The position numbers and the translations under genes were made by a program. From the NCBI GenBank assembly GCA_017402445.1, contig JAFPME010000008.1:1-54143 (forward strand): a stretch of DNA of 54,143 bases, in the 5' to 3' direction. Under the pieces are notes generated by a model. The model saw only the letters and a program-made list of their open reading frames with translations, did no database searches and had not been told where the DNA came from. Origin of the DNA: Prevotella sp. Lineage in GTDB: Bacteria > Bacteroidota > Bacteroidia > Bacteroidales > Bacteroidaceae. This document shows, one piece after another, positions 1 through 54,143 of the stretch; position 1 is the stretch's first letter; each line of letters starts with the position of its first letter.

Positions 1-75
1 CAGCAGCAACAGGTCCTCCCCCCGATCGGCGGCACTCTTATCTTAGCACCTGTCATGCTTCTTCGCTTACTTGAG

Positions 76-107
76 AATTTGCTGATTTTGATAATCAGCA
101 AATTTTT
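76..107 (+). terminator. Rho-independent terminator-like hairpin
   Basis: A perfect 12-bp inverted repeat (76-87 with 93-104, 5-nt loop) runs into a T tract at 103-107. The T tract lies on the plus-strand side, so it fits the end of a rightward gene outside the window. It could also stop prmC read-through about 95 nt beyond its stop, but the minus-strand side lacks a T run. I see no gene in 1-197. Confidence 0.6.
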
Positions 108-197
108 CAGTCTGTTATCTTTCGTCGAACTCACGTTATTTATATACCATCACAGAACGGTTTAACGAAACTTAACGACCAACGCCAAACGGACTGT

Positions 198-1067
198 TCA
201 GGCGTCTTTCCTCCCACTTACAAATCGCCAGCGACCGAACTGGTCCCGACGAGACTCTATGGAGGTGAAGCCTTCGGAGCGCAGCAGCTCGCACACCTGA
301 GTATGGAAGAGCGGATTGATCTCAAAGAAAAGCTGACCGCCAGCTGAAAGCAGCGTGCCCGACTGGCTGGCAATGGCGCGGTAGAAAAGCAGGGGGTCGT
401 CGTCGGGCACGAAAAGAGCCACATCAGGCTCGTAGAGCAGCACGTTCTCTTCGATGGATTCGGCCTCGCTACGGCATACGTACGGGGGGTTGCTGACGAC
501 GATGTCGTACTTACGGTCGGGGGCCGAGGCGAGAATGTCAAGCTGACGGAACAGAACGCGCGCACCCAGGGAACGGGCATTGTCACGGGCTACGGCGAGC
601 GCTTCCGACGAAACGTCGATGGCCGTCACCCTTGCATCGTCGATGTCTAAGGCCAGACTGACAGCTATGCATCCGCTGCCAGTGCCGATGTCGAGGATGT
701 CGAGCCCAGCCGGCGCCTCCGTGGCGGTTTTAATGCAACGTTCCGAACGGACCGTCTCGACAATCCACTGGCACAGCTCGGCCGTCTCAGGGCGAGGAAT
801 GAGCACACCCGGCGCAACGCGGAACGCGCGACCACGGAAAATGGACTGACCGAGAACGTACTGAACAGGCTCGCTGGTTTCCAGACGGCACACGATTTTT
901 TCCAGTTCTTCGTGGTCGTCTGACGATAATTGTGTAACTTTGCCGCAGAGAATGTCGGCCAAGGTCAGGCTGAAGCGCTCTTCGAGCACCAACCGGGCAA
1001 TGGCCCTGGCTTCGCGCAGATCGTAGACGCGGGCCAGACGGCGGCAGATGTCGTCGTAGTTCATCAT
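198..1067 (-). CDS. prmC: Peptide chain release factor N5-glutamine methyltransferase PrmC
   Basis: Methylates the glutamine of the GGQ motif in release factors RF1/RF2, using S-adenosylmethionine, in the cytoplasm. The 289-aa product has an N-terminal helical domain, the SAM-binding motif LDIGTGSGCIAVSLA near residue 140, and the signature NPPY (VVSNPPYVCR) near residue 205, all typical of the HemK/PrmC family at normal length. The reading frame stays open far upstream on this strand, but conservation begins at MMNYDD, so I start at 1067 (1064 is the alternative). It is divergent from ribD and has its own promoter 9 nt upstream of the ATG. Confidence 0.93.
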   Translation of the reverse strand: MMNYDDICRRLARVYDLREARAIARLVLEERFSLTLADILCGKVTQLSSDDHEELEKIVCRLETSEPVQYVLGQSIFRGRAFRVAPGVLIPRPETAELCQWIVETVRSERCIKTATEAPAGLDILDIGTGSGCIAVSLALDIDDARVTAIDVSSEALAVARDNARSLGARVLFRQLDILASAPDRKYDIVVSNPPYVCRSEAESIEENVLLYEPDVALFVPDDDPLLFYRAIASQSGTLLSAGGQLFFEINPLFHTQVCELLRSEGFTSIESRRDQFGRWRFVSGRKDA

Positions 1068-1075
1068 AACGACTG

Positions 1076-1107
1076 CAAAGTTAAACGAAAAAAGCGTATG
1101 GACCAAA
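1076..1107 (-). promoter_or_regulatory. Promoter of prmC (Bacteroidetes -33/-7)
   Basis: On the minus strand, TTTG (1104-1107), a 20-bp spacer and TAACTTTG (1076-1083) match the Bacteroidetes consensus TTTG-N19/20-TAnnTTTG. Transcription should start around 1070-1072, only a few nucleotides before the prmC ATG at 1067, so the leader is nearly absent. The -33 box lies inside the first codons of ribD. Confidence 0.7.
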
Positions 1108-2087
1108 GAATGACTGACGAAATGTTCATGCGGCGATGCCTGCAATTGGCAGCGCAAGGACGCATGGAGTCGAGGCCGAACCCGATGGTGGGAGCCGTCA
1201 TCGTGGCGCACGATGCGAACGGAGGACAAGAACGGATCATCGGAGAGGGATACCACGTACGGTGCGGAGAAGGGCATGCCGAGGTGAATGCCTTCGCTTC
1301 CGTGAGACCCACGCACCAGCATCTGCTCAGCGAGAGCACCATCTACGTTAGTCTGGAACCCTGTGCACACTACGGAAAGACACCGCCCTGTGCCGACCTG
1401 ATCGTCAGCAAGGGCGTGCGCAGAGTCGTCGTGGGCTGCGTGGATCCCTTTGCCCGGGTGCAGGGACGGGGCATACAGCGTATCCGAGACGCAGGCATCG
1501 AGGTGAAAGTGGGCGTGCTGAGTGATGAGTGCGAGTGGCTGAACAGACGGTTCTTTACCTTCCACCGCCACCATCGGCCATACATCATCTTGAAATGGGC
1601 GCAGACGGCAAACGGATTCATCGACGACGGCGGCAAGGCCATTGCCTTGTCTACACCTTTTACGAGGATGCTGGTGCACAAGTTGCGGGCTGAGGAAGAT
1701 GCCATTCTCGTGGGACGAGTCACCTTCGAGCGTGAACATCCGCAACTCACGGTACGCCACTGGAACGGAACGTCGCCCGTGCGCTTCGTGATGCAACACG
1801 GAGGCGCAACGCACGATACTTCCGACGATGGATTCTTGCACGTGGACAGCATCGAGTCTATGCTGCAGACGTGTCGAGAACGACAGCTGCAGTCGCTCAT
1901 CGTGGAGGGAGGGGCACGTACGCACCAAGCCTTTTTGGATGCTTCGCTGTGGGACGAAATACGCGTGGAGACAGCACCGCTTTGTGTCTCCTGCGGCACA
2001 CGTGCACCTCAGGTGCCAGACTCGGCACGTCTGATCGGAAGACAGACTTATGACGGCAACCGCATTGAGCTGTTCGTGCATTCCTGA
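1098..2087 (+). CDS. ribD: Bifunctional riboflavin biosynthesis deaminase/reductase RibD
   Basis: Carries out two steps of riboflavin synthesis: deamination of the diaminohydroxyphosphoribosylaminopyrimidine, then reduction of the ribosyl side chain. The 329-aa protein begins with a zinc deaminase domain (HAE in GHAEVNAF; PCAHYGKTPPC) at about residues 10-150. A RibD-C reductase domain follows (WAQTANGFIDDG, VGRVTFEREHPQLTVR, VEGGARTHQAF). The frame is open upstream to 930 through prmC; I start at MDQRMTDEMF because family similarity begins there. A TAACTTTG box at 935-942 inside prmC is a possible -7 element, without a convincing -33 box. No other rib genes are in the window. Confidence 0.93.
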   Translation: MDQRMTDEMFMRRCLQLAAQGRMESRPNPMVGAVIVAHDANGGQERIIGEGYHVRCGEGHAEVNAFASVRPTHQHLLSESTIYVSLEPCAHYGKTPPCADLIVSKGVRRVVVGCVDPFARVQGRGIQRIRDAGIEVKVGVLSDECEWLNRRFFTFHRHHRPYIILKWAQTANGFIDDGGKAIALSTPFTRMLVHKLRAEEDAILVGRVTFEREHPQLTVRHWNGTSPVRFVMQHGGATHDTSDDGFLHVDSIESMLQTCRERQLQSLIVEGGARTHQAFLDASLWDEIRVETAPLCVSCGTRAPQVPDSARLIGRQTYDGNRIELFVHS

Positions 2088-2124
2088 GCAGCGAAGCCGA
2101 GGCTGACAGTGGCGAAAGTGACAA

Positions 2125-2835
2125 TCAGCTCTTGGTGAATCCCAGTGTCAGTACGCTGATGCGCACATCGTCAGCCTTCATTATTTCACTGCTGCAACTG
2201 ACGAGGGTGGCACCAGTTGTCAGAACGTCGTCGACCAACAGGACGTGCTTGTGTGCCACTGCCGTAACGTCGGCCAGCTTGAAGGCATCTCTTACGTTCT
2301 CCAATCGGTCGCGACCTCGCTTCTGCGTCTGGCTGCAGCTGAACTTCGTACGCACCACGGCGGACGATACCACGGACAGACCCGTCGCCTCGCTGATGCC
2401 TCGAGACAGCTCCATGCTCTGATTGTAGCCGCGAAAGCGCTCACGATCGGGGGTCAGCGGAACCGGAACAATCAGGTCGATATCATCAAAGAATCCTTGT
2501 ACAAGCAGTTCCTCGCCCACCAAAAAGCCCATCTGACGGCATGCCTCGGCGTTGCCTCCGTACTTCAACTGCCAGATGAGGTGGGCAGATTCTGCTCCCG
2601 TTTCATAATAGATGAGCGCGGCTGCCCTCTCCACGGGCATCAGCCCCCAAAGCCTGCGGGCCATCTCGTTGTCGTAAGGAGACGCGGCGAAGCCCGTTCT
2701 GGGCAGGCGGACGTTGCAACGGGTGCACAGCAGACGTTCATCCACGCCAAGTCGGTCGCCGCAGACAGGACACTGGCGGGGCGAAATCAAGTCGAGCACA
2801 CGGCTCCAGAAGCTGATGATGTGTTCCTTTGGCAT
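2125..2835 (-). CDS. ComF-family phosphoribosyltransferase-like protein
   Basis: 236 aa. An N-terminal zinc-ribbon-like part (CPVCGD at about 22-27, then CTRC at about 37-40) precedes a type I phosphoribosyltransferase fold with the PRPP loop VLLVDDVLTTGATL near residue 200 and the family motif RGYNQSMELSRGIS near 140. In competent bacteria ComF helps process incoming DNA. In Bacteroidetes the role is untested. It follows recX on the same strand with a 35-nt gap, so xerD-recX-comF probably form one transcription unit. Confidence 0.85.
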   Translation of the reverse strand: MPKEHIISFWSRVLDLISPRQCPVCGDRLGVDERLLCTRCNVRLPRTGFAASPYDNEMARRLWGLMPVERAAALIYYETGAESAHLIWQLKYGGNAEACRQMGFLVGEELLVQGFFDDIDLIVPVPLTPDRERFRGYNQSMELSRGISEATGLSVVSSAVVRTKFSCSQTQKRGRDRLENVRDAFKLADVTAVAHKHVLLVDDVLTTGATLVSCSSEIMKADDVRISVLTLGFTKS

Positions 2836-2870
2836 GGCTTGCGGCTGACGCTGAGCAGCGGCAGCTCTGG

Positions 2871-3371
2871 CTAATCGTAGGGCGGGAAGTCGTCGGCTGA
2901 CGAATCACCGATACATTCGCGAACCTGGTCTGCGGTGAATCCGCGTCCCAAGGCAAAGCGCATGAGCTTGCCGTGAAGCTCGTAGCGGCTCGAAGCCTTC
3001 GTGCTGCGACGCTTCGACTCCAGCAAGGGGCGCAGTACGTCGGCATAGCGGCTGTCCTCCACCTCCGAGAGTACGCGGCGGCGGATGGATTCGTCGATGC
3101 CTTTTGCCCACAGGCCCTGCTCAATCTTGCGAGGGCCCCACTTGTTGTACGTCAGCTTGTCCGACACAAAGGCACGGGCGTAACGCTCATCGTCTACATA
3201 GCGATGCTCTGTCAGGTAGGACATCAGCTGCGACTGCACACTTTCGGCCAGTCCCCAGCGCTTCATCTTCTCCACCATTTCCTGCTGGCAGTGTTCGCTC
3301 GAGGCGCAAAGGGCGGTCAGTCTGCTCAGTGCTTCCTGCTCGGTTAGAGTGTCAGGGCTGTTGTTTCTCAT
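2871..3371 (-). CDS. recX: Regulatory protein RecX
   Basis: 166 aa, normal length for RecX, which modulates RecA filaments. The sequence has the three-helix repeats of the family: LTEHRYVDDERYARAFVSDK near 52-71, then NKWGPRKIEQGLWAKGI, then ALGRGFTADQVRECI near the C terminus. It starts 22 nt after the xerD stop and is followed by the ComF-like gene, all on the minus strand, which suggests cotranscription of recombination and DNA-handling genes. Confidence 0.85.
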   Translation of the reverse strand: MRNNSPDTLTEQEALSRLTALCASSEHCQQEMVEKMKRWGLAESVQSQLMSYLTEHRYVDDERYARAFVSDKLTYNKWGPRKIEQGLWAKGIDESIRRRVLSEVEDSRYADVLRPLLESKRRSTKASSRYELHGKLMRFALGRGFTADQVRECIGDSSADDFPPYD

Positions 3372-3393
3372 GTCTGTTGTCGTTTGCGCTGTC

Positions 3394-4332
3394 TCATGCT
3401 TCCTCCTGAGCGAGTGCTTCGGGGCGGTACTTCAGGTTGCGCGGGTGGTGTTCCAGTATTTCCTGACGCAGCGTATGGGTGTCGATGTGGGTATATATCT
3501 CAGTGGTGCTGATGCTTTCGTGGCCGAGCATGGCCTGGATGACGCGCAGGTCGGCACCTCCTTCAAGAAGAGCGGTGGCGAAGGAGTGGCGCAAGGTGTG
3601 AGGTGAAACGGTTTTATGAATGCCAGCAACCTCCGCCAACCGCTTGATCATAATCAGAATCATGGTGCGCGTCAGATGCGCACCACGCCGGTTCAGAAAC
3701 ACATAGTCCTCCTCGCCGGGCTTGATGTTGTCCATTTGGTCGCGGTCCTGGAACCAGAATTGAAGTTCGTGGATCGCACGCTGAGAGATGGGGACGAGCC
3801 GTTCCTTGCGGCCCTTGCCCTCCACGCGCAGAAATTCGTCGTCAAGATAGAGATTCGAGAGTTTCAGGTGCGTCAGCTCGGACACACGAAGGCCGCACGA
3901 GAAAAGCACTTCGATGATGGCTCGGTTGCGGTGACCCTCCCATTTGGACAGGTCGATGGACGCTTCAAGCATGTCTACCTCTTTCGTCGAAAGCACTTCG
4001 GGCAGATGGTCGCTCATTTGGGGGCTTTCAAGCAACTCGGTAGGGTCGTTCTCTATCCATCCGTCAAGCAAGAGAAAGCGGTAGAACGAGCGAACACCGC
4101 TCAGGATGCGGCATTGGGAGCGGGCTCCGATGCCCAGGTCGTGGAGCGAAGCAGCGAAGTGCTGCAGCTGTTCCAGCTTGACTTCAGTGGGCTGGACGCC
4201 TTCTCCCTCAAGGTAGCGGAGCAGTTTCTGAAGGTCGCGCATGTAGGCTTCCACGGTGTTCGCCGTGAAATTGCGCTCCAGCTTCAGGTATCGCTGGTAG
4301 GCGCGCGCCATGTTCTTCTCCTGTTTTGCCAT
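3394..4332 (-). CDS. xerD: Site-specific tyrosine recombinase XerD
   Basis: Resolves chromosome dimers with XerC at dif before division. 312 aa from the chosen start. The N-terminal SAM-like DNA-binding domain is at about 5-95. The catalytic domain shows the expected active-site set: Arg in GLRVSELTHL, Lys in GKGRKERLVPI, His-x-x-Arg in HTLRHSFAT, His in LGHESISTTE and the nucleophile Tyr in IYTH. The frame opens 11 codons further up (4365), but MAKQEKNMARAYQRYLK matches where family proteins begin. It heads a minus-strand group with recX and the ComF-like gene. Confidence 0.92.
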   Translation of the reverse strand: MAKQEKNMARAYQRYLKLERNFTANTVEAYMRDLQKLLRYLEGEGVQPTEVKLEQLQHFAASLHDLGIGARSQCRILSGVRSFYRFLLLDGWIENDPTELLESPQMSDHLPEVLSTKEVDMLEASIDLSKWEGHRNRAIIEVLFSCGLRVSELTHLKLSNLYLDDEFLRVEGKGRKERLVPISQRAIHELQFWFQDRDQMDNIKPGEEDYVFLNRRGAHLTRTMILIMIKRLAEVAGIHKTVSPHTLRHSFATALLEGGADLRVIQAMLGHESISTTEIYTHIDTHTLRQEILEHHPRNLKYRPEALAQEEA

Positions 4333-4485
4333 CAGTGCTCGTTTCTCTGAATCCGACGGGAGCAACCTGACGCTTTCGCAGGGGCTACCGCCGTTCTCCT
4401 TTCTCCATGCAAAAATACAAAAATAACCTGAAACGTGACGACTTCGCTGAGGTAAAAAGTCTTTTTCAGGTAAAAAATGATAAAA

Positions 4486-4529
4486 AAAGCAACTTGTTCG
4501 TTGCTTTCCGCAATCTATGAGTACCTTTG
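4486..4529 (+). promoter_or_regulatory. Promoter of the C1 peptidase gene with an overlapping 8-bp inverted repeat
   Basis: TACCTTTG at 4522-4529 is a perfect -7 box, with TTG at 4501-4503 as the -33 element 18 bp away. A perfect inverted repeat, AAAGCAAC (4486-4493) and GTTGCTTT (4500-4507) with a 6-nt centre, lies over the -33 box. This is a natural position for a repressor operator. The transcript should start near 4534, about 20 nt before the ATG. Confidence 0.6.
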
Positions 4530-4553
4530 TATCTGTTTTACAGAAGGAACCAG

Positions 4554-5624
4554 ATGGAAAAGAAAAAGAGCTTCACGACCATGATGCTGGCAGCATTGAT
4601 GCTGACGGCAGCCTGCACGCAGCAGGACGGAAAAAGCACAAAGGCAACCGGCGATAAGGTGGAACAGGAGCAGCCGCGCACAGAGTGCATCGTGCCAATC
4701 ACGCCGGTGAAGAACCAGCGGGCGTCGGCTCTCTGCTGGATCTACGCCATGCTGGCCACCATCGAGAGCGAACATCTGGCCATGGGCGACTCCGTGAACC
4801 TCTCGGCCGACTTTGTGGCGCGTGCGTTGATAGAAGAAGAGGCCGAGCGAACCTACCTGTCGGGAGGAAAGCTGCCCATCCGGCTGGATGGAATGGCCCA
4901 GGACCTGATCAACCTGATACAGCGGCACGGACTGACGCACTACGACTCGTTCCACAGCGAAGCCAACTACAGCGTCGTGAAGCGAAAGGCTGAGATGCTC
5001 GCACGCCGACATGCAGGTAAATGCAAAGGGATGAACGACATGAAACGGGAGCTGTGCCAGCTGCTCGACGACGAGATTCATCCCGAATTGCGATACGTCT
5101 TCATGCTGGGAACGGAGTATACGCCACTGGAGTTTGCTCACAGCGTGTGCATGGACGACGAGTACGTGGCCCTGACAAGCTTCACACACCATCCGTTCGG
5201 ATACCCCTTCGTGCTGGAGGTCCCCGACAACTACGGACGACATGAGTTCCTCAACCTGCCCGTCGACTCCCTGATGGGCCACATCGAGGATGCGCTGCGC
5301 CGCGGACATCCCGTCTGCTGGGAAGGTGACACGAGCGAAACGTCCTTCTCTTTCGCACAAGGCATCGCAAAACTGGAAGACGACAGCGTGAGGGTGACAC
5401 AGGAATCGAGACAGCAGATGTTCGAACGGCTGCAGACCACCGATGACCACTGTATGGAAATCATCGGCCTGGCACGCACAAAACGCGGCAAGCGCTACTT
5501 CATCTGCAAGAATTCCTGGGGAACGGACAACGCGTTCGGCGGACTGATGTATCTCAGCGAGAACTATGTCAGGGCGAAGACGGTGGCCGTGTGGATGAGC
5601 CAGAATGCCTATTACGGCGAATAA
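4554..5624 (+). CDS. Papain-like (C1, bleomycin-hydrolase/PepC type) peptidase lipoprotein
   Basis: 356 aa. Residues 1-21 form a lipoprotein signal ending in LTAAC, so the protein is expected to be anchored outside the cytoplasm. The catalytic elements of clan CA are visible: the oxyanion Gln and Cys in PVKNQRASALCWIYAM (Cys near 63), the His in DDHCMEIIGLA and the Asn in FICKNSWGT. The central insert and the C-terminal SWGTDNAFGG fit the C1B branch. The start is MEKKKSF at 4554, just after the predicted transcription start; an upstream in-frame ATG lies in the promoter. It is a single gene. The substrate is unknown. Confidence 0.85.
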   Translation: MEKKKSFTTMMLAALMLTAACTQQDGKSTKATGDKVEQEQPRTECIVPITPVKNQRASALCWIYAMLATIESEHLAMGDSVNLSADFVARALIEEEAERTYLSGGKLPIRLDGMAQDLINLIQRHGLTHYDSFHSEANYSVVKRKAEMLARRHAGKCKGMNDMKRELCQLLDDEIHPELRYVFMLGTEYTPLEFAHSVCMDDEYVALTSFTHHPFGYPFVLEVPDNYGRHEFLNLPVDSLMGHIEDALRRGHPVCWEGDTSETSFSFAQGIAKLEDDSVRVTQESRQQMFERLQTTDDHCMEIIGLARTKRGKRYFICKNSWGTDNAFGGLMYLSENYVRAKTVAVWMSQNAYYGE

Positions 5625-5732
5625 AGCCTTTGTAACAACCTGTCCTGTTGTTCACGATTGTTGCAAATGCATTCCTTTCTGTTCCAATCGGTGAAGGATT
5701 CGCTGAAGAAATGACACTTCTCGTGGATTTGT

Positions 5733-5764
5733 TTTGACGGCTTGCATTCTTTTCTATAACTTTG
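5733..5764 (+). promoter_or_regulatory. Promoter of the VTC-DUF4956-DUF2490 operon
   Basis: TTTG (5733-5736), a 20-bp spacer and TAACTTTG (5757-5764) form a full consensus promoter 23 nt before the ATG at 5788. Confidence 0.8.
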
Positions 5765-5787
5765 CATGCAGAAAAACGAATCGCAAG

Positions 5788-6549
5788 ATGAACAGCCTGA
5801 TTAACACCTACAGACCCATCACGCTCGAAGAGATGAGCACCGTGAAGCTGATGAACCGCATCGACACGAAGTTCGTCACTACACAGGACAAGCTCGAAAG
5901 TCTCCTCGAGATGGCACGCGACGAGTATCGCATGCAGCAGATCGGCAGCGAACGCAACATGGAGTACCTGACCACCTACTTCGACACGGCCGACTATGCC
6001 ATGTACTGTTCACACCAGCACGGACATGCCAACCGACAGAAGCTGCGATTCCGCACCTATGTCAGCTCCCAGCTGCAGTTCATGGAAATCAAGACCAAGA
6101 ACAACCACGGGCGAACCAAGAAGAAACGCATCAGCGTGGACAATATGGTCTTCGACGAAGAGAAGGTGGAATTCATGCAGAAATATCTCCTGTACGACCC
6201 CGCAAGGCTGCAGCCGGTGCTGACCAACAACTTCAGACGCATCACACTGGTCAACAAAGGGCGAACCGAGCGGCTCACCATCGACTCCAACTTGCTGTTC
6301 CACAACGAGGAAACGGGTATCAACCGCGACATGGGACCGCTCGTCATCATCGAGCTCAAGCGCGACGGGCTCCAACATTCGCCCGTGCTGGAAATGTTGC
6401 GACAGCTGCACATACACCCACATGGCTTCAGCAAGTACTGCATGGGCTCGGCTCTGACCAACCACGTGCTGCCCGTGAACCGCTTCAAACCGCAGCTGCA
6501 CGACGTGGAGCGCCTCATTTCATCAAGCCAAAGAATGTTTTCAGTATAA
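5788..6549 (+). CDS. VTC-domain (polyphosphate polymerase-type) protein
   Basis: 253 aa. The VTC domain of eukaryotic Vtc4 is a tunnel-shaped polyphosphate polymerase of the triphosphate tunnel metalloenzyme superfamily. Family features here are the N-terminal LMNRIDTKFVTT, basic tunnel residues in RQKLRFRTY, the acidic metal-type strand FMEIKTKN, and VIIELKRDG followed by GFSKYCMGS. It is cytosolic, with no signal peptide. MNSLINTY is chosen as start because it is the first ATG after the promoter. It is followed 31 nt later by a DUF4956 membrane protein, a common pairing that suggests a membrane-linked phosphate-polymer function. That function is inferred. Confidence 0.85.
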   Translation: MNSLINTYRPITLEEMSTVKLMNRIDTKFVTTQDKLESLLEMARDEYRMQQIGSERNMEYLTTYFDTADYAMYCSHQHGHANRQKLRFRTYVSSQLQFMEIKTKNNHGRTKKKRISVDNMVFDEEKVEFMQKYLLYDPARLQPVLTNNFRRITLVNKGRTERLTIDSNLLFHNEETGINRDMGPLVIIELKRDGLQHSPVLEMLRQLHIHPHGFSKYCMGSALTNHVLPVNRFKPQLHDVERLISSSQRMFSV

Positions 6550-6580
6550 TCACACAACCTTTTATCATTGCAATTTCACT

Positions 6581-7231
6581 ATGTATCATCTCACATTATC
6601 AGTCGAATTCGCACACATGCTGCTGCGGTTCGCCATCTGCGTCTTCTTCAACTGGATCATCATCGACCGACTGTACTACAAGAAAAGCCGCAGAAGAGAC
6701 TTCTACTTCACCTTCATGCTCATCTCCATTGCCATCTTCTTCCTGGTGTTCTTCATGATTTTCGTGCTTGAAGACATGAAGGGAAAGACCGGAATCGGAG
6801 TCGGTATCGGACTCTTCGGCATCTTTTCTATCATGCGATACAGAACTGATACCATGCCCGTACGCGAGATGACATACCTGTTCCTGCTCATCGCACTCAG
6901 CGTTGTCAATGCGCTCGCGTCCACCATGAACCTCATCGAGCTGCTGCTGACGAACATTATCATCGCCATCGCTGTATGGCTATGCGAGCGACTGCTCAAA
7001 TCGCAACCCACGAAGCTCATCCAGTACGACCGGATGGACCTCATCGTACCGCAACGGCGTGGAGAACTCATCGCTGACCTGGAGCAGCGGCTGGGTCTGA
7101 AAATCAGGAAAGTGGAAGTGGGCGGCGTTGACATGCTGCGCGACATGGCCGTCGTCAAGGTCTTCTACGACACCGTTGACGACGAACAGAACAGTGTGGA
7201 CCACATGGTCAAGATGCCGTCGATAAAGTAA
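6581..7231 (+). CDS. DUF4956 membrane protein
   Basis: 216 aa. About four hydrophobic segments occupy the first 145 residues, including LLRFAICVFFNWIIID, FYFTFMLISIAIFFLVFFM and IIIAIAVWLCERLL, with a Gly-rich loop (GIGVGIGLFGIFSIMRYRTD) typical of DUF4956. The C-terminal 70 residues look soluble, with a conserved-looking YDRMDLIVPQRRGELIADLEQRLGL. It sits second in the VTC operon. The biochemical role is not established. A membrane partner of the VTC protein is my inference. Confidence 0.8.
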   Translation: MYHLTLSVEFAHMLLRFAICVFFNWIIIDRLYYKKSRRRDFYFTFMLISIAIFFLVFFMIFVLEDMKGKTGIGVGIGLFGIFSIMRYRTDTMPVREMTYLFLLIALSVVNALASTMNLIELLLTNIIIAIAVWLCERLLKSQPTKLIQYDRMDLIVPQRRGELIADLEQRLGLKIRKVEVGGVDMLRDMAVVKVFYDTVDDEQNSVDHMVKMPSIK

Positions 7232-7277
7232 AGCGCGTGAAACGACAAATGTCCAACCTCGTAAACATCGAAAAAAC

Positions 7278-8057
7278 ATGAGATTCAAGCATATCATTCA
7301 CATGAACATGTCCCGGACAAAGGCTGCCGTCGTAGGTTTGCTGCTGGCTGTTGCCATCCCGTCGGGGGCACAGGAGAGTAGTTCGGAAACTGGTTTGTGG
7401 ATCAGCAGTGAAGTACAGAAAAAGCTGTCGGCACAGTGGAGCCTCTCAGGTGAGGCGGAATATCGGCTGCGCGACAACTTCGGAAGCACCGACCGGTGGA
7501 CCGTTGCCCTCAGCACGGCCTACAAACCGCTGTCCTGGTTGAAGCTCGACGCAGGCTATAAACTGATGCGCGTGCTCAATCCCGGCGAAGCCAAATGGAA
7601 GGACAACGGCGTGGACATGGACAAATGGACGCCGGCCTGGTGGTGCACGAAGCATCGTTTCTTCGCTTCGGCTACAGCATCGCTCAGCCTCGGGCGCTTC
7701 GATTTCTCGCTGCGCGAACGCTGGCAGTTCACTTATCGGCCGGAAACGACGACTGACCGCTACGATGTCGACGACGACGAATGGGAAGAGAAGACCAAGG
7801 ACAGCAAGAGTAAACACGCCTTCCGCACCCGACTGATGGCCGAATACAACATACCGAAATGCAAGGTAGACCCGTTCGCCAGCATGGAGCTGTACAACCA
7901 GAAAGGGGGGCTGCAAAAGATTCGCTACACCGTCGGCGCCGACTGGAAACTCTCCAAGCAGCACCAGCTCTCGCTCTTCTACCGCTACATCGACTCAAAA
8001 GATTCTGAAGAGCCCAACATGCACGTCATCGGACTGGGCTATAAGTTCAAGTTCTGA
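7278..8057 (+). CDS. DUF2490 outer-membrane beta-barrel protein
   Basis: 259 aa from 7278. A signal peptide ends near PSGAQ; an alternative start at 7302 (MNMSRTK) gives a more typical signal length. The mature part alternates hydrophobic and aromatic residues in amphipathic strands and ends in GLGYKFKF, the C-terminal aromatic of outer-membrane barrels. DUF2490 proteins are small barrels of unknown function. It closes the VTC-DUF4956 operon (46-nt gap). Its 3' end overlaps the convergent DUF4919 gene by 19 bp. Confidence 0.8.
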   Translation: MRFKHIIHMNMSRTKAAVVGLLLAVAIPSGAQESSSETGLWISSEVQKKLSAQWSLSGEAEYRLRDNFGSTDRWTVALSTAYKPLSWLKLDAGYKLMRVLNPGEAKWKDNGVDMDKWTPAWWCTKHRFFASATASLSLGRFDFSLRERWQFTYRPETTTDRYDVDDDEWEEKTKDSKSKHAFRTRLMAEYNIPKCKVDPFASMELYNQKGGLQKIRYTVGADWKLSKQHQLSLFYRYIDSKDSEEPNMHVIGLGYKFKF

Positions 8058-8797
8058 CCAGTGAGCTTTTCTTTGATGATTTTTGTGGCATTGCTTTGAA
8101 ACATCATACGCTCCAGCTCATAAACACGCGTTATCTCAAAGTAAATGGTGGGCTTGATGTAGTATTCGCTCAGTTTGCTCAGCGTGAAAACGTCGCAACA
8201 GGCTGTGGCCGACTGCGTGTCGTACTCCCATAGTTCCAGATAATAGCGCATGAAATTGTATTCGTCGCTCACCTTTGTCACGTAGAACGGATGCGCTTCC
8301 GAACCGTCGCCCGTCGCGGCTATGGTGTTGAAGATGCGCATAGCCCTGCGAAAGTAAGGCTTGGCATCCTCTACTGGTGCGCCGCTGGCCTGCACGGTGG
8401 AGTCTTTGGCCATCTCTGTCAGCACGATTCCCGCGCTGATCAATGCATCGAGGTTCAGCGGGTTGATGGAAAGAATGCTCTTTGCCGTGGCCAGTCTGTT
8501 CGCTTGCTCGCCGCTTCTCGCCTGCTTGTTCATCTCCAACACCAAGGTTTCTTCCGCATCGTTGGTGAGAAACGACTGGCCGTAAAAGGCCAGAATACGC
8601 TCCCTTTTGGTCAGCGTGGTGTCCAAAGTGGCGGCCGACAGTCTGGCCACCAAGTCTTTCACGCGCTGTGGGTTGTCATTCACCTCTTGCCGGATGTGCT
8701 TCCAGTCAACAGGAATCATCTCTCTTTCTTGCGCAGCAAGATTGGCTGCACAGAGCAGCATGCAAACAAAAGCAATTAATTGTTTCATCTTTTTCAT
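8039..8797 (-). CDS. DUF4919-like secreted protein
   Basis: 252 aa with a signal peptide (MKKMKQLIAFVCMLLCAANLAAQ; MKQLIAF at 8788 is an alternative start). The helical mature protein resembles DUF4919 proteins of Bacteroidales, with ILAFYGQSF and a TPR-like region INPLNLDALISAGIVLTEMA. It is predicted to be periplasmic. The function is unknown. It is convergent with the DUF2490 gene, and the two stops overlap. Confidence 0.7.
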   Translation of the reverse strand: MKKMKQLIAFVCMLLCAANLAAQEREMIPVDWKHIRQEVNDNPQRVKDLVARLSAATLDTTLTKRERILAFYGQSFLTNDAEETLVLEMNKQARSGEQANRLATAKSILSINPLNLDALISAGIVLTEMAKDSTVQASGAPVEDAKPYFRRAMRIFNTIAATGDGSEAHPFYVTKVSDEYNFMRYYLELWEYDTQSATACCDVFTLSKLSEYYIKPTIYFEITRVYELERMMFQSNATKIIKEKLTGQNLNL

Positions 8798-8828
8798 TTG
8801 TATTATTTCTGACAGATACTATTGTCTA

Positions 8829-9836
8829 CTATCTTTGTCCTTCTAAAATGCTTTTTTCCAAGTCTTCCAACATCTTTAAGTCTTCGGCATCTGCATCTTG
8901 AGCATCAAGTTGCTTACGCTTGGCATTGAAGATGTCGTATCTACTGCGAACTATTTCTTCTGCTTCAGCATTGGATATAGAGCCTTTACCTTGCAGGATG
9001 TCTTTCTCTTGGAAAGTCAGCAAATTATCTACGTTCTTTCGCCAGTAGTCGAGCGTCAGGTCACGACGGCCTTTAACGCGCTCTTCTGCACTGGTCAAAA
9101 AGATGTCGACGAGTCGGTTTAGTGAATCAATCTCTGGGTCTTGCAGATAGTTTTTTGCAATGATGACATCGCCTTTGCGCACTATGCTGCCTTTCCAAGT
9201 GGTTAGCCCCATATTCGGCTGGCTGGCATCTGCGCGAGCAACTATCAGTTCTGCGGCTGTCTGATGAGTGATGGCATACAGCAGTTTGTTCTGTGTCTCG
9301 GCAAAGAACATCTGTGTGGCTTTATCATTCTTGTCATAGTCGCTGCTGAGTGCAAAGAGATCGCGCACCTTCTGATAGAACCGCTTCTCCGAAGCACGAA
9401 TATCGCGGATGCGAAATAGCAGTTCATCAAAGTAGTCTGGGCGACCATCAGGATTCTTCAGCCGCTCATCATCCATAGTGAAACCCTTTATGAGATATTC
9501 TGTTAGGTGTTCTGTCGCCCACTGTCTAAACTGTGTTCCTCGCAGTCCGCGAACACGATAGCCCACGGCAATAATCATCTCCAAAGAGTAGAAAACCACA
9601 TTGTAGTTCTTACCATCAGCGGCAGTAGTCAAGAAATCTTTGACAACTGAAATTTTGTTTAACTCTCTATCTTTCAGAATGTTGATGATATGATAACTAA
9701 TGGTTTGCTTCGAGGTGGCAAAAAGTTCTGCCATCTGCTGTTGGTTCAGCCATATCTTGCCATCCTTGGCATAGAGAGCCACCGATGCACGGCCGTCTGC
9801 TGTCCGATAAATGATGATATTCTGTTGTTCGTCCAT
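8829..9836 (-). CDS. RhuM family protein
   Basis: 335 aa. The N-terminal half matches the RhuM ('virulence protein RhuM') family: WLNQQQMAELFATSKQTISYHI (a helix-turn-helix-like segment), LNKISVVKDFLTTAADGKNYNVVFYSLEMIIAVGYRVR, then RGTQFRQWATEHLTEYLIKGFTMDDERLKNP. The C-terminal half is helical and charged. RhuM genes are scattered and often sit in mobile or defence contexts. The molecular function is not known. The start MDEQQN (9836) is preferred to 9860, where the extension is unlike the family. The codons look more AT-rich than in neighbouring genes, which suggests transfer. It begins 26 nt after the yifB stop on the same strand. Confidence 0.85.
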   Translation of the reverse strand: MDEQQNIIIYRTADGRASVALYAKDGKIWLNQQQMAELFATSKQTISYHIINILKDRELNKISVVKDFLTTAADGKNYNVVFYSLEMIIAVGYRVRGLRGTQFRQWATEHLTEYLIKGFTMDDERLKNPDGRPDYFDELLFRIRDIRASEKRFYQKVRDLFALSSDYDKNDKATQMFFAETQNKLLYAITHQTAAELIVARADASQPNMGLTTWKGSIVRKGDVIIAKNYLQDPEIDSLNRLVDIFLTSAEERVKGRRDLTLDYWRKNVDNLLTFQEKDILQGKGSISNAEAEEIVRSRYDIFNAKRKQLDAQDADAEDLKMLEDLEKSILEGQR

Positions 9837-9862
9837 CCTTTTATATATAATCAAATTCACAA

Positions 9863-11434
<1,572 letters not shown>

Positions 11435-11466
11435 GTTTGTCAGGTATTACGATGAATGTGTGAATG

Positions 11467-11474
11467 CAAATATA
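11467..11474 (-). promoter_or_regulatory. -7 box upstream of yifB
   Basis: TATATTTG on the minus strand, 32 nt before the yifB ATG. No clear -33 box is visible at the normal distance. Confidence 0.45.
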
Positions 11475-11528
11475 CGCTTTTTTTTGCATTCGGCATGTAT
11501 CTCGGCCGGAAAAACCGAGCGGGCAGGC

Positions 11529-11563
11529 AAAAAAATGTCCCTGTCTTTCCGGCAGACAGGGAC
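11529..11563 (-). terminator. Rho-independent terminator of the thioredoxin-fold gene
   Basis: A perfect 10-bp stem (11537-11546 with 11554-11563, 7-nt loop) is followed on the minus strand by a run of T (11529-11535 read in reverse). It starts 8 nt after the stop codon at 11572 and separates this unit from yifB. Confidence 0.85.
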
Positions 11564-11571
11564 AGTATGTG

Positions 11572-12573
11572 TTATTTCAGCATCTCTTCCAGTTTCTTCT
11601 TCAGGTCGTCGGCCACCAGCCCGTGGGCCACAATCTTGCCCGAAGCGTCGATAACGATGTTGTCGGGAATGGAGGACAGCCCCAGTTTTTCCATCAGCGG
11701 GCTCTCGAACATCTGCTCGTCGCACACCGTAGGCCACGGCAGCGAGTCGCGTTTCAGGTAGTTCTCGCAGTCGCGTTTGTTCCCGTCGATGTTGATGCCC
11801 AGCACAGCCAGCTGGGAGCCGTGGTCCTTCTTCACGGCCCGGATGCGCCGCAGCACGTCCTGACTCTCGTAGTTCCACGTGCTCCATACGTTGATGACAG
11901 CCACCTTGCCGCGAAGGTCGGCTCCCGAGACGCTGCGCCCGTTTACGGCCGTCGCCGTAAAGGAAGGCAGCTTCTTGCCCACCATCGACCCCCTGAGCAC
12001 GTCCACGCTCTTCTTCAGTCGCAGCAGGTCGCCGTTCTTCGGCTGCGCCTTGATGAGTTTGTCTATCAGTGCCGATGCCTTGTCGTAGTTGGGTGTGGAC
12101 GTCTGGATGAAGTAGCGGCGCACCAAATAGTTGCTCACGATGCTCTCTGGATGGTCGCCGATGAACATCTCAGCCTTCTGGACTGCTTCGGGGGGCGAAG
12201 CGTTCAGGATCATCTTGCGGAAGCTGTTCATCAGCTCGTTCTGCTTCGTTCCCTCGACGGTCATTTCTTTCAGGTGCGAAGCGTCGGCCTTGATGTTCAC
12301 CTTCTCGCCCGGTTCGGCGAAGATGGGCTGCTCAGAGAAATTGGGAAACACCAGCATGAGCGTCGACGGATGGCTGCACGGCGTGTCGTAGACAAAGCGT
12401 CCGCCCTCGATGCGTATGGTGTCTAAGCTCGCGATGGCCCCGTCGGTGCTGTAGACATAGAACTCACCCTGGTTCAGGTTGAGGAACTGCCCTTCAATCT
12501 TGAAGTGTCCGCTCTTCGTTCCACACGAAACCAGAACCAGGGTGATGGATAATATGGTCAGTAATCGCTTCAT
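11572..12573 (-). CDS. Thioredoxin-fold lipoprotein (DUF4369-type N terminus), lacking the CxxC motif
   Basis: 333 aa with a lipoprotein signal (lipobox LVLVSC, Cys near 17). Residues about 25-120 resemble the DUF4369 domain of Bacteroidetes disulfide-exchange lipoproteins, and residues about 195-330 form a TlpA/AhpC-like thioredoxin domain (VGKKLPSFTATAVNG, LRGKVAVINVWSTW). Where family members have WCxxC this protein reads WNYES, so both redox cysteines are absent. The later cis-Pro region (SSIPDNIVID) is kept. It probably has a non-redox role at the envelope. It is cotranscribed with the OmpA/TPR lipoprotein gene (29-nt gap) and has a strong terminator. Confidence 0.82.
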   Translation of the reverse strand: MKRLLTILSITLVLVSCGTKSGHFKIEGQFLNLNQGEFYVYSTDGAIASLDTIRIEGGRFVYDTPCSHPSTLMLVFPNFSEQPIFAEPGEKVNIKADASHLKEMTVEGTKQNELMNSFRKMILNASPPEAVQKAEMFIGDHPESIVSNYLVRRYFIQTSTPNYDKASALIDKLIKAQPKNGDLLRLKKSVDVLRGSMVGKKLPSFTATAVNGRSVSGADLRGKVAVINVWSTWNYESQDVLRRIRAVKKDHGSQLAVLGINIDGNKRDCENYLKRDSLPWPTVCDEQMFESPLMEKLGLSSIPDNIVIDASGKIVAHGLVADDLKKKLEEMLK

Positions 12574-12602
12574 TCTGTAGGAAGACGTTAGCGATTGCCT
12601 TT

Positions 12603-14282
12603 TTACTTGCTTACCTTGACGAGCTCAAGGTCCTTTGCTGCATACGAGGAAAGGCTCGGGTCAAGCTGCAGGGCCTGCTGCAGGAACTGGCCTGCGGCGG
12701 CGGTGTTGCCCTGACGGGCGGCGGTGATGGCCTGCAGATAGCTGGTCAGTCCGTCCTTGTTCTTGATGCCTTTGAGCACGACCTCGGCCGTGGCGTAGTT
12801 CTTGTTGAGCAGCTCAGCCAGACCGGCCGTGTTGTTCGATGCGTTAGCCAGGTTGCGTGCAGCCTCGGCATAGTTGCCCTTGGCGATGGCCAGCGCGCCG
12901 AGCACGTTGCTCAGGTTGTTGGCACCCACGGCTTTGGCAATGTAGTTCTCGGCCGTTGCGACGTCGCCGTTCTGCAGAGCGATGAGACCCAGGTTGGCGT
13001 TTGCCTCGGGTGCGTTCGTCATCACGTTGAAGGCGCGGCCCAGGAAGTCGCGGGCAGCGCTGTTGTCGCCCTTGTTGAAGGCCAGCACAGCCAGGTTGTT
13101 CAGCGCGCGGTAGTCGGCGGGGTTCTGGGCGGCAGCCGTTCTGTAGATGGCTTCCTGCTGTTTGACGTCGTTGGTGAGCGTGGCAGCGTAGAGCAGCTCT
13201 TCAGCATTCAGCTGGGTGGGGTCTGCCTGGTACTGCTGTTGTATCTGTGCGTCGGTGCGACCGATCACATCGTAGTTGATGATGAGGCGGCTGCGGCGCA
13301 GTTCGGGCAGGATGCCGTCGGCCAGTTCGCGGTAGCCGGCGCTCATGTTGCGTATCTGGCGCTCGCGTTCCTCCGGATCCTTATACATGGACAGCACGCG
13401 CAGGATGACATCCTTGTCCTGGATGTTGCTGGCCTGCACCAGTTTCTGGAAGCCGTCCCAGTCTTCTGCCGTGTAGCGGGTGTCTACGTCGCCCACCATC
13501 TTGTTCTTGTTCAGCTGGTCGTTCACGTAGTCTGCAGCCACGTCCTGACGCTTGTTGGCCAGACGGTCGTTGAACGTATAGGAGCCTTCGGGCGATGCGT
13601 AGCCCAGCACCTCGATGTTCTTCAGCGACAGCTTCTCGCTCTCGCGGTTGATCTTGCGCAGCATTTCCACGAACTCGCTGATGGAATTGCTCTTCAGCTC
13701 GCTCTTGCGGAGGTTAGCCTGGTTGACGAGGAACTTGATCTGGGCCTCCTGCTTGTGGGCCACTATCTGCTTGAACGAGTCGGGAGCAATGCAACCGCCC
13801 GTCGATGTGAGTGCACGCTTGTAGAGTTCGGATGTGGCGATGACGCCGTTGGCCACCTTCACGGCCGGTATGCTCACCGACTTGTTGCCCACGCGGGCGT
13901 TGAAAGTCAGGTAGAGGTCGCTCTGCTGCATGGTTGGAACGTAGTCGAAGCTCGTCTTCATGGTGTAGTTGCCACCCACCTTGTACGATATGGTCTGGTC
14001 GTTGCCCTGCACCTTCTCGCCCTGGAACGTGGCGCCCTGTCCGCGATAGACCTCGCCCGTGCTGGTGCGCAGTTCGGGAATGACGCTCACCACGGCCTTC
14101 TTCTTCATGTACTTCTCGGGGAATTTGCCGTTGATGGTGGCAGGCACTTTGCCAGCCTCGGTCTCAAGCGGCTTCGGAACAACGTTGAAATTGTCGGCCG
14201 ACAATGCTCCCATCTTGCCAGAGCACGATGTCATTGCCAGAAGACCGACAGCTGATACGAATAAAACAAAATTTTTGCGCAT
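12603..14282 (-). CDS. Lipoprotein with OmpA-like and tetratricopeptide domains
   Basis: 559 aa. A lipoprotein signal ends at LLAMTSC. After a beta-rich N-terminal domain (to about 200) comes an OmpA-like stretch, EVLGYASPEGSYTFNDRLANKR, with the peptidoglycan-binding pattern, at about 245-300. The C-terminal third is a chain of TPR-like helical pairs (NPADYRALNNLAVLAFNKGD, APEANANLGLIALQNGDVATAE). It is probably tied to the outer membrane and cell wall as a scaffold. The start MRKNFVLF at 14282 lies 23 nt after the tRNA-Leu 3' end. The longer frame upstream reads through the tRNA and is rejected. No separate promoter is visible between them. Confidence 0.8.
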   Translation of the reverse strand: MRKNFVLFVSAVGLLAMTSCSGKMGALSADNFNVVPKPLETEAGKVPATINGKFPEKYMKKKAVVSVIPELRTSTGEVYRGQGATFQGEKVQGNDQTISYKVGGNYTMKTSFDYVPTMQQSDLYLTFNARVGNKSVSIPAVKVANGVIATSELYKRALTSTGGCIAPDSFKQIVAHKQEAQIKFLVNQANLRKSELKSNSISEFVEMLRKINRESEKLSLKNIEVLGYASPEGSYTFNDRLANKRQDVAADYVNDQLNKNKMVGDVDTRYTAEDWDGFQKLVQASNIQDKDVILRVLSMYKDPEERERQIRNMSAGYRELADGILPELRRSRLIINYDVIGRTDAQIQQQYQADPTQLNAEELLYAATLTNDVKQQEAIYRTAAAQNPADYRALNNLAVLAFNKGDNSAARDFLGRAFNVMTNAPEANANLGLIALQNGDVATAENYIAKAVGANNLSNVLGALAIAKGNYAEAARNLANASNNTAGLAELLNKNYATAEVVLKGIKNKDGLTSYLQAITAARQGNTAAAGQFLQQALQLDPSLSSYAAKDLELVKVSK

Positions 14283-14305
14283 AATTATGTTAAGAATTAG
14301 AAAGG

Positions 14306-14391
14306 TGCCGCGAGCGGGACTCGAACCCGCACGACCATTCCTGGTCAAGGGATTTTAAGTCCCTCGTGTCTACCAATTCCACCATTGCGGC
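14306..14391 (-). tRNA. tRNA-Leu (anticodon UAA)
   Basis: 86 nt. The minus strand folds into a class II tRNA: acceptor arm GCCGCAA with TCGCGGC (one A-C mismatch), D-loop GGAATTGGTAGAC, anticodon arm AGGGA-CTTAAAA-TCCCT with anticodon UAA, a long variable arm, and T-arm GCGGGTTCGAGTCCCGC. The discriminator is A (14306). The next genomic bases are CCT, so CCA is not fully encoded. Confidence 0.95.
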
Positions 14392-14425
14392 CTAAGGTGA
14401 GCATGTCTGCTCTGCAAAAACAATG

Positions 14426-14457
14426 CAAAGATACGGCTATTTATCCTAACTGCCAAA
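14426..14457 (-). promoter_or_regulatory. Promoter of tRNA-Leu and probably the OmpA/TPR operon
   Basis: Minus strand TTTG (14454-14457), 20-bp spacer, TATCTTTG (14426-14433). This is a full consensus promoter about 30 nt before the tRNA 5' end. Confidence 0.8.
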
Positions 14458-14591
14458 CATTTTGCACATTTTAAGAATAAAGACTGCGGACTTGAAATGG
14501 ATGGATAAAGGTTGCGGCACGGTCGCAACATGCGTGATGATGGCGTTTTCAGGACTGTTCGGGCTTTTCAAACAGAAGGCTCCAAAGGTGA

Positions 14592-14767
14592 TGGGCGTCC
14601 GTTCCCACTTGCCAAAAGATGCGCTCCCGCCTGCCTGAAGACTCGTTCCGGCATGCCAACCGGCTGGTCACGCTTTGCCATTTCACTGATATTGCCGCGC
14701 AATCTCACTGATTTTGCCGTGCAATCTCACTGACATTGCTGCGCAATTTCACTGAAACGGCATCTCT
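14592..14767. repeat. 22-bp periodic array C
   Basis: Three clear consecutive 22-bp units start at 14680, 14702 and 14724, with centre TYACTGA and ends gccgcgca, gccgtgca, gctgcgca. A partial fourth unit starts at 14746. Upstream, TGCC recurs at 22-bp steps (14610, 14632, 14654, 14676), so the phase may extend left to 14592 with diverged units. Arms such as GCAAT/ATTGC surround the centre. It occupies most of the 585-bp gap between tRNA-Leu and the M15 gene. The rest of that gap, apart from the tRNA promoter, shows nothing I recognise. The sequence TGTTATACACAT lies downstream at 14889-14900. Confidence 0.75.
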
Positions 14768-14940
14768 GCCCGGCCTCGCAGTCACCTCTGCGCGGCTGTT
14801 CCGGCAGGCCAGCGGCAGCCTTCGGGCAGCCGCCGTGCGCGGTGAAAGCACAGGATGGGGAGAACGGCAGTGCAAGCGAAAGGACAGGTGTTATACACAT
14901 CATGATACAGGTGATGCTTTTTTTCGGCGGCTGTTTTTCG

Positions 14941-14948
14941 TACTTTTG
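14941..14948 (+). promoter_or_regulatory. -7 box of the M15 peptidase gene
   Basis: TACTTTTG matches TAnnTTTG and lies 28 nt before the ATG. The upstream T-rich stretch offers only a weak -33 element. Confidence 0.5.
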
Positions 14949-14976
14949 CACCCGTACCTTTAATAATCATCGTATC

Positions 14977-15426
14977 ATGGAACAGAAAAAGAATGAAGAA
15001 GTATGGTTGTCTGAACATTTCAGACTGAGTGAATTCACACGTAGCGGCATGGCCATCCGCCTGCGACTGGCGAACGAACCGTCGGCCGAGGCGGTGGAAA
15101 ACCTGCGGCAGCTGTGCGAGCATGTGCTGGAACCGCTCAGGAGGCGCTTCGGGGTGCTCCGCGTGACGAGCGGCTACCGCTGCGAACGGCTCAACCAGGC
15201 GGTGGGCGGCGCGCGTAACAGCCGCCATCTGACGGGCAATGCCGCCGACCTGCACGTGTCGTCGTCGGAAGTAGGGGAGAAGATGTACCGTTTCGCGCAG
15301 GAGCATCTCGACTTCGACGAGCTGCTCTACGAGCATCGGCGGTCCACCGGCACCCGCTGGCTGCACGTCAGCTACATGTCCGCCGGGCGCAACCGTCGGC
15401 GCACGGGGCGGATCATCCTGCGGTAG
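14977..15426 (+). CDS. M15A-type peptidase (D-Ala-D-Ala carboxypeptidase-like)
   Basis: 149 aa, compact, no signal peptide. Zinc-peptidase M15A features: HFRLSEFTRSGMA at the N terminus, VTSGYRCERLNQAVGG, then the metal ligands in SRHLTGNAADLHV (His and Asp) and the final WLHVSY (His). Such proteins cut peptidoglycan cross-links; many relatives are phage endolysins or sit beside HU and 'smalltalk' genes in Bacteroidetes. The start MEQKKNEE follows the -7 box. The frame is open further upstream but there it crosses the repeat region. Its position behind an array and TGTTATACACAT resembles the smalltalk locus at 43.2 kb. Confidence 0.88.
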   Translation: MEQKKNEEVWLSEHFRLSEFTRSGMAIRLRLANEPSAEAVENLRQLCEHVLEPLRRRFGVLRVTSGYRCERLNQAVGGARNSRHLTGNAADLHVSSSEVGEKMYRFAQEHLDFDELLYEHRRSTGTRWLHVSYMSAGRNRRRTGRIILR

Positions 15427-15486
15427 TGCGGCTCTTTTTGAAACGGCAAAAAGCAGGTGCGTATCTTCGGGAGCTGCTGCCCGGGG

Positions 15487-16188
15487 TCACAGTGACAAGT
15501 GGGTGATGGCGCAAAAGAGGAACCAGACGACGGGCACAAGCAGTGCGGGCAGGAGGTTGAGCACCTTGCAGTCCTTCAGATTGAGCAGCGAGAGTCCGGA
15601 ACCCGTGATGAGGAGTCCGCCAACGATGAGCAGTTCGGCCATGAGTGCATCGCTGACGGCTGTGCTGGAGAGCTGCGCCACGAGGTAGAACATGCCCTGC
15701 CAGCAGAAGAGCACGGGCGCGGCGAGCACCATTCCGATGCCGTAGGTGGAGGCGAAGATGGTGGACGACACGAAGTCGAGCGTGGCGTTTGTGAAGAGGA
15801 AGGTGTTGTCGCCGCGCAAGGCGCTGATGACGGGTCCGAGCATGGAGAGCGGTCCGATGCAGTAGAGCAGTATGGCGGTGGCGAGCCCGTCGGCAAGACT
15901 CTTGCCGTTGCTGCCCTTCGAGCGTTTGTCGACGGCCCTTTTGAATCGTCCGTCGATGTCGATGGCTGTACCGACTACGCCCCCTACGGCGAGTGCCACG
16001 ATGAAGAGCACGGGGTACTGGCTTTTTGCGAAGTTGCTGATGGTGGCGTTGAGCCCGATGGCGAGGCTGGCCAGTCCGAGTCCGTTGTAGAGTGTCTGCT
16101 TGTACTGCTCCTTGATGCCCCTGTGCAGCAGTGTCCCGATGACGGTGCCTGCGATGATGGTGGCAGTGTTGACAATGGTTCCTATCAT
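15487..16188 (-). CDS. DUF554 family membrane protein
   Basis: 233 aa with six to seven hydrophobic segments, beginning MIGTIVNTATIIAGTVIGTLLHRGI, which is characteristic of the YdfK/YqgA (DUF554) family. Other family-like parts are VGTAIDIDGRF and GPLSMLGPVISALRGD. It is an inner-membrane protein of unknown transport or other function. It follows cobQ on the same strand after a 76-nt gap that contains a GC-rich repeat (about 16216-16244), so cotranscription is possible but uncertain. Confidence 0.85.
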   Translation of the reverse strand: MIGTIVNTATIIAGTVIGTLLHRGIKEQYKQTLYNGLGLASLAIGLNATISNFAKSQYPVLFIVALAVGGVVGTAIDIDGRFKRAVDKRSKGSNGKSLADGLATAILLYCIGPLSMLGPVISALRGDNTFLFTNATLDFVSSTIFASTYGIGMVLAAPVLFCWQGMFYLVAQLSSTAVSDALMAELLIVGGLLITGSGLSLLNLKDCKVLNLLPALLVPVVWFLFCAITHLSL

Positions 16189-16264
16189 GTGGTTACAGTG
16201 TTTGGGTTTGGGGTGGAGGCCCCTCCTGACCTCCCCGGTTGAGGAATATGTTGCGGAAAGGGTG

Positions 16265-17773
16265 TTATTGCGGAGTCGTTTGTTCGCTCGTCAGGATGTC
16301 GTACACCTTGTTCATGTCCACGTAGCGGCGTGTTTCGGCGGCCAGGCGGTCGTACTGCTCTTGCTTGTAGGCGGCGTAGTCGAAGTGAGTGCGCTGTTCA
16401 GCCTTCTGCAGGAAGGGCCCGAGCAGGTAGTCGACGACGGAAGCGTTGTCGAGAATGCCGTGGATGTAGGTGCCGAAACAGTGGTCAGAGACGAAGCAGC
16501 CGTCCGGTCGCCCGCCGTCGATGGTGGTCAGTGGGCTGACGGGCACGTTGCTGCCGTCGGGTTGTGTGCGTCCCATGTGGATTTCGTAGCCGTGGCAGGC
16601 GTCAGTCTGGTTGCGGAACGAGAACGAGACCTGCACGGTCCGCTTCTCTCCGCTCATGGTTGTGGAGACGGGCAGCAGTCCGAGTCCGGCCATCTGTTCC
16701 ACGTCGCCCTCCACACGGTCGGGGTCGCAGACCGTGCTGCCCATCATCTGGTAGCCTCCGCAGATGCCCATGACGGTGGCTCCGTCGTGGTGGGCTCGCA
16801 GGATGGCCTGTGCGCATCCGTTGCGCCTGAGCTCCATGAGGTCGCTGATGGTGCTTTTCGATCCGGGCAGGATGATGACGTCGGCCTTGAGCAGCTCTTC
16901 GGTGTTGTTCGTATAGAAAAGATGGACGCGCGGGTCGCGCTCCAGGACGTCGAAGTCGGTGAAGTTGCTGACGTGTCGCAGCAAGACCACGGCCACGTTG
17001 ACGCGTCCGGCCTGTGCGTTGCGGCTTTTCAGTTCGAGCGCCACGGAGTCCTCCTCCTCGATGTGGATGTCGGTGAAGTAGGGCAGCACCCCTAAGACGG
17101 GTATGCCGCAGAGCTGTTCGAGCATGCGGCGGCCCTCGTCGAAGAGCGACGCGTCGCCACGGAACTTGTTGACGATGATTCCCTTGACGCGGCAGCGCTC
17201 TTCGGGCGTCAGGAGCATGAGCGTTCCGTAGACGCTGGCGAAGACTCCGCCGCGGTCGATGTCGGCCACGAGGATGACATCGGCCCCGGCGTAGATGGCC
17301 ATGCTCATGTTGACGAGGTCGCGGTGGCGCAGGTTGATCTCAGCGATGCTGCCCGCGCCCTCCATGACGATGGGGTTGTAGCGCGCCGCCAGCCGGTCGA
17401 AGGCGCGGTGAGCCTCTTCGCGCAGCTCGCGCCGATCATCGCCGAAGTATTCACGCGCACTCTGGTTGCCGACAGGTCGACCGTTGAGCACCACCTGCGA
17501 CGTGTGGTCGGAGTTGGGCTTCAGCAGGATGGGGTTCATGTCGGTGTGGCACAGGACGCCTGCTGCCTCGGCCTGTACGGCCTGCGCCCGTCCTATTTCC
17601 AGTCCGTCGGGTGTGGCGTATGAGTTGAGGGCCATGTTCTGCGCCTTGAAGGGTGCCGGATGGTAGCCGTCCTGCCTGAAGATGCGGCAGAACGCGGTGG
17701 CGACGATGCTTTTTCCGACGTCGCTGCCTGTTCCTGCGAACATGACTGGATGAAGTTTCTTGGGTGTTTGCAT
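16265..17773 (-). CDS. cobQ: Cobyric acid synthase CobQ
   Basis: 502 aa. Amidates four side chains (b, d, e, g) of adenosylcobyrinic acid a,c-diamide with glutamine and ATP. N-terminal P-loop ATPase: VMFAGTGSDVGKSIVATAFCRI, FKAQNMALNSY and DIDRGGVFAS. C-terminal class I glutaminase with nucleophile Cys in VMGICGGYQMMG near 330 and the His of YIHGILDN. Full length. The start is MQTPKKLHPVM (17773), 13 nt after the permease stop, giving a binding protein-permease-cobQ operon. The upstream in-frame ATG at 17815 would overlap the permease gene. Confidence 0.94.
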   Translation of the reverse strand: MQTPKKLHPVMFAGTGSDVGKSIVATAFCRIFRQDGYHPAPFKAQNMALNSYATPDGLEIGRAQAVQAEAAGVLCHTDMNPILLKPNSDHTSQVVLNGRPVGNQSAREYFGDDRRELREEAHRAFDRLAARYNPIVMEGAGSIAEINLRHRDLVNMSMAIYAGADVILVADIDRGGVFASVYGTLMLLTPEERCRVKGIIVNKFRGDASLFDEGRRMLEQLCGIPVLGVLPYFTDIHIEEEDSVALELKSRNAQAGRVNVAVVLLRHVSNFTDFDVLERDPRVHLFYTNNTEELLKADVIILPGSKSTISDLMELRRNGCAQAILRAHHDGATVMGICGGYQMMGSTVCDPDRVEGDVEQMAGLGLLPVSTTMSGEKRTVQVSFSFRNQTDACHGYEIHMGRTQPDGSNVPVSPLTTIDGGRPDGCFVSDHCFGTYIHGILDNASVVDYLLGPFLQKAEQRTHFDYAAYKQEQYDRLAAETRRYVDMNKVYDILTSEQTTPQ

Positions 17774-17786
17774 GCGGAAGGAGGTC

Positions 17787-18803
17787 TTAGTAGCTGCGGC
17801 GTTTGGCGATGACATAGATGATGACGGGTGCCCCCATGACGGGTGTGACGGCGTTGAGCGGAATGATGCCGTCGTCGCCGGGCAGCACGCAGACGATGTT
17901 GCAGAGCAGGGCGATGGCTGCGCCGGTGAGGATGGTGGCGGGCATGAGAAGCTGATGGTTGTCGGTGCCGAGCATCAGTCGCGCGATGTGTGGCACGGCG
18001 AGGCCGATGAAGGCGACGGGTCCGCAGAAAGCAGTGGTCACGGCGGCGAGCAGTCCGGTGATGAAGAGCAGGTAGTTTCGCACGCGCTGTGTGTTGATGC
18101 CCAGGTTTTCGGCGTACTGTTCGCCCAAGAGGAGTGCGTTGAGCGGTTTGATGAGCAGGAGCGAGAGGAACAGTCCGAGCAGGGTGATGCCTGCAAAGGC
18201 CGGCATCTGCCGCATGGTGACGCCTCCGAAGTTGCCGAGTCCCCACATCATGTATGACTGTACTCCCTCGTCTGTGGCAAAGAAGTTGAGCAGCGAGATG
18301 GCCGATGATGAGATGTAGCCGATCATGATGCCGATGATGAGCAGCATGACGTTGTTGTGAACGATGGTGGAGAAGAGCAGGATGATGGCCATGACGGTCA
18401 TGGCGCCCACGAAAGCGGCCAAGAGCACGGCTATGAAGCCCGAAATGGAGAAGTCGCCGGCGGTGACCGTTCCGCCGAGCAGCAGCAGTACGAGTGCCAC
18501 GCCGAGCGAAGCTCCGCTGTTGATGCCGAAGATGGAGGGTCCGGCGAGCGGATTTCGGAAGGCTGTCTGCAGCATCAGTCCGCACACGGCAAGTGATGCT
18601 CCGCAGAGCATGGCCGTGATGGCTTGTGGCAATCGGCTTTGCAGCACGATGTACTGCCACGACGGTTTCTGCGATTCGTGTCCGGTGAGGATGCTGACGA
18701 CCTCGTCCACCGGTATTTTCACGGCCCCGACGACGAGGCACAGTGCGAAGAGCACGGCGATGAGGAGCAGCATCAGCAGCGAAAAACGTAAGCCTTTGGA
18801 CAT
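17787..18803 (-). CDS. btuC: FecCD/BtuC-type ABC transporter permease
   Basis: 338 aa, about ten hydrophobic segments, matching the FecCD family: LPQAITAMLCGASLAVCGLMLQTAFRNPLAGPSIFGINSGA, and the ATPase-contact loop GPVAFIGLAVPHIARLMLGTDNHQLLMPAT. The family imports vitamin B12 or iron chelates. Tight coupling to cobQ (13 nt) favours corrinoid import, hence the symbol. A haem or siderophore substrate cannot be excluded. No ATPase gene follows in the operon. Confidence 0.8.
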   Translation of the reverse strand: MSKGLRFSLLMLLLIAVLFALCLVVGAVKIPVDEVVSILTGHESQKPSWQYIVLQSRLPQAITAMLCGASLAVCGLMLQTAFRNPLAGPSIFGINSGASLGVALVLLLLGGTVTAGDFSISGFIAVLLAAFVGAMTVMAIILLFSTIVHNNVMLLIIGIMIGYISSSAISLLNFFATDEGVQSYMMWGLGNFGGVTMRQMPAFAGITLLGLFLSLLLIKPLNALLLGEQYAENLGINTQRVRNYLLFITGLLAAVTTAFCGPVAFIGLAVPHIARLMLGTDNHQLLMPATILTGAAIALLCNIVCVLPGDDGIIPLNAVTPVMGAPVIIYVIAKRRSY

Positions 18804-18880
18804 GATTTGGAGTGGAGGGTGGTTTTAGGAGTGGAAGAGTGTAGGAGTGGGGAGTGTAGACAGTTGTCAACAATCATCGG

Positions 18881-19999
18881 TCATGGTTCCAGCTTGATGA
18901 AGTAGACCGGGTCACCGAGCGACAGGTCGGGATGGGCTATGCGGATGAAATCGCGCAGCAACAGGTTGGGATGGAAGGGCGTGTCCTCGTAGAACAGGCT
19001 CGAGTCGGTGTTGCAGCCGAAGACATTGCCACTCTTGAACGCCGCGAACTGCGCGTAGCCAGGATTATCCTGCAGGAGGTCCGCACGGTGCATGGGGTTG
19101 GGCGAGTTGTACCGGAAGAGCCAGAGGTCTGCCGTTGCACACTTTTCGAGAATGGTCTCAAATGGCAGTGGCAGCGATCCGCTCTGCTTGTTGTCGGCCC
19201 ACGGGTAGTCGATGTTGGCATCGACGATGACCTTTCCCACCGTGCTCTGCCCGCCGGGCACATACCAGACGGAGCCGTTCTGCTTGTCCATGACCATGGA
19301 AGGACGTGTCTTCGAGGTCTTTGCCAGCTGTTTGAGTGACAGGTATTCGTTCTCCACGGCACTGAAGATGCTGTCGGCCTCGTGCTCGGCACCGAAAAGC
19401 ATGCCGTAGAACTTCATCCATTCGGCGCGTCCCAGGGCCGAGGTCTCCATGTAGTCGGCCGTCTCCACGATGGGGACGTCGAGCTCTTCGATGCGTCCGT
19501 AGCCTCCGCTGTTCTGGAACGGCGAGAGGAAGATGGCGTCGGGCTGCAGGTCGATGATGGCCTCGAGAGTCGGCTGCAGACCGCTGCCGCAGTCAGCAAT
19601 GCGCTTGTTCTTCACTCCTTCGACCACGGAGGGCAGGTTGATGTATCGCACGTCGCACACTCCGCGGATGGCTTCTTCGCGTCCCATGGCGCTGATGAGC
19701 CCGCAATGTACGCTGGTAGCTACGACCGACCGCTTGAGGGGTGTCCTGACGACAGAGCCTTTAGGCAGGTCTTCAGGCATTTCGGCATCGGCGGGCACGA
19801 GGATGTATGTGTGAAGCGTCTTTCCGAGGTTCCACGGATCGGAGAGCTTGACCACGGTGCAGGTGCCGTGTCTGACCATTTCGATGTGCTCTGCATACTT
19901 CATCCGCAGTGTGTCTCCAGCTGTGGTGTTGCCGGCTTTTTTCCCGTTGTTACAGGCCATGAGACAGAATGCGAGGCAGAAAAGCAAAATATTTCTCAT
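18881..19999 (-). CDS. btuF: ABC transporter substrate-binding lipoprotein (BtuF-like)
   Basis: 372 aa. Lipobox LAFCLMAC near residue 16. The mature protein is a TroA/BtuF-type periplasmic binding fold with a long helical backbone: RSVVATSVHCGLISAMGREEAIRGVCD, then DLQPDAIFLSPFQNSGGYGRIEELDVPIVETADYMETSALGRAEWMKFYGMLFG. It is the first gene of the operon with the permease and cobQ, so corrinoid binding is the best inference. A TACCTTTG box on the minus strand (20027-20034) lies 28 nt upstream. I see no B12 riboswitch in the 80-nt gap. Confidence 0.82.
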   Translation of the reverse strand: MRNILLFCLAFCLMACNNGKKAGNTTAGDTLRMKYAEHIEMVRHGTCTVVKLSDPWNLGKTLHTYILVPADAEMPEDLPKGSVVRTPLKRSVVATSVHCGLISAMGREEAIRGVCDVRYINLPSVVEGVKNKRIADCGSGLQPTLEAIIDLQPDAIFLSPFQNSGGYGRIEELDVPIVETADYMETSALGRAEWMKFYGMLFGAEHEADSIFSAVENEYLSLKQLAKTSKTRPSMVMDKQNGSVWYVPGGQSTVGKVIVDANIDYPWADNKQSGSLPLPFETILEKCATADLWLFRYNSPNPMHRADLLQDNPGYAQFAAFKSGNVFGCNTDSSLFYEDTPFHPNLLLRDFIRIAHPDLSLGDPVYFIKLEP

Positions 20000-20026
20000 T
20001 CGTTCAAATAAGTTTCATTGGGTGGC

Positions 20027-20034
20027 AAAGGTAA
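20027..20034 (-). promoter_or_regulatory. -7 box of the btuF-btuC-cobQ operon
   Basis: TACCTTTG on the minus strand, 28 nt before the ATG of the binding-protein gene. The -33 box is weak (CAA at 20050-20052 is too close). Confidence 0.5.
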
Positions 20035-20076
20035 ACAAAAAACTGGAAACAACGCCTTAATTCAGAAAGAAAGTAG

Positions 20077-20084
20077 TACCTTTG
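20077..20084 (+). promoter_or_regulatory. -7 box of the SLC13 transporter gene
   Basis: TACCTTTG, 40 nt before the ATG at 20124. It is divergent from the btuF promoter, with about 42 bp between the two -7 boxes. Confidence 0.55.
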
Positions 20085-20123
20085 CAGCTGTTTTTCAGAA
20101 TAATCATTTTTTTGTCAACTGTT

Positions 20124-21629
20124 ATGTTTAAAAGTTTTCATGGATTTCATCTTGTAGAGGCTTACCACAGGGCCCACCATGAGCAAAAGTATCATCCGAA
20201 CACAGTAGTGAAGAAATTCATCAAGGCTGCCATCGTGGCAGCGGTGATGCTTTTTCTTTGGAACATCCCGTCAGAATGGTATGGCATCGATGGGCTGACC
20301 GTCATTCAGCAGCGCATCATCGCCATCTTTGCTTTCGCCACGCTGATGTGGGTGATGGAAGTAGTGTCTTCGTGGGCCACCTCGGTCGGCATCATTGTCC
20401 TGATGCTGCTCTTCACCTCCACCAGCGGCATTGCGCCCTTCATGACCGGCGATAACTTGGGCGAACCGCTGCTGTACAAGAACGTGATGGCCTGTTTTGC
20501 CGATCCGGTCATCATGCTTTTCATCGGCGGTTTCGTGCTGGCCATCGCTGCCACAAAGACCGGGCTCGACGCCCAGCTGGCCAAAGTGCTGCTGAAACCT
20601 TTCGGCACGAAGAGTGAGAACGTGTTGCTGGGCTTCCTGCTCATTACGGGCCTGTTCTCGATGTTTGTCTCAAACACGGCCACTGCCGCCATGATGCTGG
20701 CGTTCCTGACGCCTGTGTTCAAACAACTGCCGCCTGAAGGAAAAGGGCGCATCGCCTTGGCCATGAGCATTCCCGTAGCTGCAAACCTTGGCGGAATGGG
20801 TACGCCCATCGGCACTCCGCCCAACACGATTGCCCTGAAGTACCTGAACGACCCTGAGGGCCTGAACATGAACTTAGGCTTCGGTCAGTGGATGCTGTTC
20901 ATGATGCCGTTGGTGGCGTTGCTGCTGTTCATCAGCTGGATCATCATCAGGAAGCTCTTCCCCTTCACGCAGAAGACCATTGAACTGAAGATAGAGGGCG
21001 GGATGAAGAAAGGCCGAAACACTTGGATTGTCATCGTCACGTTCTTCCTGACCGTTCTGCTCTGGCTCACCGACACCCTCACGGGCATCAACTCGTACAC
21101 CGTGGCCATGATACCGTTCGTGGTCTTTGCCATGACGGGTGTCATCACGAAGTACGATCTTGAAGAAATCAACTGGAGTGTCATCTGGATGGTGGCAGGA
21201 GGATTTGCGTTGGGCTACGGTCTCAACGCGTCAGGGTTGGCCGAGCGTGCCGTGGAGAGCATCCCGTTCGGCAGTTTCTCGCCATTAGTGATTCTCATCC
21301 TTTCGGGTGTCATCTGCTATCTGCTCAGCAACTTCATCTCCAACTCTGCCACGGCGGCGCTGCTCATGCCCATCCTCACCGTGGTGTGCACAGCCATGGG
21401 TGACAAGCTCGACGTGATCGGCGGCACACCGACGGTTCTCATCGGCGTTGCCATTGCAGCATCGTCGGCTATGGTGCTCCCCGTGAGCACACCGCCGAAT
21501 GCCCTTGCCTTCAGCACCAACCTCATTCATCAGAACGACATGGTGAAGGTGGGCATCATCGTGGGTATGATCAGTATGCTCATCGGCTACGGTGTCTTGT
21601 TTTGCATCGGCCAGATGGGCTTTATCTGA
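20124..21629 (+). CDS. SLC13/DASS family anion:sodium symporter
   Basis: 501 aa with eleven to twelve membrane segments. Family signatures: the two SNT motifs, here VSNTATAAMML near 195 and ISNSATAALLMP near 425, and the conserved GTPPNTIALKYL and STPPNALAFSTN hairpin regions that bind sodium and carboxylate. It probably imports a dicarboxylate or sulfate with sodium across the inner membrane. MFKSFHGFHL is chosen as start since the longer frame would begin inside the promoter. Single gene, convergent with the HTCS regulator and sharing its terminator. Confidence 0.88.
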   Translation: MFKSFHGFHLVEAYHRAHHEQKYHPNTVVKKFIKAAIVAAVMLFLWNIPSEWYGIDGLTVIQQRIIAIFAFATLMWVMEVVSSWATSVGIIVLMLLFTSTSGIAPFMTGDNLGEPLLYKNVMACFADPVIMLFIGGFVLAIAATKTGLDAQLAKVLLKPFGTKSENVLLGFLLITGLFSMFVSNTATAAMMLAFLTPVFKQLPPEGKGRIALAMSIPVAANLGGMGTPIGTPPNTIALKYLNDPEGLNMNLGFGQWMLFMMPLVALLLFISWIIIRKLFPFTQKTIELKIEGGMKKGRNTWIVIVTFFLTVLLWLTDTLTGINSYTVAMIPFVVFAMTGVITKYDLEEINWSVIWMVAGGFALGYGLNASGLAERAVESIPFGSFSPLVILILSGVICYLLSNFISNSATAALLMPILTVVCTAMGDKLDVIGGTPTVLIGVAIAASSAMVLPVSTPPNALAFSTNLIHQNDMVKVGIIVGMISMLIGYGVLFCIGQMGFI

Positions 21630-21648
21630 CTGTAAAGAACAAAACTAA

Positions 21649-21702
21649 GGCATGCTGCCCAAGCGGTTGCTACAATTTGGCAACCTCGTTGGGCAGCATG
21701 CC
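21649..21702. terminator. Bidirectional terminator overlapping the end of the HTCS gene
   Basis: A perfect 14-bp stem (21649-21662 with 21689-21702) continues, after a small internal loop, into a 6-bp inner stem (21665-21670 with 21680-21685). It serves the convergent SLC13 and HTCS genes. One arm is the coding sequence of the last HTCS residues. Confidence 0.85.
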
Positions 21703-24471
21703 GTATTCTTCCTTAAAACACTTGGTAAAATAAGATGGAGCGGAGAACCCGACGGTGTAGGCCACCTCGGAGATGCTCTTTCCAGTGGTCTGCAGCAGAT
21801 GGCGGGCCCGGGCAAGGCGTGCCTTGCGGATGAGGTCGACGGGCGTGCTGCCGGTGAGCGCTTTCACCTTGCGGTAGAGCTGCACGCGGCTGAGCCCTAT
21901 CTCGGTGCCGATGACCTCCACTCCGAAGCCCGTGTCGGTCATGTGCGTCTCGATGATGGAGCGCAGACGGTCGATGAAGGCTTTGTCGGTGGCATTGAGC
22001 TGTTGCTCCTCGGACGACTCTTGTTGCTGTTTGTCGGCACTTGCCGGCTGCGGGGCTTTGTCTGACTGCTCTCGACTGTCGGTGGTGAAGAGTGCTTTCA
22101 GCTGGATGCGGCTGCGCAGCAGGTTGTCGATGCGCGCCAGAAGTAACCGACTGCTGAAGGGTTTGGTGATGTAAGAGTCGGCGCCGTGCTCATATCCCTC
22201 CATCTGCTGGCTTTCAAGCGTTCGCGCGGTGAGCAGGATGACGGGAATATGGCTGGTGGCTGTTTCCGATTTCATGCGGTTGCAGAACTCCAGACCGTTC
22301 ATAACCGGCATCATGACGTCGCAGACCACCAGGTCGGGTACTTCGCGGCTGGCTTCCTGCAGGCCTGCCTCGCCGTTGGCAGCCATGGTAACGTTGTAGA
22401 GCGGACTGAGAATCGTGTTCAGATAGTCGCGCACGTCGGCATTGTCGTCGATGACGAGAATGGTGGGGCGGTCGGCAGCGTCGGTTCCCAAAGCCCCTGA
22501 GGGAGATGTAGTCGTCTCCAAATCTCCCTGTGGAGCGTCTTCCTGATTCAAGATGGTGGACCTTTCCCCTTGGGGGACTTGCAGGGGGGCCGTGGCATCT
22601 GAGGTGATAGGTTCTTCCTTGGCAGGCCCGACGCTGTCAGACTGTCTGCAAGGCAGCGAGACGGTGAAGGCAGTGCCCTCGCCCTTACGGCTTTCCACGG
22701 TGGCCGTACCGTGGTGCAGCTCGGCAAAGGCTTTGACGAGCGAGAGTCCGATGCCCGTGCCTCCGCTTGTCCCCTTGGACTGGAAGAAGCGGTCGAAGAT
22801 GTGCTGGCGGTCGTTCTCGTCCATGCCGATGCCTGTATCCTCCACAGTGAGCGTACAGTCGTGGCCGTCGTGGCGCAGACGGGTCTCTACGGTGCCCCCT
22901 TCGGGCGTGAACTTCAGGGCGTTGCTCATCAGGTTGAAGTAGATGCGCGCCACCTTGGTGAAGTCGGCTTCAACGGGAACGGCCTCTTCGGGCAGAGAGC
23001 TGGTGAGTCTGACACCTTTCTTCTGTGCCGTGGTCTCAAAGTCGGCAGTCCATCGGGCGATGGCTTCGCGCAGGTCGAAGGTGGAGAGCTGCAGTTCCAT
23101 CTTTCCCGACTGTACCTTGCGGAAGTCGAGCACCTCGTTGATGAGCTGCATGAGCACCTGCACGTTGCGCCTGACCATGGTGAGCAGCCGTCGGTTGGAG
23201 TCGGTCAGCGTGTCGTCGTCGAGCAGATGGTCTACGGGATCGGCAATGAGCGTGAGCGGCGTTCGGAACTCGTGGCTGACGTTGGTGAAGAACATGAGCT
23301 GCGCTTTGGTCATCTCCTCGATTTCGGCGGTGAGCTGTCGCTGCCGCTCGTAGCTCTCTTGCAGCTGCTGGCTGAAGCGCGCCTTGGTGAGGTAAGCCCA
23401 GTAGGCGTAGGTGCAGAGGGCGATGAGCAGGAAGACGATGATGATGAGGGTGATGAGCGACACGTTCTGGTTGTTGAGCACGGCGAGCGTGTCGTCAACC
23501 TTCTCGTGCAGCTGGTCGAGGTCCTCCTTCTGGCGCTCCATCTCCTCGTTCTGCATCAGCAGCACGTGGGCATTTTCCTTGGTGACGAGGGCTCCCTTGA
23601 GGGGATTGTCTTTCTTGTAGTCCTTCTTCTTTAAAATGTTGACGGCCAGCTGTAGCACATCGTCACCGTGAGTGGGGTAGATGTATGAAGCCGTAAGAAT
23701 GCCGTCGCGCACACACTCCATGCCTCCGCCCTTGGTGGGCAGGGCGTCGATGCCGCAGAAGCGCGTCTGCGGGTTGTGAGCACCGTCGAGAGCATGGTAG
23801 GCACCGACGGCCATGCGGTCGTTCTGTCCGAAGACGTAGTCGATGTTGCTCACTTTCTGCGGGTCGGTCTTTCGCAGTCCCTCGATGGCCTGATGTCCGC
23901 TTTTCTCGGTCCAGTCGCCCTGGAGAGATGCCACAAGTTCTATGCCGGGGTATTTCTGCAGCGCCTTGACGAAGCCCTGGTGTCGCTCGATGGCCGGTGA
24001 CGACCCTTTGAGCCCCATGATTTCAAGTACACGTCCCTTCCCTTTCAGTTGTGCAGCGATATATTCGCCCATCTCGTGCCCCATGTTCTCGTTGTCGGCA
24101 CCGATATAGGCTGTGAACTTCTTGCTGCTCGTCTTGCGGTCGAAGACGATGACGGGGATGCCGCGGTCGAAGGCGCGGTCGATGGCTGGCGAGATGGTGG
24201 CCACCTGGTTGGGAGAAACAATAAGCAGATTGATGCCTTCGTTGATGAAGGCGTCAATCTGCTCAATCTGTTTTTCATCGTTGTCGTCGGCCGAGGCATA
24301 GCGCAGCTCCACGTCGTCGTGGAAATAGGTGCCCATGCGCAGCTCCTCGTTCAGTTTGTCGCGCCAAATGTCTCCACTGCACTGCGACACACCGATGACA
24401 TACTTTGGTTTGCTCGTTGTGCACGACAAGCAAACCAAAGCCAATGTGAGATATATAATCAGTCTTTTCAA
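21670..24471 (-). CDS. Hybrid two-component system regulator (fructose-sensing type)
   Basis: 933 aa in one chain: lipoprotein-like signal (Cys17), a LacI-type sugar-binding domain (about 24-310), one transmembrane segment (337-361), HisKA with phospho-His400 in NVSHEFRTP, HATPase (DTGIGM, GTGIGLSLVKAFAELH), a receiver with phospho-Asp718 (VVCDVMMPVMNG) and a C-terminal AraC-type HTH (about 830-930). This is the architecture of B. thetaiotaomicron BT1754, which binds fructose directly and activates the fructan PUL, and the gene neighbours are the same here. The HATPase-receiver linker contains GC-rich repeat-derived sequence. Its own terminator overlaps the last codons. Confidence 0.93.
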   Translation of the reverse strand: MKRLIIYLTLALVCLSCTTSKPKYVIGVSQCSGDIWRDKLNEELRMGTYFHDDVELRYASADDNDEKQIEQIDAFINEGINLLIVSPNQVATISPAIDRAFDRGIPVIVFDRKTSSKKFTAYIGADNENMGHEMGEYIAAQLKGKGRVLEIMGLKGSSPAIERHQGFVKALQKYPGIELVASLQGDWTEKSGHQAIEGLRKTDPQKVSNIDYVFGQNDRMAVGAYHALDGAHNPQTRFCGIDALPTKGGGMECVRDGILTASYIYPTHGDDVLQLAVNILKKKDYKKDNPLKGALVTKENAHVLLMQNEEMERQKEDLDQLHEKVDDTLAVLNNQNVSLITLIIIVFLLIALCTYAYWAYLTKARFSQQLQESYERQRQLTAEIEEMTKAQLMFFTNVSHEFRTPLTLIADPVDHLLDDDTLTDSNRRLLTMVRRNVQVLMQLINEVLDFRKVQSGKMELQLSTFDLREAIARWTADFETTAQKKGVRLTSSLPEEAVPVEADFTKVARIYFNLMSNALKFTPEGGTVETRLRHDGHDCTLTVEDTGIGMDENDRQHIFDRFFQSKGTSGGTGIGLSLVKAFAELHHGTATVESRKGEGTAFTVSLPCRQSDSVGPAKEEPITSDATAPLQVPQGERSTILNQEDAPQGDLETTTSPSGALGTDAADRPTILVIDDNADVRDYLNTILSPLYNVTMAANGEAGLQEASREVPDLVVCDVMMPVMNGLEFCNRMKSETATSHIPVILLTARTLESQQMEGYEHGADSYITKPFSSRLLLARIDNLLRSRIQLKALFTTDSREQSDKAPQPASADKQQQESSEEQQLNATDKAFIDRLRSIIETHMTDTGFGVEVIGTEIGLSRVQLYRKVKALTGSTPVDLIRKARLARARHLLQTTGKSISEVAYTVGFSAPSYFTKCFKEEYGMLPNEVAKL

Positions 24472-24498
24472 TTCACAAAACTGACGGTTGATGGATGG

Positions 24499-25386
24499 TT
24501 AGCAGCACTTGCTGCGCAGGCTTTCAGGCAACAGAGGCATGGCACCATTCTGCGTGCAGACGAATGCCGACACCTCGACGGCCATCTTGTGAGCTTCCTG
24601 TACGGGCTTGCCGTTGATGATGCAGGCGCAGAAGCTGCCGGTGAAAGAGTCGCCGGCGCCTACAGTGTCGGCCACCGTCACTTTCGGCGTTTCCTGAAAC
24701 GAGGTCAGTCCGTCGTCGGTAAAGACGTACGAGCCGTTGGTGCCGCAAGTGAGCACGAGCATCTTCAGGTGATAGTCCTGTACCATCTTCTCGCAGGTGC
24801 CGCGCATGTCGAGACCATCGTAGCCGAACATGCGGCTGACGACCACCAGTTCCTCATCGTTGATCTTCAAGATGTTGCAGAGCTTGAATGAGTCTTCGAG
24901 GATTTCCTTCGAGAAGAACTGCTGACGGAGGTTGATGTCGCAGATTTTCAGGCAGTCGGCGGGTGTGTCGGCGAGGAAACGGCGGATGTTCTCGCGGCTG
25001 ACGCTGTTGCGCTGGGCCAGAGAACCGAAGCAGACGGCGCGGGCCTGACGCGCGATGGCTGCCATCTCGTCGGTATACGGGATATTGTCCCAAGCCACAC
25101 CTTCCTTGATTTCGTATGTAGGAATGCCGCCTTCGGCCAGTGTCACCTGCACGGTGCCCGTGGGGAAGGGTACGCGCGGCATCAGATAGTTGAGCGAATG
25201 CTCTTTCAGCGCCTCGATGGTCTCTTCGGCAAGGTCGTCCTCGCCCAGGGCACTGATGGCGATGGTGTCGAGTCCGAACTGTCCTGCATGATAGGCGAAG
25301 TTGGCAGGAGCGCCACCCAGTTTCTTTCCTTCGGGAAGTACATCCCACAGAGCCTCACCGAGGCCCACGACATAACGTTTTTCCAT
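24499..25386 (-). CDS. PfkB-family fructokinase
   Basis: 295 aa. Phosphorylates imported fructose with ATP in the cytoplasm. Ribokinase/PfkB features: LGGAPANFAYHAGQFG near 22, and the C-terminal signature VTVADTVGAGDSFTGSF with the catalytic Asp. Full length. It lies between the MFS importer and the HTCS gene (27-nt gap to the latter), as in the fructan loci of other Bacteroidetes. It therefore completes the pathway from fructan to fructose-6-phosphate. Confidence 0.92.
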   Translation of the reverse strand: MEKRYVVGLGEALWDVLPEGKKLGGAPANFAYHAGQFGLDTIAISALGEDDLAEETIEALKEHSLNYLMPRVPFPTGTVQVTLAEGGIPTYEIKEGVAWDNIPYTDEMAAIARQARAVCFGSLAQRNSVSRENIRRFLADTPADCLKICDINLRQQFFSKEILEDSFKLCNILKINDEELVVVSRMFGYDGLDMRGTCEKMVQDYHLKMLVLTCGTNGSYVFTDDGLTSFQETPKVTVADTVGAGDSFTGSFCACIINGKPVQEAHKMAVEVSAFVCTQNGAMPLLPESLRSKCC

Positions 25387-25477
25387 ATTCTTTGCGGTTT
25401 TATTAATTTCGGTTTTTCGTTATCACGTTATTACGTTATTACGATATTTCTGAATTTTCAGGATCTCGAGATAACGA

Positions 25478-26638
25478 TCAGTGCTTCACTCGGGGAATGT
25501 AAGTGAAGAGATAGATCACGCCGACGGCCATGACTGCCACTGCTCCGGCCTGTCCCATGGCGTCGCTCATAAAGCCCATGATAAGCGGGAAGATGGTTCC
25601 GCCGAAGAGACCCATGATCATCAGTCCGCTGACTTCGTTCTGCTTGTCGGGCACAGAGAGGAGAGCCTCCGAGAAGGCCATGGAGAAGATGTTGGAGTTG
25701 CCGTAGCCCACAAGCGCGATGGCGGTGTAGAGCACAGCCTTCGATTCGCCGCTGAACATCAAAGCCATGGAGACGGCCATGAGGATGACGCTGATGATGA
25801 AGAAGTAGCGCGTCTTCATGATGCGGAGGAAGAAAGAGCCCGTCAGTGCGCCGATGGTACGGAAGATGAAATAGAGCGATGTGGCGAAGGCGGCCTCGTT
25901 GAGCGTCATGCCGACACGTTCCATCAGGAGTTTCGGTGCTGTGGTGTTGGTTCCCACGTCGATGCCCACATGGCACATGATGCCGAAGAACGACAGCAGC
26001 ACGATGGGCTTGCCCAGCAGGCGCAGACAGTCCATGAACGACGACGACTTTCCCTTGCTGATTTCTTCCTGGATAGGAGTGACCCAGAGCAGGGCAGTGG
26101 CCAGCAGACCGACGACGAAATAGACGAGGAAGAGCACGCGCCAATCGTAACCGAACGAGGGAATGACCTGCGTGGCGCCCCACATAGCCAGATAGGGAGC
26201 CAGGAAGGAGGCGATGGCTTTGACAAACTGACCGAAGGTGAGTGTCGAAGCAAGGTTCTTGTCACCGATGATGAGCATGGCCAGCGGGTTGATGCTGGTC
26301 TGCATCAGCGCGTTGCCGATGCCTAAGAGCGAGAAGGCCACGAGCATCAGTCCGAAGTTGTTGCCGAAAAGCGGCAGCAGGAGCGACACCACGGTGACGA
26401 CGAGCGAGAGCAAGACAGTGTTCTTGCGCCCGATCTTGTTCATTAGCATTCCCGTGGGGACGGAGAAGATGAGGAACCAGAAGAAGACGAGCGAGGGGAA
26501 GATGTTCGCCGTGGCATCGTTCAGAGCCAGGTCTTCTTTCACATAGTTGGAGGCAATGCCCACCAGGTCGACGAAGCCCATGCAGAAGAAGCAGAGCATC
26601 ACCGGAATCAGGAAGATGGATTTGTTTTGCTTACCCAT
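25478..26638 (-). CDS. MFS sugar importer (fructose permease)
   Basis: 386 aa, twelve predicted transmembrane segments, FucP/GlcP branch of the major facilitator superfamily: FFCMGFVDLVGIASNYVKEDL, FLIFSVPTGMLMNKIGRKNTVL, QTSINPLAMLIIGD and the closing FPLIMGFMSDAMGQAGAVAVM. It corresponds in position to BT1758 of the B. thetaiotaomicron levan locus and is expected to carry fructose across the inner membrane. It is separated from the fructokinase by 91 nt, which include short CGTTATTA repeats (25419-25446). Confidence 0.9.
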   Translation of the reverse strand: MGKQNKSIFLIPVMLCFFCMGFVDLVGIASNYVKEDLALNDATANIFPSLVFFWFLIFSVPTGMLMNKIGRKNTVLLSLVVTVVSLLLPLFGNNFGLMLVAFSLLGIGNALMQTSINPLAMLIIGDKNLASTLTFGQFVKAIASFLAPYLAMWGATQVIPSFGYDWRVLFLVYFVVGLLATALLWVTPIQEEISKGKSSSFMDCLRLLGKPIVLLSFFGIMCHVGIDVGTNTTAPKLLMERVGMTLNEAAFATSLYFIFRTIGALTGSFFLRIMKTRYFFIISVILMAVSMALMFSGESKAVLYTAIALVGYGNSNIFSMAFSEALLSVPDKQNEVSGLMIMGLFGGTIFPLIMGFMSDAMGQAGAVAVMAVGVIYLFTYIPRVKH

Positions 26639-26664
26639 ACTTTTATAATTGTAAATGCTTAATC

Positions 26665-26720
26665 CTTAATTGATCATTGCAAAGCGACAACTCTTAATTA
26701 ATCATCGCAAAGCAATATTT
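26665..26720. repeat. 28-bp direct repeat, two copies
   Basis: Copies start at 26665 and 26693 (CTTAATTRATCATYGCAAAG...). They fill the AT-rich gap between the GH32 stop and the MFS start. No TAnnTTTG box is visible there, so the role (spacer, operator or processing site) is open. Confidence 0.6.
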
Positions 26721-26735
26721 CTTAATTCTTAACTC

Positions 26736-28427
26736 TTAATTCTTTATTCCATAAACGGTAGCCTTGCCGCCTTTCACCTTTATTATATTGTAAGGCTCGG
26801 TGGGGAACACAAGGTTCGTCATTGACAGTTTGCCCTCGACGTCGAACAACTCGATGCTGCTATGGTCAATGAAGATGCGCAATTGGCGCAGCTGACCGTG
26901 GGTGGGAGCAACCGTTTCTACGGGGAAGGCCTCGCTGAAGCCCACGTTGCCGCTCTGTCGGCGGTCCATGGCGAAGGTCTGCTTCTGCGCGTTGTAGTTC
27001 ATCACCACTTTCTCACCCTTGGCATTGGAGAGAGTCAGTTCCATGGTTCCCTTCACGTCGACGACGATCTCGCAGGCATCGGTCGGCTTCTTGATCTTCG
27101 CACCGCGCAGGGCATCGACCTCCTTCGAGGGTACCACGCTGCAATAGGTCTCCGTACCGTCGGTGAAGAGTCCCAGGTCGCGAGGCAGGGCGTTGGCCGA
27201 GCGGAACTGCTTCGTGGGCACGACACCGGCATACTGCCAGTTCGACATCCACACGATGGCAACGCGTCGGTTGTCGGGAGCATTGTCGAAGGTGACAGTC
27301 GCGTAGTGATCCTTGCCATAGTCCATCCACTTGGTCACCTCAGGCTTCGATTCGCAGGTGAACTTATGTCCGTCGAACTGTCCGACGAAATACTGTGTGG
27401 CCGATCCGCCGAAGGGTCCGCCGGGGTTGATGTTGCAGAGGAGCACCCACTTCGTCTGTCCTGTGCCGCGCACCGGGAGCGGGAAGAGGTCGGGACACTC
27501 CCACACGCCGCCGTGGTTGCCATATTCCTTGCCGAACGACGACTCATAGCGCCAGTCCTTCAGGTTGGTCGACGAGTAGAACTGCATCTCCTGACCGACA
27601 GCCAGAGGCATGATCCACTTCTGTGTCCCTTCGTGCCAAAAGAGGTGAGGGTCGCGGAAGTCGGGCACGCCCGATGTGAGCACGGGGTTCTTCTCATACT
27701 TCTTGAACGTGCGGCCTCCGTCGGTCGAATAGGCCATCGACTGCGTCTGGCTCTCGGCAGCAGAGGTGTAGAAAGCGATGATGGCGTCCTTGCCGTAGCC
27801 CGCCGTGTTGTTCTTGTCGACCACGCACGAACCGCTGAAGATGGTTCCAACGGCATCGGGTTCGATGGCGGTGGGCATAGCCTCCCAGTGGATGAGGTCT
27901 TTCGACACAGAGTGCCCCCATGTCATGTTCTCCCACTGCGATCCGTAGGGATTCCACTGGTAGCAGAGGTGCCACAGGCCGTCCTTATAGAACATGCCGT
28001 TGGGGTCGTTCATCCATCCCCACAACGGAGTGTGGTGATAGACGGGGCGATACTTTTCGCGGTTGGCAGTGTCGAAGGTTTCACTGTATGTCATCTCTTT
28101 CCAGCAGGCGAAGTCCTTTACGGGACCTGTATTGCGGCGGTCGCCGTGGAAGATGATGTCGAGCAGCTGTCCGTCTTTGATCTCCAGCGGCACGAAGTAG
28201 TCCACGTTATCAACGGCGAGCCTGACGTTAGGCCGCCGCGTGCACTGGTTGTCCTTTCCGATAACGCGAACGTTGGCTACCTCCGCTTTTTCCTCAACAG
28301 GCAGCAAGACATATTTCTTTCCTTGCTCCAGGCGAAGCATGGCATGGTTCTCACTGAGCACCTGCACCTGTGCACTGGCGGTGACAGTCATCAGAGCGGC
28401 GATCATTGACATCATAAGTTTCTTCAT
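26736..28427 (-). CDS. Glycoside hydrolase family 32 (DUF4980-containing), periplasmic exo-fructosidase type
   Basis: 563 aa with a signal peptide cut after TASAQ and no lipobox, so it is probably periplasmic. An N-terminal DUF4980-like beta domain (about 20-115) precedes the five-bladed propeller. Catalytic residues are visible: nucleophile Asp in WGWMNDPNG near 141, transition-state Asp in FRDPHLFW and acid/base Glu in WECPDLF. A C-terminal beta-sandwich includes FIDHSSIELF. It would release fructose from fructan oligosaccharides. MKKLMMSM is preferred to the in-frame ATG five codons earlier. A promoter and candidate operator lie directly upstream. Confidence 0.93.
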   Translation of the reverse strand: MKKLMMSMIAALMTVTASAQVQVLSENHAMLRLEQGKKYVLLPVEEKAEVANVRVIGKDNQCTRRPNVRLAVDNVDYFVPLEIKDGQLLDIIFHGDRRNTGPVKDFACWKEMTYSETFDTANREKYRPVYHHTPLWGWMNDPNGMFYKDGLWHLCYQWNPYGSQWENMTWGHSVSKDLIHWEAMPTAIEPDAVGTIFSGSCVVDKNNTAGYGKDAIIAFYTSAAESQTQSMAYSTDGGRTFKKYEKNPVLTSGVPDFRDPHLFWHEGTQKWIMPLAVGQEMQFYSSTNLKDWRYESSFGKEYGNHGGVWECPDLFPLPVRGTGQTKWVLLCNINPGGPFGGSATQYFVGQFDGHKFTCESKPEVTKWMDYGKDHYATVTFDNAPDNRRVAIVWMSNWQYAGVVPTKQFRSANALPRDLGLFTDGTETYCSVVPSKEVDALRGAKIKKPTDACEIVVDVKGTMELTLSNAKGEKVVMNYNAQKQTFAMDRRQSGNVGFSEAFPVETVAPTHGQLRQLRIFIDHSSIELFDVEGKLSMTNLVFPTEPYNIIKVKGGKATVYGIKN

Positions 28428-28468
28428 TTTCGTTTGTTTCATGATTTAAGTTTCTATCAATTATGCTG

Positions 28469-28545
28469 CAAATTTACATATAAGACTCCTATATATACAA
28501 TAAATAATGTTGCATATACTAATAAAAATCGTTCATTGCAACATT
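28469..28545 (-). promoter_or_regulatory. Promoter and candidate HTCS operator of the GH32 gene
   Basis: On the minus strand the -7 box TAAATTTG is at 28469-28476, with TTG (28498-28500) as the -33 element 21 bp away. Directly upstream is a perfect inverted repeat AATGTTGCA / TGCAACATT (28506-28514 and 28537-28545). It encloses ATGAACGATT (28527-28536). AAAAATCGTTCATTG (plus strand) occurs identically upstream of susC. Confidence 0.65.
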
Positions 28546-28582
28546 TTCTGCTTACAATAAACGAAATTTGGCAAGAAAAGCG

Positions 28583-29356
28583 TCAGAACAACCTGAAAGC
28601 CACCCTGAAGTTCAGCACCGGCCAGACGGATATACTTGAAATGGTCTTCACCACACCACCATCTTCGCCGTTCAGATTCTCATCCTTCAGTTCCTGGCCT
28701 TGACACTCGATCTCCGGTTTGCCCCAGAACTGTACACCGAGGTCAAGACTGCAAGCAACGCGGCTCTTCAGCGGAGCAGGACGTCCGAAACCAATTCCGA
28801 CATAAGGACGGAACTTCGCGACCTTGATGTTGCCATTGACATTACCTCTGTCATCGGGTGTGAGGAAATAGTCACCAAGAGAGTATCCTGCCTTCTGGTT
28901 GTCGGGCACCATACGGTTGTAGGCCGAGACGGCAATCAGCACTCCGTCTTCCTTATTATATACCTCTGCCACTTTATCGGTACCCATATAAGCACCTGCC
29001 GTAAAGCGGAAACTCGTCTTCTTCGAAGGATAGAAATCGAAAAGCACATGGCCTGTGGTCATCGACAGTTTCCCCTCGACGGCCACTGTTTCTGGAAGTA
29101 CAGCCTGCGCGGTAGCGTTGCGGTACTCGATTTTCAAATCTGTGCTGTACTTGAAAGGGAAGATATCGGCACCACCACGAATGCCTACATAAGGCGTGAT
29201 GGGAAAAGCCAAGTCGGCTGTTATACCTGTTGTTCCTACACCTACCGACAAGCTGCCGTGGTTGAAAATACCAAGATCGTCGCTCTCCAATTCCTGTGCC
29301 ACGGCACTCATTGATGCCATGATGGCAAGCATAGCAATTGCTAAATACCTGTTCAT
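28583..29356 (-). CDS. Outer-membrane beta-barrel (porin-like) protein
   Basis: 257 aa. Signal peptide MNRYLAIAMLAIMASMSAVAQ. The mature part has amphipathic strands with glycine-rich turns (HGSLSVGVGTTGITADLAFPITPYVGIRGG, KFRPYVGIGFGRPAP) and ends in RVAFRLF, with the C-terminal Phe expected of outer-membrane barrels. There is no recognised enzyme domain. It sits between the two GH32 genes but has its own promoter, so its link to fructan use is uncertain. The start MNRYLA is chosen for signal-peptide fit. Confidence 0.75.
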   Translation of the reverse strand: MNRYLAIAMLAIMASMSAVAQELESDDLGIFNHGSLSVGVGTTGITADLAFPITPYVGIRGGADIFPFKYSTDLKIEYRNATAQAVLPETVAVEGKLSMTTGHVLFDFYPSKKTSFRFTAGAYMGTDKVAEVYNKEDGVLIAVSAYNRMVPDNQKAGYSLGDYFLTPDDRGNVNGNIKVAKFRPYVGIGFGRPAPLKSRVACSLDLGVQFWGKPEIECQGQELKDENLNGEDGGVVKTISSISVWPVLNFRVAFRLF

Positions 29357-29392
29357 TTCGTTTCTTTTTTCCTGTTCATACTGTTTCTGCTG

Positions 29393-29400
29393 CAAAGATA
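29393..29400 (-). promoter_or_regulatory. -7 box of the porin-like gene
   Basis: TATCTTTG on the minus strand, 36 nt before the ATG. GAACGATTTT at 29421-29430 (plus strand) resembles the motif in the GH32 and susC upstream regions. Further up, an 8-bp inverted repeat ATCACTGA / TCAGTGAT (29443-29450 and 29483-29490) lies between this promoter and the end of the upstream GH32 gene. Confidence 0.55.
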
Positions 29401-29504
29401 TAACTTTTTCCCAACACTACGAACGATTTTCCCAACTAATGCATCACTGACGAGTCACACCTATTCCAGTACAACTAAACGATCAGTGATACATGTGCGG
29501 CCTG

Positions 29505-31037
29505 TTACCAGATGCGGTTAAGTGGGCGTATCTGAGCCTCACAGTCGGCTCCCGACACCTTCAGGTGATTGTAGATGGCCTGTGGGAAGACGAGATTGGT
29601 CATCGACATGGTGCCCTGCGTGGTGAAGATCTCCACCGACGACTGGTCGACGAAGATATCAAGTTCCACCTTGTTGCCCGTTACTTTCAGCGGAGCTCGC
29701 ATCGAGGGGATGGAGAAGGTGCCGTTGAAGTTGGTCTTTCCGCTTGTCGATGTGCGGTGAGCGGTGAGCGAACGGTCGGAGGCGTTGATGTCGAAGGTGA
29801 ACTGTTCGTCGCTGGAGTTGGCCAGCGTGACGGTCGAGTTCTTGTCGAGACCGATGGTCAGGTGCAGTTGATAGGCATCCTTGGCGTCGATGGCACCGTC
29901 GGTCTTCTGCCAGGCTCCTGCGATGTTGTCGATCTCCTTCACCACGGTAGAGGCCAGCACGGGCTTGCCGTCATATTCGGTCAGCCGTAGCTCGCGCGGC
30001 AGTGTGAAGGCCGAGCGCCAAGGCGAACAGGGCACGTCGCCCGAATACTGCCAGTTGTTCATCCAGCCGATCATGATGCGGCGGTCGCCGGTGTTAGACC
30101 AGGTGACACCTGCGTAGTTGTCCATGCCGTAGTCGAGCCAGAGCGGATAGTCGAGGTTGTCGGCGGTGAAGGTGGTGCCGTCGAATTGTCCCACGAAGTA
30201 CATCATGCCTGAACCGAGGATAGGGCCGCCGGGGTTGACGCTGATGATGAGCACCCACTTGTCGCCCATCTGAATCAGGTCAGGACATTCCCACTGCAGC
30301 GAGGGACGTCCGGGCAGCGGCACAAAGAACGTGCTCAGGTGCTGCCACGTCTTCAGGTCGGCGGAACCGTAGAACTCGGCTCCCATCTTCCATCCTTTGG
30401 CCAACGCCATGATCCACTTCTTGCTCGGCTCGTGCCAGAACACCTTCGGGTCGCGCAGGTTGTCGTCGTTGTTCTTGATGACGGGGTTGCCATTGTAGCG
30501 TGTGAAATTCTTGCCGTCGTCGGTAGAGTAAGCCAGCGACTGCTGCTGCACGTTGCTGGCCGAGGTGTAGAGGGCCACCATGGCGTTGGCACCGAAGCCT
30601 GCCGTGTTGTCTTTGTCGATGACACACGAACCGGAGAAGATGTCGCCCAGCTCGTCGCGTGTCAAGGCCACAGTCTGTTCTTCCCAGTGGATGAGGTCTT
30701 TCGACTTTGCATGCCCCCACGACATGTTTCCCCAGCCGTTCCCCTGCGGGTTGTACTGGTAGAAGAGGTGGTAGACGCCGTTGACATAGACCATTCCGTT
30801 GGGGTCGTTGACCCAGTTCTTGGCCGGTGTGTAGTGAATCTGCGGTCGATACTGCTCGTTGTAGCTGCTCTTCGTCGTAGGCTCGGTCGGTTTGTCCGTC
30901 GGCTGTTCTTTCGGATCGTCGATGAGCGGATTGTAGTCCTGCTTGTGGTCATCGTCGCCTCCGCAGGCCGTAAATACTCCCCCGAGAGCGAGAGCCGTTA
31001 CCAAAAACAGAGCATATCTCAATATATTCTTCTTCAT
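29505..31037 (-). CDS. Glycoside hydrolase family 32 surface lipoprotein (endo-fructanase type)
   Basis: 510 aa. Lipobox GGVFTAC followed by GGDDDH, an acidic stretch like the lipoprotein export signal of Bacteroidetes, so a cell-surface location is likely. The GH32 catalytic residues are present: Asp in NWVNDPNGMVY, Asp in LRDPKVFWHEP and Glu in LQWECPDLIQMG, plus the beta-sandwich FVDQSSVEIF. Position and anchoring match the surface endo-levanase BT1760. Levan versus inulin preference cannot be read from sequence. The start MKKNILRYALF (31037) gives a proper signal. It is last in the susC-susD-SGBP operon. Confidence 0.92.
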   Translation of the reverse strand: MKKNILRYALFLVTALALGGVFTACGGDDDHKQDYNPLIDDPKEQPTDKPTEPTTKSSYNEQYRPQIHYTPAKNWVNDPNGMVYVNGVYHLFYQYNPQGNGWGNMSWGHAKSKDLIHWEEQTVALTRDELGDIFSGSCVIDKDNTAGFGANAMVALYTSASNVQQQSLAYSTDDGKNFTRYNGNPVIKNNDDNLRDPKVFWHEPSKKWIMALAKGWKMGAEFYGSADLKTWQHLSTFFVPLPGRPSLQWECPDLIQMGDKWVLIISVNPGGPILGSGMMYFVGQFDGTTFTADNLDYPLWLDYGMDNYAGVTWSNTGDRRIMIGWMNNWQYSGDVPCSPWRSAFTLPRELRLTEYDGKPVLASTVVKEIDNIAGAWQKTDGAIDAKDAYQLHLTIGLDKNSTVTLANSSDEQFTFDINASDRSLTAHRTSTSGKTNFNGTFSIPSMRAPLKVTGNKVELDIFVDQSSVEIFTTQGTMSMTNLVFPQAIYNHLKVSGADCEAQIRPLNRIW

Positions 31038-31135
31038 TACTATAGGAAACGTTTGATAGTAAGAAAAAAGAGGATGTGTACGAGAGGTACACACCCTCTT
31101 CCGAATGAACTAACTGCTATTGTTATGAAAAGGTC

Positions 31136-32662
31136 TTATCGTGTCTTCAGGTACTCCAGTGAGTTCTTGGCCAGACGGAGCACGTTGTCCTGATAGATGT
31201 TGTTCTTCGGATGTGCGCTCTTGTCGGGCGTGCCGTCGGCGTTCTTCATCGAGAATTCGCAGCCGCCGTTACCAATCATGAGCAGAGTGCCCTTGAACTC
31301 GGTGTTGCCCTGCTGGGCTTCCCACACGTTGAGCTGGCTCACCCAGTCGATCTGGCTATCCCATGTGCCGAGCGGATAGATGCCGTAAGTCTGCGTGGTC
31401 TGCGTGTAGCAGGCTTCTTCCTGGTTGCCGATGCCGGTGTAGAGGCTGGGCAGGTTGAAGAAGAGGCAGTTGTGGTCTTCCGTCCATCCCGGACCCTTGA
31501 AGGCGATGAGCTTCGTGCGGTCGTTCGACTCCACCTCCAGACCCTTGAAGATAGCATGCGAGGAGTGGTCTTTCGAGAAGCGTCCGCCGGGATTCAGCTG
31601 TACGGCCATCTTCCACACGTCGTTGTTGATGCCTCCCACGCCGGTACCGATGGCGTGGTCGTTGTTCTTCATGTCGTCGAGGTTCAGGCGTCCCAGATGT
31701 CCTACATAGGTGGTGGCGTGGCTCCAGAGGAGCATGCTGCCGCCGTCCTTGTACCACTGCTGGATGATGGGCGTGGCGTTCTGCACCACTTCGGGGATAC
31801 CAAACACCTGGTCTTCACCCACACCCTCGAGGTCGCGCAGCCAGAAGAGCACGCGGTAGGGATCCACATCGTCGGCCGACTTGATGTCGCCGAAGTAGAC
31901 ATACTGTGCTGTGGGATAGGTCTCATGGAGCCAGAGCCATGCCGATGCCTCGTCGTCGTCGCCGTTGGCGATGAGTTCCTCGGGCGTAGCATAGATGCTG
32001 AGGAATCCGATAGCCGTCTTACCGATGCGCAGCGACGAGCGTGTGGCGAGCGATGTTCCCTTGTCGTTCTTGGCCGTGAGCGTCACTTCCCACGTGTCGC
32101 CAGTCTCCACATTATTTATAATATAAGAGGTGGCAGTGCCGGCGAGGGTCTCGTTGATGGTCTGCTTGCCGTTGGTGGCTGTGAAGATGATGTTGGAAGC
32201 GTCGGCTGCCTTGTCCCACTCCACGAGTGCGTCGTAGCCGCCGGCCTTCTCTACCTGGCTCATCTGAACGCCGCTGATGCTGGTGGCACCCTCGCGGATG
32301 TAGTTCTTCACCACACCGTTGGAGAAGTTGGTTCCGTCGGTGAGCTTGAAGACGTATTCGAAGGGCACGTTCGTGGGCACATTTTTCTGCGTGTAGCTTG
32401 ATCCGCTGACCGTCTCGCTGGCCGAGAGCGTTCCGTTGCGGTAGATGGTCACCAGCATCTGTGCATTCTGTGCAGGCCAACTGAGGATGTAGTCATCACC
32501 CTGCAACTGTCCGTTGATTTGGCTGACGTCGGGAGCTTGCAGCTTCATGCTCTCCCGTTCGTAGTCCTTGTCCTGGCAGGAAGAGAGAAGCCCTCCTCCG
32601 ACTCCCCCGAGGGGGAGAGCAGTTACCAAGTACACTACGTATTTCATTATATTCTTTTTCAT
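31136..32662 (-). CDS. Surface glycan-binding protein with DUF4960 (fructan SGBP)
   Basis: 508 aa. A lipoprotein signal ends at LLSSCQDKD; acidic residues after Cys suggest surface export. Two Ig/fibronectin-like modules (about 45-220) lead to a C-terminal DUF4960 domain (from about 225, GFLSIYATPEELIAN to the end). This matches BT1761, the levan-binding protein of the B. thetaiotaomicron locus. It lies third in the susC-susD operon. The signal peptide contains LPLGGVGGGLL, coded by a GC-rich repeat (32591-32619). The first residues closely resemble those of the neighbouring GH32 lipoprotein. Confidence 0.88.
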   Translation of the reverse strand: MKKNIMKYVVYLVTALPLGGVGGGLLSSCQDKDYERESMKLQAPDVSQINGQLQGDDYILSWPAQNAQMLVTIYRNGTLSASETVSGSSYTQKNVPTNVPFEYVFKLTDGTNFSNGVVKNYIREGATSISGVQMSQVEKAGGYDALVEWDKAADASNIIFTATNGKQTINETLAGTATSYIINNVETGDTWEVTLTAKNDKGTSLATRSSLRIGKTAIGFLSIYATPEELIANGDDDEASAWLWLHETYPTAQYVYFGDIKSADDVDPYRVLFWLRDLEGVGEDQVFGIPEVVQNATPIIQQWYKDGGSMLLWSHATTYVGHLGRLNLDDMKNNDHAIGTGVGGINNDVWKMAVQLNPGGRFSKDHSSHAIFKGLEVESNDRTKLIAFKGPGWTEDHNCLFFNLPSLYTGIGNQEEACYTQTTQTYGIYPLGTWDSQIDWVSQLNVWEAQQGNTEFKGTLLMIGNGGCEFSMKNADGTPDKSAHPKNNIYQDNVLRLAKNSLEYLKTR

Positions 32663-32746
32663 AATGTCGTATTCTTTTATTATTACATTATTAAGTATTT
32701 GGTCTCTATATATTCCCTATCCTTGCGGAGGGTAAGGGGGGCTCTT

Positions 32747-34498
32747 TTAATTGTATCCCTTGTTCTGAGTGTACAGTCCGGGCACATAGTAGAGCTGGAT
32801 GTAGGGCAGCGGGAAGTATTCGTTCTTGCCTGCCGTGAAGTGTGCATCCTTGTAGTACTGGCCGTAGGTCTGTCCGTCGTAGACCGAGTTCTGTTCCGAC
32901 TCAAAGAACTTGTTGAGCGTCTGCGAGGCGATGCCCCAGCGGCGCAGGTCGAAGAAGCGGTTGCCCTCCATGGCCGTCTCCAGACGGCGCTCCCACTGCA
33001 GGCACTGACGGGCCTGTTCCTTCGAAGCGAAGTAGCTGGCGGGGTAGAGAGCGATGTCGCACTGGTCGGCGGCGTAGGCGATGTGCTTCGAGATGGAGTT
33101 CTTCGCACGCTGGCGGATGTCGTTGATGATGCTGCGTGCTTCCTCCAGTGCGCCTGTCTCGATGAGAGCCTCGGCGCGCATCAGCATGACGTCGGTGTAG
33201 CGGAACACATAGTCGTTCATGGCGAAGGCCTGCCAGGGGTTGTCGAAGGTCTCACCCTTTGAGCGCTGCGGCACTTCCTTGAGCGAAGCGTAGTAACCGT
33301 AAGTATTCGGAGTGCGCGAGTTGTCCTTCGTCATCGTGAACTGTGTCTCATACTTGTAAGGGAAGGTGGGCATACCGACGGTGTGGAAGAGGCGCGGATC
33401 CCACTTCTGTGCGTTGGGCACGCCGTTGGTCGGATAGGCTATCTCCTTGTTGTAGTCGTCGAACATGGGCAGTCCGTCGCGCGTCTTGAAGGCATTTACG
33501 AGGTTCTGTGTGGGCTTGTGGAAGTCCCATCCGCACGACCACATACCCCAGCAGCCGTTGAGCATGTTGCTCCAGTTGGCGCGTCCGAAGCGTGTGTTGT
33601 CGTCCTGATAGTCGGAGTGCTGCACGGCGAAGATACTTTCCTTCGAGTTCTTGTATTCGGGCAGGAAGATGTCACCGTAGTCCTCCAGATAGCCGTAGTC
33701 AGAAGACTGCTGTACAACAGCCGTATACTCCAATACTTTCTGCATGTAGTCCTGATTGATGTGGCTCACGCCGGTGTTGGCCTCATAGCCGTCACCCCAT
33801 GCCATGGTGAGGTAGCACTTGGCCAGATAGGCAGCAGCGGCAATCTTGTTGGCGCGACCGCCGTCCGGCTGCGTGGCGGGGAGCACATCGTAGGCGGCCT
33901 TGAAGTCGGCCACGATCTTTTCCATCAGCTCCTCGTGGGTGAACTGGTTGTTCGGGGTCTGCTCTTCGGTGTGGTTTCTGTAAACCTCTTCGTCGACCCA
34001 AGGCACCTGGTTCCACAGCTGCACGAGCTTGAAGTAGAAGTGTGCACGCAGGAAGCGCACCTCGCCTTCGCGGATCACGCGGGTGGCGGCGTCGATCTTG
34101 TCGGCATGGTCAGCGAGCGACACCAGGGCGCGGTTGCAGCGGCTGACGGAGCAGTAGAGGTGATACCACAGTTCGTCCATGTGGTCGGGGGTGGAAGCGG
34201 TCAGCGTTGACCACACCTCCACGGGGTGATAGTTGGTGTCGGTGGTTCCCGAACCGCCTTTCATGGCGTCGTCGGAAGACACGTCACCGTAGGGCCAGAG
34301 GTTGAACGGATAGGTGTACCAGTCGTCGCCCAGCTTGGCATAAGCAGCAGTGACCATTTGTTCAGGCTGGCTCATGGCCAGATCTTCGCTGATGACTCCC
34401 TTCGGCTCTACATCGATGAAATCGTCGCAGCTCACGAGGGTTGCGGTGATGCCGCAACAAACTAAACCAGCGCAGAATGTTTTATATATTGCTTTCAT
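32747..34498 (-). CDS. susD: SusD-like nutrient-binding lipoprotein
   Basis: 583 aa with lipobox ATLVSCDDF and the typical mature start DDFIDVEPKG. SusD/RagB features include the helical TPR-like half with EVRFLRAHFYFKLVQLWNQVPWVDEEV near 130 and, at the C terminus, MEGNRFFDLRRWG and AGKNEYFPLPYIQL. It is an outer-membrane surface lipoprotein that forms a lid on the SusC-like transporter and binds fructan. It starts 37 nt after the susC stop. It corresponds to BT1762. Confidence 0.94.
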   Translation of the reverse strand: MKAIYKTFCAGLVCCGITATLVSCDDFIDVEPKGVISEDLAMSQPEQMVTAAYAKLGDDWYTYPFNLWPYGDVSSDDAMKGGSGTTDTNYHPVEVWSTLTASTPDHMDELWYHLYCSVSRCNRALVSLADHADKIDAATRVIREGEVRFLRAHFYFKLVQLWNQVPWVDEEVYRNHTEEQTPNNQFTHEELMEKIVADFKAAYDVLPATQPDGGRANKIAAAAYLAKCYLTMAWGDGYEANTGVSHINQDYMQKVLEYTAVVQQSSDYGYLEDYGDIFLPEYKNSKESIFAVQHSDYQDDNTRFGRANWSNMLNGCWGMWSCGWDFHKPTQNLVNAFKTRDGLPMFDDYNKEIAYPTNGVPNAQKWDPRLFHTVGMPTFPYKYETQFTMTKDNSRTPNTYGYYASLKEVPQRSKGETFDNPWQAFAMNDYVFRYTDVMLMRAEALIETGALEEARSIINDIRQRAKNSISKHIAYAADQCDIALYPASYFASKEQARQCLQWERRLETAMEGNRFFDLRRWGIASQTLNKFFESEQNSVYDGQTYGQYYKDAHFTAGKNEYFPLPYIQLYYVPGLYTQNKGYN

Positions 34499-34535
34499 AA
34501 TTGTTCAATTATCTGTAATCTGTTATCTTTTTCTA

Positions 34536-37500
34536 TTAGAACGAAGCTTGAATACCGAGAGAAATAGAAGTGCTGTTAGGATAAGCCCAGTTGGGGTTCT
34601 CTGGGTCTGAACAGGTCAGCGAGCTGCTCTTCAGTGTGAGCAGATTATGACCGGAGACGTAGACACGTGCGCTGCTCATCTTCAGCTTCTCAATGATCTT
34701 GGTGGGGAAGTTATAGCCAATCTGCAGCTGACGGAGCTTGGCATACGAACCGTTCTCCACGAAGTAGCTGCTGGCGCGGTTCTCGTTGCCCACGTTGTTG
34801 GTGGTCAGAGCGGGAATGGTGCTGCCTGTGTTGGCTGTTGTCCAAGCGTCGAGCATGCGGTTACCCTTGTTCGAGCCGGCATCGGTGATGGAGTAGAAGT
34901 CGGTCTGGAACTTCTGGTTGTTGTAGACATCCTGTCCGGCAACACCTTGCCAGAACATCGAGAAGTCGAAGCCCTTGTAGGCCAGTTCGATGTTCAGACC
35001 CCAAGAGTAGTTGGGCACCGGGTTGAAGATCCAGGTCTGGTCCTGCTCGTTGATGATACCGTTACCGTCGAGGTCGGCATACTTCAGGCCACCCACGCGG
35101 GCGTTCTCCTGACCGCTGGCCAGCACTTCCTCGCGGCTCTGGAACAATCCGTCGACCACGTAGCCCACGATTGAGCCGTAAGGCTTCTTCGATTCCACGA
35201 GGTTCTCCTTGGCTGTGTGTACATACGAGCCGGTCGTTGTTTCGGGCAGGTAGGTCACCTTCTGGCGGAAGAAGTCAATGTTTCCGTTAATATTGTAGGT
35301 CAGGCCGAAGTTGGTCTTTCCGCGATAGCCGATGGCAAATTCCATACCCCAGTTCTGCAGTGACGGACCGTTGAGCCAGCTGGCGCCACCTTCACCCATT
35401 GAGCCAAGGTAGGCAGGATTGATCAGCATGTCCTTCACCTTCTTTACATATACATCGTAGGTACCGTAGAGCGTGTTGCCGAAGAGGGTGAAGTCAAGAC
35501 CGCCGTTCCACTGTTCTGTGGTTTCCCACTTCAGGTTGTTGTTCTGCGACTGTGTGGCACGGAAACCAGAGGGGAAGATACCCGATCCAGCCAGATGCAA
35601 GTCGTAGGCTGTCGACTCGTTGCGCTCACCGCCGTAGGTGGCAGCGTAGAGTCCGTAGCGTGCGTAGTTGGAAATGGCCTGGTTACCAGTCTGTCCCCAT
35701 GAAGCACGAATCTTCAAGTCGTCAATCCAGTCCTGTTTCAGGTGTTGCGAGATACGGTAACCCAGCGTGGCAGCGGGGAACGTACCGTAGCGGTTGTTCT
35801 CACCGAAGCGGCTCGAGCCGTCGTGACGGATGGTGAACGAAGCCAGGATCAGGTCCTTGAAGTTGTAGTCAACCTTTCCGAAGAATGAAACGAGGTTGTA
35901 GCCCTCCTGAATACCGGTGGCGCGCTGTGTGCCGGTAGCAGCATCGGGATACATGTAGTCGTAGTTCTCGAGAGCGAACATCTGTGCGTAGGCATTCGAT
36001 CTGTCCTCGATGTCGCGGTGCAGCTCAATACCACCCAGCAGGATGAACGAGTGGTCGGTGCCCAGCGTGAAGTTATAGTTAGCCGTGTTCGACCATGTCC
36101 ATTTGACAGATGTCTTGGCTCCCATGTTGGTCGACGGGGTAGAGTTGTTGACGACATCAGAGTGCCATGTGTAGGTGACGCTGTGAATGTTCTCCGACCA
36201 CAAGTCGAGACCGAAGTTCGAACGGAGCAGCAGACCCTTGATGGGCTGGATGTTGATGTAGCCGTTACCGAAGATACGCCACATCTTCAGACGGTTGTCG
36301 CGGTTGTGATAGAGCTCGCGCAATGGGTTTTGGCGGTCGCTCATACCACCGACAGGACCCGAGAAGGTCACACCGTCTTCCTCGTAGACAGGCAGCGTGG
36401 GCGCCATCTTCAGCGCGTTCTCCAACGGCTGGCAGTCCACCTGGTTTGAATAGGTGATCGTAGCGTTCTCACCGATGGTAATGATCTTGTTCACCTTGAA
36501 GCTGGTGTTGATACGACCGGAGAAGCTCTCGAAGTCGGTGTATTTCAGGATACCGTTGTTCTTCTTGTAACCGAACGAGAACAGCGCCGACGACTTGTCG
36601 GTGGCATTAGAGATGGAGAGGTCGTAGTTCTGCGAGAAACCGGTGCGGCTGATTTCGTCCAGCCAGTCGGTGTCGCTGAAACGCATTGTGCGGCTCAGGT
36701 TCATGAAGCCATCGTAGCGGCCGTTCACCGTGAACTCGCGCATCTGTCCGGTAGCGGGATCGTAAGCCTTGATGGGGGTACCGGCTGCGGCGTTAAGCGT
36801 CAGACCGTAGTTGTTGGCATAAGCTTCGGGATCCAGGCCGTCGTTCATGGCAGCCTGAGCCATTGCTGTTGCATATTCGGCTGTGTTGGCCAGCTTCATC
36901 ATCGACTGCGAGTTGTAGAACTGAGCCGTCAGGTTGGCCGAGAAGTCTACCTTCACCTTGTCGCCCTTCTTGCCCGAGCGCGTGGTGATGATAATCACAC
37001 CGTTAGCAGCGCGCGAACCATAGATAGAAGCCGAGGCAGCGTCCTTCAGCACCTGCATCGACTCGATGTCGTTCATGTTCAGTGTGTTCAGGTTCGTCGT
37101 CGTGGGCACGCCGTCGATGATGAACAGCGGGTCCTGTGAAGAGTTGAACGAGCCGCCACCACGGATGCGGACGGTACCGGCACCTACAGGCGAACCGTTA
37201 CTGGTGATGGTCATGCCCGGCACCTTACCTTGCAGGGCGCGCATCGGGTCGGTGTCTGCCGACGATTTCAGCTCGTCGGTCTTCACAACGGCCACGGCAC
37301 CTGTCAGGTCGGCCTTGCGCTGCACCTGATAACCGGTCACCACAACTTCGGCCAGCTCCTTGGCCGAGTCTTCCATCTTCAGCGTCTGACCGGCTTGTGC
37401 GGTGGTGTCGATGGTCTTGTAGCCGATGTAAGAGATAGTAATCGGCGTGCCAGGGGCTACCTTCAGCGTGAAGTTACCATCGAAGTCGGTCACCGTTCCA

Positions 37501-37649
37501 TTGTTGGTGCCTTTCACCATGACAGTGGCACCGATGATAGGCTCCCCGTCGGGGTCCAGCACCGTGCCCGAGACTTCCTGTTGCGCGTATGTTGCCATGC
37601 ACACAACCATGAGCACGAGGCTCAGGAGAATTCGTTTTAGGTTTTCCAT
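34536..37649 (-). CDS. susC: SusC-like TonB-dependent outer-membrane transporter
   Basis: 1037 aa. Signal peptide to about 22 (CMATYAQ), then a CarboxypepD_reg-like domain (VSGTVLDPDGEPIIGATV, to about 100), a TonB-box-like ELAEVVVTGY, the plug (GKVPGMTITSNGSPVGAGTV, FIIDGVPT, SIYGSRAANGVIIITTR) and a 22-strand barrel ending in SLGIQASF. It imports fructo-oligosaccharides into the periplasm together with SusD, as BT1763 does for levan. First gene of the operon, with a promoter at 37733-37740 and a 77-nt leader. Confidence 0.95.
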   Translation of the reverse strand: MENLKRILLSLVLMVVCMATYAQQEVSGTVLDPDGEPIIGATVMVKGTNNGTVTDFDGNFTLKVAPGTPITISYIGYKTIDTTAQAGQTLKMEDSAKELAEVVVTGYQVQRKADLTGAVAVVKTDELKSSADTDPMRALQGKVPGMTITSNGSPVGAGTVRIRGGGSFNSSQDPLFIIDGVPTTTNLNTLNMNDIESMQVLKDAASASIYGSRAANGVIIITTRSGKKGDKVKVDFSANLTAQFYNSQSMMKLANTAEYATAMAQAAMNDGLDPEAYANNYGLTLNAAAGTPIKAYDPATGQMREFTVNGRYDGFMNLSRTMRFSDTDWLDEISRTGFSQNYDLSISNATDKSSALFSFGYKKNNGILKYTDFESFSGRINTSFKVNKIITIGENATITYSNQVDCQPLENALKMAPTLPVYEEDGVTFSGPVGGMSDRQNPLRELYHNRDNRLKMWRIFGNGYINIQPIKGLLLRSNFGLDLWSENIHSVTYTWHSDVVNNSTPSTNMGAKTSVKWTWSNTANYNFTLGTDHSFILLGGIELHRDIEDRSNAYAQMFALENYDYMYPDAATGTQRATGIQEGYNLVSFFGKVDYNFKDLILASFTIRHDGSSRFGENNRYGTFPAATLGYRISQHLKQDWIDDLKIRASWGQTGNQAISNYARYGLYAATYGGERNESTAYDLHLAGSGIFPSGFRATQSQNNNLKWETTEQWNGGLDFTLFGNTLYGTYDVYVKKVKDMLINPAYLGSMGEGGASWLNGPSLQNWGMEFAIGYRGKTNFGLTYNINGNIDFFRQKVTYLPETTTGSYVHTAKENLVESKKPYGSIVGYVVDGLFQSREEVLASGQENARVGGLKYADLDGNGIINEQDQTWIFNPVPNYSWGLNIELAYKGFDFSMFWQGVAGQDVYNNQKFQTDFYSITDAGSNKGNRMLDAWTTANTGSTIPALTTNNVGNENRASSYFVENGSYAKLRQLQIGYNFPTKIIEKLKMSSARVYVSGHNLLTLKSSSLTCSDPENPNWAYPNSTSISLGIQASF

Positions 37650-37732
37650 TCTTTGTTAATTTGTTGGGTTAGTACAATTAATTGATATCTGTTTTCATTA
37701 TCGCAAGGCAATCTGACTACGCCTTTCGGTTG

Positions 37733-37828
37733 CAAAAGTAGGATGAAACGGTATGTAAGGCTTTAAAAAATCGTTCATTGAATGCTAAAATTGTTGCATG
37801 TTACATATTTTTCAGCCGATGAACGATT
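37733..37828 (-). promoter_or_regulatory. Promoter and candidate HTCS operator of susC
   Basis: Minus strand -7 box TACTTTTG (37733-37740), with no usable -33 box, as expected of an activator-dependent promoter. Upstream lie AATCGTTCAT (37769-37778) and its perfect inverse ATGAACGATT (37819-37828), with TGTTGCATGT between them. AAAAATCGTTCATTG is shared exactly with the GH32 upstream region. The remainder of the 633-bp gap to cobB holds the plus-strand promoter and structured element listed next. Confidence 0.65.
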
Positions 37829-37908
37829 CTTTCTATTCGTTTTTTTTCACTGAAACAGGATTGACAGACTATGAACAGAATGTTATAGTCGGACTGCTTG
37901 AATCCCGT

Positions 37909-37916
37909 TACCTTTG
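37909..37916 (+). promoter_or_regulatory. Distal -7 box in front of cobB
   Basis: TACCTTTG on the plus strand. Transcription from here (about 37921) would give cobB a leader of about 360 nt that contains the structured element at 37992-38079. Confidence 0.5.
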
Positions 37917-37991
37917 CATCCAGATTCATACACACTATTATTGGTTATTAGTTATTATCAGGTTATCAAAAGTTTAATAGGTATTAGTAGT

Positions 37992-38079
37992 AAAAAGATG
38001 GTGTGGGCATCTGCGGCTTCATCCTGAACCAGGTTTGCGACGACCCAAGAAATGATGAAACACGAGAGCCCACACCTTT
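37992..38079 (+). ncRNA. Candidate structured RNA element of unknown class
   Basis: A perfect 9-bp closing stem (GGTGTGGGC 38000-38008 with GCCCACACC 38068-38076) encloses a second perfect stem (TTCATC 38018-38023 with GATGAA 38054-38059) and a small CCTG/CAGG hairpin (38023-38033, mutually exclusive at one base). AAA and TTT flank the closing stem. I do not recognise a riboswitch class; in particular there is no B12 box. On the minus strand it would precede a short T run. Confidence 0.4.
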
Positions 38080-38261
38080 ACATGTATGGCATCACTCATC
38101 CTCATTTCTTTGAACACGGGTCGCAATTTGGTTCAGAAAGAGAGAATCAACTCCATTTGTTTTTAACCCACAAAATAGTCAGTATCATTATAGACTCTGC
38201 AAATATACAAATTTATTCGCAGATAACCACGACTTTTTCCCAATATCTGAAGAAAAAACAC

Positions 38262-38269
38262 TATATTTG
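38262..38269 (+). promoter_or_regulatory. Proximal -7 box of cobB
   Basis: TATATTTG, 13 nt before the ATG at 38283, giving a very short leader if used. The -33 element is weak. Confidence 0.5.
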
Positions 38270-38282
38270 CAAAAAAAGAACC

Positions 38283-39635
38283 ATGAAAGCAAGATTCTTA
38301 GTGGCAGCCAACAGCTCGGGATGCGGCAAGACTACCCTCACGGTAGGCTTGTTGCGTGTGCTGGCCCATCGCGGACTGCATGTTCAGCCCTTCAAGTGCG
38401 GACCCGACTACATCGACACGCAGTATCATCAGCAGGCTTGCGGCACTGAGAGCGTGAACCTCGACACGTGGTTTGCCGATGCCGACCATCTTGAGGATGT
38501 CTTCCGCTACTACGGTGCCGATGCCGACGTATGCGTCGTAGAAGGGGTCATGGGCCTCTTCGACGGCTACCGGCAGTGGCATGGCAGTGCGGCCGAAGTG
38601 GCGTCGCTGCTTCGGTTGCCTGTGATCCTTGTGGTGAATGCCCGTAGCATGGCCTTCAGTGCCGCTGCCATCATCCGCGGCTTCCGCGACATGATGGCCG
38701 ACCTGCTGCCCGGCGGACCCTCATCCACATCCGCCATCGTCGGCGTCATCTTCAACCAAGTGGGCTCACCGCGTCACGACCGGCTCCTGCGTGAGGCCTG
38801 CGAAGCCGTCGGCATCACTTGTCTCGGCACCATTCCCCGTCTGAAGACGATGGAAGTACCTTCTCGCCACCTCGGACTGACACTCGAAAACAAAGCAGCC
38901 ATCGAATCCTTCATCAGTCAGGCTGCACAGACCGTCGCCTCGAACATCGACATCGACCAGCTCTTGGCTGTTTGCTCTGCCGTCAACGAGCCGTTAACAA
39001 AAGAGCAAGAGCAGCCATCAACGGAAAAGGAACGGAAGAAAGATGATTCTTCACTCTTCACACCTCACGCTTCACGTAAGATAGCTGTTGCCCGTGACGA
39101 AGCCTTCAACTTCACCTATCGCGAGAACATCGACTGGCTGCGCTCGCGCGGCAACGTCGTCTTCTTCTCACCGCTCAACGACGAAAGCCTGCCCCCGGGA
39201 ACCGATTTCCTCTATCTTCCCGGCGGCTATCCCGAATTCTTTCTCCCCGCGCTGAGCCATAACAAAGCCATGCAACGTGCCATTGCCGACTACATAGAAG
39301 GCGGCGGACACGCATTGGCCGAGTGCGGCGGCATGATGTATCTCTGCCGCAGCATCATCGACGAAAAAGGAAACCATTGGCCCATGGTTGGAATACTGGC
39401 GCAGGATGCCACCATGGAAGGCAAACGTCTGCACCTTGGCTATCGGGAACTCAACGGCCTGCGCGGTCACGAGTTCCACTATTCGACAATTGTCGGCGAA
39501 GAGGCTGCGCTCGTTCAGGGACACTGGCTCACGACAAACGGCGAGCCAGCCACACCTTATTATATATATAAGAACCTCGTCGCAGGCTACACGCACATCT
39601 ACTTTCCTTCGAGCCGAACCTTCTTCTTGCCCTGA
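38283..39635 (+). CDS. cobB: Cobyrinic acid a,c-diamide synthase (CobB/CbiA)
   Basis: 450 aa. Amidates the a and c side chains of cobyrinic acid (CbiA, anaerobic route) or hydrogenobyrinic acid (CobB). P-loop ATPase: FLVAANSSGCGKTTLTVGLLR, FKCGPDYIDTQYH, VEGVMGLFDGY. C-terminal class I glutaminase: PGGYPEFF, HALAECGGMMYLC with nucleophile Cys and the late His region. The start MKARFLVA is where the family begins; the open frame to 38052 crosses the leader. It opens the second corrinoid group (cobB, aminotransferase, cbiB). Its last 37 bp overlap the convergent WG-repeat gene. Confidence 0.93.
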   Translation: MKARFLVAANSSGCGKTTLTVGLLRVLAHRGLHVQPFKCGPDYIDTQYHQQACGTESVNLDTWFADADHLEDVFRYYGADADVCVVEGVMGLFDGYRQWHGSAAEVASLLRLPVILVVNARSMAFSAAAIIRGFRDMMADLLPGGPSSTSAIVGVIFNQVGSPRHDRLLREACEAVGITCLGTIPRLKTMEVPSRHLGLTLENKAAIESFISQAAQTVASNIDIDQLLAVCSAVNEPLTKEQEQPSTEKERKKDDSSLFTPHASRKIAVARDEAFNFTYRENIDWLRSRGNVVFFSPLNDESLPPGTDFLYLPGGYPEFFLPALSHNKAMQRAIADYIEGGGHALAECGGMMYLCRSIIDEKGNHWPMVGILAQDATMEGKRLHLGYRELNGLRGHEFHYSTIVGEEAALVQGHWLTTNGEPATPYYIYKNLVAGYTHIYFPSSRTFFLP

Positions 39636-40258
39636 TAGGCCTCGAAGTAAGGCGGTTCGTCGCGCAGCTGGATGTCATCATAAATGAAGTCGGCCACAAC
39701 GGTGTCCTTCCGGTCAGGAAGAATCAGTCCCAGCTTGCCGTCTTTCTGCGCTATGATGGGCATCGTCACCAGGTCGTCCACGTAGGTGTAGCATGTGCGC
39801 AGGAAGTCATACTGCGGCGACACCAGCACTTCGCCCTTGTGGTCGCGGATGCCGAACTTGCCGTTCTCTTCGAACACCTCGTGATACTGGATGTATTTCT
39901 CCTTCACCCGCTTCAGGTAGAACTCCATCTTATGGCGGTTGTTGATCATCTCCAGCATGTATTCGAACGTATCGCAGTAGTTCGCTACTGCTCGCGCTAC
40001 TACAATCTTGAAGTCCAGGCCGCTGATGGCCTTGCGGTTCAGGTCGATGTAGCGGGCGATGGCCTCTTCCTTCTCCGGTTCGCTCAGCGTCGACAGCTGT
40101 TCCTCGAATTTCTCCATGATGCACTTGCGGCCTCTCATCGCCTTGATGTAGCGATGAATCTGGCGTCCCATCTCCTTGCAGACAAAATGATCCATTTGCC
40201 GCTGCTCGATGGGGTCAACGTACTTCGCTTCGAAGTTCTCTTGTGTTATCTTTTCCAT
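39599..40258 (-). CDS. WG-repeat-like protein of unknown function
   Basis: 219 aa, no signal peptide. The N-terminal two thirds are helical and charged (VCKEMGRQIHRYIKAMRGRK, EEAIARYIDLNRKAISGLDF). The C-terminal part has two WG/KWG-like units, NGKFGIRDHKGEVLVSPQYDF and DGKLGLILPDRKDTVVADFIYDD, a repeat usually involved in binding. I do not recognise the family. It sits alone, on the opposite strand, between cobB and the aminotransferase gene, interrupting the corrinoid genes. Its 3' end overlaps the end of cobB. Confidence 0.7.
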   Translation of the reverse strand: MEKITQENFEAKYVDPIEQRQMDHFVCKEMGRQIHRYIKAMRGRKCIMEKFEEQLSTLSEPEKEEAIARYIDLNRKAISGLDFKIVVARAVANYCDTFEYMLEMINNRHKMEFYLKRVKEKYIQYHEVFEENGKFGIRDHKGEVLVSPQYDFLRTCYTYVDDLVTMPIIAQKDGKLGLILPDRKDTVVADFIYDDIQLRDEPPYFEAYQGKKKVRLEGK

Positions 40259-40387
40259 AGGTCGTTCTTCTTTACATGATGCAACAAAGGTACGGTTTTT
40301 CGTTCAGAATAAAGAATGAAAGTAAAAAAATCTTTCCTTTTTCTTCCTTATTTCCATGTAGACCGTTCTTATTTCGCCTTTTTTCCC

Positions 40388-40395
40388 TAATTTTG
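40388..40395 (+). promoter_or_regulatory. -7 box of the CobD/CobC-type aminotransferase gene
   Basis: TAATTTTG, 21 nt before the ATG at 40417. The -33 element is weak. Confidence 0.5.
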
Positions 40396-40416
40396 CAGAT
40401 GAAATAAGAAACGATT

Positions 40417-41436
40417 ATGATTCACGGTCACGGTGACGATATTTTCGACTATGCAGGCAACGTGCTGCACAACTTCAGTTCCAATGTCTTTTCCGGAACA
40501 CGCTTGCCTGGGCTTTACGAACATCTGGCCCAGTCCATCACGTGCATCGACCATTATCCGCCTGCAGAGGCCATGGGCTTGGAGCGACTCTTGGCTCAGC
40601 GGCTGCGCTGTCAGCCGGGCTGTGTGCTGCTCACCAACGGTGCCACCGAAGCCATCTACTTGCTGGCGCAGGCCATGGGTGAGGGCTGCCGTTCGGCTGT
40701 CGTCGTGCCTACGTTCAGCGAGTACGAGGATGCCTGTCGGCTGTACGGCCATGAGGTCTGTCATGTGACGTCGCTCAGCACTCTCACCGACGACGTGCAG
40801 ACGGTGTGGCTCTGCTGCCCGAACAATCCGACGGGGCAGCTCACGCCGCGCCGACAACTCGTCGAAGCGGCCTTCAGCCACCCCCGTACAGTCTTTGTCG
40901 TCGATCAGTCGTATGCCTTCTTCTGTCTCGACGACCAGCTCGCGCCTCGCGAAGCCATGCAGTTAGGCAACGTCATCCTGCTGCGGTCCATGACGAAGCG
41001 CTTCGCCATCCCCGGACTGCGGCTGGGTTACGCCGTCGCACCGGAGCCATTCATCGACACCCTGCGGCAGTTCCGCATGCCTTGGAGCGTGAACGCCCTT
41101 GCCTTGGAAGCCTGTCGTTACATTGTTGACCATGCCGATGAACAGGCGTACGACGTCGCAGCCTATCTGAAAGAGGCCCAACGGCTGCGTCGGAGCATCC
41201 TCGCCCTGGGCCACGGCATCGAGGTGTCGCCCACGCAGACCCATTTCATGCTCGTCCGCATTCCGGGCTGTGATGCCCTCATGCTGAAGCGTCGGCTCAT
41301 GGACAGCAGCGGCATCCTCGTCCGCGCCGCCCATAATTTCGCCGGCCTCACTCCCGACCACATCCGCGTTGCCGCGCAGACGCCCGAAGAGAACAATCTC
41401 TTGGTGGAAGCGCTGGAACGGATTTTGGAATCATAG
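40417..41436 (+). CDS. cobD: Threonine-phosphate decarboxylase (CobD/CobC type, PLP-dependent)
   Basis: 339 aa, HisC-like fold type I. It should decarboxylate L-threonine O-3-phosphate to (R)-1-amino-2-propanol phosphate, the linker of the B12 nucleotide loop. Features: start MIHGHGDDIFDYAGNVLHNFSSN, VCLLTNGATEAIYLLAQAM, CCPNNPTGQLTPR, VDQSYAFF, and PLP Lys in RSMTKRFAIPGLRLGY near 197. Lying between cobB and cbiB favours this over histidinol-phosphate aminotransferase. cbiB follows after 116 nt. The symbol follows Salmonella usage (cobC in some annotations). Confidence 0.87.
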   Translation: MIHGHGDDIFDYAGNVLHNFSSNVFSGTRLPGLYEHLAQSITCIDHYPPAEAMGLERLLAQRLRCQPGCVLLTNGATEAIYLLAQAMGEGCRSAVVVPTFSEYEDACRLYGHEVCHVTSLSTLTDDVQTVWLCCPNNPTGQLTPRRQLVEAAFSHPRTVFVVDQSYAFFCLDDQLAPREAMQLGNVILLRSMTKRFAIPGLRLGYAVAPEPFIDTLRQFRMPWSVNALALEACRYIVDHADEQAYDVAAYLKEAQRLRRSILALGHGIEVSPTQTHFMLVRIPGCDALMLKRRLMDSSGILVRAAHNFAGLTPDHIRVAAQTPEENNLLVEALERILES

Positions 41437-41508
41437 GAGACTTGGGGCATCTTCAGCCCATCTGGTTTCCAGCTGAGTGGAGCCGAGGGGACAACAGTAC
41501 GGAGCTCC

Positions 41509-41516
41509 TATTTTTG
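41509..41516 (+). promoter_or_regulatory. -7 box of cbiB
   Basis: TATTTTTG, 36 nt before the cbiB ATG. It suggests cbiB has its own promoter in addition to read-through. Confidence 0.45.
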
Positions 41517-41552
41517 TTTTTGAATTTGTAAAAAGAAAAACAGTCTGTTCAG

Positions 41553-42476
41553 ATGCAAAGCATCGCAATACTTTTCCTGGGATGGTTGCTCGACAAGTTC
41601 TTGGGCGACCCATCCTCGCTGCCACACCCCGTGGTGGGATTCGGTAAGGCCATTGCTTGGGGTGAACGGCGACTCAACCGCGGCGGTCACCGTCGGCTGA
41701 AAGGGGGGCTGTTGGCCCTTGTACTCATCGTCCTTACCTATGTCGTCACACACCTTGTTTTATATATGTGCGCGCGCGCGGAACCGCAGGGATGGCTCTC
41801 TGCTGCCGTTCAGGTCGTGCTCATTTTCTTCTGCTTGGCAGGTACGACGCTCATCCGCGAGGTACGAATGGTCTTCGAGGCCCTCGAACGCAGTCTTGAC
41901 GACGGACGGCGACAGGTGGCACGCATCGTGGGCCGCGACACGTCGCAGCTCTCAGCGCAGGAAATCCGCAAGGCGGCCTTGGAGACACTGGCCGAGAACC
42001 TTTCCGACGGCGTCATCGCCCCGCTCTTCTGGTTTGTACTCTTGGGTGTTCCCGGCATGATGACGTATAAGATGGTGAATACGCTCGACTCGATGATCGG
42101 CTACCGAACCGAGCGCTACCGCCTGTTCGGCACCGTGGCAGCGCGCATCGACGACGTGGCCAACTACGTGCCCGCGCGCCTCACCGCCTTGCTCATGATC
42201 ATCGTCGCCCTGAAACCGCGTCTACTGCGCTTCGTCCTACGTTTCGGTCCGCAGCATGCGTCGCCCAACAGCGGATGGCCCGAGGCTGCACTTGCCGGAA
42301 TCCTCGGTTGTCAGTTCGGCGGACCGCACGTCTACTTCGGCGAGCTCATCGACAAGCCTTTCATCGGTACCACTGACCGCGCACTTACCACCGCCGACAT
42401 GCACCGCGCCTGCCGCATCAACTTCCTCTCCGAGCTCCTCATGCTCCTCCTCTCTGCGGCTGCGCTTTGCGTGTAA
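41553..42476 (+). CDS. cbiB: Adenosylcobinamide-phosphate synthase CbiB
   Basis: 307 aa. Joins aminopropanol phosphate to adenosylcobyric acid at the inner membrane. CbiB features: LGWLLDKFLGDPSSLPHPVVGFGKAI at the N terminus, ARIVGRDTSQLSAQEIRKAALETLAENLSDGVIAPLFWFVLLGVPG, then the motif YKMVNTLDSMIGYR and DDVANYVPARLTALLM. About four hydrophobic segments. It is the last corrinoid gene here. cobU, cobS and cobT are not in the window. Confidence 0.93.
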   Translation: MQSIAILFLGWLLDKFLGDPSSLPHPVVGFGKAIAWGERRLNRGGHRRLKGGLLALVLIVLTYVVTHLVLYMCARAEPQGWLSAAVQVVLIFFCLAGTTLIREVRMVFEALERSLDDGRRQVARIVGRDTSQLSAQEIRKAALETLAENLSDGVIAPLFWFVLLGVPGMMTYKMVNTLDSMIGYRTERYRLFGTVAARIDDVANYVPARLTALLMIIVALKPRLLRFVLRFGPQHASPNSGWPEAALAGILGCQFGGPHVYFGELIDKPFIGTTDRALTTADMHRACRINFLSELLMLLLSAAALCV

Positions 42477-42657
42477 GTGGAGAGCGGAATGCTTTTTCGT
42501 TGACAGCAGCATGGCATGGTATGATTACCCCAAAACCACAAAGCGCAGCAGTCTCCTGACCTCATAAGCTCAGGCGAAACCGAAGCTTGCGGCAATCAAG
42601 GAGTCAATTCATGAACATACGAAAAGGTCTCGGAGGACACAAAAGAGCAAAAAAAAT

Positions 42658-42939
42658 TACCAAAAAAAACGGTAGGATTTTTCTGACGTTTTAGAAGAAA
42701 GAAAACACCTGAAACGGTAAAAAGTCCATACATTTTCGCTCCTTGATGCGGCCGATTTTTCAAAATGGCCCGAATAGCGTCGCAAAACGGCTCATTCTGA
42801 ACGACAGAATGGCTCATTTTGCTCGATGAAATGGCCCGTTTTCGAGTGTAAAATGGGCCATTTTGCAAGCTTCTGAAATGTAAAGAAAATACAAGTGCTT
42901 AGCTGTGAGACAGTTAAAAAAGTCGCAAATTTCGCGCAT
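42658..42939 (+). repeat. Repeat module A: five 22-bp palindromic units with conserved flanks
   Basis: The core is five consecutive 22-bp units (starts 42761, 42783, 42805, 42827, 42849), each an AARAYGR-N-YCRTTYT type 7-1-7 palindrome plus a 7-bp spacer; unit 5 is perfect and unit 1 decayed. It is followed by AAATGTAAAGAAAATACAAG (42876-42895) and, 33 bp later, ATTTCGCGCAT (42929-42939). 86 bp before the array is a TACC/GGTA hairpin (42658-42674) with T-rich sequence after it. Module B at 53 kb repeats this order and spacing in inverse orientation. The gap 42477-43183 holds no supported gene. Confidence 0.85.
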
Positions 42940-43106
42940 TTGCAAGCTCCGGCACTTTCGTTTTCAAATAATCGATTCTCAGAGCACTTTTTTCGACTTT
43001 TTGTCCGCTTTTTTCAGTGCCCGGAAGGGGCGGCGGATGCTGGGCACGATGACCCGAGGGAACGGCCTCGGCAGCCTTGTTATACACATTGTTATCCTGT
43101 TGAGAG

Positions 43107-43137
43107 TTGCTTCGGGTCGCGCTGCAGGCTACCTTTG
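43107..43137 (+). promoter_or_regulatory. Promoter of the smalltalk gene
   Basis: TTG (43107-43109), 20-bp spacer, TACCTTTG (43130-43137). Full consensus. About 20 bp upstream lies TGTTATACACAT (43079-43090), the same 12-mer as before the M15 gene, containing a DnaA-box-like TTATACACA. Confidence 0.75.
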
Positions 43138-43183
43138 CAGCGACAAAACCGAGTTATTCACCTTTTTAAAAACACTGAAAGCC

Positions 43184-43285
43184 ATGAAAAAAGAAGACTG
43201 GAAAATGGTTCTGAAACTGGTGGTGGCCATCGCAACGGCCATCCTGAGCACGCTCGGCGTGGCCAGCTGCGCACATCTGTTCTGA
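43184..43285 (+). CDS. Smalltalk family small membrane protein
   Basis: 33 aa: a charged start (MKKEDWKMVLK), one hydrophobic segment (LVVAIATAILSTLGVASC) and a short tail. This matches the 'smalltalk' micro-proteins of Bacteroidetes, which usually lie between an HU-like DNA-binding protein gene and a peptidoglycan amidase gene. Neither partner is adjacent here. The gene has its own full-consensus promoter and its own terminator, so it is transcribed alone. The TLGVASC end could be a lipobox-like site, though the segment may simply span the membrane. The function is unknown. Confidence 0.85.
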   Translation: MKKEDWKMVLKLVVAIATAILSTLGVASCAHLF

Positions 43286-43289
43286 TTCG

Positions 43290-43323
43290 AAGCCGCGGCT
43301 CCTGCAGGGGGCTGCGGCTTTTC
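43290..43323 (+). terminator. Terminator of the smalltalk gene
   Basis: Stem AAGCCGC (43290-43296) with GCGGCTT (43314-43320) and extra internal pairing, followed by a short T run, 5 nt after the stop. Confidence 0.75.
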
Positions 43324-43401
43324 AAATCAACGTCGCAGCGCAGAGCGACTGCCTTCTTTCCGTCTTCTCGTCCTCATTCTGCATGATTTTCGGACAAATT
43401 G

Positions 43402-43432
43402 TTTGTCAATTCAAAATAATTGTCTATATTTG
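43402..43432 (+). promoter_or_regulatory. Promoter of the DUF4254-GT9 operon
   Basis: TTTG (43402-43405), 19-bp spacer, TATATTTG (43425-43432). Full consensus. It lies 27 nt before the ATG at 43460. A small ACAAA/TTTGT inverted repeat covers the -33 box. Confidence 0.75.
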
Positions 43433-43459
43433 CCGAAACAAATCATCAAACACCAAGAA

Positions 43460-44065
43460 ATGACTTTCACACAACAATGCAACGAAATCTTCGGGCAGGC
43501 CATACGCGACTACCACGAAAAGGACGACATCGACACGCCTATCAGCAACCCTTACGAGCGAGACTCCATTGAGAACAGGCTCTATCTGAAATGCTGGATT
43601 GACACCGTGCAGTGGCATCTCGAGGACATCATACGCGATCCGCACATCAATCCCATCGACGCACTCGGGCTGAAACGCCGTATCGACCGCTCGAACCAGG
43701 ACCGGACGGACCTCGTGGAGCAGATTGACAGCTATTTCCGCCAGCGCTACAGCGAGGTGAAACCGCTGCCCGAAGCACGGCTGAACACGGAGAGCCCGGC
43801 GTGGGCCGTGGACCGGCTGAGCATTCTCGCCCTCAAAATCTACCACATGCGCGAGCAGGCCGAGCGTCAGGACGCATCGCCCGAGCACCGCGAGACGTGC
43901 CGGGGCAAGCTGGGCGTGCTGCTCGAACAGCAGGTGGACCTCTCCACGGCCATCGACCAGCTGCTGGAAGACATCGAGGCCGGCCGCAAATACATGAAGG
44001 TGTATCGGCAGATGAAGATGTACAACGACCCCGCCACCAACCCCGTGCTCTACAAGAAAGCATAA
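43460..44065 (+). CDS. DUF4254 protein
   Basis: 201 aa, soluble, helical. It begins MTFTQQCNEIFGQAIRDYHEKDDIDTPISNPY and contains WHLEDIIRDPHINP and LARLNTESPAWAVDRLSILALKIYHMREQ-like family blocks, then ends with coiled helices. In Bacteroidales this family is nearly always next to a family 9 glycosyltransferase, as here (61-nt gap). It probably assists or modifies lipopolysaccharide or capsule assembly; no activity is known. The start follows the promoter; the longer frame upstream overlaps it. Confidence 0.82.
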   Translation: MTFTQQCNEIFGQAIRDYHEKDDIDTPISNPYERDSIENRLYLKCWIDTVQWHLEDIIRDPHINPIDALGLKRRIDRSNQDRTDLVEQIDSYFRQRYSEVKPLPEARLNTESPAWAVDRLSILALKIYHMREQAERQDASPEHRETCRGKLGVLLEQQVDLSTAIDQLLEDIEAGRKYMKVYRQMKMYNDPATNPVLYKKA

Positions 44066-44126
44066 GCACACGCGGAGTCTGCACCAAGGGAGGACAGCAG
44101 AAGGTAGATCCAAAGAACCGTATGGA

Positions 44127-45179
44127 ATGAAAACAGAACACATACTGGTGATTCGCTTCTCAGCCATCGGCGATATTGCAATGGTGGTGCCCGTCGTGGC
44201 ATCCATGGCCAAGCAGTATCCTGACGTGCGAATCACCGTGCTGAGCAAGCCGTTCGTCAGACCCTTGTTCGAAAACCTGGCCACAAACGTGGGATTCATG
44301 GGCGCCGACTTGAAGAGCGAATACCACGGCGTGCGCGGACTGAACGCCCTCTACCGGCGGCTCACGGCCAAACAGTTTACCGCCGTGGCCGACCTGCACA
44401 ACGTGCTGCGCTCGGAGTTTCTGCGGCTGCGCTTCAATCTGGGCCGCTACAAGGTGGCACACATCAACAAGCACCGCAAGGGAAAGCGCATGTTGGTGAG
44501 GCAGAAGAACAAGGTGATGCGCCAACAGCCCACGTCCATACAGAACTATATGGACGTGTTCAAGAAGCTCGGCTACCCCGTGAAGCTCGACTTCACGAAC
44601 ATCTACGAGCAAGCGGCGCCTGACCTGACGCTGCTGCCGCCCGACTTCGCTCAACCCAAAGGCAACGGACCGTGGATCGGGGTGGCACCTTTCGCCGCTC
44701 ATGCCGGGAAGGTGTACCCGCAGGACCTGATGGAGAAGGTGATTGCCGGACTGACGGAGAGGTATCCCGAGGGGCGGCTATTCTTCTTCGGAGGGGGGGC
44801 GACCGAAATGGAGGCCTTCGACCGCTGGGCAGCGGCCTTTCCGCAGTGCGTGAACGCCTCGAAGCAGCTGAACGGCTTCCAACAGGAGCTGCTGCTGATG
44901 AGCCGTCTGGACGTCATGCTCTCGATGGACAGCGGCAACATGCATCTGGCCGTGCTCGCCGGAACGCCCGTGGTGAGCATCTGGGGAGCCACGCATCCCT
45001 TCGCGGGATTCTTAGGCTACGGCATGACTGAAGACAATGTGCTGCAAGTGAACGACCTCGACTGCCGTCCGTGCAGCGTCTTCGGCAACAAATCGTGCCT
45101 GCGTGGCGACTATGCGTGCCTCAGACGCATCACGCCCACGATGGTGATTGAGAAGATTTCAGCGATGCTGCACGTCTGA
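44127..45179 (+). CDS. Glycosyltransferase family 9 (heptosyltransferase-like)
   Basis: 350 aa, GT-B fold. The N terminus ILVIRFSAIGDIAMVVPVVASMAKQYPD and C-terminal SMDSGNMHLAVLAGTPVVSIWGATHP are hallmarks of ADP-heptose:LPS heptosyltransferases, and FGGGATEM marks the sugar-nucleotide side. The Cys-rich tail (CRPCSVFGNKSCLRGDYACL) is usual in Bacteroidetes members. It acts at the cytoplasmic face during lipopolysaccharide core synthesis. The exact donor sugar is not predictable. It shares an operon with the DUF4254 gene. Confidence 0.9.
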   Translation: MKTEHILVIRFSAIGDIAMVVPVVASMAKQYPDVRITVLSKPFVRPLFENLATNVGFMGADLKSEYHGVRGLNALYRRLTAKQFTAVADLHNVLRSEFLRLRFNLGRYKVAHINKHRKGKRMLVRQKNKVMRQQPTSIQNYMDVFKKLGYPVKLDFTNIYEQAAPDLTLLPPDFAQPKGNGPWIGVAPFAAHAGKVYPQDLMEKVIAGLTERYPEGRLFFFGGGATEMEAFDRWAAAFPQCVNASKQLNGFQQELLLMSRLDVMLSMDSGNMHLAVLAGTPVVSIWGATHPFAGFLGYGMTEDNVLQVNDLDCRPCSVFGNKSCLRGDYACLRRITPTMVIEKISAMLHV

Positions 45180-45308
45180 ATCAACATGATCGTGGACGGT
45201 TGACGCCTGAGAGAGCTTCTGAGGCTGAAGTCTTTTGTATGGTCACCACTCGTAAAACATTCTCTACACCTAAACCCCTTTATTAACATCATAAAAAACA
45301 AAAGCATT

Positions 45309-45467
45309 ATGAAGAAGTACATTTGTGACACTTGCGGTTACGTTTACGACCCCGAAGTAGGCGATCCTGATAACGGCATCGAGCCCGGAACAGCATTTGA
45401 AGACCTGCCCGAAGACTGGGTGTGCCCCCTTTGTGGCGTCGGCAAGGAAGATTTCTCTGAGGAATAA
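45309..45467 (+). CDS. Rubredoxin
   Basis: 52 aa. The two iron-binding pairs are CDTCGY (Cys 6 and 9) and CPLCGV (Cys 39 and 42), with the aromatic core residues of rubredoxin ([33 protein letters not shown] pattern, here split by position: residues 11-42). It is a one-electron carrier in the cytoplasm, often feeding peroxide or superoxide reductases in anaerobes. Full length, own strong terminator. Confidence 0.95.
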
Positions 45468-45474
45468 GCTCAAC

Positions 45475-45511
45475 AAAAAACCGCCTTACTTTACTGAAAG
45501 GCGGCTTTTTT
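45475..45511. terminator. Terminator after rubredoxin
   Basis: CCGCCTT (45481-45487) pairs with AAGGCGG (45498-45504), with A6 before and T6 after, 14 nt after the stop. It could work in both directions. Confidence 0.9.
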
Positions 45512-45621
45512 GCTTTATGACGGAATGCCTGAAAACAAGTTTGTTTTAACTTGTGCCCGTTTTTCCCGTAACATCTGAACAACTTACTCAGCACCTCGGC
45601 ATAAAAAATAAACAGGTTTAT

Positions 45622-45652
45622 TTTGTTCTGCGCTCGTTTTTCTGTAACTTTG
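45622..45652 (+). promoter_or_regulatory. Promoter of serB
   Basis: TTTG (45622-45625), 19-bp spacer, TAACTTTG (45645-45652). Full consensus, 19 nt before the serB ATG. Confidence 0.85.
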
Positions 45653-45671
45653 CACCCTGACAAACTGCATA

Positions 45672-46907
45672 ATGGAACAACAAACAATACTCAAAGAAGA
45701 ACAGATCCTGGTGAGAATCACCGGGCAAGACAGGCCGGGACTGACCGCTTCGGTGATGGGAATACTGGCTAAGTACGACGCGAAAGTGCTCGACATCGGA
45801 CAGGCCGACATCCATTCCACACTCTCGCTGGGCATCCTTATCCGCATTGAAGAGAACCACTCGGGACAGGTCATGAAGGAACTGCTGTTCAAAGCTACCG
45901 AACTGGGTGTGAACATCGGCTTCGCACCCATCACCGACGATGAATATGAGGCGTGGGTGGGGCGTCAGGGCAAGAACCGATACATCCTCACGCTCATCGG
46001 GCGCTCGCTGTCGGCACGCCAGATAGAGGCCGCCACGAAGGTCATCGCGCAGCAGGGACTCAACATCGACAACATACTTCGGCTGTCGGGACGCATGAGT
46101 CTGCGCAACACGGAAAAGAAAGTCCGAGCCTGTATCGAGTTCTCGCTGCGAGGAGAACCGCATAACCGCTCGCAGATGCAGGCACAGCTGATGCACCTGT
46201 CGGCCGAAATGGCGTTCGACTTCTCGCTGCAGCGCGACGACATGTACCGCCGCAGCCGTCGGCTCATCTGCTTCGACATGGACTCCACGCTCATACAGAC
46301 CGAGTGTATCGACGAACTGGCCGTGCGAGCCGGTGTCGGCGAACAGGTGAAAGCCATCACCGAGAGTGCCATGCGCGGCGAAATAGACTTTAAGGAGAGT
46401 TTCACGCGCAGGGTGGCGCTGCTGAAAGGGCTCGACGTGAGCGTCATGCAGGACATCGCCGAGCATCTGCCCATCACCGAAGGTGCTGATCGTTTAATGA
46501 CAGTCCTGAAGCGTTGCGGCTACAAGATTGCTATCCTGAGCGGTGGTTTCACCTATTTCGGCGAGTTTTTGCAGCGCCGCTACGGCATCGACTACGTGTA
46601 TGCCAACGAATTGGAGATTGACGATGAGGGTAAGTTGACGGGCCGTTACGTGGGAGACGTCGTGGACGGACACCGAAAGGCTGAGTTGCTGAAGCTCATC
46701 GCGCAGGTGGAGAAGGTGAACCTGGCGCAGACCATCGCCGTGGGCGACGGTGCCAACGACCTGCCCATGCTCTCGGAAGCCGGACTGGGCATCGCTTTCC
46801 ACGCCAAGCCGCGCGTGGTGGCCAACGCGAAGCAGTCCATCAATACCATCGGACTTGACGGTGTGCTCTACTTCTTGGGCTTCAAGGACTCGTATGTAGG
46901 TGAATAA
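45672..46907 (+). CDS. serB: Phosphoserine phosphatase SerB with two ACT domains
   Basis: 411 aa. Last step of serine synthesis. Two N-terminal ACT-like regulatory domains (ILVRITGQDRPGLTASVMGIL at about 10-90; ILTLIGRSLSARQIEAATKVI at about 100-180) suggest amino-acid feedback. The HAD phosphatase core has the nucleophile in CFDMDSTLIQTECIDELA near 200, ILSGGFTYFG, and VGDGANDLPMLSEAGLGIAF. Full length. The helicase gene follows after 19 nt, so cotranscription is likely. Confidence 0.94.
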   Translation: MEQQTILKEEQILVRITGQDRPGLTASVMGILAKYDAKVLDIGQADIHSTLSLGILIRIEENHSGQVMKELLFKATELGVNIGFAPITDDEYEAWVGRQGKNRYILTLIGRSLSARQIEAATKVIAQQGLNIDNILRLSGRMSLRNTEKKVRACIEFSLRGEPHNRSQMQAQLMHLSAEMAFDFSLQRDDMYRRSRRLICFDMDSTLIQTECIDELAVRAGVGEQVKAITESAMRGEIDFKESFTRRVALLKGLDVSVMQDIAEHLPITEGADRLMTVLKRCGYKIAILSGGFTYFGEFLQRRYGIDYVYANELEIDDEGKLTGRYVGDVVDGHRKAELLKLIAQVEKVNLAQTIAVGDGANDLPMLSEAGLGIAFHAKPRVVANAKQSINTIGLDGVLYFLGFKDSYVGE

Positions 46908-46926
46908 GTCATTCCTCCTGTAAACG

Positions 46927-49131
46927 ATGAGCGATAATGACGAACTTCGACTGGCTTGGGACTTCGTTGAAAACACGGGCGTGAGCATCTTTCTCACAGG
47001 AAAAGCGGGAACGGGAAAGACAACATTCCTGCGCGCCGTACAGCAACGAAGCCCAAAGCGCATGGTGGTGGTAGCCCCGACAGGCGTGGCGGCTATCAAT
47101 GCTGGCGGCATGACCATCCATTCGTTCTTCCAACTGCCCCTCTCTCCGTTTGTTCCCGAAAGCATGTTCAAGCAGCGTTTCGACTTCTCGAAGGAGAAGA
47201 AGCGCATTATCCGCACCATCGACCTGCTGGTCATCGACGAGATTTCGATGGTGCGGTCCGACTTGCTCGACGCCATCGACAGCGTGATGCGCCGTTTCCG
47301 GGACCCGAGACGACCGTTCGGAGGCGTACAACTGCTGCTCATCGGAGATTTGCAGCAGCTTACGCCTGTCGTTACGGCCGAAGACGAGGCTATCCTGAGC
47401 CGTTATTACGACACTCCATACTTCTTCGGTTCCAAAGCATTGCAGCAGACGCCTTACGTCACGCTGGAGCTGAAGCACGTCTACCGCCAACAGGACGAGG
47501 AGTTCCTGAGCATCCTCAACCATATCCGCGTAGGCCGACCCTCTGCCGAGGACATTGCGAAGCTGAACAGCAGGCTCTTGAGCAATACACAAAGTGCACG
47601 GGCAGTGCAGAGCGGGCAGAATCCGTTCGACGACGGCGGCTCTTTCATCCGGCTGACTACGCACAACCGCATCGCCGATTCGTACAATGAGAACGAACTG
47701 CTGAAGCTTCGCGAACAGCCATACCACTTCCAAGCCCAGATAGAAGGGACGTTTCCTGAATACGCGTATCCCACGGATGTGACGCTGACGCTCAAGCGCG
47801 GCGCACAAGTCATGTTCGTCAAGAACGACCCTTCGGCCGAGCACCGTTTCTACAACGGGCGCATCGGGCGCATCACCAGCATCAGCGACAAGGCCATCAG
47901 CGTGCGTTGCGACGACGACGAGGAAGACATTCAGGTGGAACCGCTTGTGTGGGAGAATGCAAAATACGAGCTGAACCCTGACACAAAGGAAATAGAAACA
48001 AAGATACAAGGCACGTTCCGGCAATATCCGCTGCGGTTGGCATGGGCCATTACCATCCATAAAAGTCAGGGACTGACCTTTGAACGTGCCGTCATCGATG
48101 CCTCTCAGTCGTTCGCAGCAGGTCAGGTTTATGTGGCCCTGAGCCGTTGCAAGTCGCTCAAAGGGCTGCGGTTAGCCTCGCCGGTCAATCCGTCGACCAT
48201 CTTCGGCGACCGTCGTGTAGAGGCATATATCGCCCGCGAGGAGGAAGAAGCGACAAAGAGCATCGCCGCCCTGCCCTCGCTGAAGGAACAGTTTCATCGC
48301 GAACAGCTACGCGAACTGTTCGACTTCAGCGAACTGGAGCGCAAATATGGTTTCTTGCTGCGCCAACTTGAAGAACATTTCTACAGCACCTATCCGCGAC
48401 TATGTGCAGCTCACCGCGTATCACGCAACGAACTGACGCAGAAAATCGTCCTCGTCTCGCGCAAGTGGATGGAAGTTATCTCGAAAATGCCCGCTGCCAG
48501 CTTGCTCGAAGCAGCCTTCCTGCAGCGCATCAACCGCAGTGCCGTCTACTTTTTGAACATGCTCACCGACCTGCTTGGCGACCTGTTGCAGAAAACGAAC
48601 GTAGACACGGACAACAAAACCGTGCAGCGCCGCTTGAACGACGCCCTGGCCGACTGTCTGCTTGCCTACCAGATCAAGACGGCCATACTCGCTGCCATTG
48701 CCAAGGACGGCTTTACGCCCAGCTCCTATCTCCATCTGAAGCAGCAGGCACTGCTGAATGCCATCGACAAAACAGACGACACAACAACCGCAAAAACAAA
48801 CAAAAGACGCAAATCGCAACATTCGTCCAAACCTTCGGCAAAGTTTTCGCAGGCCACTTCCGCCAGCGGAAACAGCAAAGCAGCCCGTCCGGCCGTCAGC
48901 GACGACATTCAGGACAAGCTGCTTTACGAGCAACTGCGCAACTGGCGCTGGGAAAAATCGAAGGAACTGGACCTCGCCCCTTACACCATTCTTCAGCAAA
49001 AGGCACTTGTGAACATTGTCAACACGAAGCCGTCAACGCTCGAGGAGCTTGTTGCCATTCCGCATTTCGGAAAGGTCAGTGCCGAAAAGTACGGCCGCGA
49101 CATCCTGGACATTGTCCGGAAGCACTCCTGA
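46927..49131 (+). CDS. Pif1/RecD-like superfamily 1 helicase with C-terminal HRDC domain
   Basis: 734 aa. Walker A LTGKAGTGKTTFLRAV near 24, VVVAPTGVAAINAGGMTIHSFF, Walker B LLVIDEISMVRSDLLDAID near 100, GDLQQLTPVV, and the C-terminal helicase motifs WAITIHKSQGLTFERAVID and VYVALSRCKSLKGLRL. After a helical region and a low-complexity Thr/Ser/Lys linker (about 615-655), an HRDC-like domain ends the protein (ELVAIPHFGKVSAEKYGRDILDIV). It probably unwinds DNA, perhaps G-quadruplexes as Pif1 does. This architecture is common in Bacteroidetes. It lies downstream of serB in one unit. Confidence 0.9.
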   Translation: MSDNDELRLAWDFVENTGVSIFLTGKAGTGKTTFLRAVQQRSPKRMVVVAPTGVAAINAGGMTIHSFFQLPLSPFVPESMFKQRFDFSKEKKRIIRTIDLLVIDEISMVRSDLLDAIDSVMRRFRDPRRPFGGVQLLLIGDLQQLTPVVTAEDEAILSRYYDTPYFFGSKALQQTPYVTLELKHVYRQQDEEFLSILNHIRVGRPSAEDIAKLNSRLLSNTQSARAVQSGQNPFDDGGSFIRLTTHNRIADSYNENELLKLREQPYHFQAQIEGTFPEYAYPTDVTLTLKRGAQVMFVKNDPSAEHRFYNGRIGRITSISDKAISVRCDDDEEDIQVEPLVWENAKYELNPDTKEIETKIQGTFRQYPLRLAWAITIHKSQGLTFERAVIDASQSFAAGQVYVALSRCKSLKGLRLASPVNPSTIFGDRRVEAYIAREEEEATKSIAALPSLKEQFHREQLRELFDFSELERKYGFLLRQLEEHFYSTYPRLCAAHRVSRNELTQKIVLVSRKWMEVISKMPAASLLEAAFLQRINRSAVYFLNMLTDLLGDLLQKTNVDTDNKTVQRRLNDALADCLLAYQIKTAILAAIAKDGFTPSSYLHLKQQALLNAIDKTDDTTTAKTNKRRKSQHSSKPSAKFSQATSASGNSKAARPAVSDDIQDKLLYEQLRNWRWEKSKELDLAPYTILQQKALVNIVNTKPSTLEELVAIPHFGKVSAEKYGRDILDIVRKHS

Positions 49132-49160
49132 GACAGCAGGCTGCAGCCCAATCGTTACGC

Positions 49161-49868
49161 TCAGAACTCGATGCCGAAGTTGAGCATCAGCGCGCTGTTG
49201 CGCGCGTCGTCGAAGGCGTTGTGCGACACATTGGCCAGACCCAGGTCGTAGGTCACGTCGGCATAGAGCATGTCGTAGCGCAGTCCGCAGCCCAGACGCA
49301 GTCCGCCGTCGAAGCGTTGGAACGTGTAGGGCGAGTCGGAGAACGACTTGTAAGCCTCGCGCTGTCCGAAGTCCTTGATGTTTCCGCCTACACCGCAGGC
49401 CACATAGCCGCCGATGAAGGGCTCAACCGAGAATGCATTGTCAACATAGTGCTTGTACTTGAACACCAACGGGAACTCCAGATAGTCCAGATTGTACGTG
49501 AACCGCGTGCCGTCGGCCTTGCCCTTGCCGCCTTTCTGCGTGTAGTAGATACCCGTTTCCAGATAGAGCGGCGTATGATTAGAGATGCCGAAACCGGCGG
49601 CGAACCCTACGTTCAGGCCCGTCTTCATGCTGCTCCCGTCGAGATAAGGATCGTCGCTGCTCACTGTAGTGAACGCCGGACCGACGCGGAAGCCATAATA
49701 GCTGTCCATGAATGAAGCGGGACGGGTGCGGTACGTGGTGCGACTGCCGCCGCGATAGTCCAGTCGGCCGGTTCGCGGATTGTAGTAACGGCTGTTCTGA
49801 TAGTGCTGCGCCTGCATCGGCAGAGCGGCCATGAGGCCTACGATGGCCATGAGTATGAGCTTCTTCAT
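49161..49868 (-). CDS. PorT-like outer-membrane beta-barrel protein
   Basis: 235 aa. Signal peptide MKKLILMAIVGLMAALPMQAQ, a Tyr/Arg-rich linker, then an eight-strand-type barrel (YYGFRVGPAFTTVSSDDP, LNVGFAAGFGISNHTPLYLETGIYYTQKG, LEFPLVFKYKHY, FIGGYVACGVGG) closing with LMLNFGIEF. This is the 'porin family / PorT' pattern of Bacteroidetes; no transport role is proven. Convergent with the helicase gene, 29 nt between stops. Confidence 0.82.
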   Translation of the reverse strand: MKKLILMAIVGLMAALPMQAQHYQNSRYYNPRTGRLDYRGGSRTTYRTRPASFMDSYYGFRVGPAFTTVSSDDPYLDGSSMKTGLNVGFAAGFGISNHTPLYLETGIYYTQKGGKGKADGTRFTYNLDYLEFPLVFKYKHYVDNAFSVEPFIGGYVACGVGGNIKDFGQREAYKSFSDSPYTFQRFDGGLRLGCGLRYDMLYADVTYDLGLANVSHNAFDDARNSALMLNFGIEF

Positions 49869-49974
49869 GTTCTTCTTCCTTTCTTTTTAAGTTCAAAAAA
49901 AAATTGTTTCCTTGCTTTTCGTTTGCAAAGGAACAACTTTTTCGTCACTGCCACAAAGGTTTTTTCCTAATAGG

Positions 49975-50016
49975 ACGTGGGGAAAACCCTACTTGAAAGT
50001 CTTGTTTCCCCCACGT
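49975..50016. terminator. Hairpin between the SpoU/TrmH methyltransferase and the PorT-like gene
   Basis: ACGTGGGG (49975-49982) pairs with CCCCACGT (50009-50016), and further A/T-rich pairs extend the stem inward. It lies 60 nt after the methyltransferase stop on the minus strand. A clear T run is missing on both sides, so a terminator role is only probable. Confidence 0.4.
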
Positions 50017-50076
50017 ATTCATTGTCAGTCAATCCTCCGAGCCGACCGTCTCCGGATGCTGAAGCAGTCACGAAGG

Positions 50077-50685
50077 TCAGCGACGGGGCACCCCTTCGGC
50101 CAACAACAGCTGCCGGGCGAACTCCCAAATGACGATGCCGGCCGTCACGGAGACGTTCATAGAGTGCTTCGTTCCGAACTGCGGTATCTCCAAACAGCCG
50201 TCGCTCAGGTCGACAACTTCCTGATGGACGCCCTTCACCTCGTTGCCCAGCACCACGGCGAATGCGCGGTCACCCAACTCCCCGGGCGGGATGTCCTGGC
50301 CCCCCAAGCCCCCGAGGGGGATGTTGCGGACAGAGAGATCCAAGGTGCTCAGCTTCGTGCTGCCCTCACACTGCTCCACGGCATAGACGAAAAAGTGCTG
50401 TCTGTGCAGTTCCTGAACGGCTTCCTGCGCCGTCGGGAAGTATCGCCACGCCACACTGTCCTCGCCGCCGAGCGCCGTTTTGTGGATTTCGGGATGCGGA
50501 GGCGTCGCCGTGATGCCACAGAGGTAGACAGCTTCCACGCGGAAAGCGTCGGCCGTGCGGAAGACGGAGCCGATGTTGTACATCGACCGCACGTCGTCGA
50601 GCACCACAACGAGCGGCAGTTTCTGCGCCTGTCTGAACTCCTGGAGCGTCAGGCGCTGCATCTCTATGGTTCTCAGTTTTCGCAT
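50077..50685 (-). CDS. SpoU/TrmH family RNA methyltransferase
   Basis: 202 aa. SPOUT-fold 2'-O-methyltransferase for tRNA or rRNA: motif 1 VVVLDDVRSMYNIGSVFRTADAFRVEAVYLCG near 26, motif 2 VVLGNEVKGVHQEVVDL and motif 3 IPQFGTKHSMNVSVTAGIVIWEFARQ. The start MRKLRTIEMQR (50685) overlaps the sufE stop by 13 nt; the open frame above it is not family-like. The loop before motif 2 contains IPLGGLGGQDIPPGELGD, partly coded by a GC-rich repeat (50299-50322), an apparent in-frame insertion. The RNA target is unknown. Confidence 0.88.
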   Translation of the reverse strand: MRKLRTIEMQRLTLQEFRQAQKLPLVVVLDDVRSMYNIGSVFRTADAFRVEAVYLCGITATPPHPEIHKTALGGEDSVAWRYFPTAQEAVQELHRQHFFVYAVEQCEGSTKLSTLDLSVRNIPLGGLGGQDIPPGELGDRAFAVVLGNEVKGVHQEVVDLSDGCLEIPQFGTKHSMNVSVTAGIVIWEFARQLLLAEGVPRR

Positions 50686-51113
50686 TTCTTCGTACTGAAT
50701 GCCAGAGCGTACATGCGCATCTGCTTCACCATGGCCAGCAGCCCGTTGGAGCGCGTGGGCGAAAGGTGCTCTTTCAGCCCGATGCGGTCGATGAAATAGA
50801 GATCTGCATCCAATATCTCCTGCGGTGTGTGGCCGCTGAGCACGCGGATGAGCAGTGCCACGATGCCTTTCACGATGAGTGCGTCGCTCTCGGCGGTGAA
50901 CCACAGCAGTCCGTCGCGGTAGTCGGCCTGCAGCCACACGCGGCTCTGACAGCCGTCGATGAGATTGCTTTCCGTCTTGTATTTCTCATCGAGCGGAGCC
51001 TGTTCGTTGCCCAGGTCGATGAGCATCTGGTATTTGTCCATCCAGTCGTCGAAGTCCGAAAACTCTTCGATGACTTCGTCTTGTAATTCGTTGATTGTCA
51101 TATCGTTCTTCAT
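50673..51113 (-). CDS. sufE: SufE-family sulfur-acceptor protein
   Basis: 146 aa. SufE takes persulfide from the cysteine desulfurase SufS for Fe-S assembly. The acceptor Cys is in NLIDGCQSRVWL near residue 62, followed by FTAESDALIVKGIVALLIRVLSGHTPQEI and the C-terminal LSPTRSNGLLAMVKQM, all typical. MKNDMTINEL (51113) is preferred; MTINEL (51101) is also possible. The longer frame to 51185 only translates the 55-bp repeat upstream. It overlaps the methyltransferase gene by 13 nt, so both are translated from one mRNA. Confidence 0.9.
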   Translation of the reverse strand: MKNDMTINELQDEVIEEFSDFDDWMDKYQMLIDLGNEQAPLDEKYKTESNLIDGCQSRVWLQADYRDGLLWFTAESDALIVKGIVALLIRVLSGHTPQEILDADLYFIDRIGLKEHLSPTRSNGLLAMVKQMRMYALAFSTKKCEN

Positions 51114-51130
51114 TCTATATTCTTCTCTAT

Positions 51131-51335
51131 TCTCCCCTCCCTTTGGGAGGGGCCGGGGGTGGGCTTCCCCCTCTTCATTTTCCATTCTCCCCTCCCTTGG
51201 GGAGGGGCCGGGGGTGGGCTTCCCCCCTCTTCACTTTTAATCTCCCCTCCCTTGGGGAGGGGTTGGGGGTGGGCTTCCCCCCTCTTCACGTTTAATCTCC
51301 CTCTCCTTCGGGGAGGGCCGGGGTGGGGCTTTCTA
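51131..51335. repeat. 55-bp GC-rich palindromic repeat, four tandem copies
   Basis: Copies start exactly at 51131, 51186, 51241 and 51296 (the last shortened and diverged). Each has a CCCCTCCC-GGGAGGGG hairpin followed by a G-rich half, CCGGGGGTGGGCTT. They fill the gap between the U32 stop and sufE and also supply the last codons of U32. Related single copies occur inside other genes. Confidence 0.9.
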
Positions 51336-52566
51336 ATTTAAACAGTTTGTCGCTCGGACGCACCTTTGCCGGAACAGCGATGGACACCCTCGTTCCCTGT
51401 TGCGCCACTTCCACGGGTCCGTTGTCGCCGTGAATCTCGTCGGCCGTCACGTAGATGACGCCCGTTGTGGGTCCGGTGATGAGCATTTTGTCGCCCACGC
51501 TGAAGGTATTCGCTTCGACGCTGAACTCCGCCACGCCCAAACGCGAGAAATATTTCTGCCCGCGGCCGATGTAAACCTTCCGTTCCGTGGCGCACGAGCC
51601 ATATTCTTTGTTCCATTCGCCCATGAGCTGCCCCTGATAGTAGCCGTCCCAGAAGCCGCGGTTGAAGACCCGTGCCAGCCGTTCGTCCCACTCGTCCTTG
51701 CGCTCCGTGGTGAATGTTCCGTCGAGAACGCTCTGGATGGCCTCCTTGTAGCAGCGCACCACCGTGTAGACATACTCCGGTCCGCGCGCGCGTCCCTCTA
51801 TTTTGAACACGCGTACGCCTGCCTTCATCAGCCGGTCGATGAAGCGGACGGTCTTCAGGTCCTTCGGACTCATCAGGTATTTGTTGTCCACTTCTATCTG
51901 ATGGCCCGTCTCGGCGTCGGTCAGAATGTATGACCGGCGGCATATCTGTACGCATTCACCGCGGTTGGCCGAGCGGTTGGCTGCGTCGAGACTCATGTAG
52001 CACTTGCCTGAAATGGCCATGCAAAGGGCGCCGTGGCAGAACATCTCGATGCGGATGGGCTTGCCGGAGGGTCCGCAGATGTGCTGTTCCACCGCCTGAC
52101 GGTGTATCTCCGCCACCTGATCCATGTTCAGTTCGCGCGCCAAGACCACTACGTCGGCGAACTGTGCGTAGAAGCGCAGGGCCTCGATGTTGGAGATGTT
52201 GAGCTGCGTGCTCAGGTGAACCTCCTGTCCCACCTCGCGGCAGTAGGTCATCACAGCCACGTCCGACGCGATGACGGCCGAGATGCGTGCCTCCTTGGCA
52301 GCGTCGATAATCTGTCGCATCAGCGGCAGGTCCTCTCCGTAGATGATGGTGTTCACCGTCAGGTAAGTCTTCACGCCGTGCTCTGCGCAGGTTTGCGCAA
52401 TCTCGCGCAGGTCGTCGACGGTGAACGTCGAAGCGGAATGCGCCCTCATGTTCAGCTTCTCTATGCCGAAGTAGATGGAGTCGGCTCCTGCCTGCAGCGC
52501 GGCTACCAGCGATTCGCGCGACCCGACGGGTGCCATAACCTCAAAATCCTTGATTGTTTCGTTCAT
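51292..52566 (-). CDS. U32 family peptidase / tRNA hydroxylation-type protein
   Basis: 424 aa. MAPVGSRESLVAALQAGADSIYFG at the N terminus and the U32 signature RIEMFCHGALCMAISGKCYMS near 170, followed by a second Cys cluster (NRGECVQICRRSY). U32 proteins such as TrhP/YegQ and RlhA take part in RNA hydroxylation and carry an iron-sulfur site; collagenase activity was described for PrtC. RNA modification seems likelier for this cytosolic protein. The final residues ESPTPALPEGEGD are coded by the last copy of the 55-bp repeat, so the natural C terminus has been replaced or extended. sufE follows downstream. Confidence 0.88.
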   Translation of the reverse strand: MNETIKDFEVMAPVGSRESLVAALQAGADSIYFGIEKLNMRAHSASTFTVDDLREIAQTCAEHGVKTYLTVNTIIYGEDLPLMRQIIDAAKEARISAVIASDVAVMTYCREVGQEVHLSTQLNISNIEALRFYAQFADVVVLARELNMDQVAEIHRQAVEQHICGPSGKPIRIEMFCHGALCMAISGKCYMSLDAANRSANRGECVQICRRSYILTDAETGHQIEVDNKYLMSPKDLKTVRFIDRLMKAGVRVFKIEGRARGPEYVYTVVRCYKEAIQSVLDGTFTTERKDEWDERLARVFNRGFWDGYYQGQLMGEWNKEYGSCATERKVYIGRGQKYFSRLGVAEFSVEANTFSVGDKMLITGPTTGVIYVTADEIHGDNGPVEVAQQGTRVSIAVPAKVRPSDKLFKLESPTPALPEGEGD

Positions 52567-52571
52567 GGCTG

Positions 52572-52602
52572 CAAAGTTACGAATAAGCGAGTGAAATACA
52601 AA
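52572..52602 (-). promoter_or_regulatory. Promoter of the U32-sufE-methyltransferase unit
   Basis: Minus strand TTTG (52599-52602), 19-bp spacer, TAACTTTG (52572-52579). Transcription should start at or within about 3 nt of the ATG at 52566, so the mRNA is probably leaderless. The -33 box belongs to the direct repeat at 52582. Confidence 0.75.
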
Positions 52603-52780
52603 AGGAAAGCTTGCTTTTCTTTTTATTTCTGAGCGAGAGTAACTTATCCAAAGTTACGAAAAATCTGAGTAAGCGAGAAGCAAACAAAATCTTTTGTTTG
52701 ATCGAGCGTGAAGATTTTATTCAATAAGCGAGTGAAATACAAAAGGAAAGCTTGCTTTTCTTTTATTTCCGAGCGAGAGG
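52582..52780. repeat. Imperfect direct repeat of about 57 bp, two copies
   Basis: Copies at about 52582-52638 and 52723-52780 share AATAAGCGAGTGAAATACAA, an AAAAGGAAAGC/GCTTTTCTTTT near-palindrome and GAGCGAGAG. Both are followed by AACTTATCCAAAGT. The period is about 141 bp. The 1240-bp stretch 52567-53806 contains no supported intact gene; it holds these repeats, module B and AT-rich DNA. Confidence 0.8.
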
Positions 52781-53013
52781 AGTTCCTTGAGCGCAGCGAA
52801 AAACTTATCCAAAGTCATGTATAAGCCAGCCAAACACAAACGAGCGTGGACAAAAGCTGTGAGAATACGCCAGTTCGGGATAAAAAGGTGTGTGAAACTT
52901 GGCTTCCCCCTCTACAGGTGACGGTAGTGTAAACGCTGAATTATGCTTACAAAATAACATTTATTATACGAAATGCAGGCCCGTTTTCCAAAATAAAAAT
53001 CTGGTGGACGCGT

Positions 53014-53294
53014 ATGCGCGAAATATGAGAATGTTATAAAGAGCTGGGAACGAACGACTTGTGTTTTCTTTACATTTTTCGGGCATTCAAAATGATTCAT
53101 TTTGCTCTCGAAAACGGCCCGTTTTGCTCGTCAGAATGAATCATTCTGCGCGACAGAATGGGCCGTTTTGCGGCGTAAAATGAGCCATTTTGAAAAACGG
53201 AAAGAAAAATCTTCCTGTTTTGTCCGATTCTTTTATCAAAACAAGCGCTTCCGTCTTCGTAGAATGAAAAAAAAGAATACCCGTTTTTTCGGTA
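53014..53294 (-). repeat. Repeat module B: five 22-bp palindromic units, inverse copy of module A
   Basis: Read on the minus strand, five 22-bp units occupy 53192 down to 53083. Units 3, 4 and 5 are perfect 7-1-7 palindromes with different arms (AGAATGA, AAAACGG, AAAATGA). Then come AAATGTAAAGAAAACACAAG and, 33 bp on, ATTTCGCGCAT (53014-53024). 85 bp before the array is the TACC/GGTA hairpin (53278-53294) with a T run. Total length is 281 bp against 282 bp for module A. Confidence 0.85.
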
Positions 53295-53364
53295 TGAAAT
53301 GTTTACAATCACGCAGCGCCTTCCGGTTGTTTCGCCAATATGGGTTTGACGAAGCGTTGGGGCC

Positions 53365-53547
53365 TTGCCACACCTGCGACTTTCTTATCCCGGAGTGTCA
53401 CAGGCCGACATTCCACAAACCATTCAAGAAGCATTCAATTTACTCCCTGCTGCTGGTGGCAGAGGTGGTATCAGTTCAGGTGGTGGTTCAAACGGTGAGC
53501 TTACAAACTGGGATGGCACGAAGAAACAGACTGGTTGGGGAATATAA
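53365..53547 (+). pseudogene. Possible gene remnant
   Basis: A 60-codon frame whose second half reads like the end of a real protein (PQTIQEAFNLLPAAGGRGG, Gly/Ser-rich, ending QTGWGI), with no conserved start and no recognisable domain. The surrounding sequence is AT-rich and next to a broken transposase. It may be the tail of a lost mobile-element protein. It may also be chance. Confidence 0.25.
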
Positions 53548-53806
53548 AGTAAAACCTTACTACCTGATAACTGGGGTTAACAAGATGTTATCTATATGGA
53601 TTTATTTTTTATATTGTAATATAAAAAGTACTATCACAATAATACCTATAATAATTAATTTAATCGATGCTGAATGGCCTATTGTCTTATCGTTAAGGAA
53701 CGTACACAACAAACCGATTATAATACAGCATAGAGCTTGAGATACTTTTTGTATTTTCATTTTAATATTATTTTGTGGAAGTTTTACATCTAGTGCAAAA
53801 TTACTA

Positions 53807-54142
53807 TTATAATATTAATATTAGTAACAATCTGTTATTTATTTGGCAAAGTTTAACAAAACGCCGATGGCTGCTGCTGTACTCATCATAGAGCGATTTC
53901 ACGCTCACGCCCTTGCGTTTCGCGCGGGCTGCATACTCTGTCAGCAGGGCCTCCAGCTCCTTTTGCCGGGCAGACGGCTGCTTGCTGTGCTCAACACCTG
54001 AACAGAACATCTCCTGGAGATGGTGCTCGGGGATGGATTGCAGAGTTTCCATCGTCAGGCCGCTTTCCTGAAACTGACGCACGTACCTGCGAACAGTGTT
54101 ACGGGAAATCTCAAAGACGGCACTGATGCTTCTGATACTCAT
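53807..54142 (-). pseudogene. IS21-family transposase IstA, fragment
   Basis: About 90 residues match the N-terminal part of IstA: SIRSISAVFEISRNTVRRYVRQF (helix-turn-helix) and the following SARQKELEALLTEYAARAKRKGVSVKSLYDEY. IstA is normally around 400-500 aa with a DDE domain. Here similarity stops near 53870 and the frame ends at 53807 in AT-rich DNA, so the catalytic part is missing. The 5' end probably continues beyond the window. No istB is visible. Confidence 0.8.
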
Positions 54143-54143
54143 A

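Follow-up and report, generated by a model that had tools for sequence, protein, structure and literature searches.

Two copies of one composite module in the window

The window, a 54,143-nucleotide stretch of Prevotella sp. DNA, holds two modules with the parts and at the places given by a sequence-only reading, A (42658-42939, plus strand) and B (53014-53294, minus strand), as re-examination of the sequence agrees. Both follow one plan, TACC..GGTA, five units at a 22-bp pitch, a 17-20-mer and ATTTCGCGCAT, with interval lengths equal to within one base, and the resemblance of A to B is far above chance expectation. The module of 281 bp is real but was drawn too short: across 71 copies from the same genome, conservation spans -236 to about +143 relative to the 17-mer (about 380 bp), so that A extends over about 42643-43022 and B over 52931-53310. 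The features are as follows.

42643-43022, plus strand: copy A, old and diverged, in the frame -236 to +143, both ends eroded
42761-42870, plus strand: five-unit array of A, 22-bp units
42761-42777 (broken), 42783-42799, 42805-42821, 42827-42843 and 42849-42865, plus strand: 17-bp palindromic parts of A
42879-42895, plus strand: 17-mer of A, TGTAAAGAAAATACAAG, with 71 genome copies at up to 2 mismatches
42929-42939, plus strand: ATTTCGCGCAT box of A, family form WWTTCGCGYRTACGCG
52931-53310, minus strand: copy B, a member of the young subfamily
53083-53192, minus strand: five-unit array of B, 22-bp units
53176-53192, 53154-53170, 53132-53148, 53110-53126 and 53088-53104, minus strand: 17-bp palindromic parts of B, slots 1-5
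53058-53074, minus strand: 17-mer of B, TGTAAAGAAAACACAAG
53014-53024, minus strand: ATTTCGCGCAT box of B
53278-53294, minus strand: TACC..GGTA inverted repeat of B (counterpart in A, 42658-42674)
53295-53309, minus strand: 5' end box of B, TTGTAAACATTTCA
52934-52955, minus strand: 3' end box region of B, TTTTGTAAGCATAATTCAG

Two traits of the pair are not general. First, the TACC/GGTA hairpin is complete in only 19 of 71 copies, TACC being present in 48. Second, A and B face each other in inverted order by accident, neighbouring copies in the window's genome being oriented +- (16), -+ (14), ++ (10) or -- (10).

A genus-wide family of the element

Two copies proved far too few. In the window's own genome (G000; 1.87 Mb, half-complete), we found 71 copies by the 17-mer at up to 2 mismatches, and at least 79 by a sequence profile with which the best 150 of 551 candidates were scored: 79 copies reached 114-171 bits and the rest at most 87.5 bits. 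A lone pair with unconserved spacing, which would have pointed to a decaying duplication, is thus clearly not what A and B are.

Many Prevotella genomes contain relatives built on this plan, and almost no genome outside the genus does. When the best 8 candidates per genome were scored, at least 98 of 299 genus genomes, G000 included, were positive at E ≤ 0.001; a second multi-genome survey scored the best 12 candidates per genome, so its copy numbers are lower bounds. In about 2.9 Mb, the sister species G240 carries at least 35 full-length copies and another one scoring 96.8 bits (best 150 candidates scored), a density about one third of that in G000 as seen by a G000-trained model, which may miss diverged copies. 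Two other species were followed: G210, with 26 loci merged from matches on both strands (25 of them then oriented, the profile being built from copies of mixed orientation), and G100, with 44 loci, the two weakest of which (38.7 and 17.8 bits) were left out. In a pattern scan of named genomes, Prevotella sp. UBA2756 carried a real element (286 bits) and Segatella baroniae a short pattern match only, without the element.

Contrary to the statement that no named family fits, one very probably does. PINSR is a non-coding intergenic repeat of 188 bp in P. intermedia and P. nigrescens, with 177 and 184 copies, for which Naito et al. assigned no function in the portion of their text available (Naito 2015, PMC4755523). 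The element of the window is likewise intergenic, non-coding and of high copy number in Prevotella. Further likeness is seen in the G100 form, which is 186 bp long, lies 230 bp downstream of tnaA, as PINSR is reported to do (PMC4755523), and was found again in a named P. nigrescens genome. In contrast, the G000 form is about 380 bp long with other unit cores, and the accessible part of the PINSR description says nothing of 22-bp units in an array of five, of their phasing, of spacing or of relatives beyond the clade (PMC4755523). PINSR is described there without terminal inverted repeats; the ends of the G000 form are not inverted repeats, and the G100 form ends in TGTAAA..TTTACA. Going by these descriptions rather than by a comparison of letters, PINSR is very probably the branch of the family found in the P. 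intermedia group and, although described as clade-specific, would probably become one branch of a genus-wide family.

Length, phase and predicted curvature of the array

Every copy scanned in the G000 frame has five units at a pitch of 22 bp. Full G000 copies are about 23% diverged from their consensus, and 52 of 72 are indel-free over 369 positions; over interior columns the 72 copies together show 26 indel events versus 5,752 substitutions. These counts, like the tree below, come from the full rows of a separate 79-row profile scan of G000, its 7 partial rows being excluded.

Despite different unit cores, the AAA/TTT periodicity of the arrays peaks at 11.00 bp in G000, G210 and G100. Since A- and T-tracts stand 11 bp apart, the array DNA is predicted to be curved: a wedge model with parameters from general knowledge, applied to 40 copies of each set in listed order (25 for G210), gave bends of 106, 88 and 111 degrees for G000, G210 and G100, versus 47, 43 and 46 degrees for shuffles; three control segments taken from G000 showed no such excess. 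Palindromes of 22 bp with AT-rich arms produce an 11-bp phasing anyway, which counts against the explanation we favour below.

TGTAAA-type boxes flank the array, and the G100 form is bounded by TGTAAA..TTTACA, 186 bp end to end. An IHF-like consensus was present in 11 of 25 G210 copies (versus 25 sites in the whole 400 kb) and 20 of 41 G100 copies (versus 58 in the whole 380 kb); none of the 71 G000 copies had it, under a shuffled mean of 2.35. We rejected membership of the G000 form among MITEs, as its ends carry no terminal inverted repeats and its 71 copies no target-site duplication.

Spacing of copies and their spread

The copies avoid each other. In G000, no gap out of 50 was shorter than 6.5 kb (17.5 expected) and 30 were 9 to 18 kb long (12.5 expected). 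The avoidance holds in G210 and G100 even under an intergenic-only null, with gap coefficients of variation of 0.52 and 0.58 (P = 0.00035 and 0.00045, respectively). Smallest gaps are shorter elsewhere, 1.8 kb in G100 and 1.6 kb in P. nigrescens; gaps in G000 reach 49.9 kb, and its contigs C21 and C22 hold no copy. Given that the density in G240 is about one third of that in G000, a 13-kb lattice is not kept in the sister species, which weakens a strict ruler role.

Copies cluster by species in the tree (5 label changes versus 19.2 when shuffled), and B belongs to a young subfamily of 28 G000 rows and one G240 row with 99% SH-aLRT support; the young set defined by signature is smaller, 20 copies. 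The B-type subfamily has spread recently, a fact that a selfish repeat would explain equally well. The main rival to an architectural role is a non-autonomous mobile repeat, whose array and boxes would be bound by a trans-acting transposase or recombinase that copies the element, host function being absent or secondary; its spacing would reflect target immunity, or recombination between close neighbours by which copies are lost. The young subfamily, with its G240 member, and the grouping by species speak for such a repeat, as do the roughly threefold density difference between sister species, the locus L143, which is filled in G240 and empty in G000, and the TGTAAA..TTTACA ends of the G100 form. 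Young-signature copies also keep off old ones, mixed gaps being at least 8.5 kb, as immunity predicts. However, the missing target-site duplications and non-inverted ends of the G000 copies argue against it, and B matched no plasmid or phage in a search from which records very near the window's genome were possibly excluded. A length lock maintained at about 23% divergence exceeds what a passive passenger needs, and in the published portion at hand three quarters of PINSR sites are common to two strains, with few in strain-specific mobile regions (PMC4755523). On balance we regard a self-avoiding mobile repeat as somewhat unlikely.

Placement, arm pairing and folding

All 68 copies analysed in G210 and G100 have their midpoints inside, or at most 100 bp from, a called intergenic region. 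Convergent regions hold 23 of these 68 copies, versus 71 of 480 intergenic regions overall, and half of the copies stand in tandem or divergent ones; in G000, crude ORF calls, made for 63 of the 71 copies and with no background, place 30 between convergent genes. This enrichment would suit a boundary of transcription units, be it a terminator, an insulator or a small RNA, whose strand would fold into a long hairpin that halts or protects transcripts where genes converge.

That arms change yet still pair is true of B but not of the family, where pairing is no better than that of independent columns: perfect 7/7 arms occur in 7, 6, 29, 4 and 18 of 71 copies in slots 1-5. In an alignment of 69 of the 71 copies (L068 and L076 were left out for their altered structure), neither the local hairpins nor the large unit 1-5/unit 2-4 hairpin showed arm covariation above column shuffles. 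Selection for symmetry as such, which the changed arms of B had suggested, therefore finds no backing, and this lack of covariation leaves a base-paired RNA or a cruciform unsupported. The structured-RNA alternative finds no match in Rfam either: a search of the window at gathering scores gave only a tRNA. We thus rejected RNA and cruciform, yet some observations speak otherwise: single strands of A and B are more stable than shuffles (z -3.8 to -8.2), the pairing register is real (88.3% of cells paired versus 28-53% in slid versions), and RNAalifold yields a weak consensus structure, with a two-sided change in 3 of 19 pairs. Good single-strand folding is expected of any such palindrome array.

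Although convergent enrichment, folding and register favour a boundary, copies in tandem or divergent regions, mixed orientation in G000, absent covariation and the empty Rfam search count against it, and a terminator needs neither locked spacer lengths nor 11-bp phasing. We consider a boundary role improbable. Least probable of all are recombination hot spots or anchors, that is dispersed homology for inverting or exchanging segments between strains: in L132, L138 and L147, flanks of 90-100% identity between G240 and G000 (background roughly 80%) reach only as far as the element, L132 unites the flanks of two oppositely oriented G000 copies, and inversions and translocations between PINSRs are listed in the available text of Naito et al. 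(PMC4755523), but these are few loci, some such breaks are expected of any dispersed repeat at operon ends, and homologous recombination requires neither length lock nor phasing.

A protein-coding element was also rejected, at most 5 of 71 copies being open in any of the six frames. Stops per frame number 2.6-5.9, fewer than in letter shuffles (about 8).

A candidate architectural node

The proposal that the module is a multi-site, helically phased, fixed-spacing and probably protein-bound DNA element is supported. We tentatively take A and B to be copies of a genus-wide, intergenic, interspersed repeat family that would act as a curved multi-dimer node of BIME/RIP type for a putative protein, with a probably architectural role; we hold this at a little below an even chance. 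In its favour we count the copy number, the length lock, the phased tracts with their predicted bend, the over-dispersion, the intergenic placement and the IHF-like motif of G210 and G100; against it weigh the absence of that motif from G000, the smaller minimum gaps elsewhere, the large gaps and empty contigs of G000 and the lower density in G240. The copy would be a composite DNA site of five palindromic half-site pairs at an exact 22-bp pitch, its array pre-bent, on one face of which several dimers of a putative host DNA-binding protein may load. Pairing no better than that of independent columns is what half-sites read in duplex DNA would be expected to show. Located where transcription units end, the resulting nucleoprotein node might constrain or relieve supercoiling, a role also proposed for the BIME/RIP elements of E. 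coli. Copies would spread and be homogenised within a genome by a putative copying or conversion process, and those near another copy would be not made or not kept.

BIME, REP and RIP are enterobacterial intergenic palindromic composites, often past the 3' ends of genes; BIMEs are gyrase-binding elements, RIPs contain a site for IHF, and an architectural role has been proposed for them. The element is likewise a palindromic composite repeat outside genes, but it has five exact-pitch units and fixed flanks, and is longer, less numerous and spaced apart.

A broader version, which we think unlikely, is a lineage-specific architecture system of Prevotella, in which each chromosome would have pre-curved arrays for five dimers, numbering from dozens to hundreds, several kb apart and at the ends of transcription units; each would be loaded by a co-evolving, fast-changing DNA-binding protein and bound a supercoil domain, and such co-evolution would let the unit core vary by species with pitch, phase and unit number staying fixed. 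For Prevotella, a dominant genus of gut, rumen and mouth, our literature searches found no report of an element that organises the chromosome. New here are the copy avoidance, the locked length, the non-covarying arms, the 11.0-bp tract phasing and the grouping by species. With its locked length, phased tracts and self-avoidance, the element offers a clear case in nature on which ideas of nucleoid architecture can be tested, or ideas of target avoidance should it prove selfish, and it is a concrete bait for seeking the putative bound protein.

Comparison with other dispersed elements

The BrickBuilt MITE of Porphyromonas gingivalis is described, in the portion of the paper available, as 23-nt tandem units without spacers and with short terminal inverted repeats, in 19 copies (PMC4596501). 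As in our case, this is an intergenic Bacteroidales repeat with tandem units of about 22-23 bp, a leader and a tail; membership was rejected on the spacerless 23-nt unit, the units here being of 22 bp (PMC4596501). By that same partial description, the element further differs in that its units are palindromes, five in the G000 frame, and that it has no terminal inverted repeats.

Sites of the nucleoid-occlusion proteins Noc and SlmA are short, single and palindromic, number tens per chromosome and are sparse near the terminus. The element, for which a nucleoid-occlusion role is conceivable, resembles them in forming tens of palindromic sites scattered along the chromosome. In contrast to them, it consists of large arrays, and among the matches listed for G210 (best 150 scored) it runs all along the 2.66-Mb contig, from 66 kb to 2.65 Mb.

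Copies of the element in the window's genome

The two inverted modules described in the sequence-only reading (42658-42939, plus; 53014-53294, minus) were both confirmed with their component parts, and they lie within two copies of a ~380-bp intergenic repeat:

42643..43022, plus strand: copy A
52931..53310, minus strand: copy B

The single Rfam match in the window is a tRNA located elsewhere than A and B. By using A as query against its own genome (G000; 1,866,360 bases, 44 contigs, 51% complete), we found many copies. The 17-mer TGTAAAGAAAAYACAAG, from which positions are counted, occurs at 71 places with at most two mismatches, versus one for the reversed control pattern. A sequence-only model built from 69 of these 71 places and run on G000 found not just A and B but, among the best 150 candidates scored, at least 79 copies (114-171 bits); the remaining 71 candidates (at most 87.5 bits) were the same places on the opposite strand. 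Several copies lie less than 1 kb from a contig end (C3, C5, C9, C17, C18, C26, C27, C29, C33), which suggests that the repeat interrupts the assembly. Most large contigs have a copy, but C21 (37.8 kb) and C22 (56.1 kb) have none.

Stacked on the 17-mer, conservation in G000 starts sharply at -236 and fades around +143, with the following parts from 5' to 3':

5' end box, outermost: TTGTaAAcATTT
variable stretch: ~110 bp
array: five units spaced at a 22-bp pitch, the consensus differing from slot to slot (GG.CC-type cores in slots 1, 2 and 4, TGANTCA cores in slots 3 and 5)
17-mer: TGTAAAGAAAAYACAAG
TCGTTTGTTTCCAGCGTTTTAAAAC
block: TTCGCGYRTACGCGTCCG
3' end box: TTTTTTGTcagcaTatTTCA

Length is strongly kept: 52 of the 72 full copies are indel-free over 369 interior positions, and changes from consensus amount to 26 indel events versus 5,752 substitutions. 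No reading frame is open across the set of copies. At -231..-223, at +126..+133 and immediately 5' of the 17-mer, G000 copies have blocks that are T-rich in some and A-rich in others (AAAATGTAAAG or TTTTTGTAAAG, for instance), as though one kind of tract could stand in for the other.

Half-sites and predicted curvature

The arms of B had been read as a sign of selection for symmetry, but covariation did not bear this out: in 69 copies, none was found beyond column shuffles, either in the five local hairpins or in the one large hairpin into which the array also folds (unit 1 with 5, unit 2 with 4). First, over the 35 pairs of the local hairpins, the summed Watson-Crick frequency was 28.28 versus 28.48 under column independence, and no measure exceeded its shuffle mean. 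Second, pairing in the large hairpin was 0.699 versus 0.718 under independence, and 500 of 500 shuffles equalled or exceeded the observed number of paired cells; the pairs changed on both sides, one of five measures, were at the shuffle mean (20 versus 19.2). On the other hand, RNAalifold gave 19 consensus pairs, three of them with two-sided changes, single strands are more stably folded than their shuffles (z -3.8 to -8.2), and the palindromic register stands far above slid versions for both local and large hairpins. We read the whole as each half-site being kept independently, a pattern more in keeping with protein dimers on duplex DNA than with RNA or a cruciform.

The unit cores vary by species, being AAAATGR.YCATTTT in G000, AAACGG.CCGTTT in G210 and AAAACnnnCGCTTTT in G100 (the latter two being other genomes of the genus), and in all three the array has its strongest AAA/TTT periodicity at 11.00 bp. 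A wedge model with parameters from general knowledge predicts bends over 112 bp of 106, 88 and 111 degrees, respectively, where dinucleotide shuffles give 47, 43 and 46 degrees (mean z 2.5, 2.0 and 2.9); it predicts no excess for the 5' part, 3' part or upstream flank in G000. An IHF-like consensus, in its general-knowledge form, occurs in 11 of 25 G210 copies (25 sites in the whole 400 kb), in 20 of 41 G100 copies (58 sites in the whole 380 kb) and in none of the 71 G000 copies.

Placement and spacing

All 68 copy midpoints in G210 and G100 fall inside a called intergenic region or no more than 100 bp from one, and 23 of the 68 copies lie between convergent genes, versus 71 of 480 intergenic regions. 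The 63 of 71 G000 copies with both neighbours called comprise 30 convergent, 12 divergent and 21 tandem placements, counted without a background. Ten of 12 P. nigrescens copies lie outside listed CDS and two in short hypothetical CDS of an incomplete gene table.

The 50 same-contig gaps in G000 range from 6.6 to 49.9 kb (CV 0.57 versus 0.97 expected). None is below 6.5 kb, versus 17.5 expected if placement were uniform (a count this low came up in 0 of 20,000 simulations), and 30 fall at 9-18 kb, versus 12.5; A and B, with 10.2 kb between them, are a typical neighbour pair. Against positions drawn from called intergenic regions, the CV was also low in G210 (26 copies in a contiguous 400 kb, gaps 6.8-43.5 kb, CV 0.52, P 0.00035) and in G100 (42 copies above 40 bits in 380 kb, gaps 1.8-28.1 kb, CV 0.58, P 0.00045), with no gap below 6.5 kb in G210 versus 8.5 expected, and one below 3 kb in G100 versus 10.6. 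Copies thus avoid each other in all three genomes, but the smallest gap is shorter in G100 than in G000 and G210, so the minimum distance is not universal. The 12 copies in a 150-kb stretch of P. nigrescens are separated by 1.6-30.8 kb.

Together, these data fit a multi-dimer nucleoprotein site, which would assemble on predicted pre-bent DNA at transcription-unit ends. An architectural role is our leading, still tentative, reading; in function, the closest parallel is with BIME/RIP elements.

Spread of copies and the sister species

A mobile repeat avoiding its own kind is the main rival, which we hold to be somewhat less probable than an architectural role; it would account for subfamily spread and uneven density at least as well. 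On the first point, species labels need 5 changes on a tree of 93 copies (shuffled mean 19.2), B falls within a 29-row set (28 from G000, one from the sister species G240; SH-aLRT 99), and A sits alone on a long branch. Those G000 copies that carry the young, B-type signature show the same spacing from old ones (mixed gaps at least 8.5 kb). On the second, G240 holds at least 35 full-length copies plus one at 96.8 bits, a density about one third of that in G000. The copies show no target-site duplication.

Mean identity between copies is 69% within G000, 74% within G240 and 65% across. At eight candidate site pairs between G240 and G000, element identity is 58-76%, with ranks of 28, 1, 72, 11, 44, 65, 3 and 8 among 79 across-species rows; orthologous sequence is thus kept at only some orthologous sites. 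Among G240 loci, synteny extends to both sides of the element for L145/L016 and L147/L070, it is one-sided for L132 and L138, and one neighbour is common to both genomes for L133, L134 and L141. L143 has a copy where G000 has an empty site, and L149 has one where the window has a 734-aa ORF (46927-49131). At L132, L138 and L147, flanks of ~90-100% identity end at the element; these runs (1367-3880, 1423-3890 and 4350-6850, respectively) stand on a ~80% background and contain ORFs that resemble those for a GH31 glycosidase, a leucyl-tRNA synthetase, and a sulfatase together with its maturase. One G240 copy, L130 (G240:C15:6800-12502), shares 94% identity with the young G000 subfamily, unlike other fetched G240 copies; it may have been transferred recently, or a contig may have strayed into one of the assemblies.

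Distribution and probable relation to PINSR

The model matched 136 of 299 genomes of the genus at E <= 0.01, G000 included (69 of 131 high-quality ones), but in the rest of the order it matched 2 of 197 genomes at E <= 0.001 (1.5e-4 and 4.0e-4). Loci in other genus members mostly share the plan and differ in unit sequences; one of 15 displayed, L092 in G012, is not an element.

In G100 (1.97 and 0.71 Mb), a 186-bp element running from TGTAAA to TTTACA lies 230 bp downstream of tnaA, and two records of a plasmid collection, both P. nigrescens, matched this form. The repeat PINSR is described as 188 bp long and downstream of tnaA in P. intermedia ATCC 25611 and two P. nigrescens genomes (Naito 2015, PMC4755523). 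Judged by its description, namely this site, the similar length and the occurrence in P. nigrescens, PINSR very probably belongs to this family. According to that paper, PINSR is without terminal inverted repeats and is given no function, about three quarters of PINSR regions are common to two strains, and some rearrangements lie between PINSRs.

The window also holds other repeats. Four head-to-tail 55-bp repeats (51123-51342) with a G/C-rich inverted repeat, CTCCCCTCCCTTTGGGAGGGG, adjoin the ORF at 51292-52566, and a perfect 42-bp direct repeat (52582-52623 and 52723-52764, 141 bp apart) adjoins B among further short repeats.
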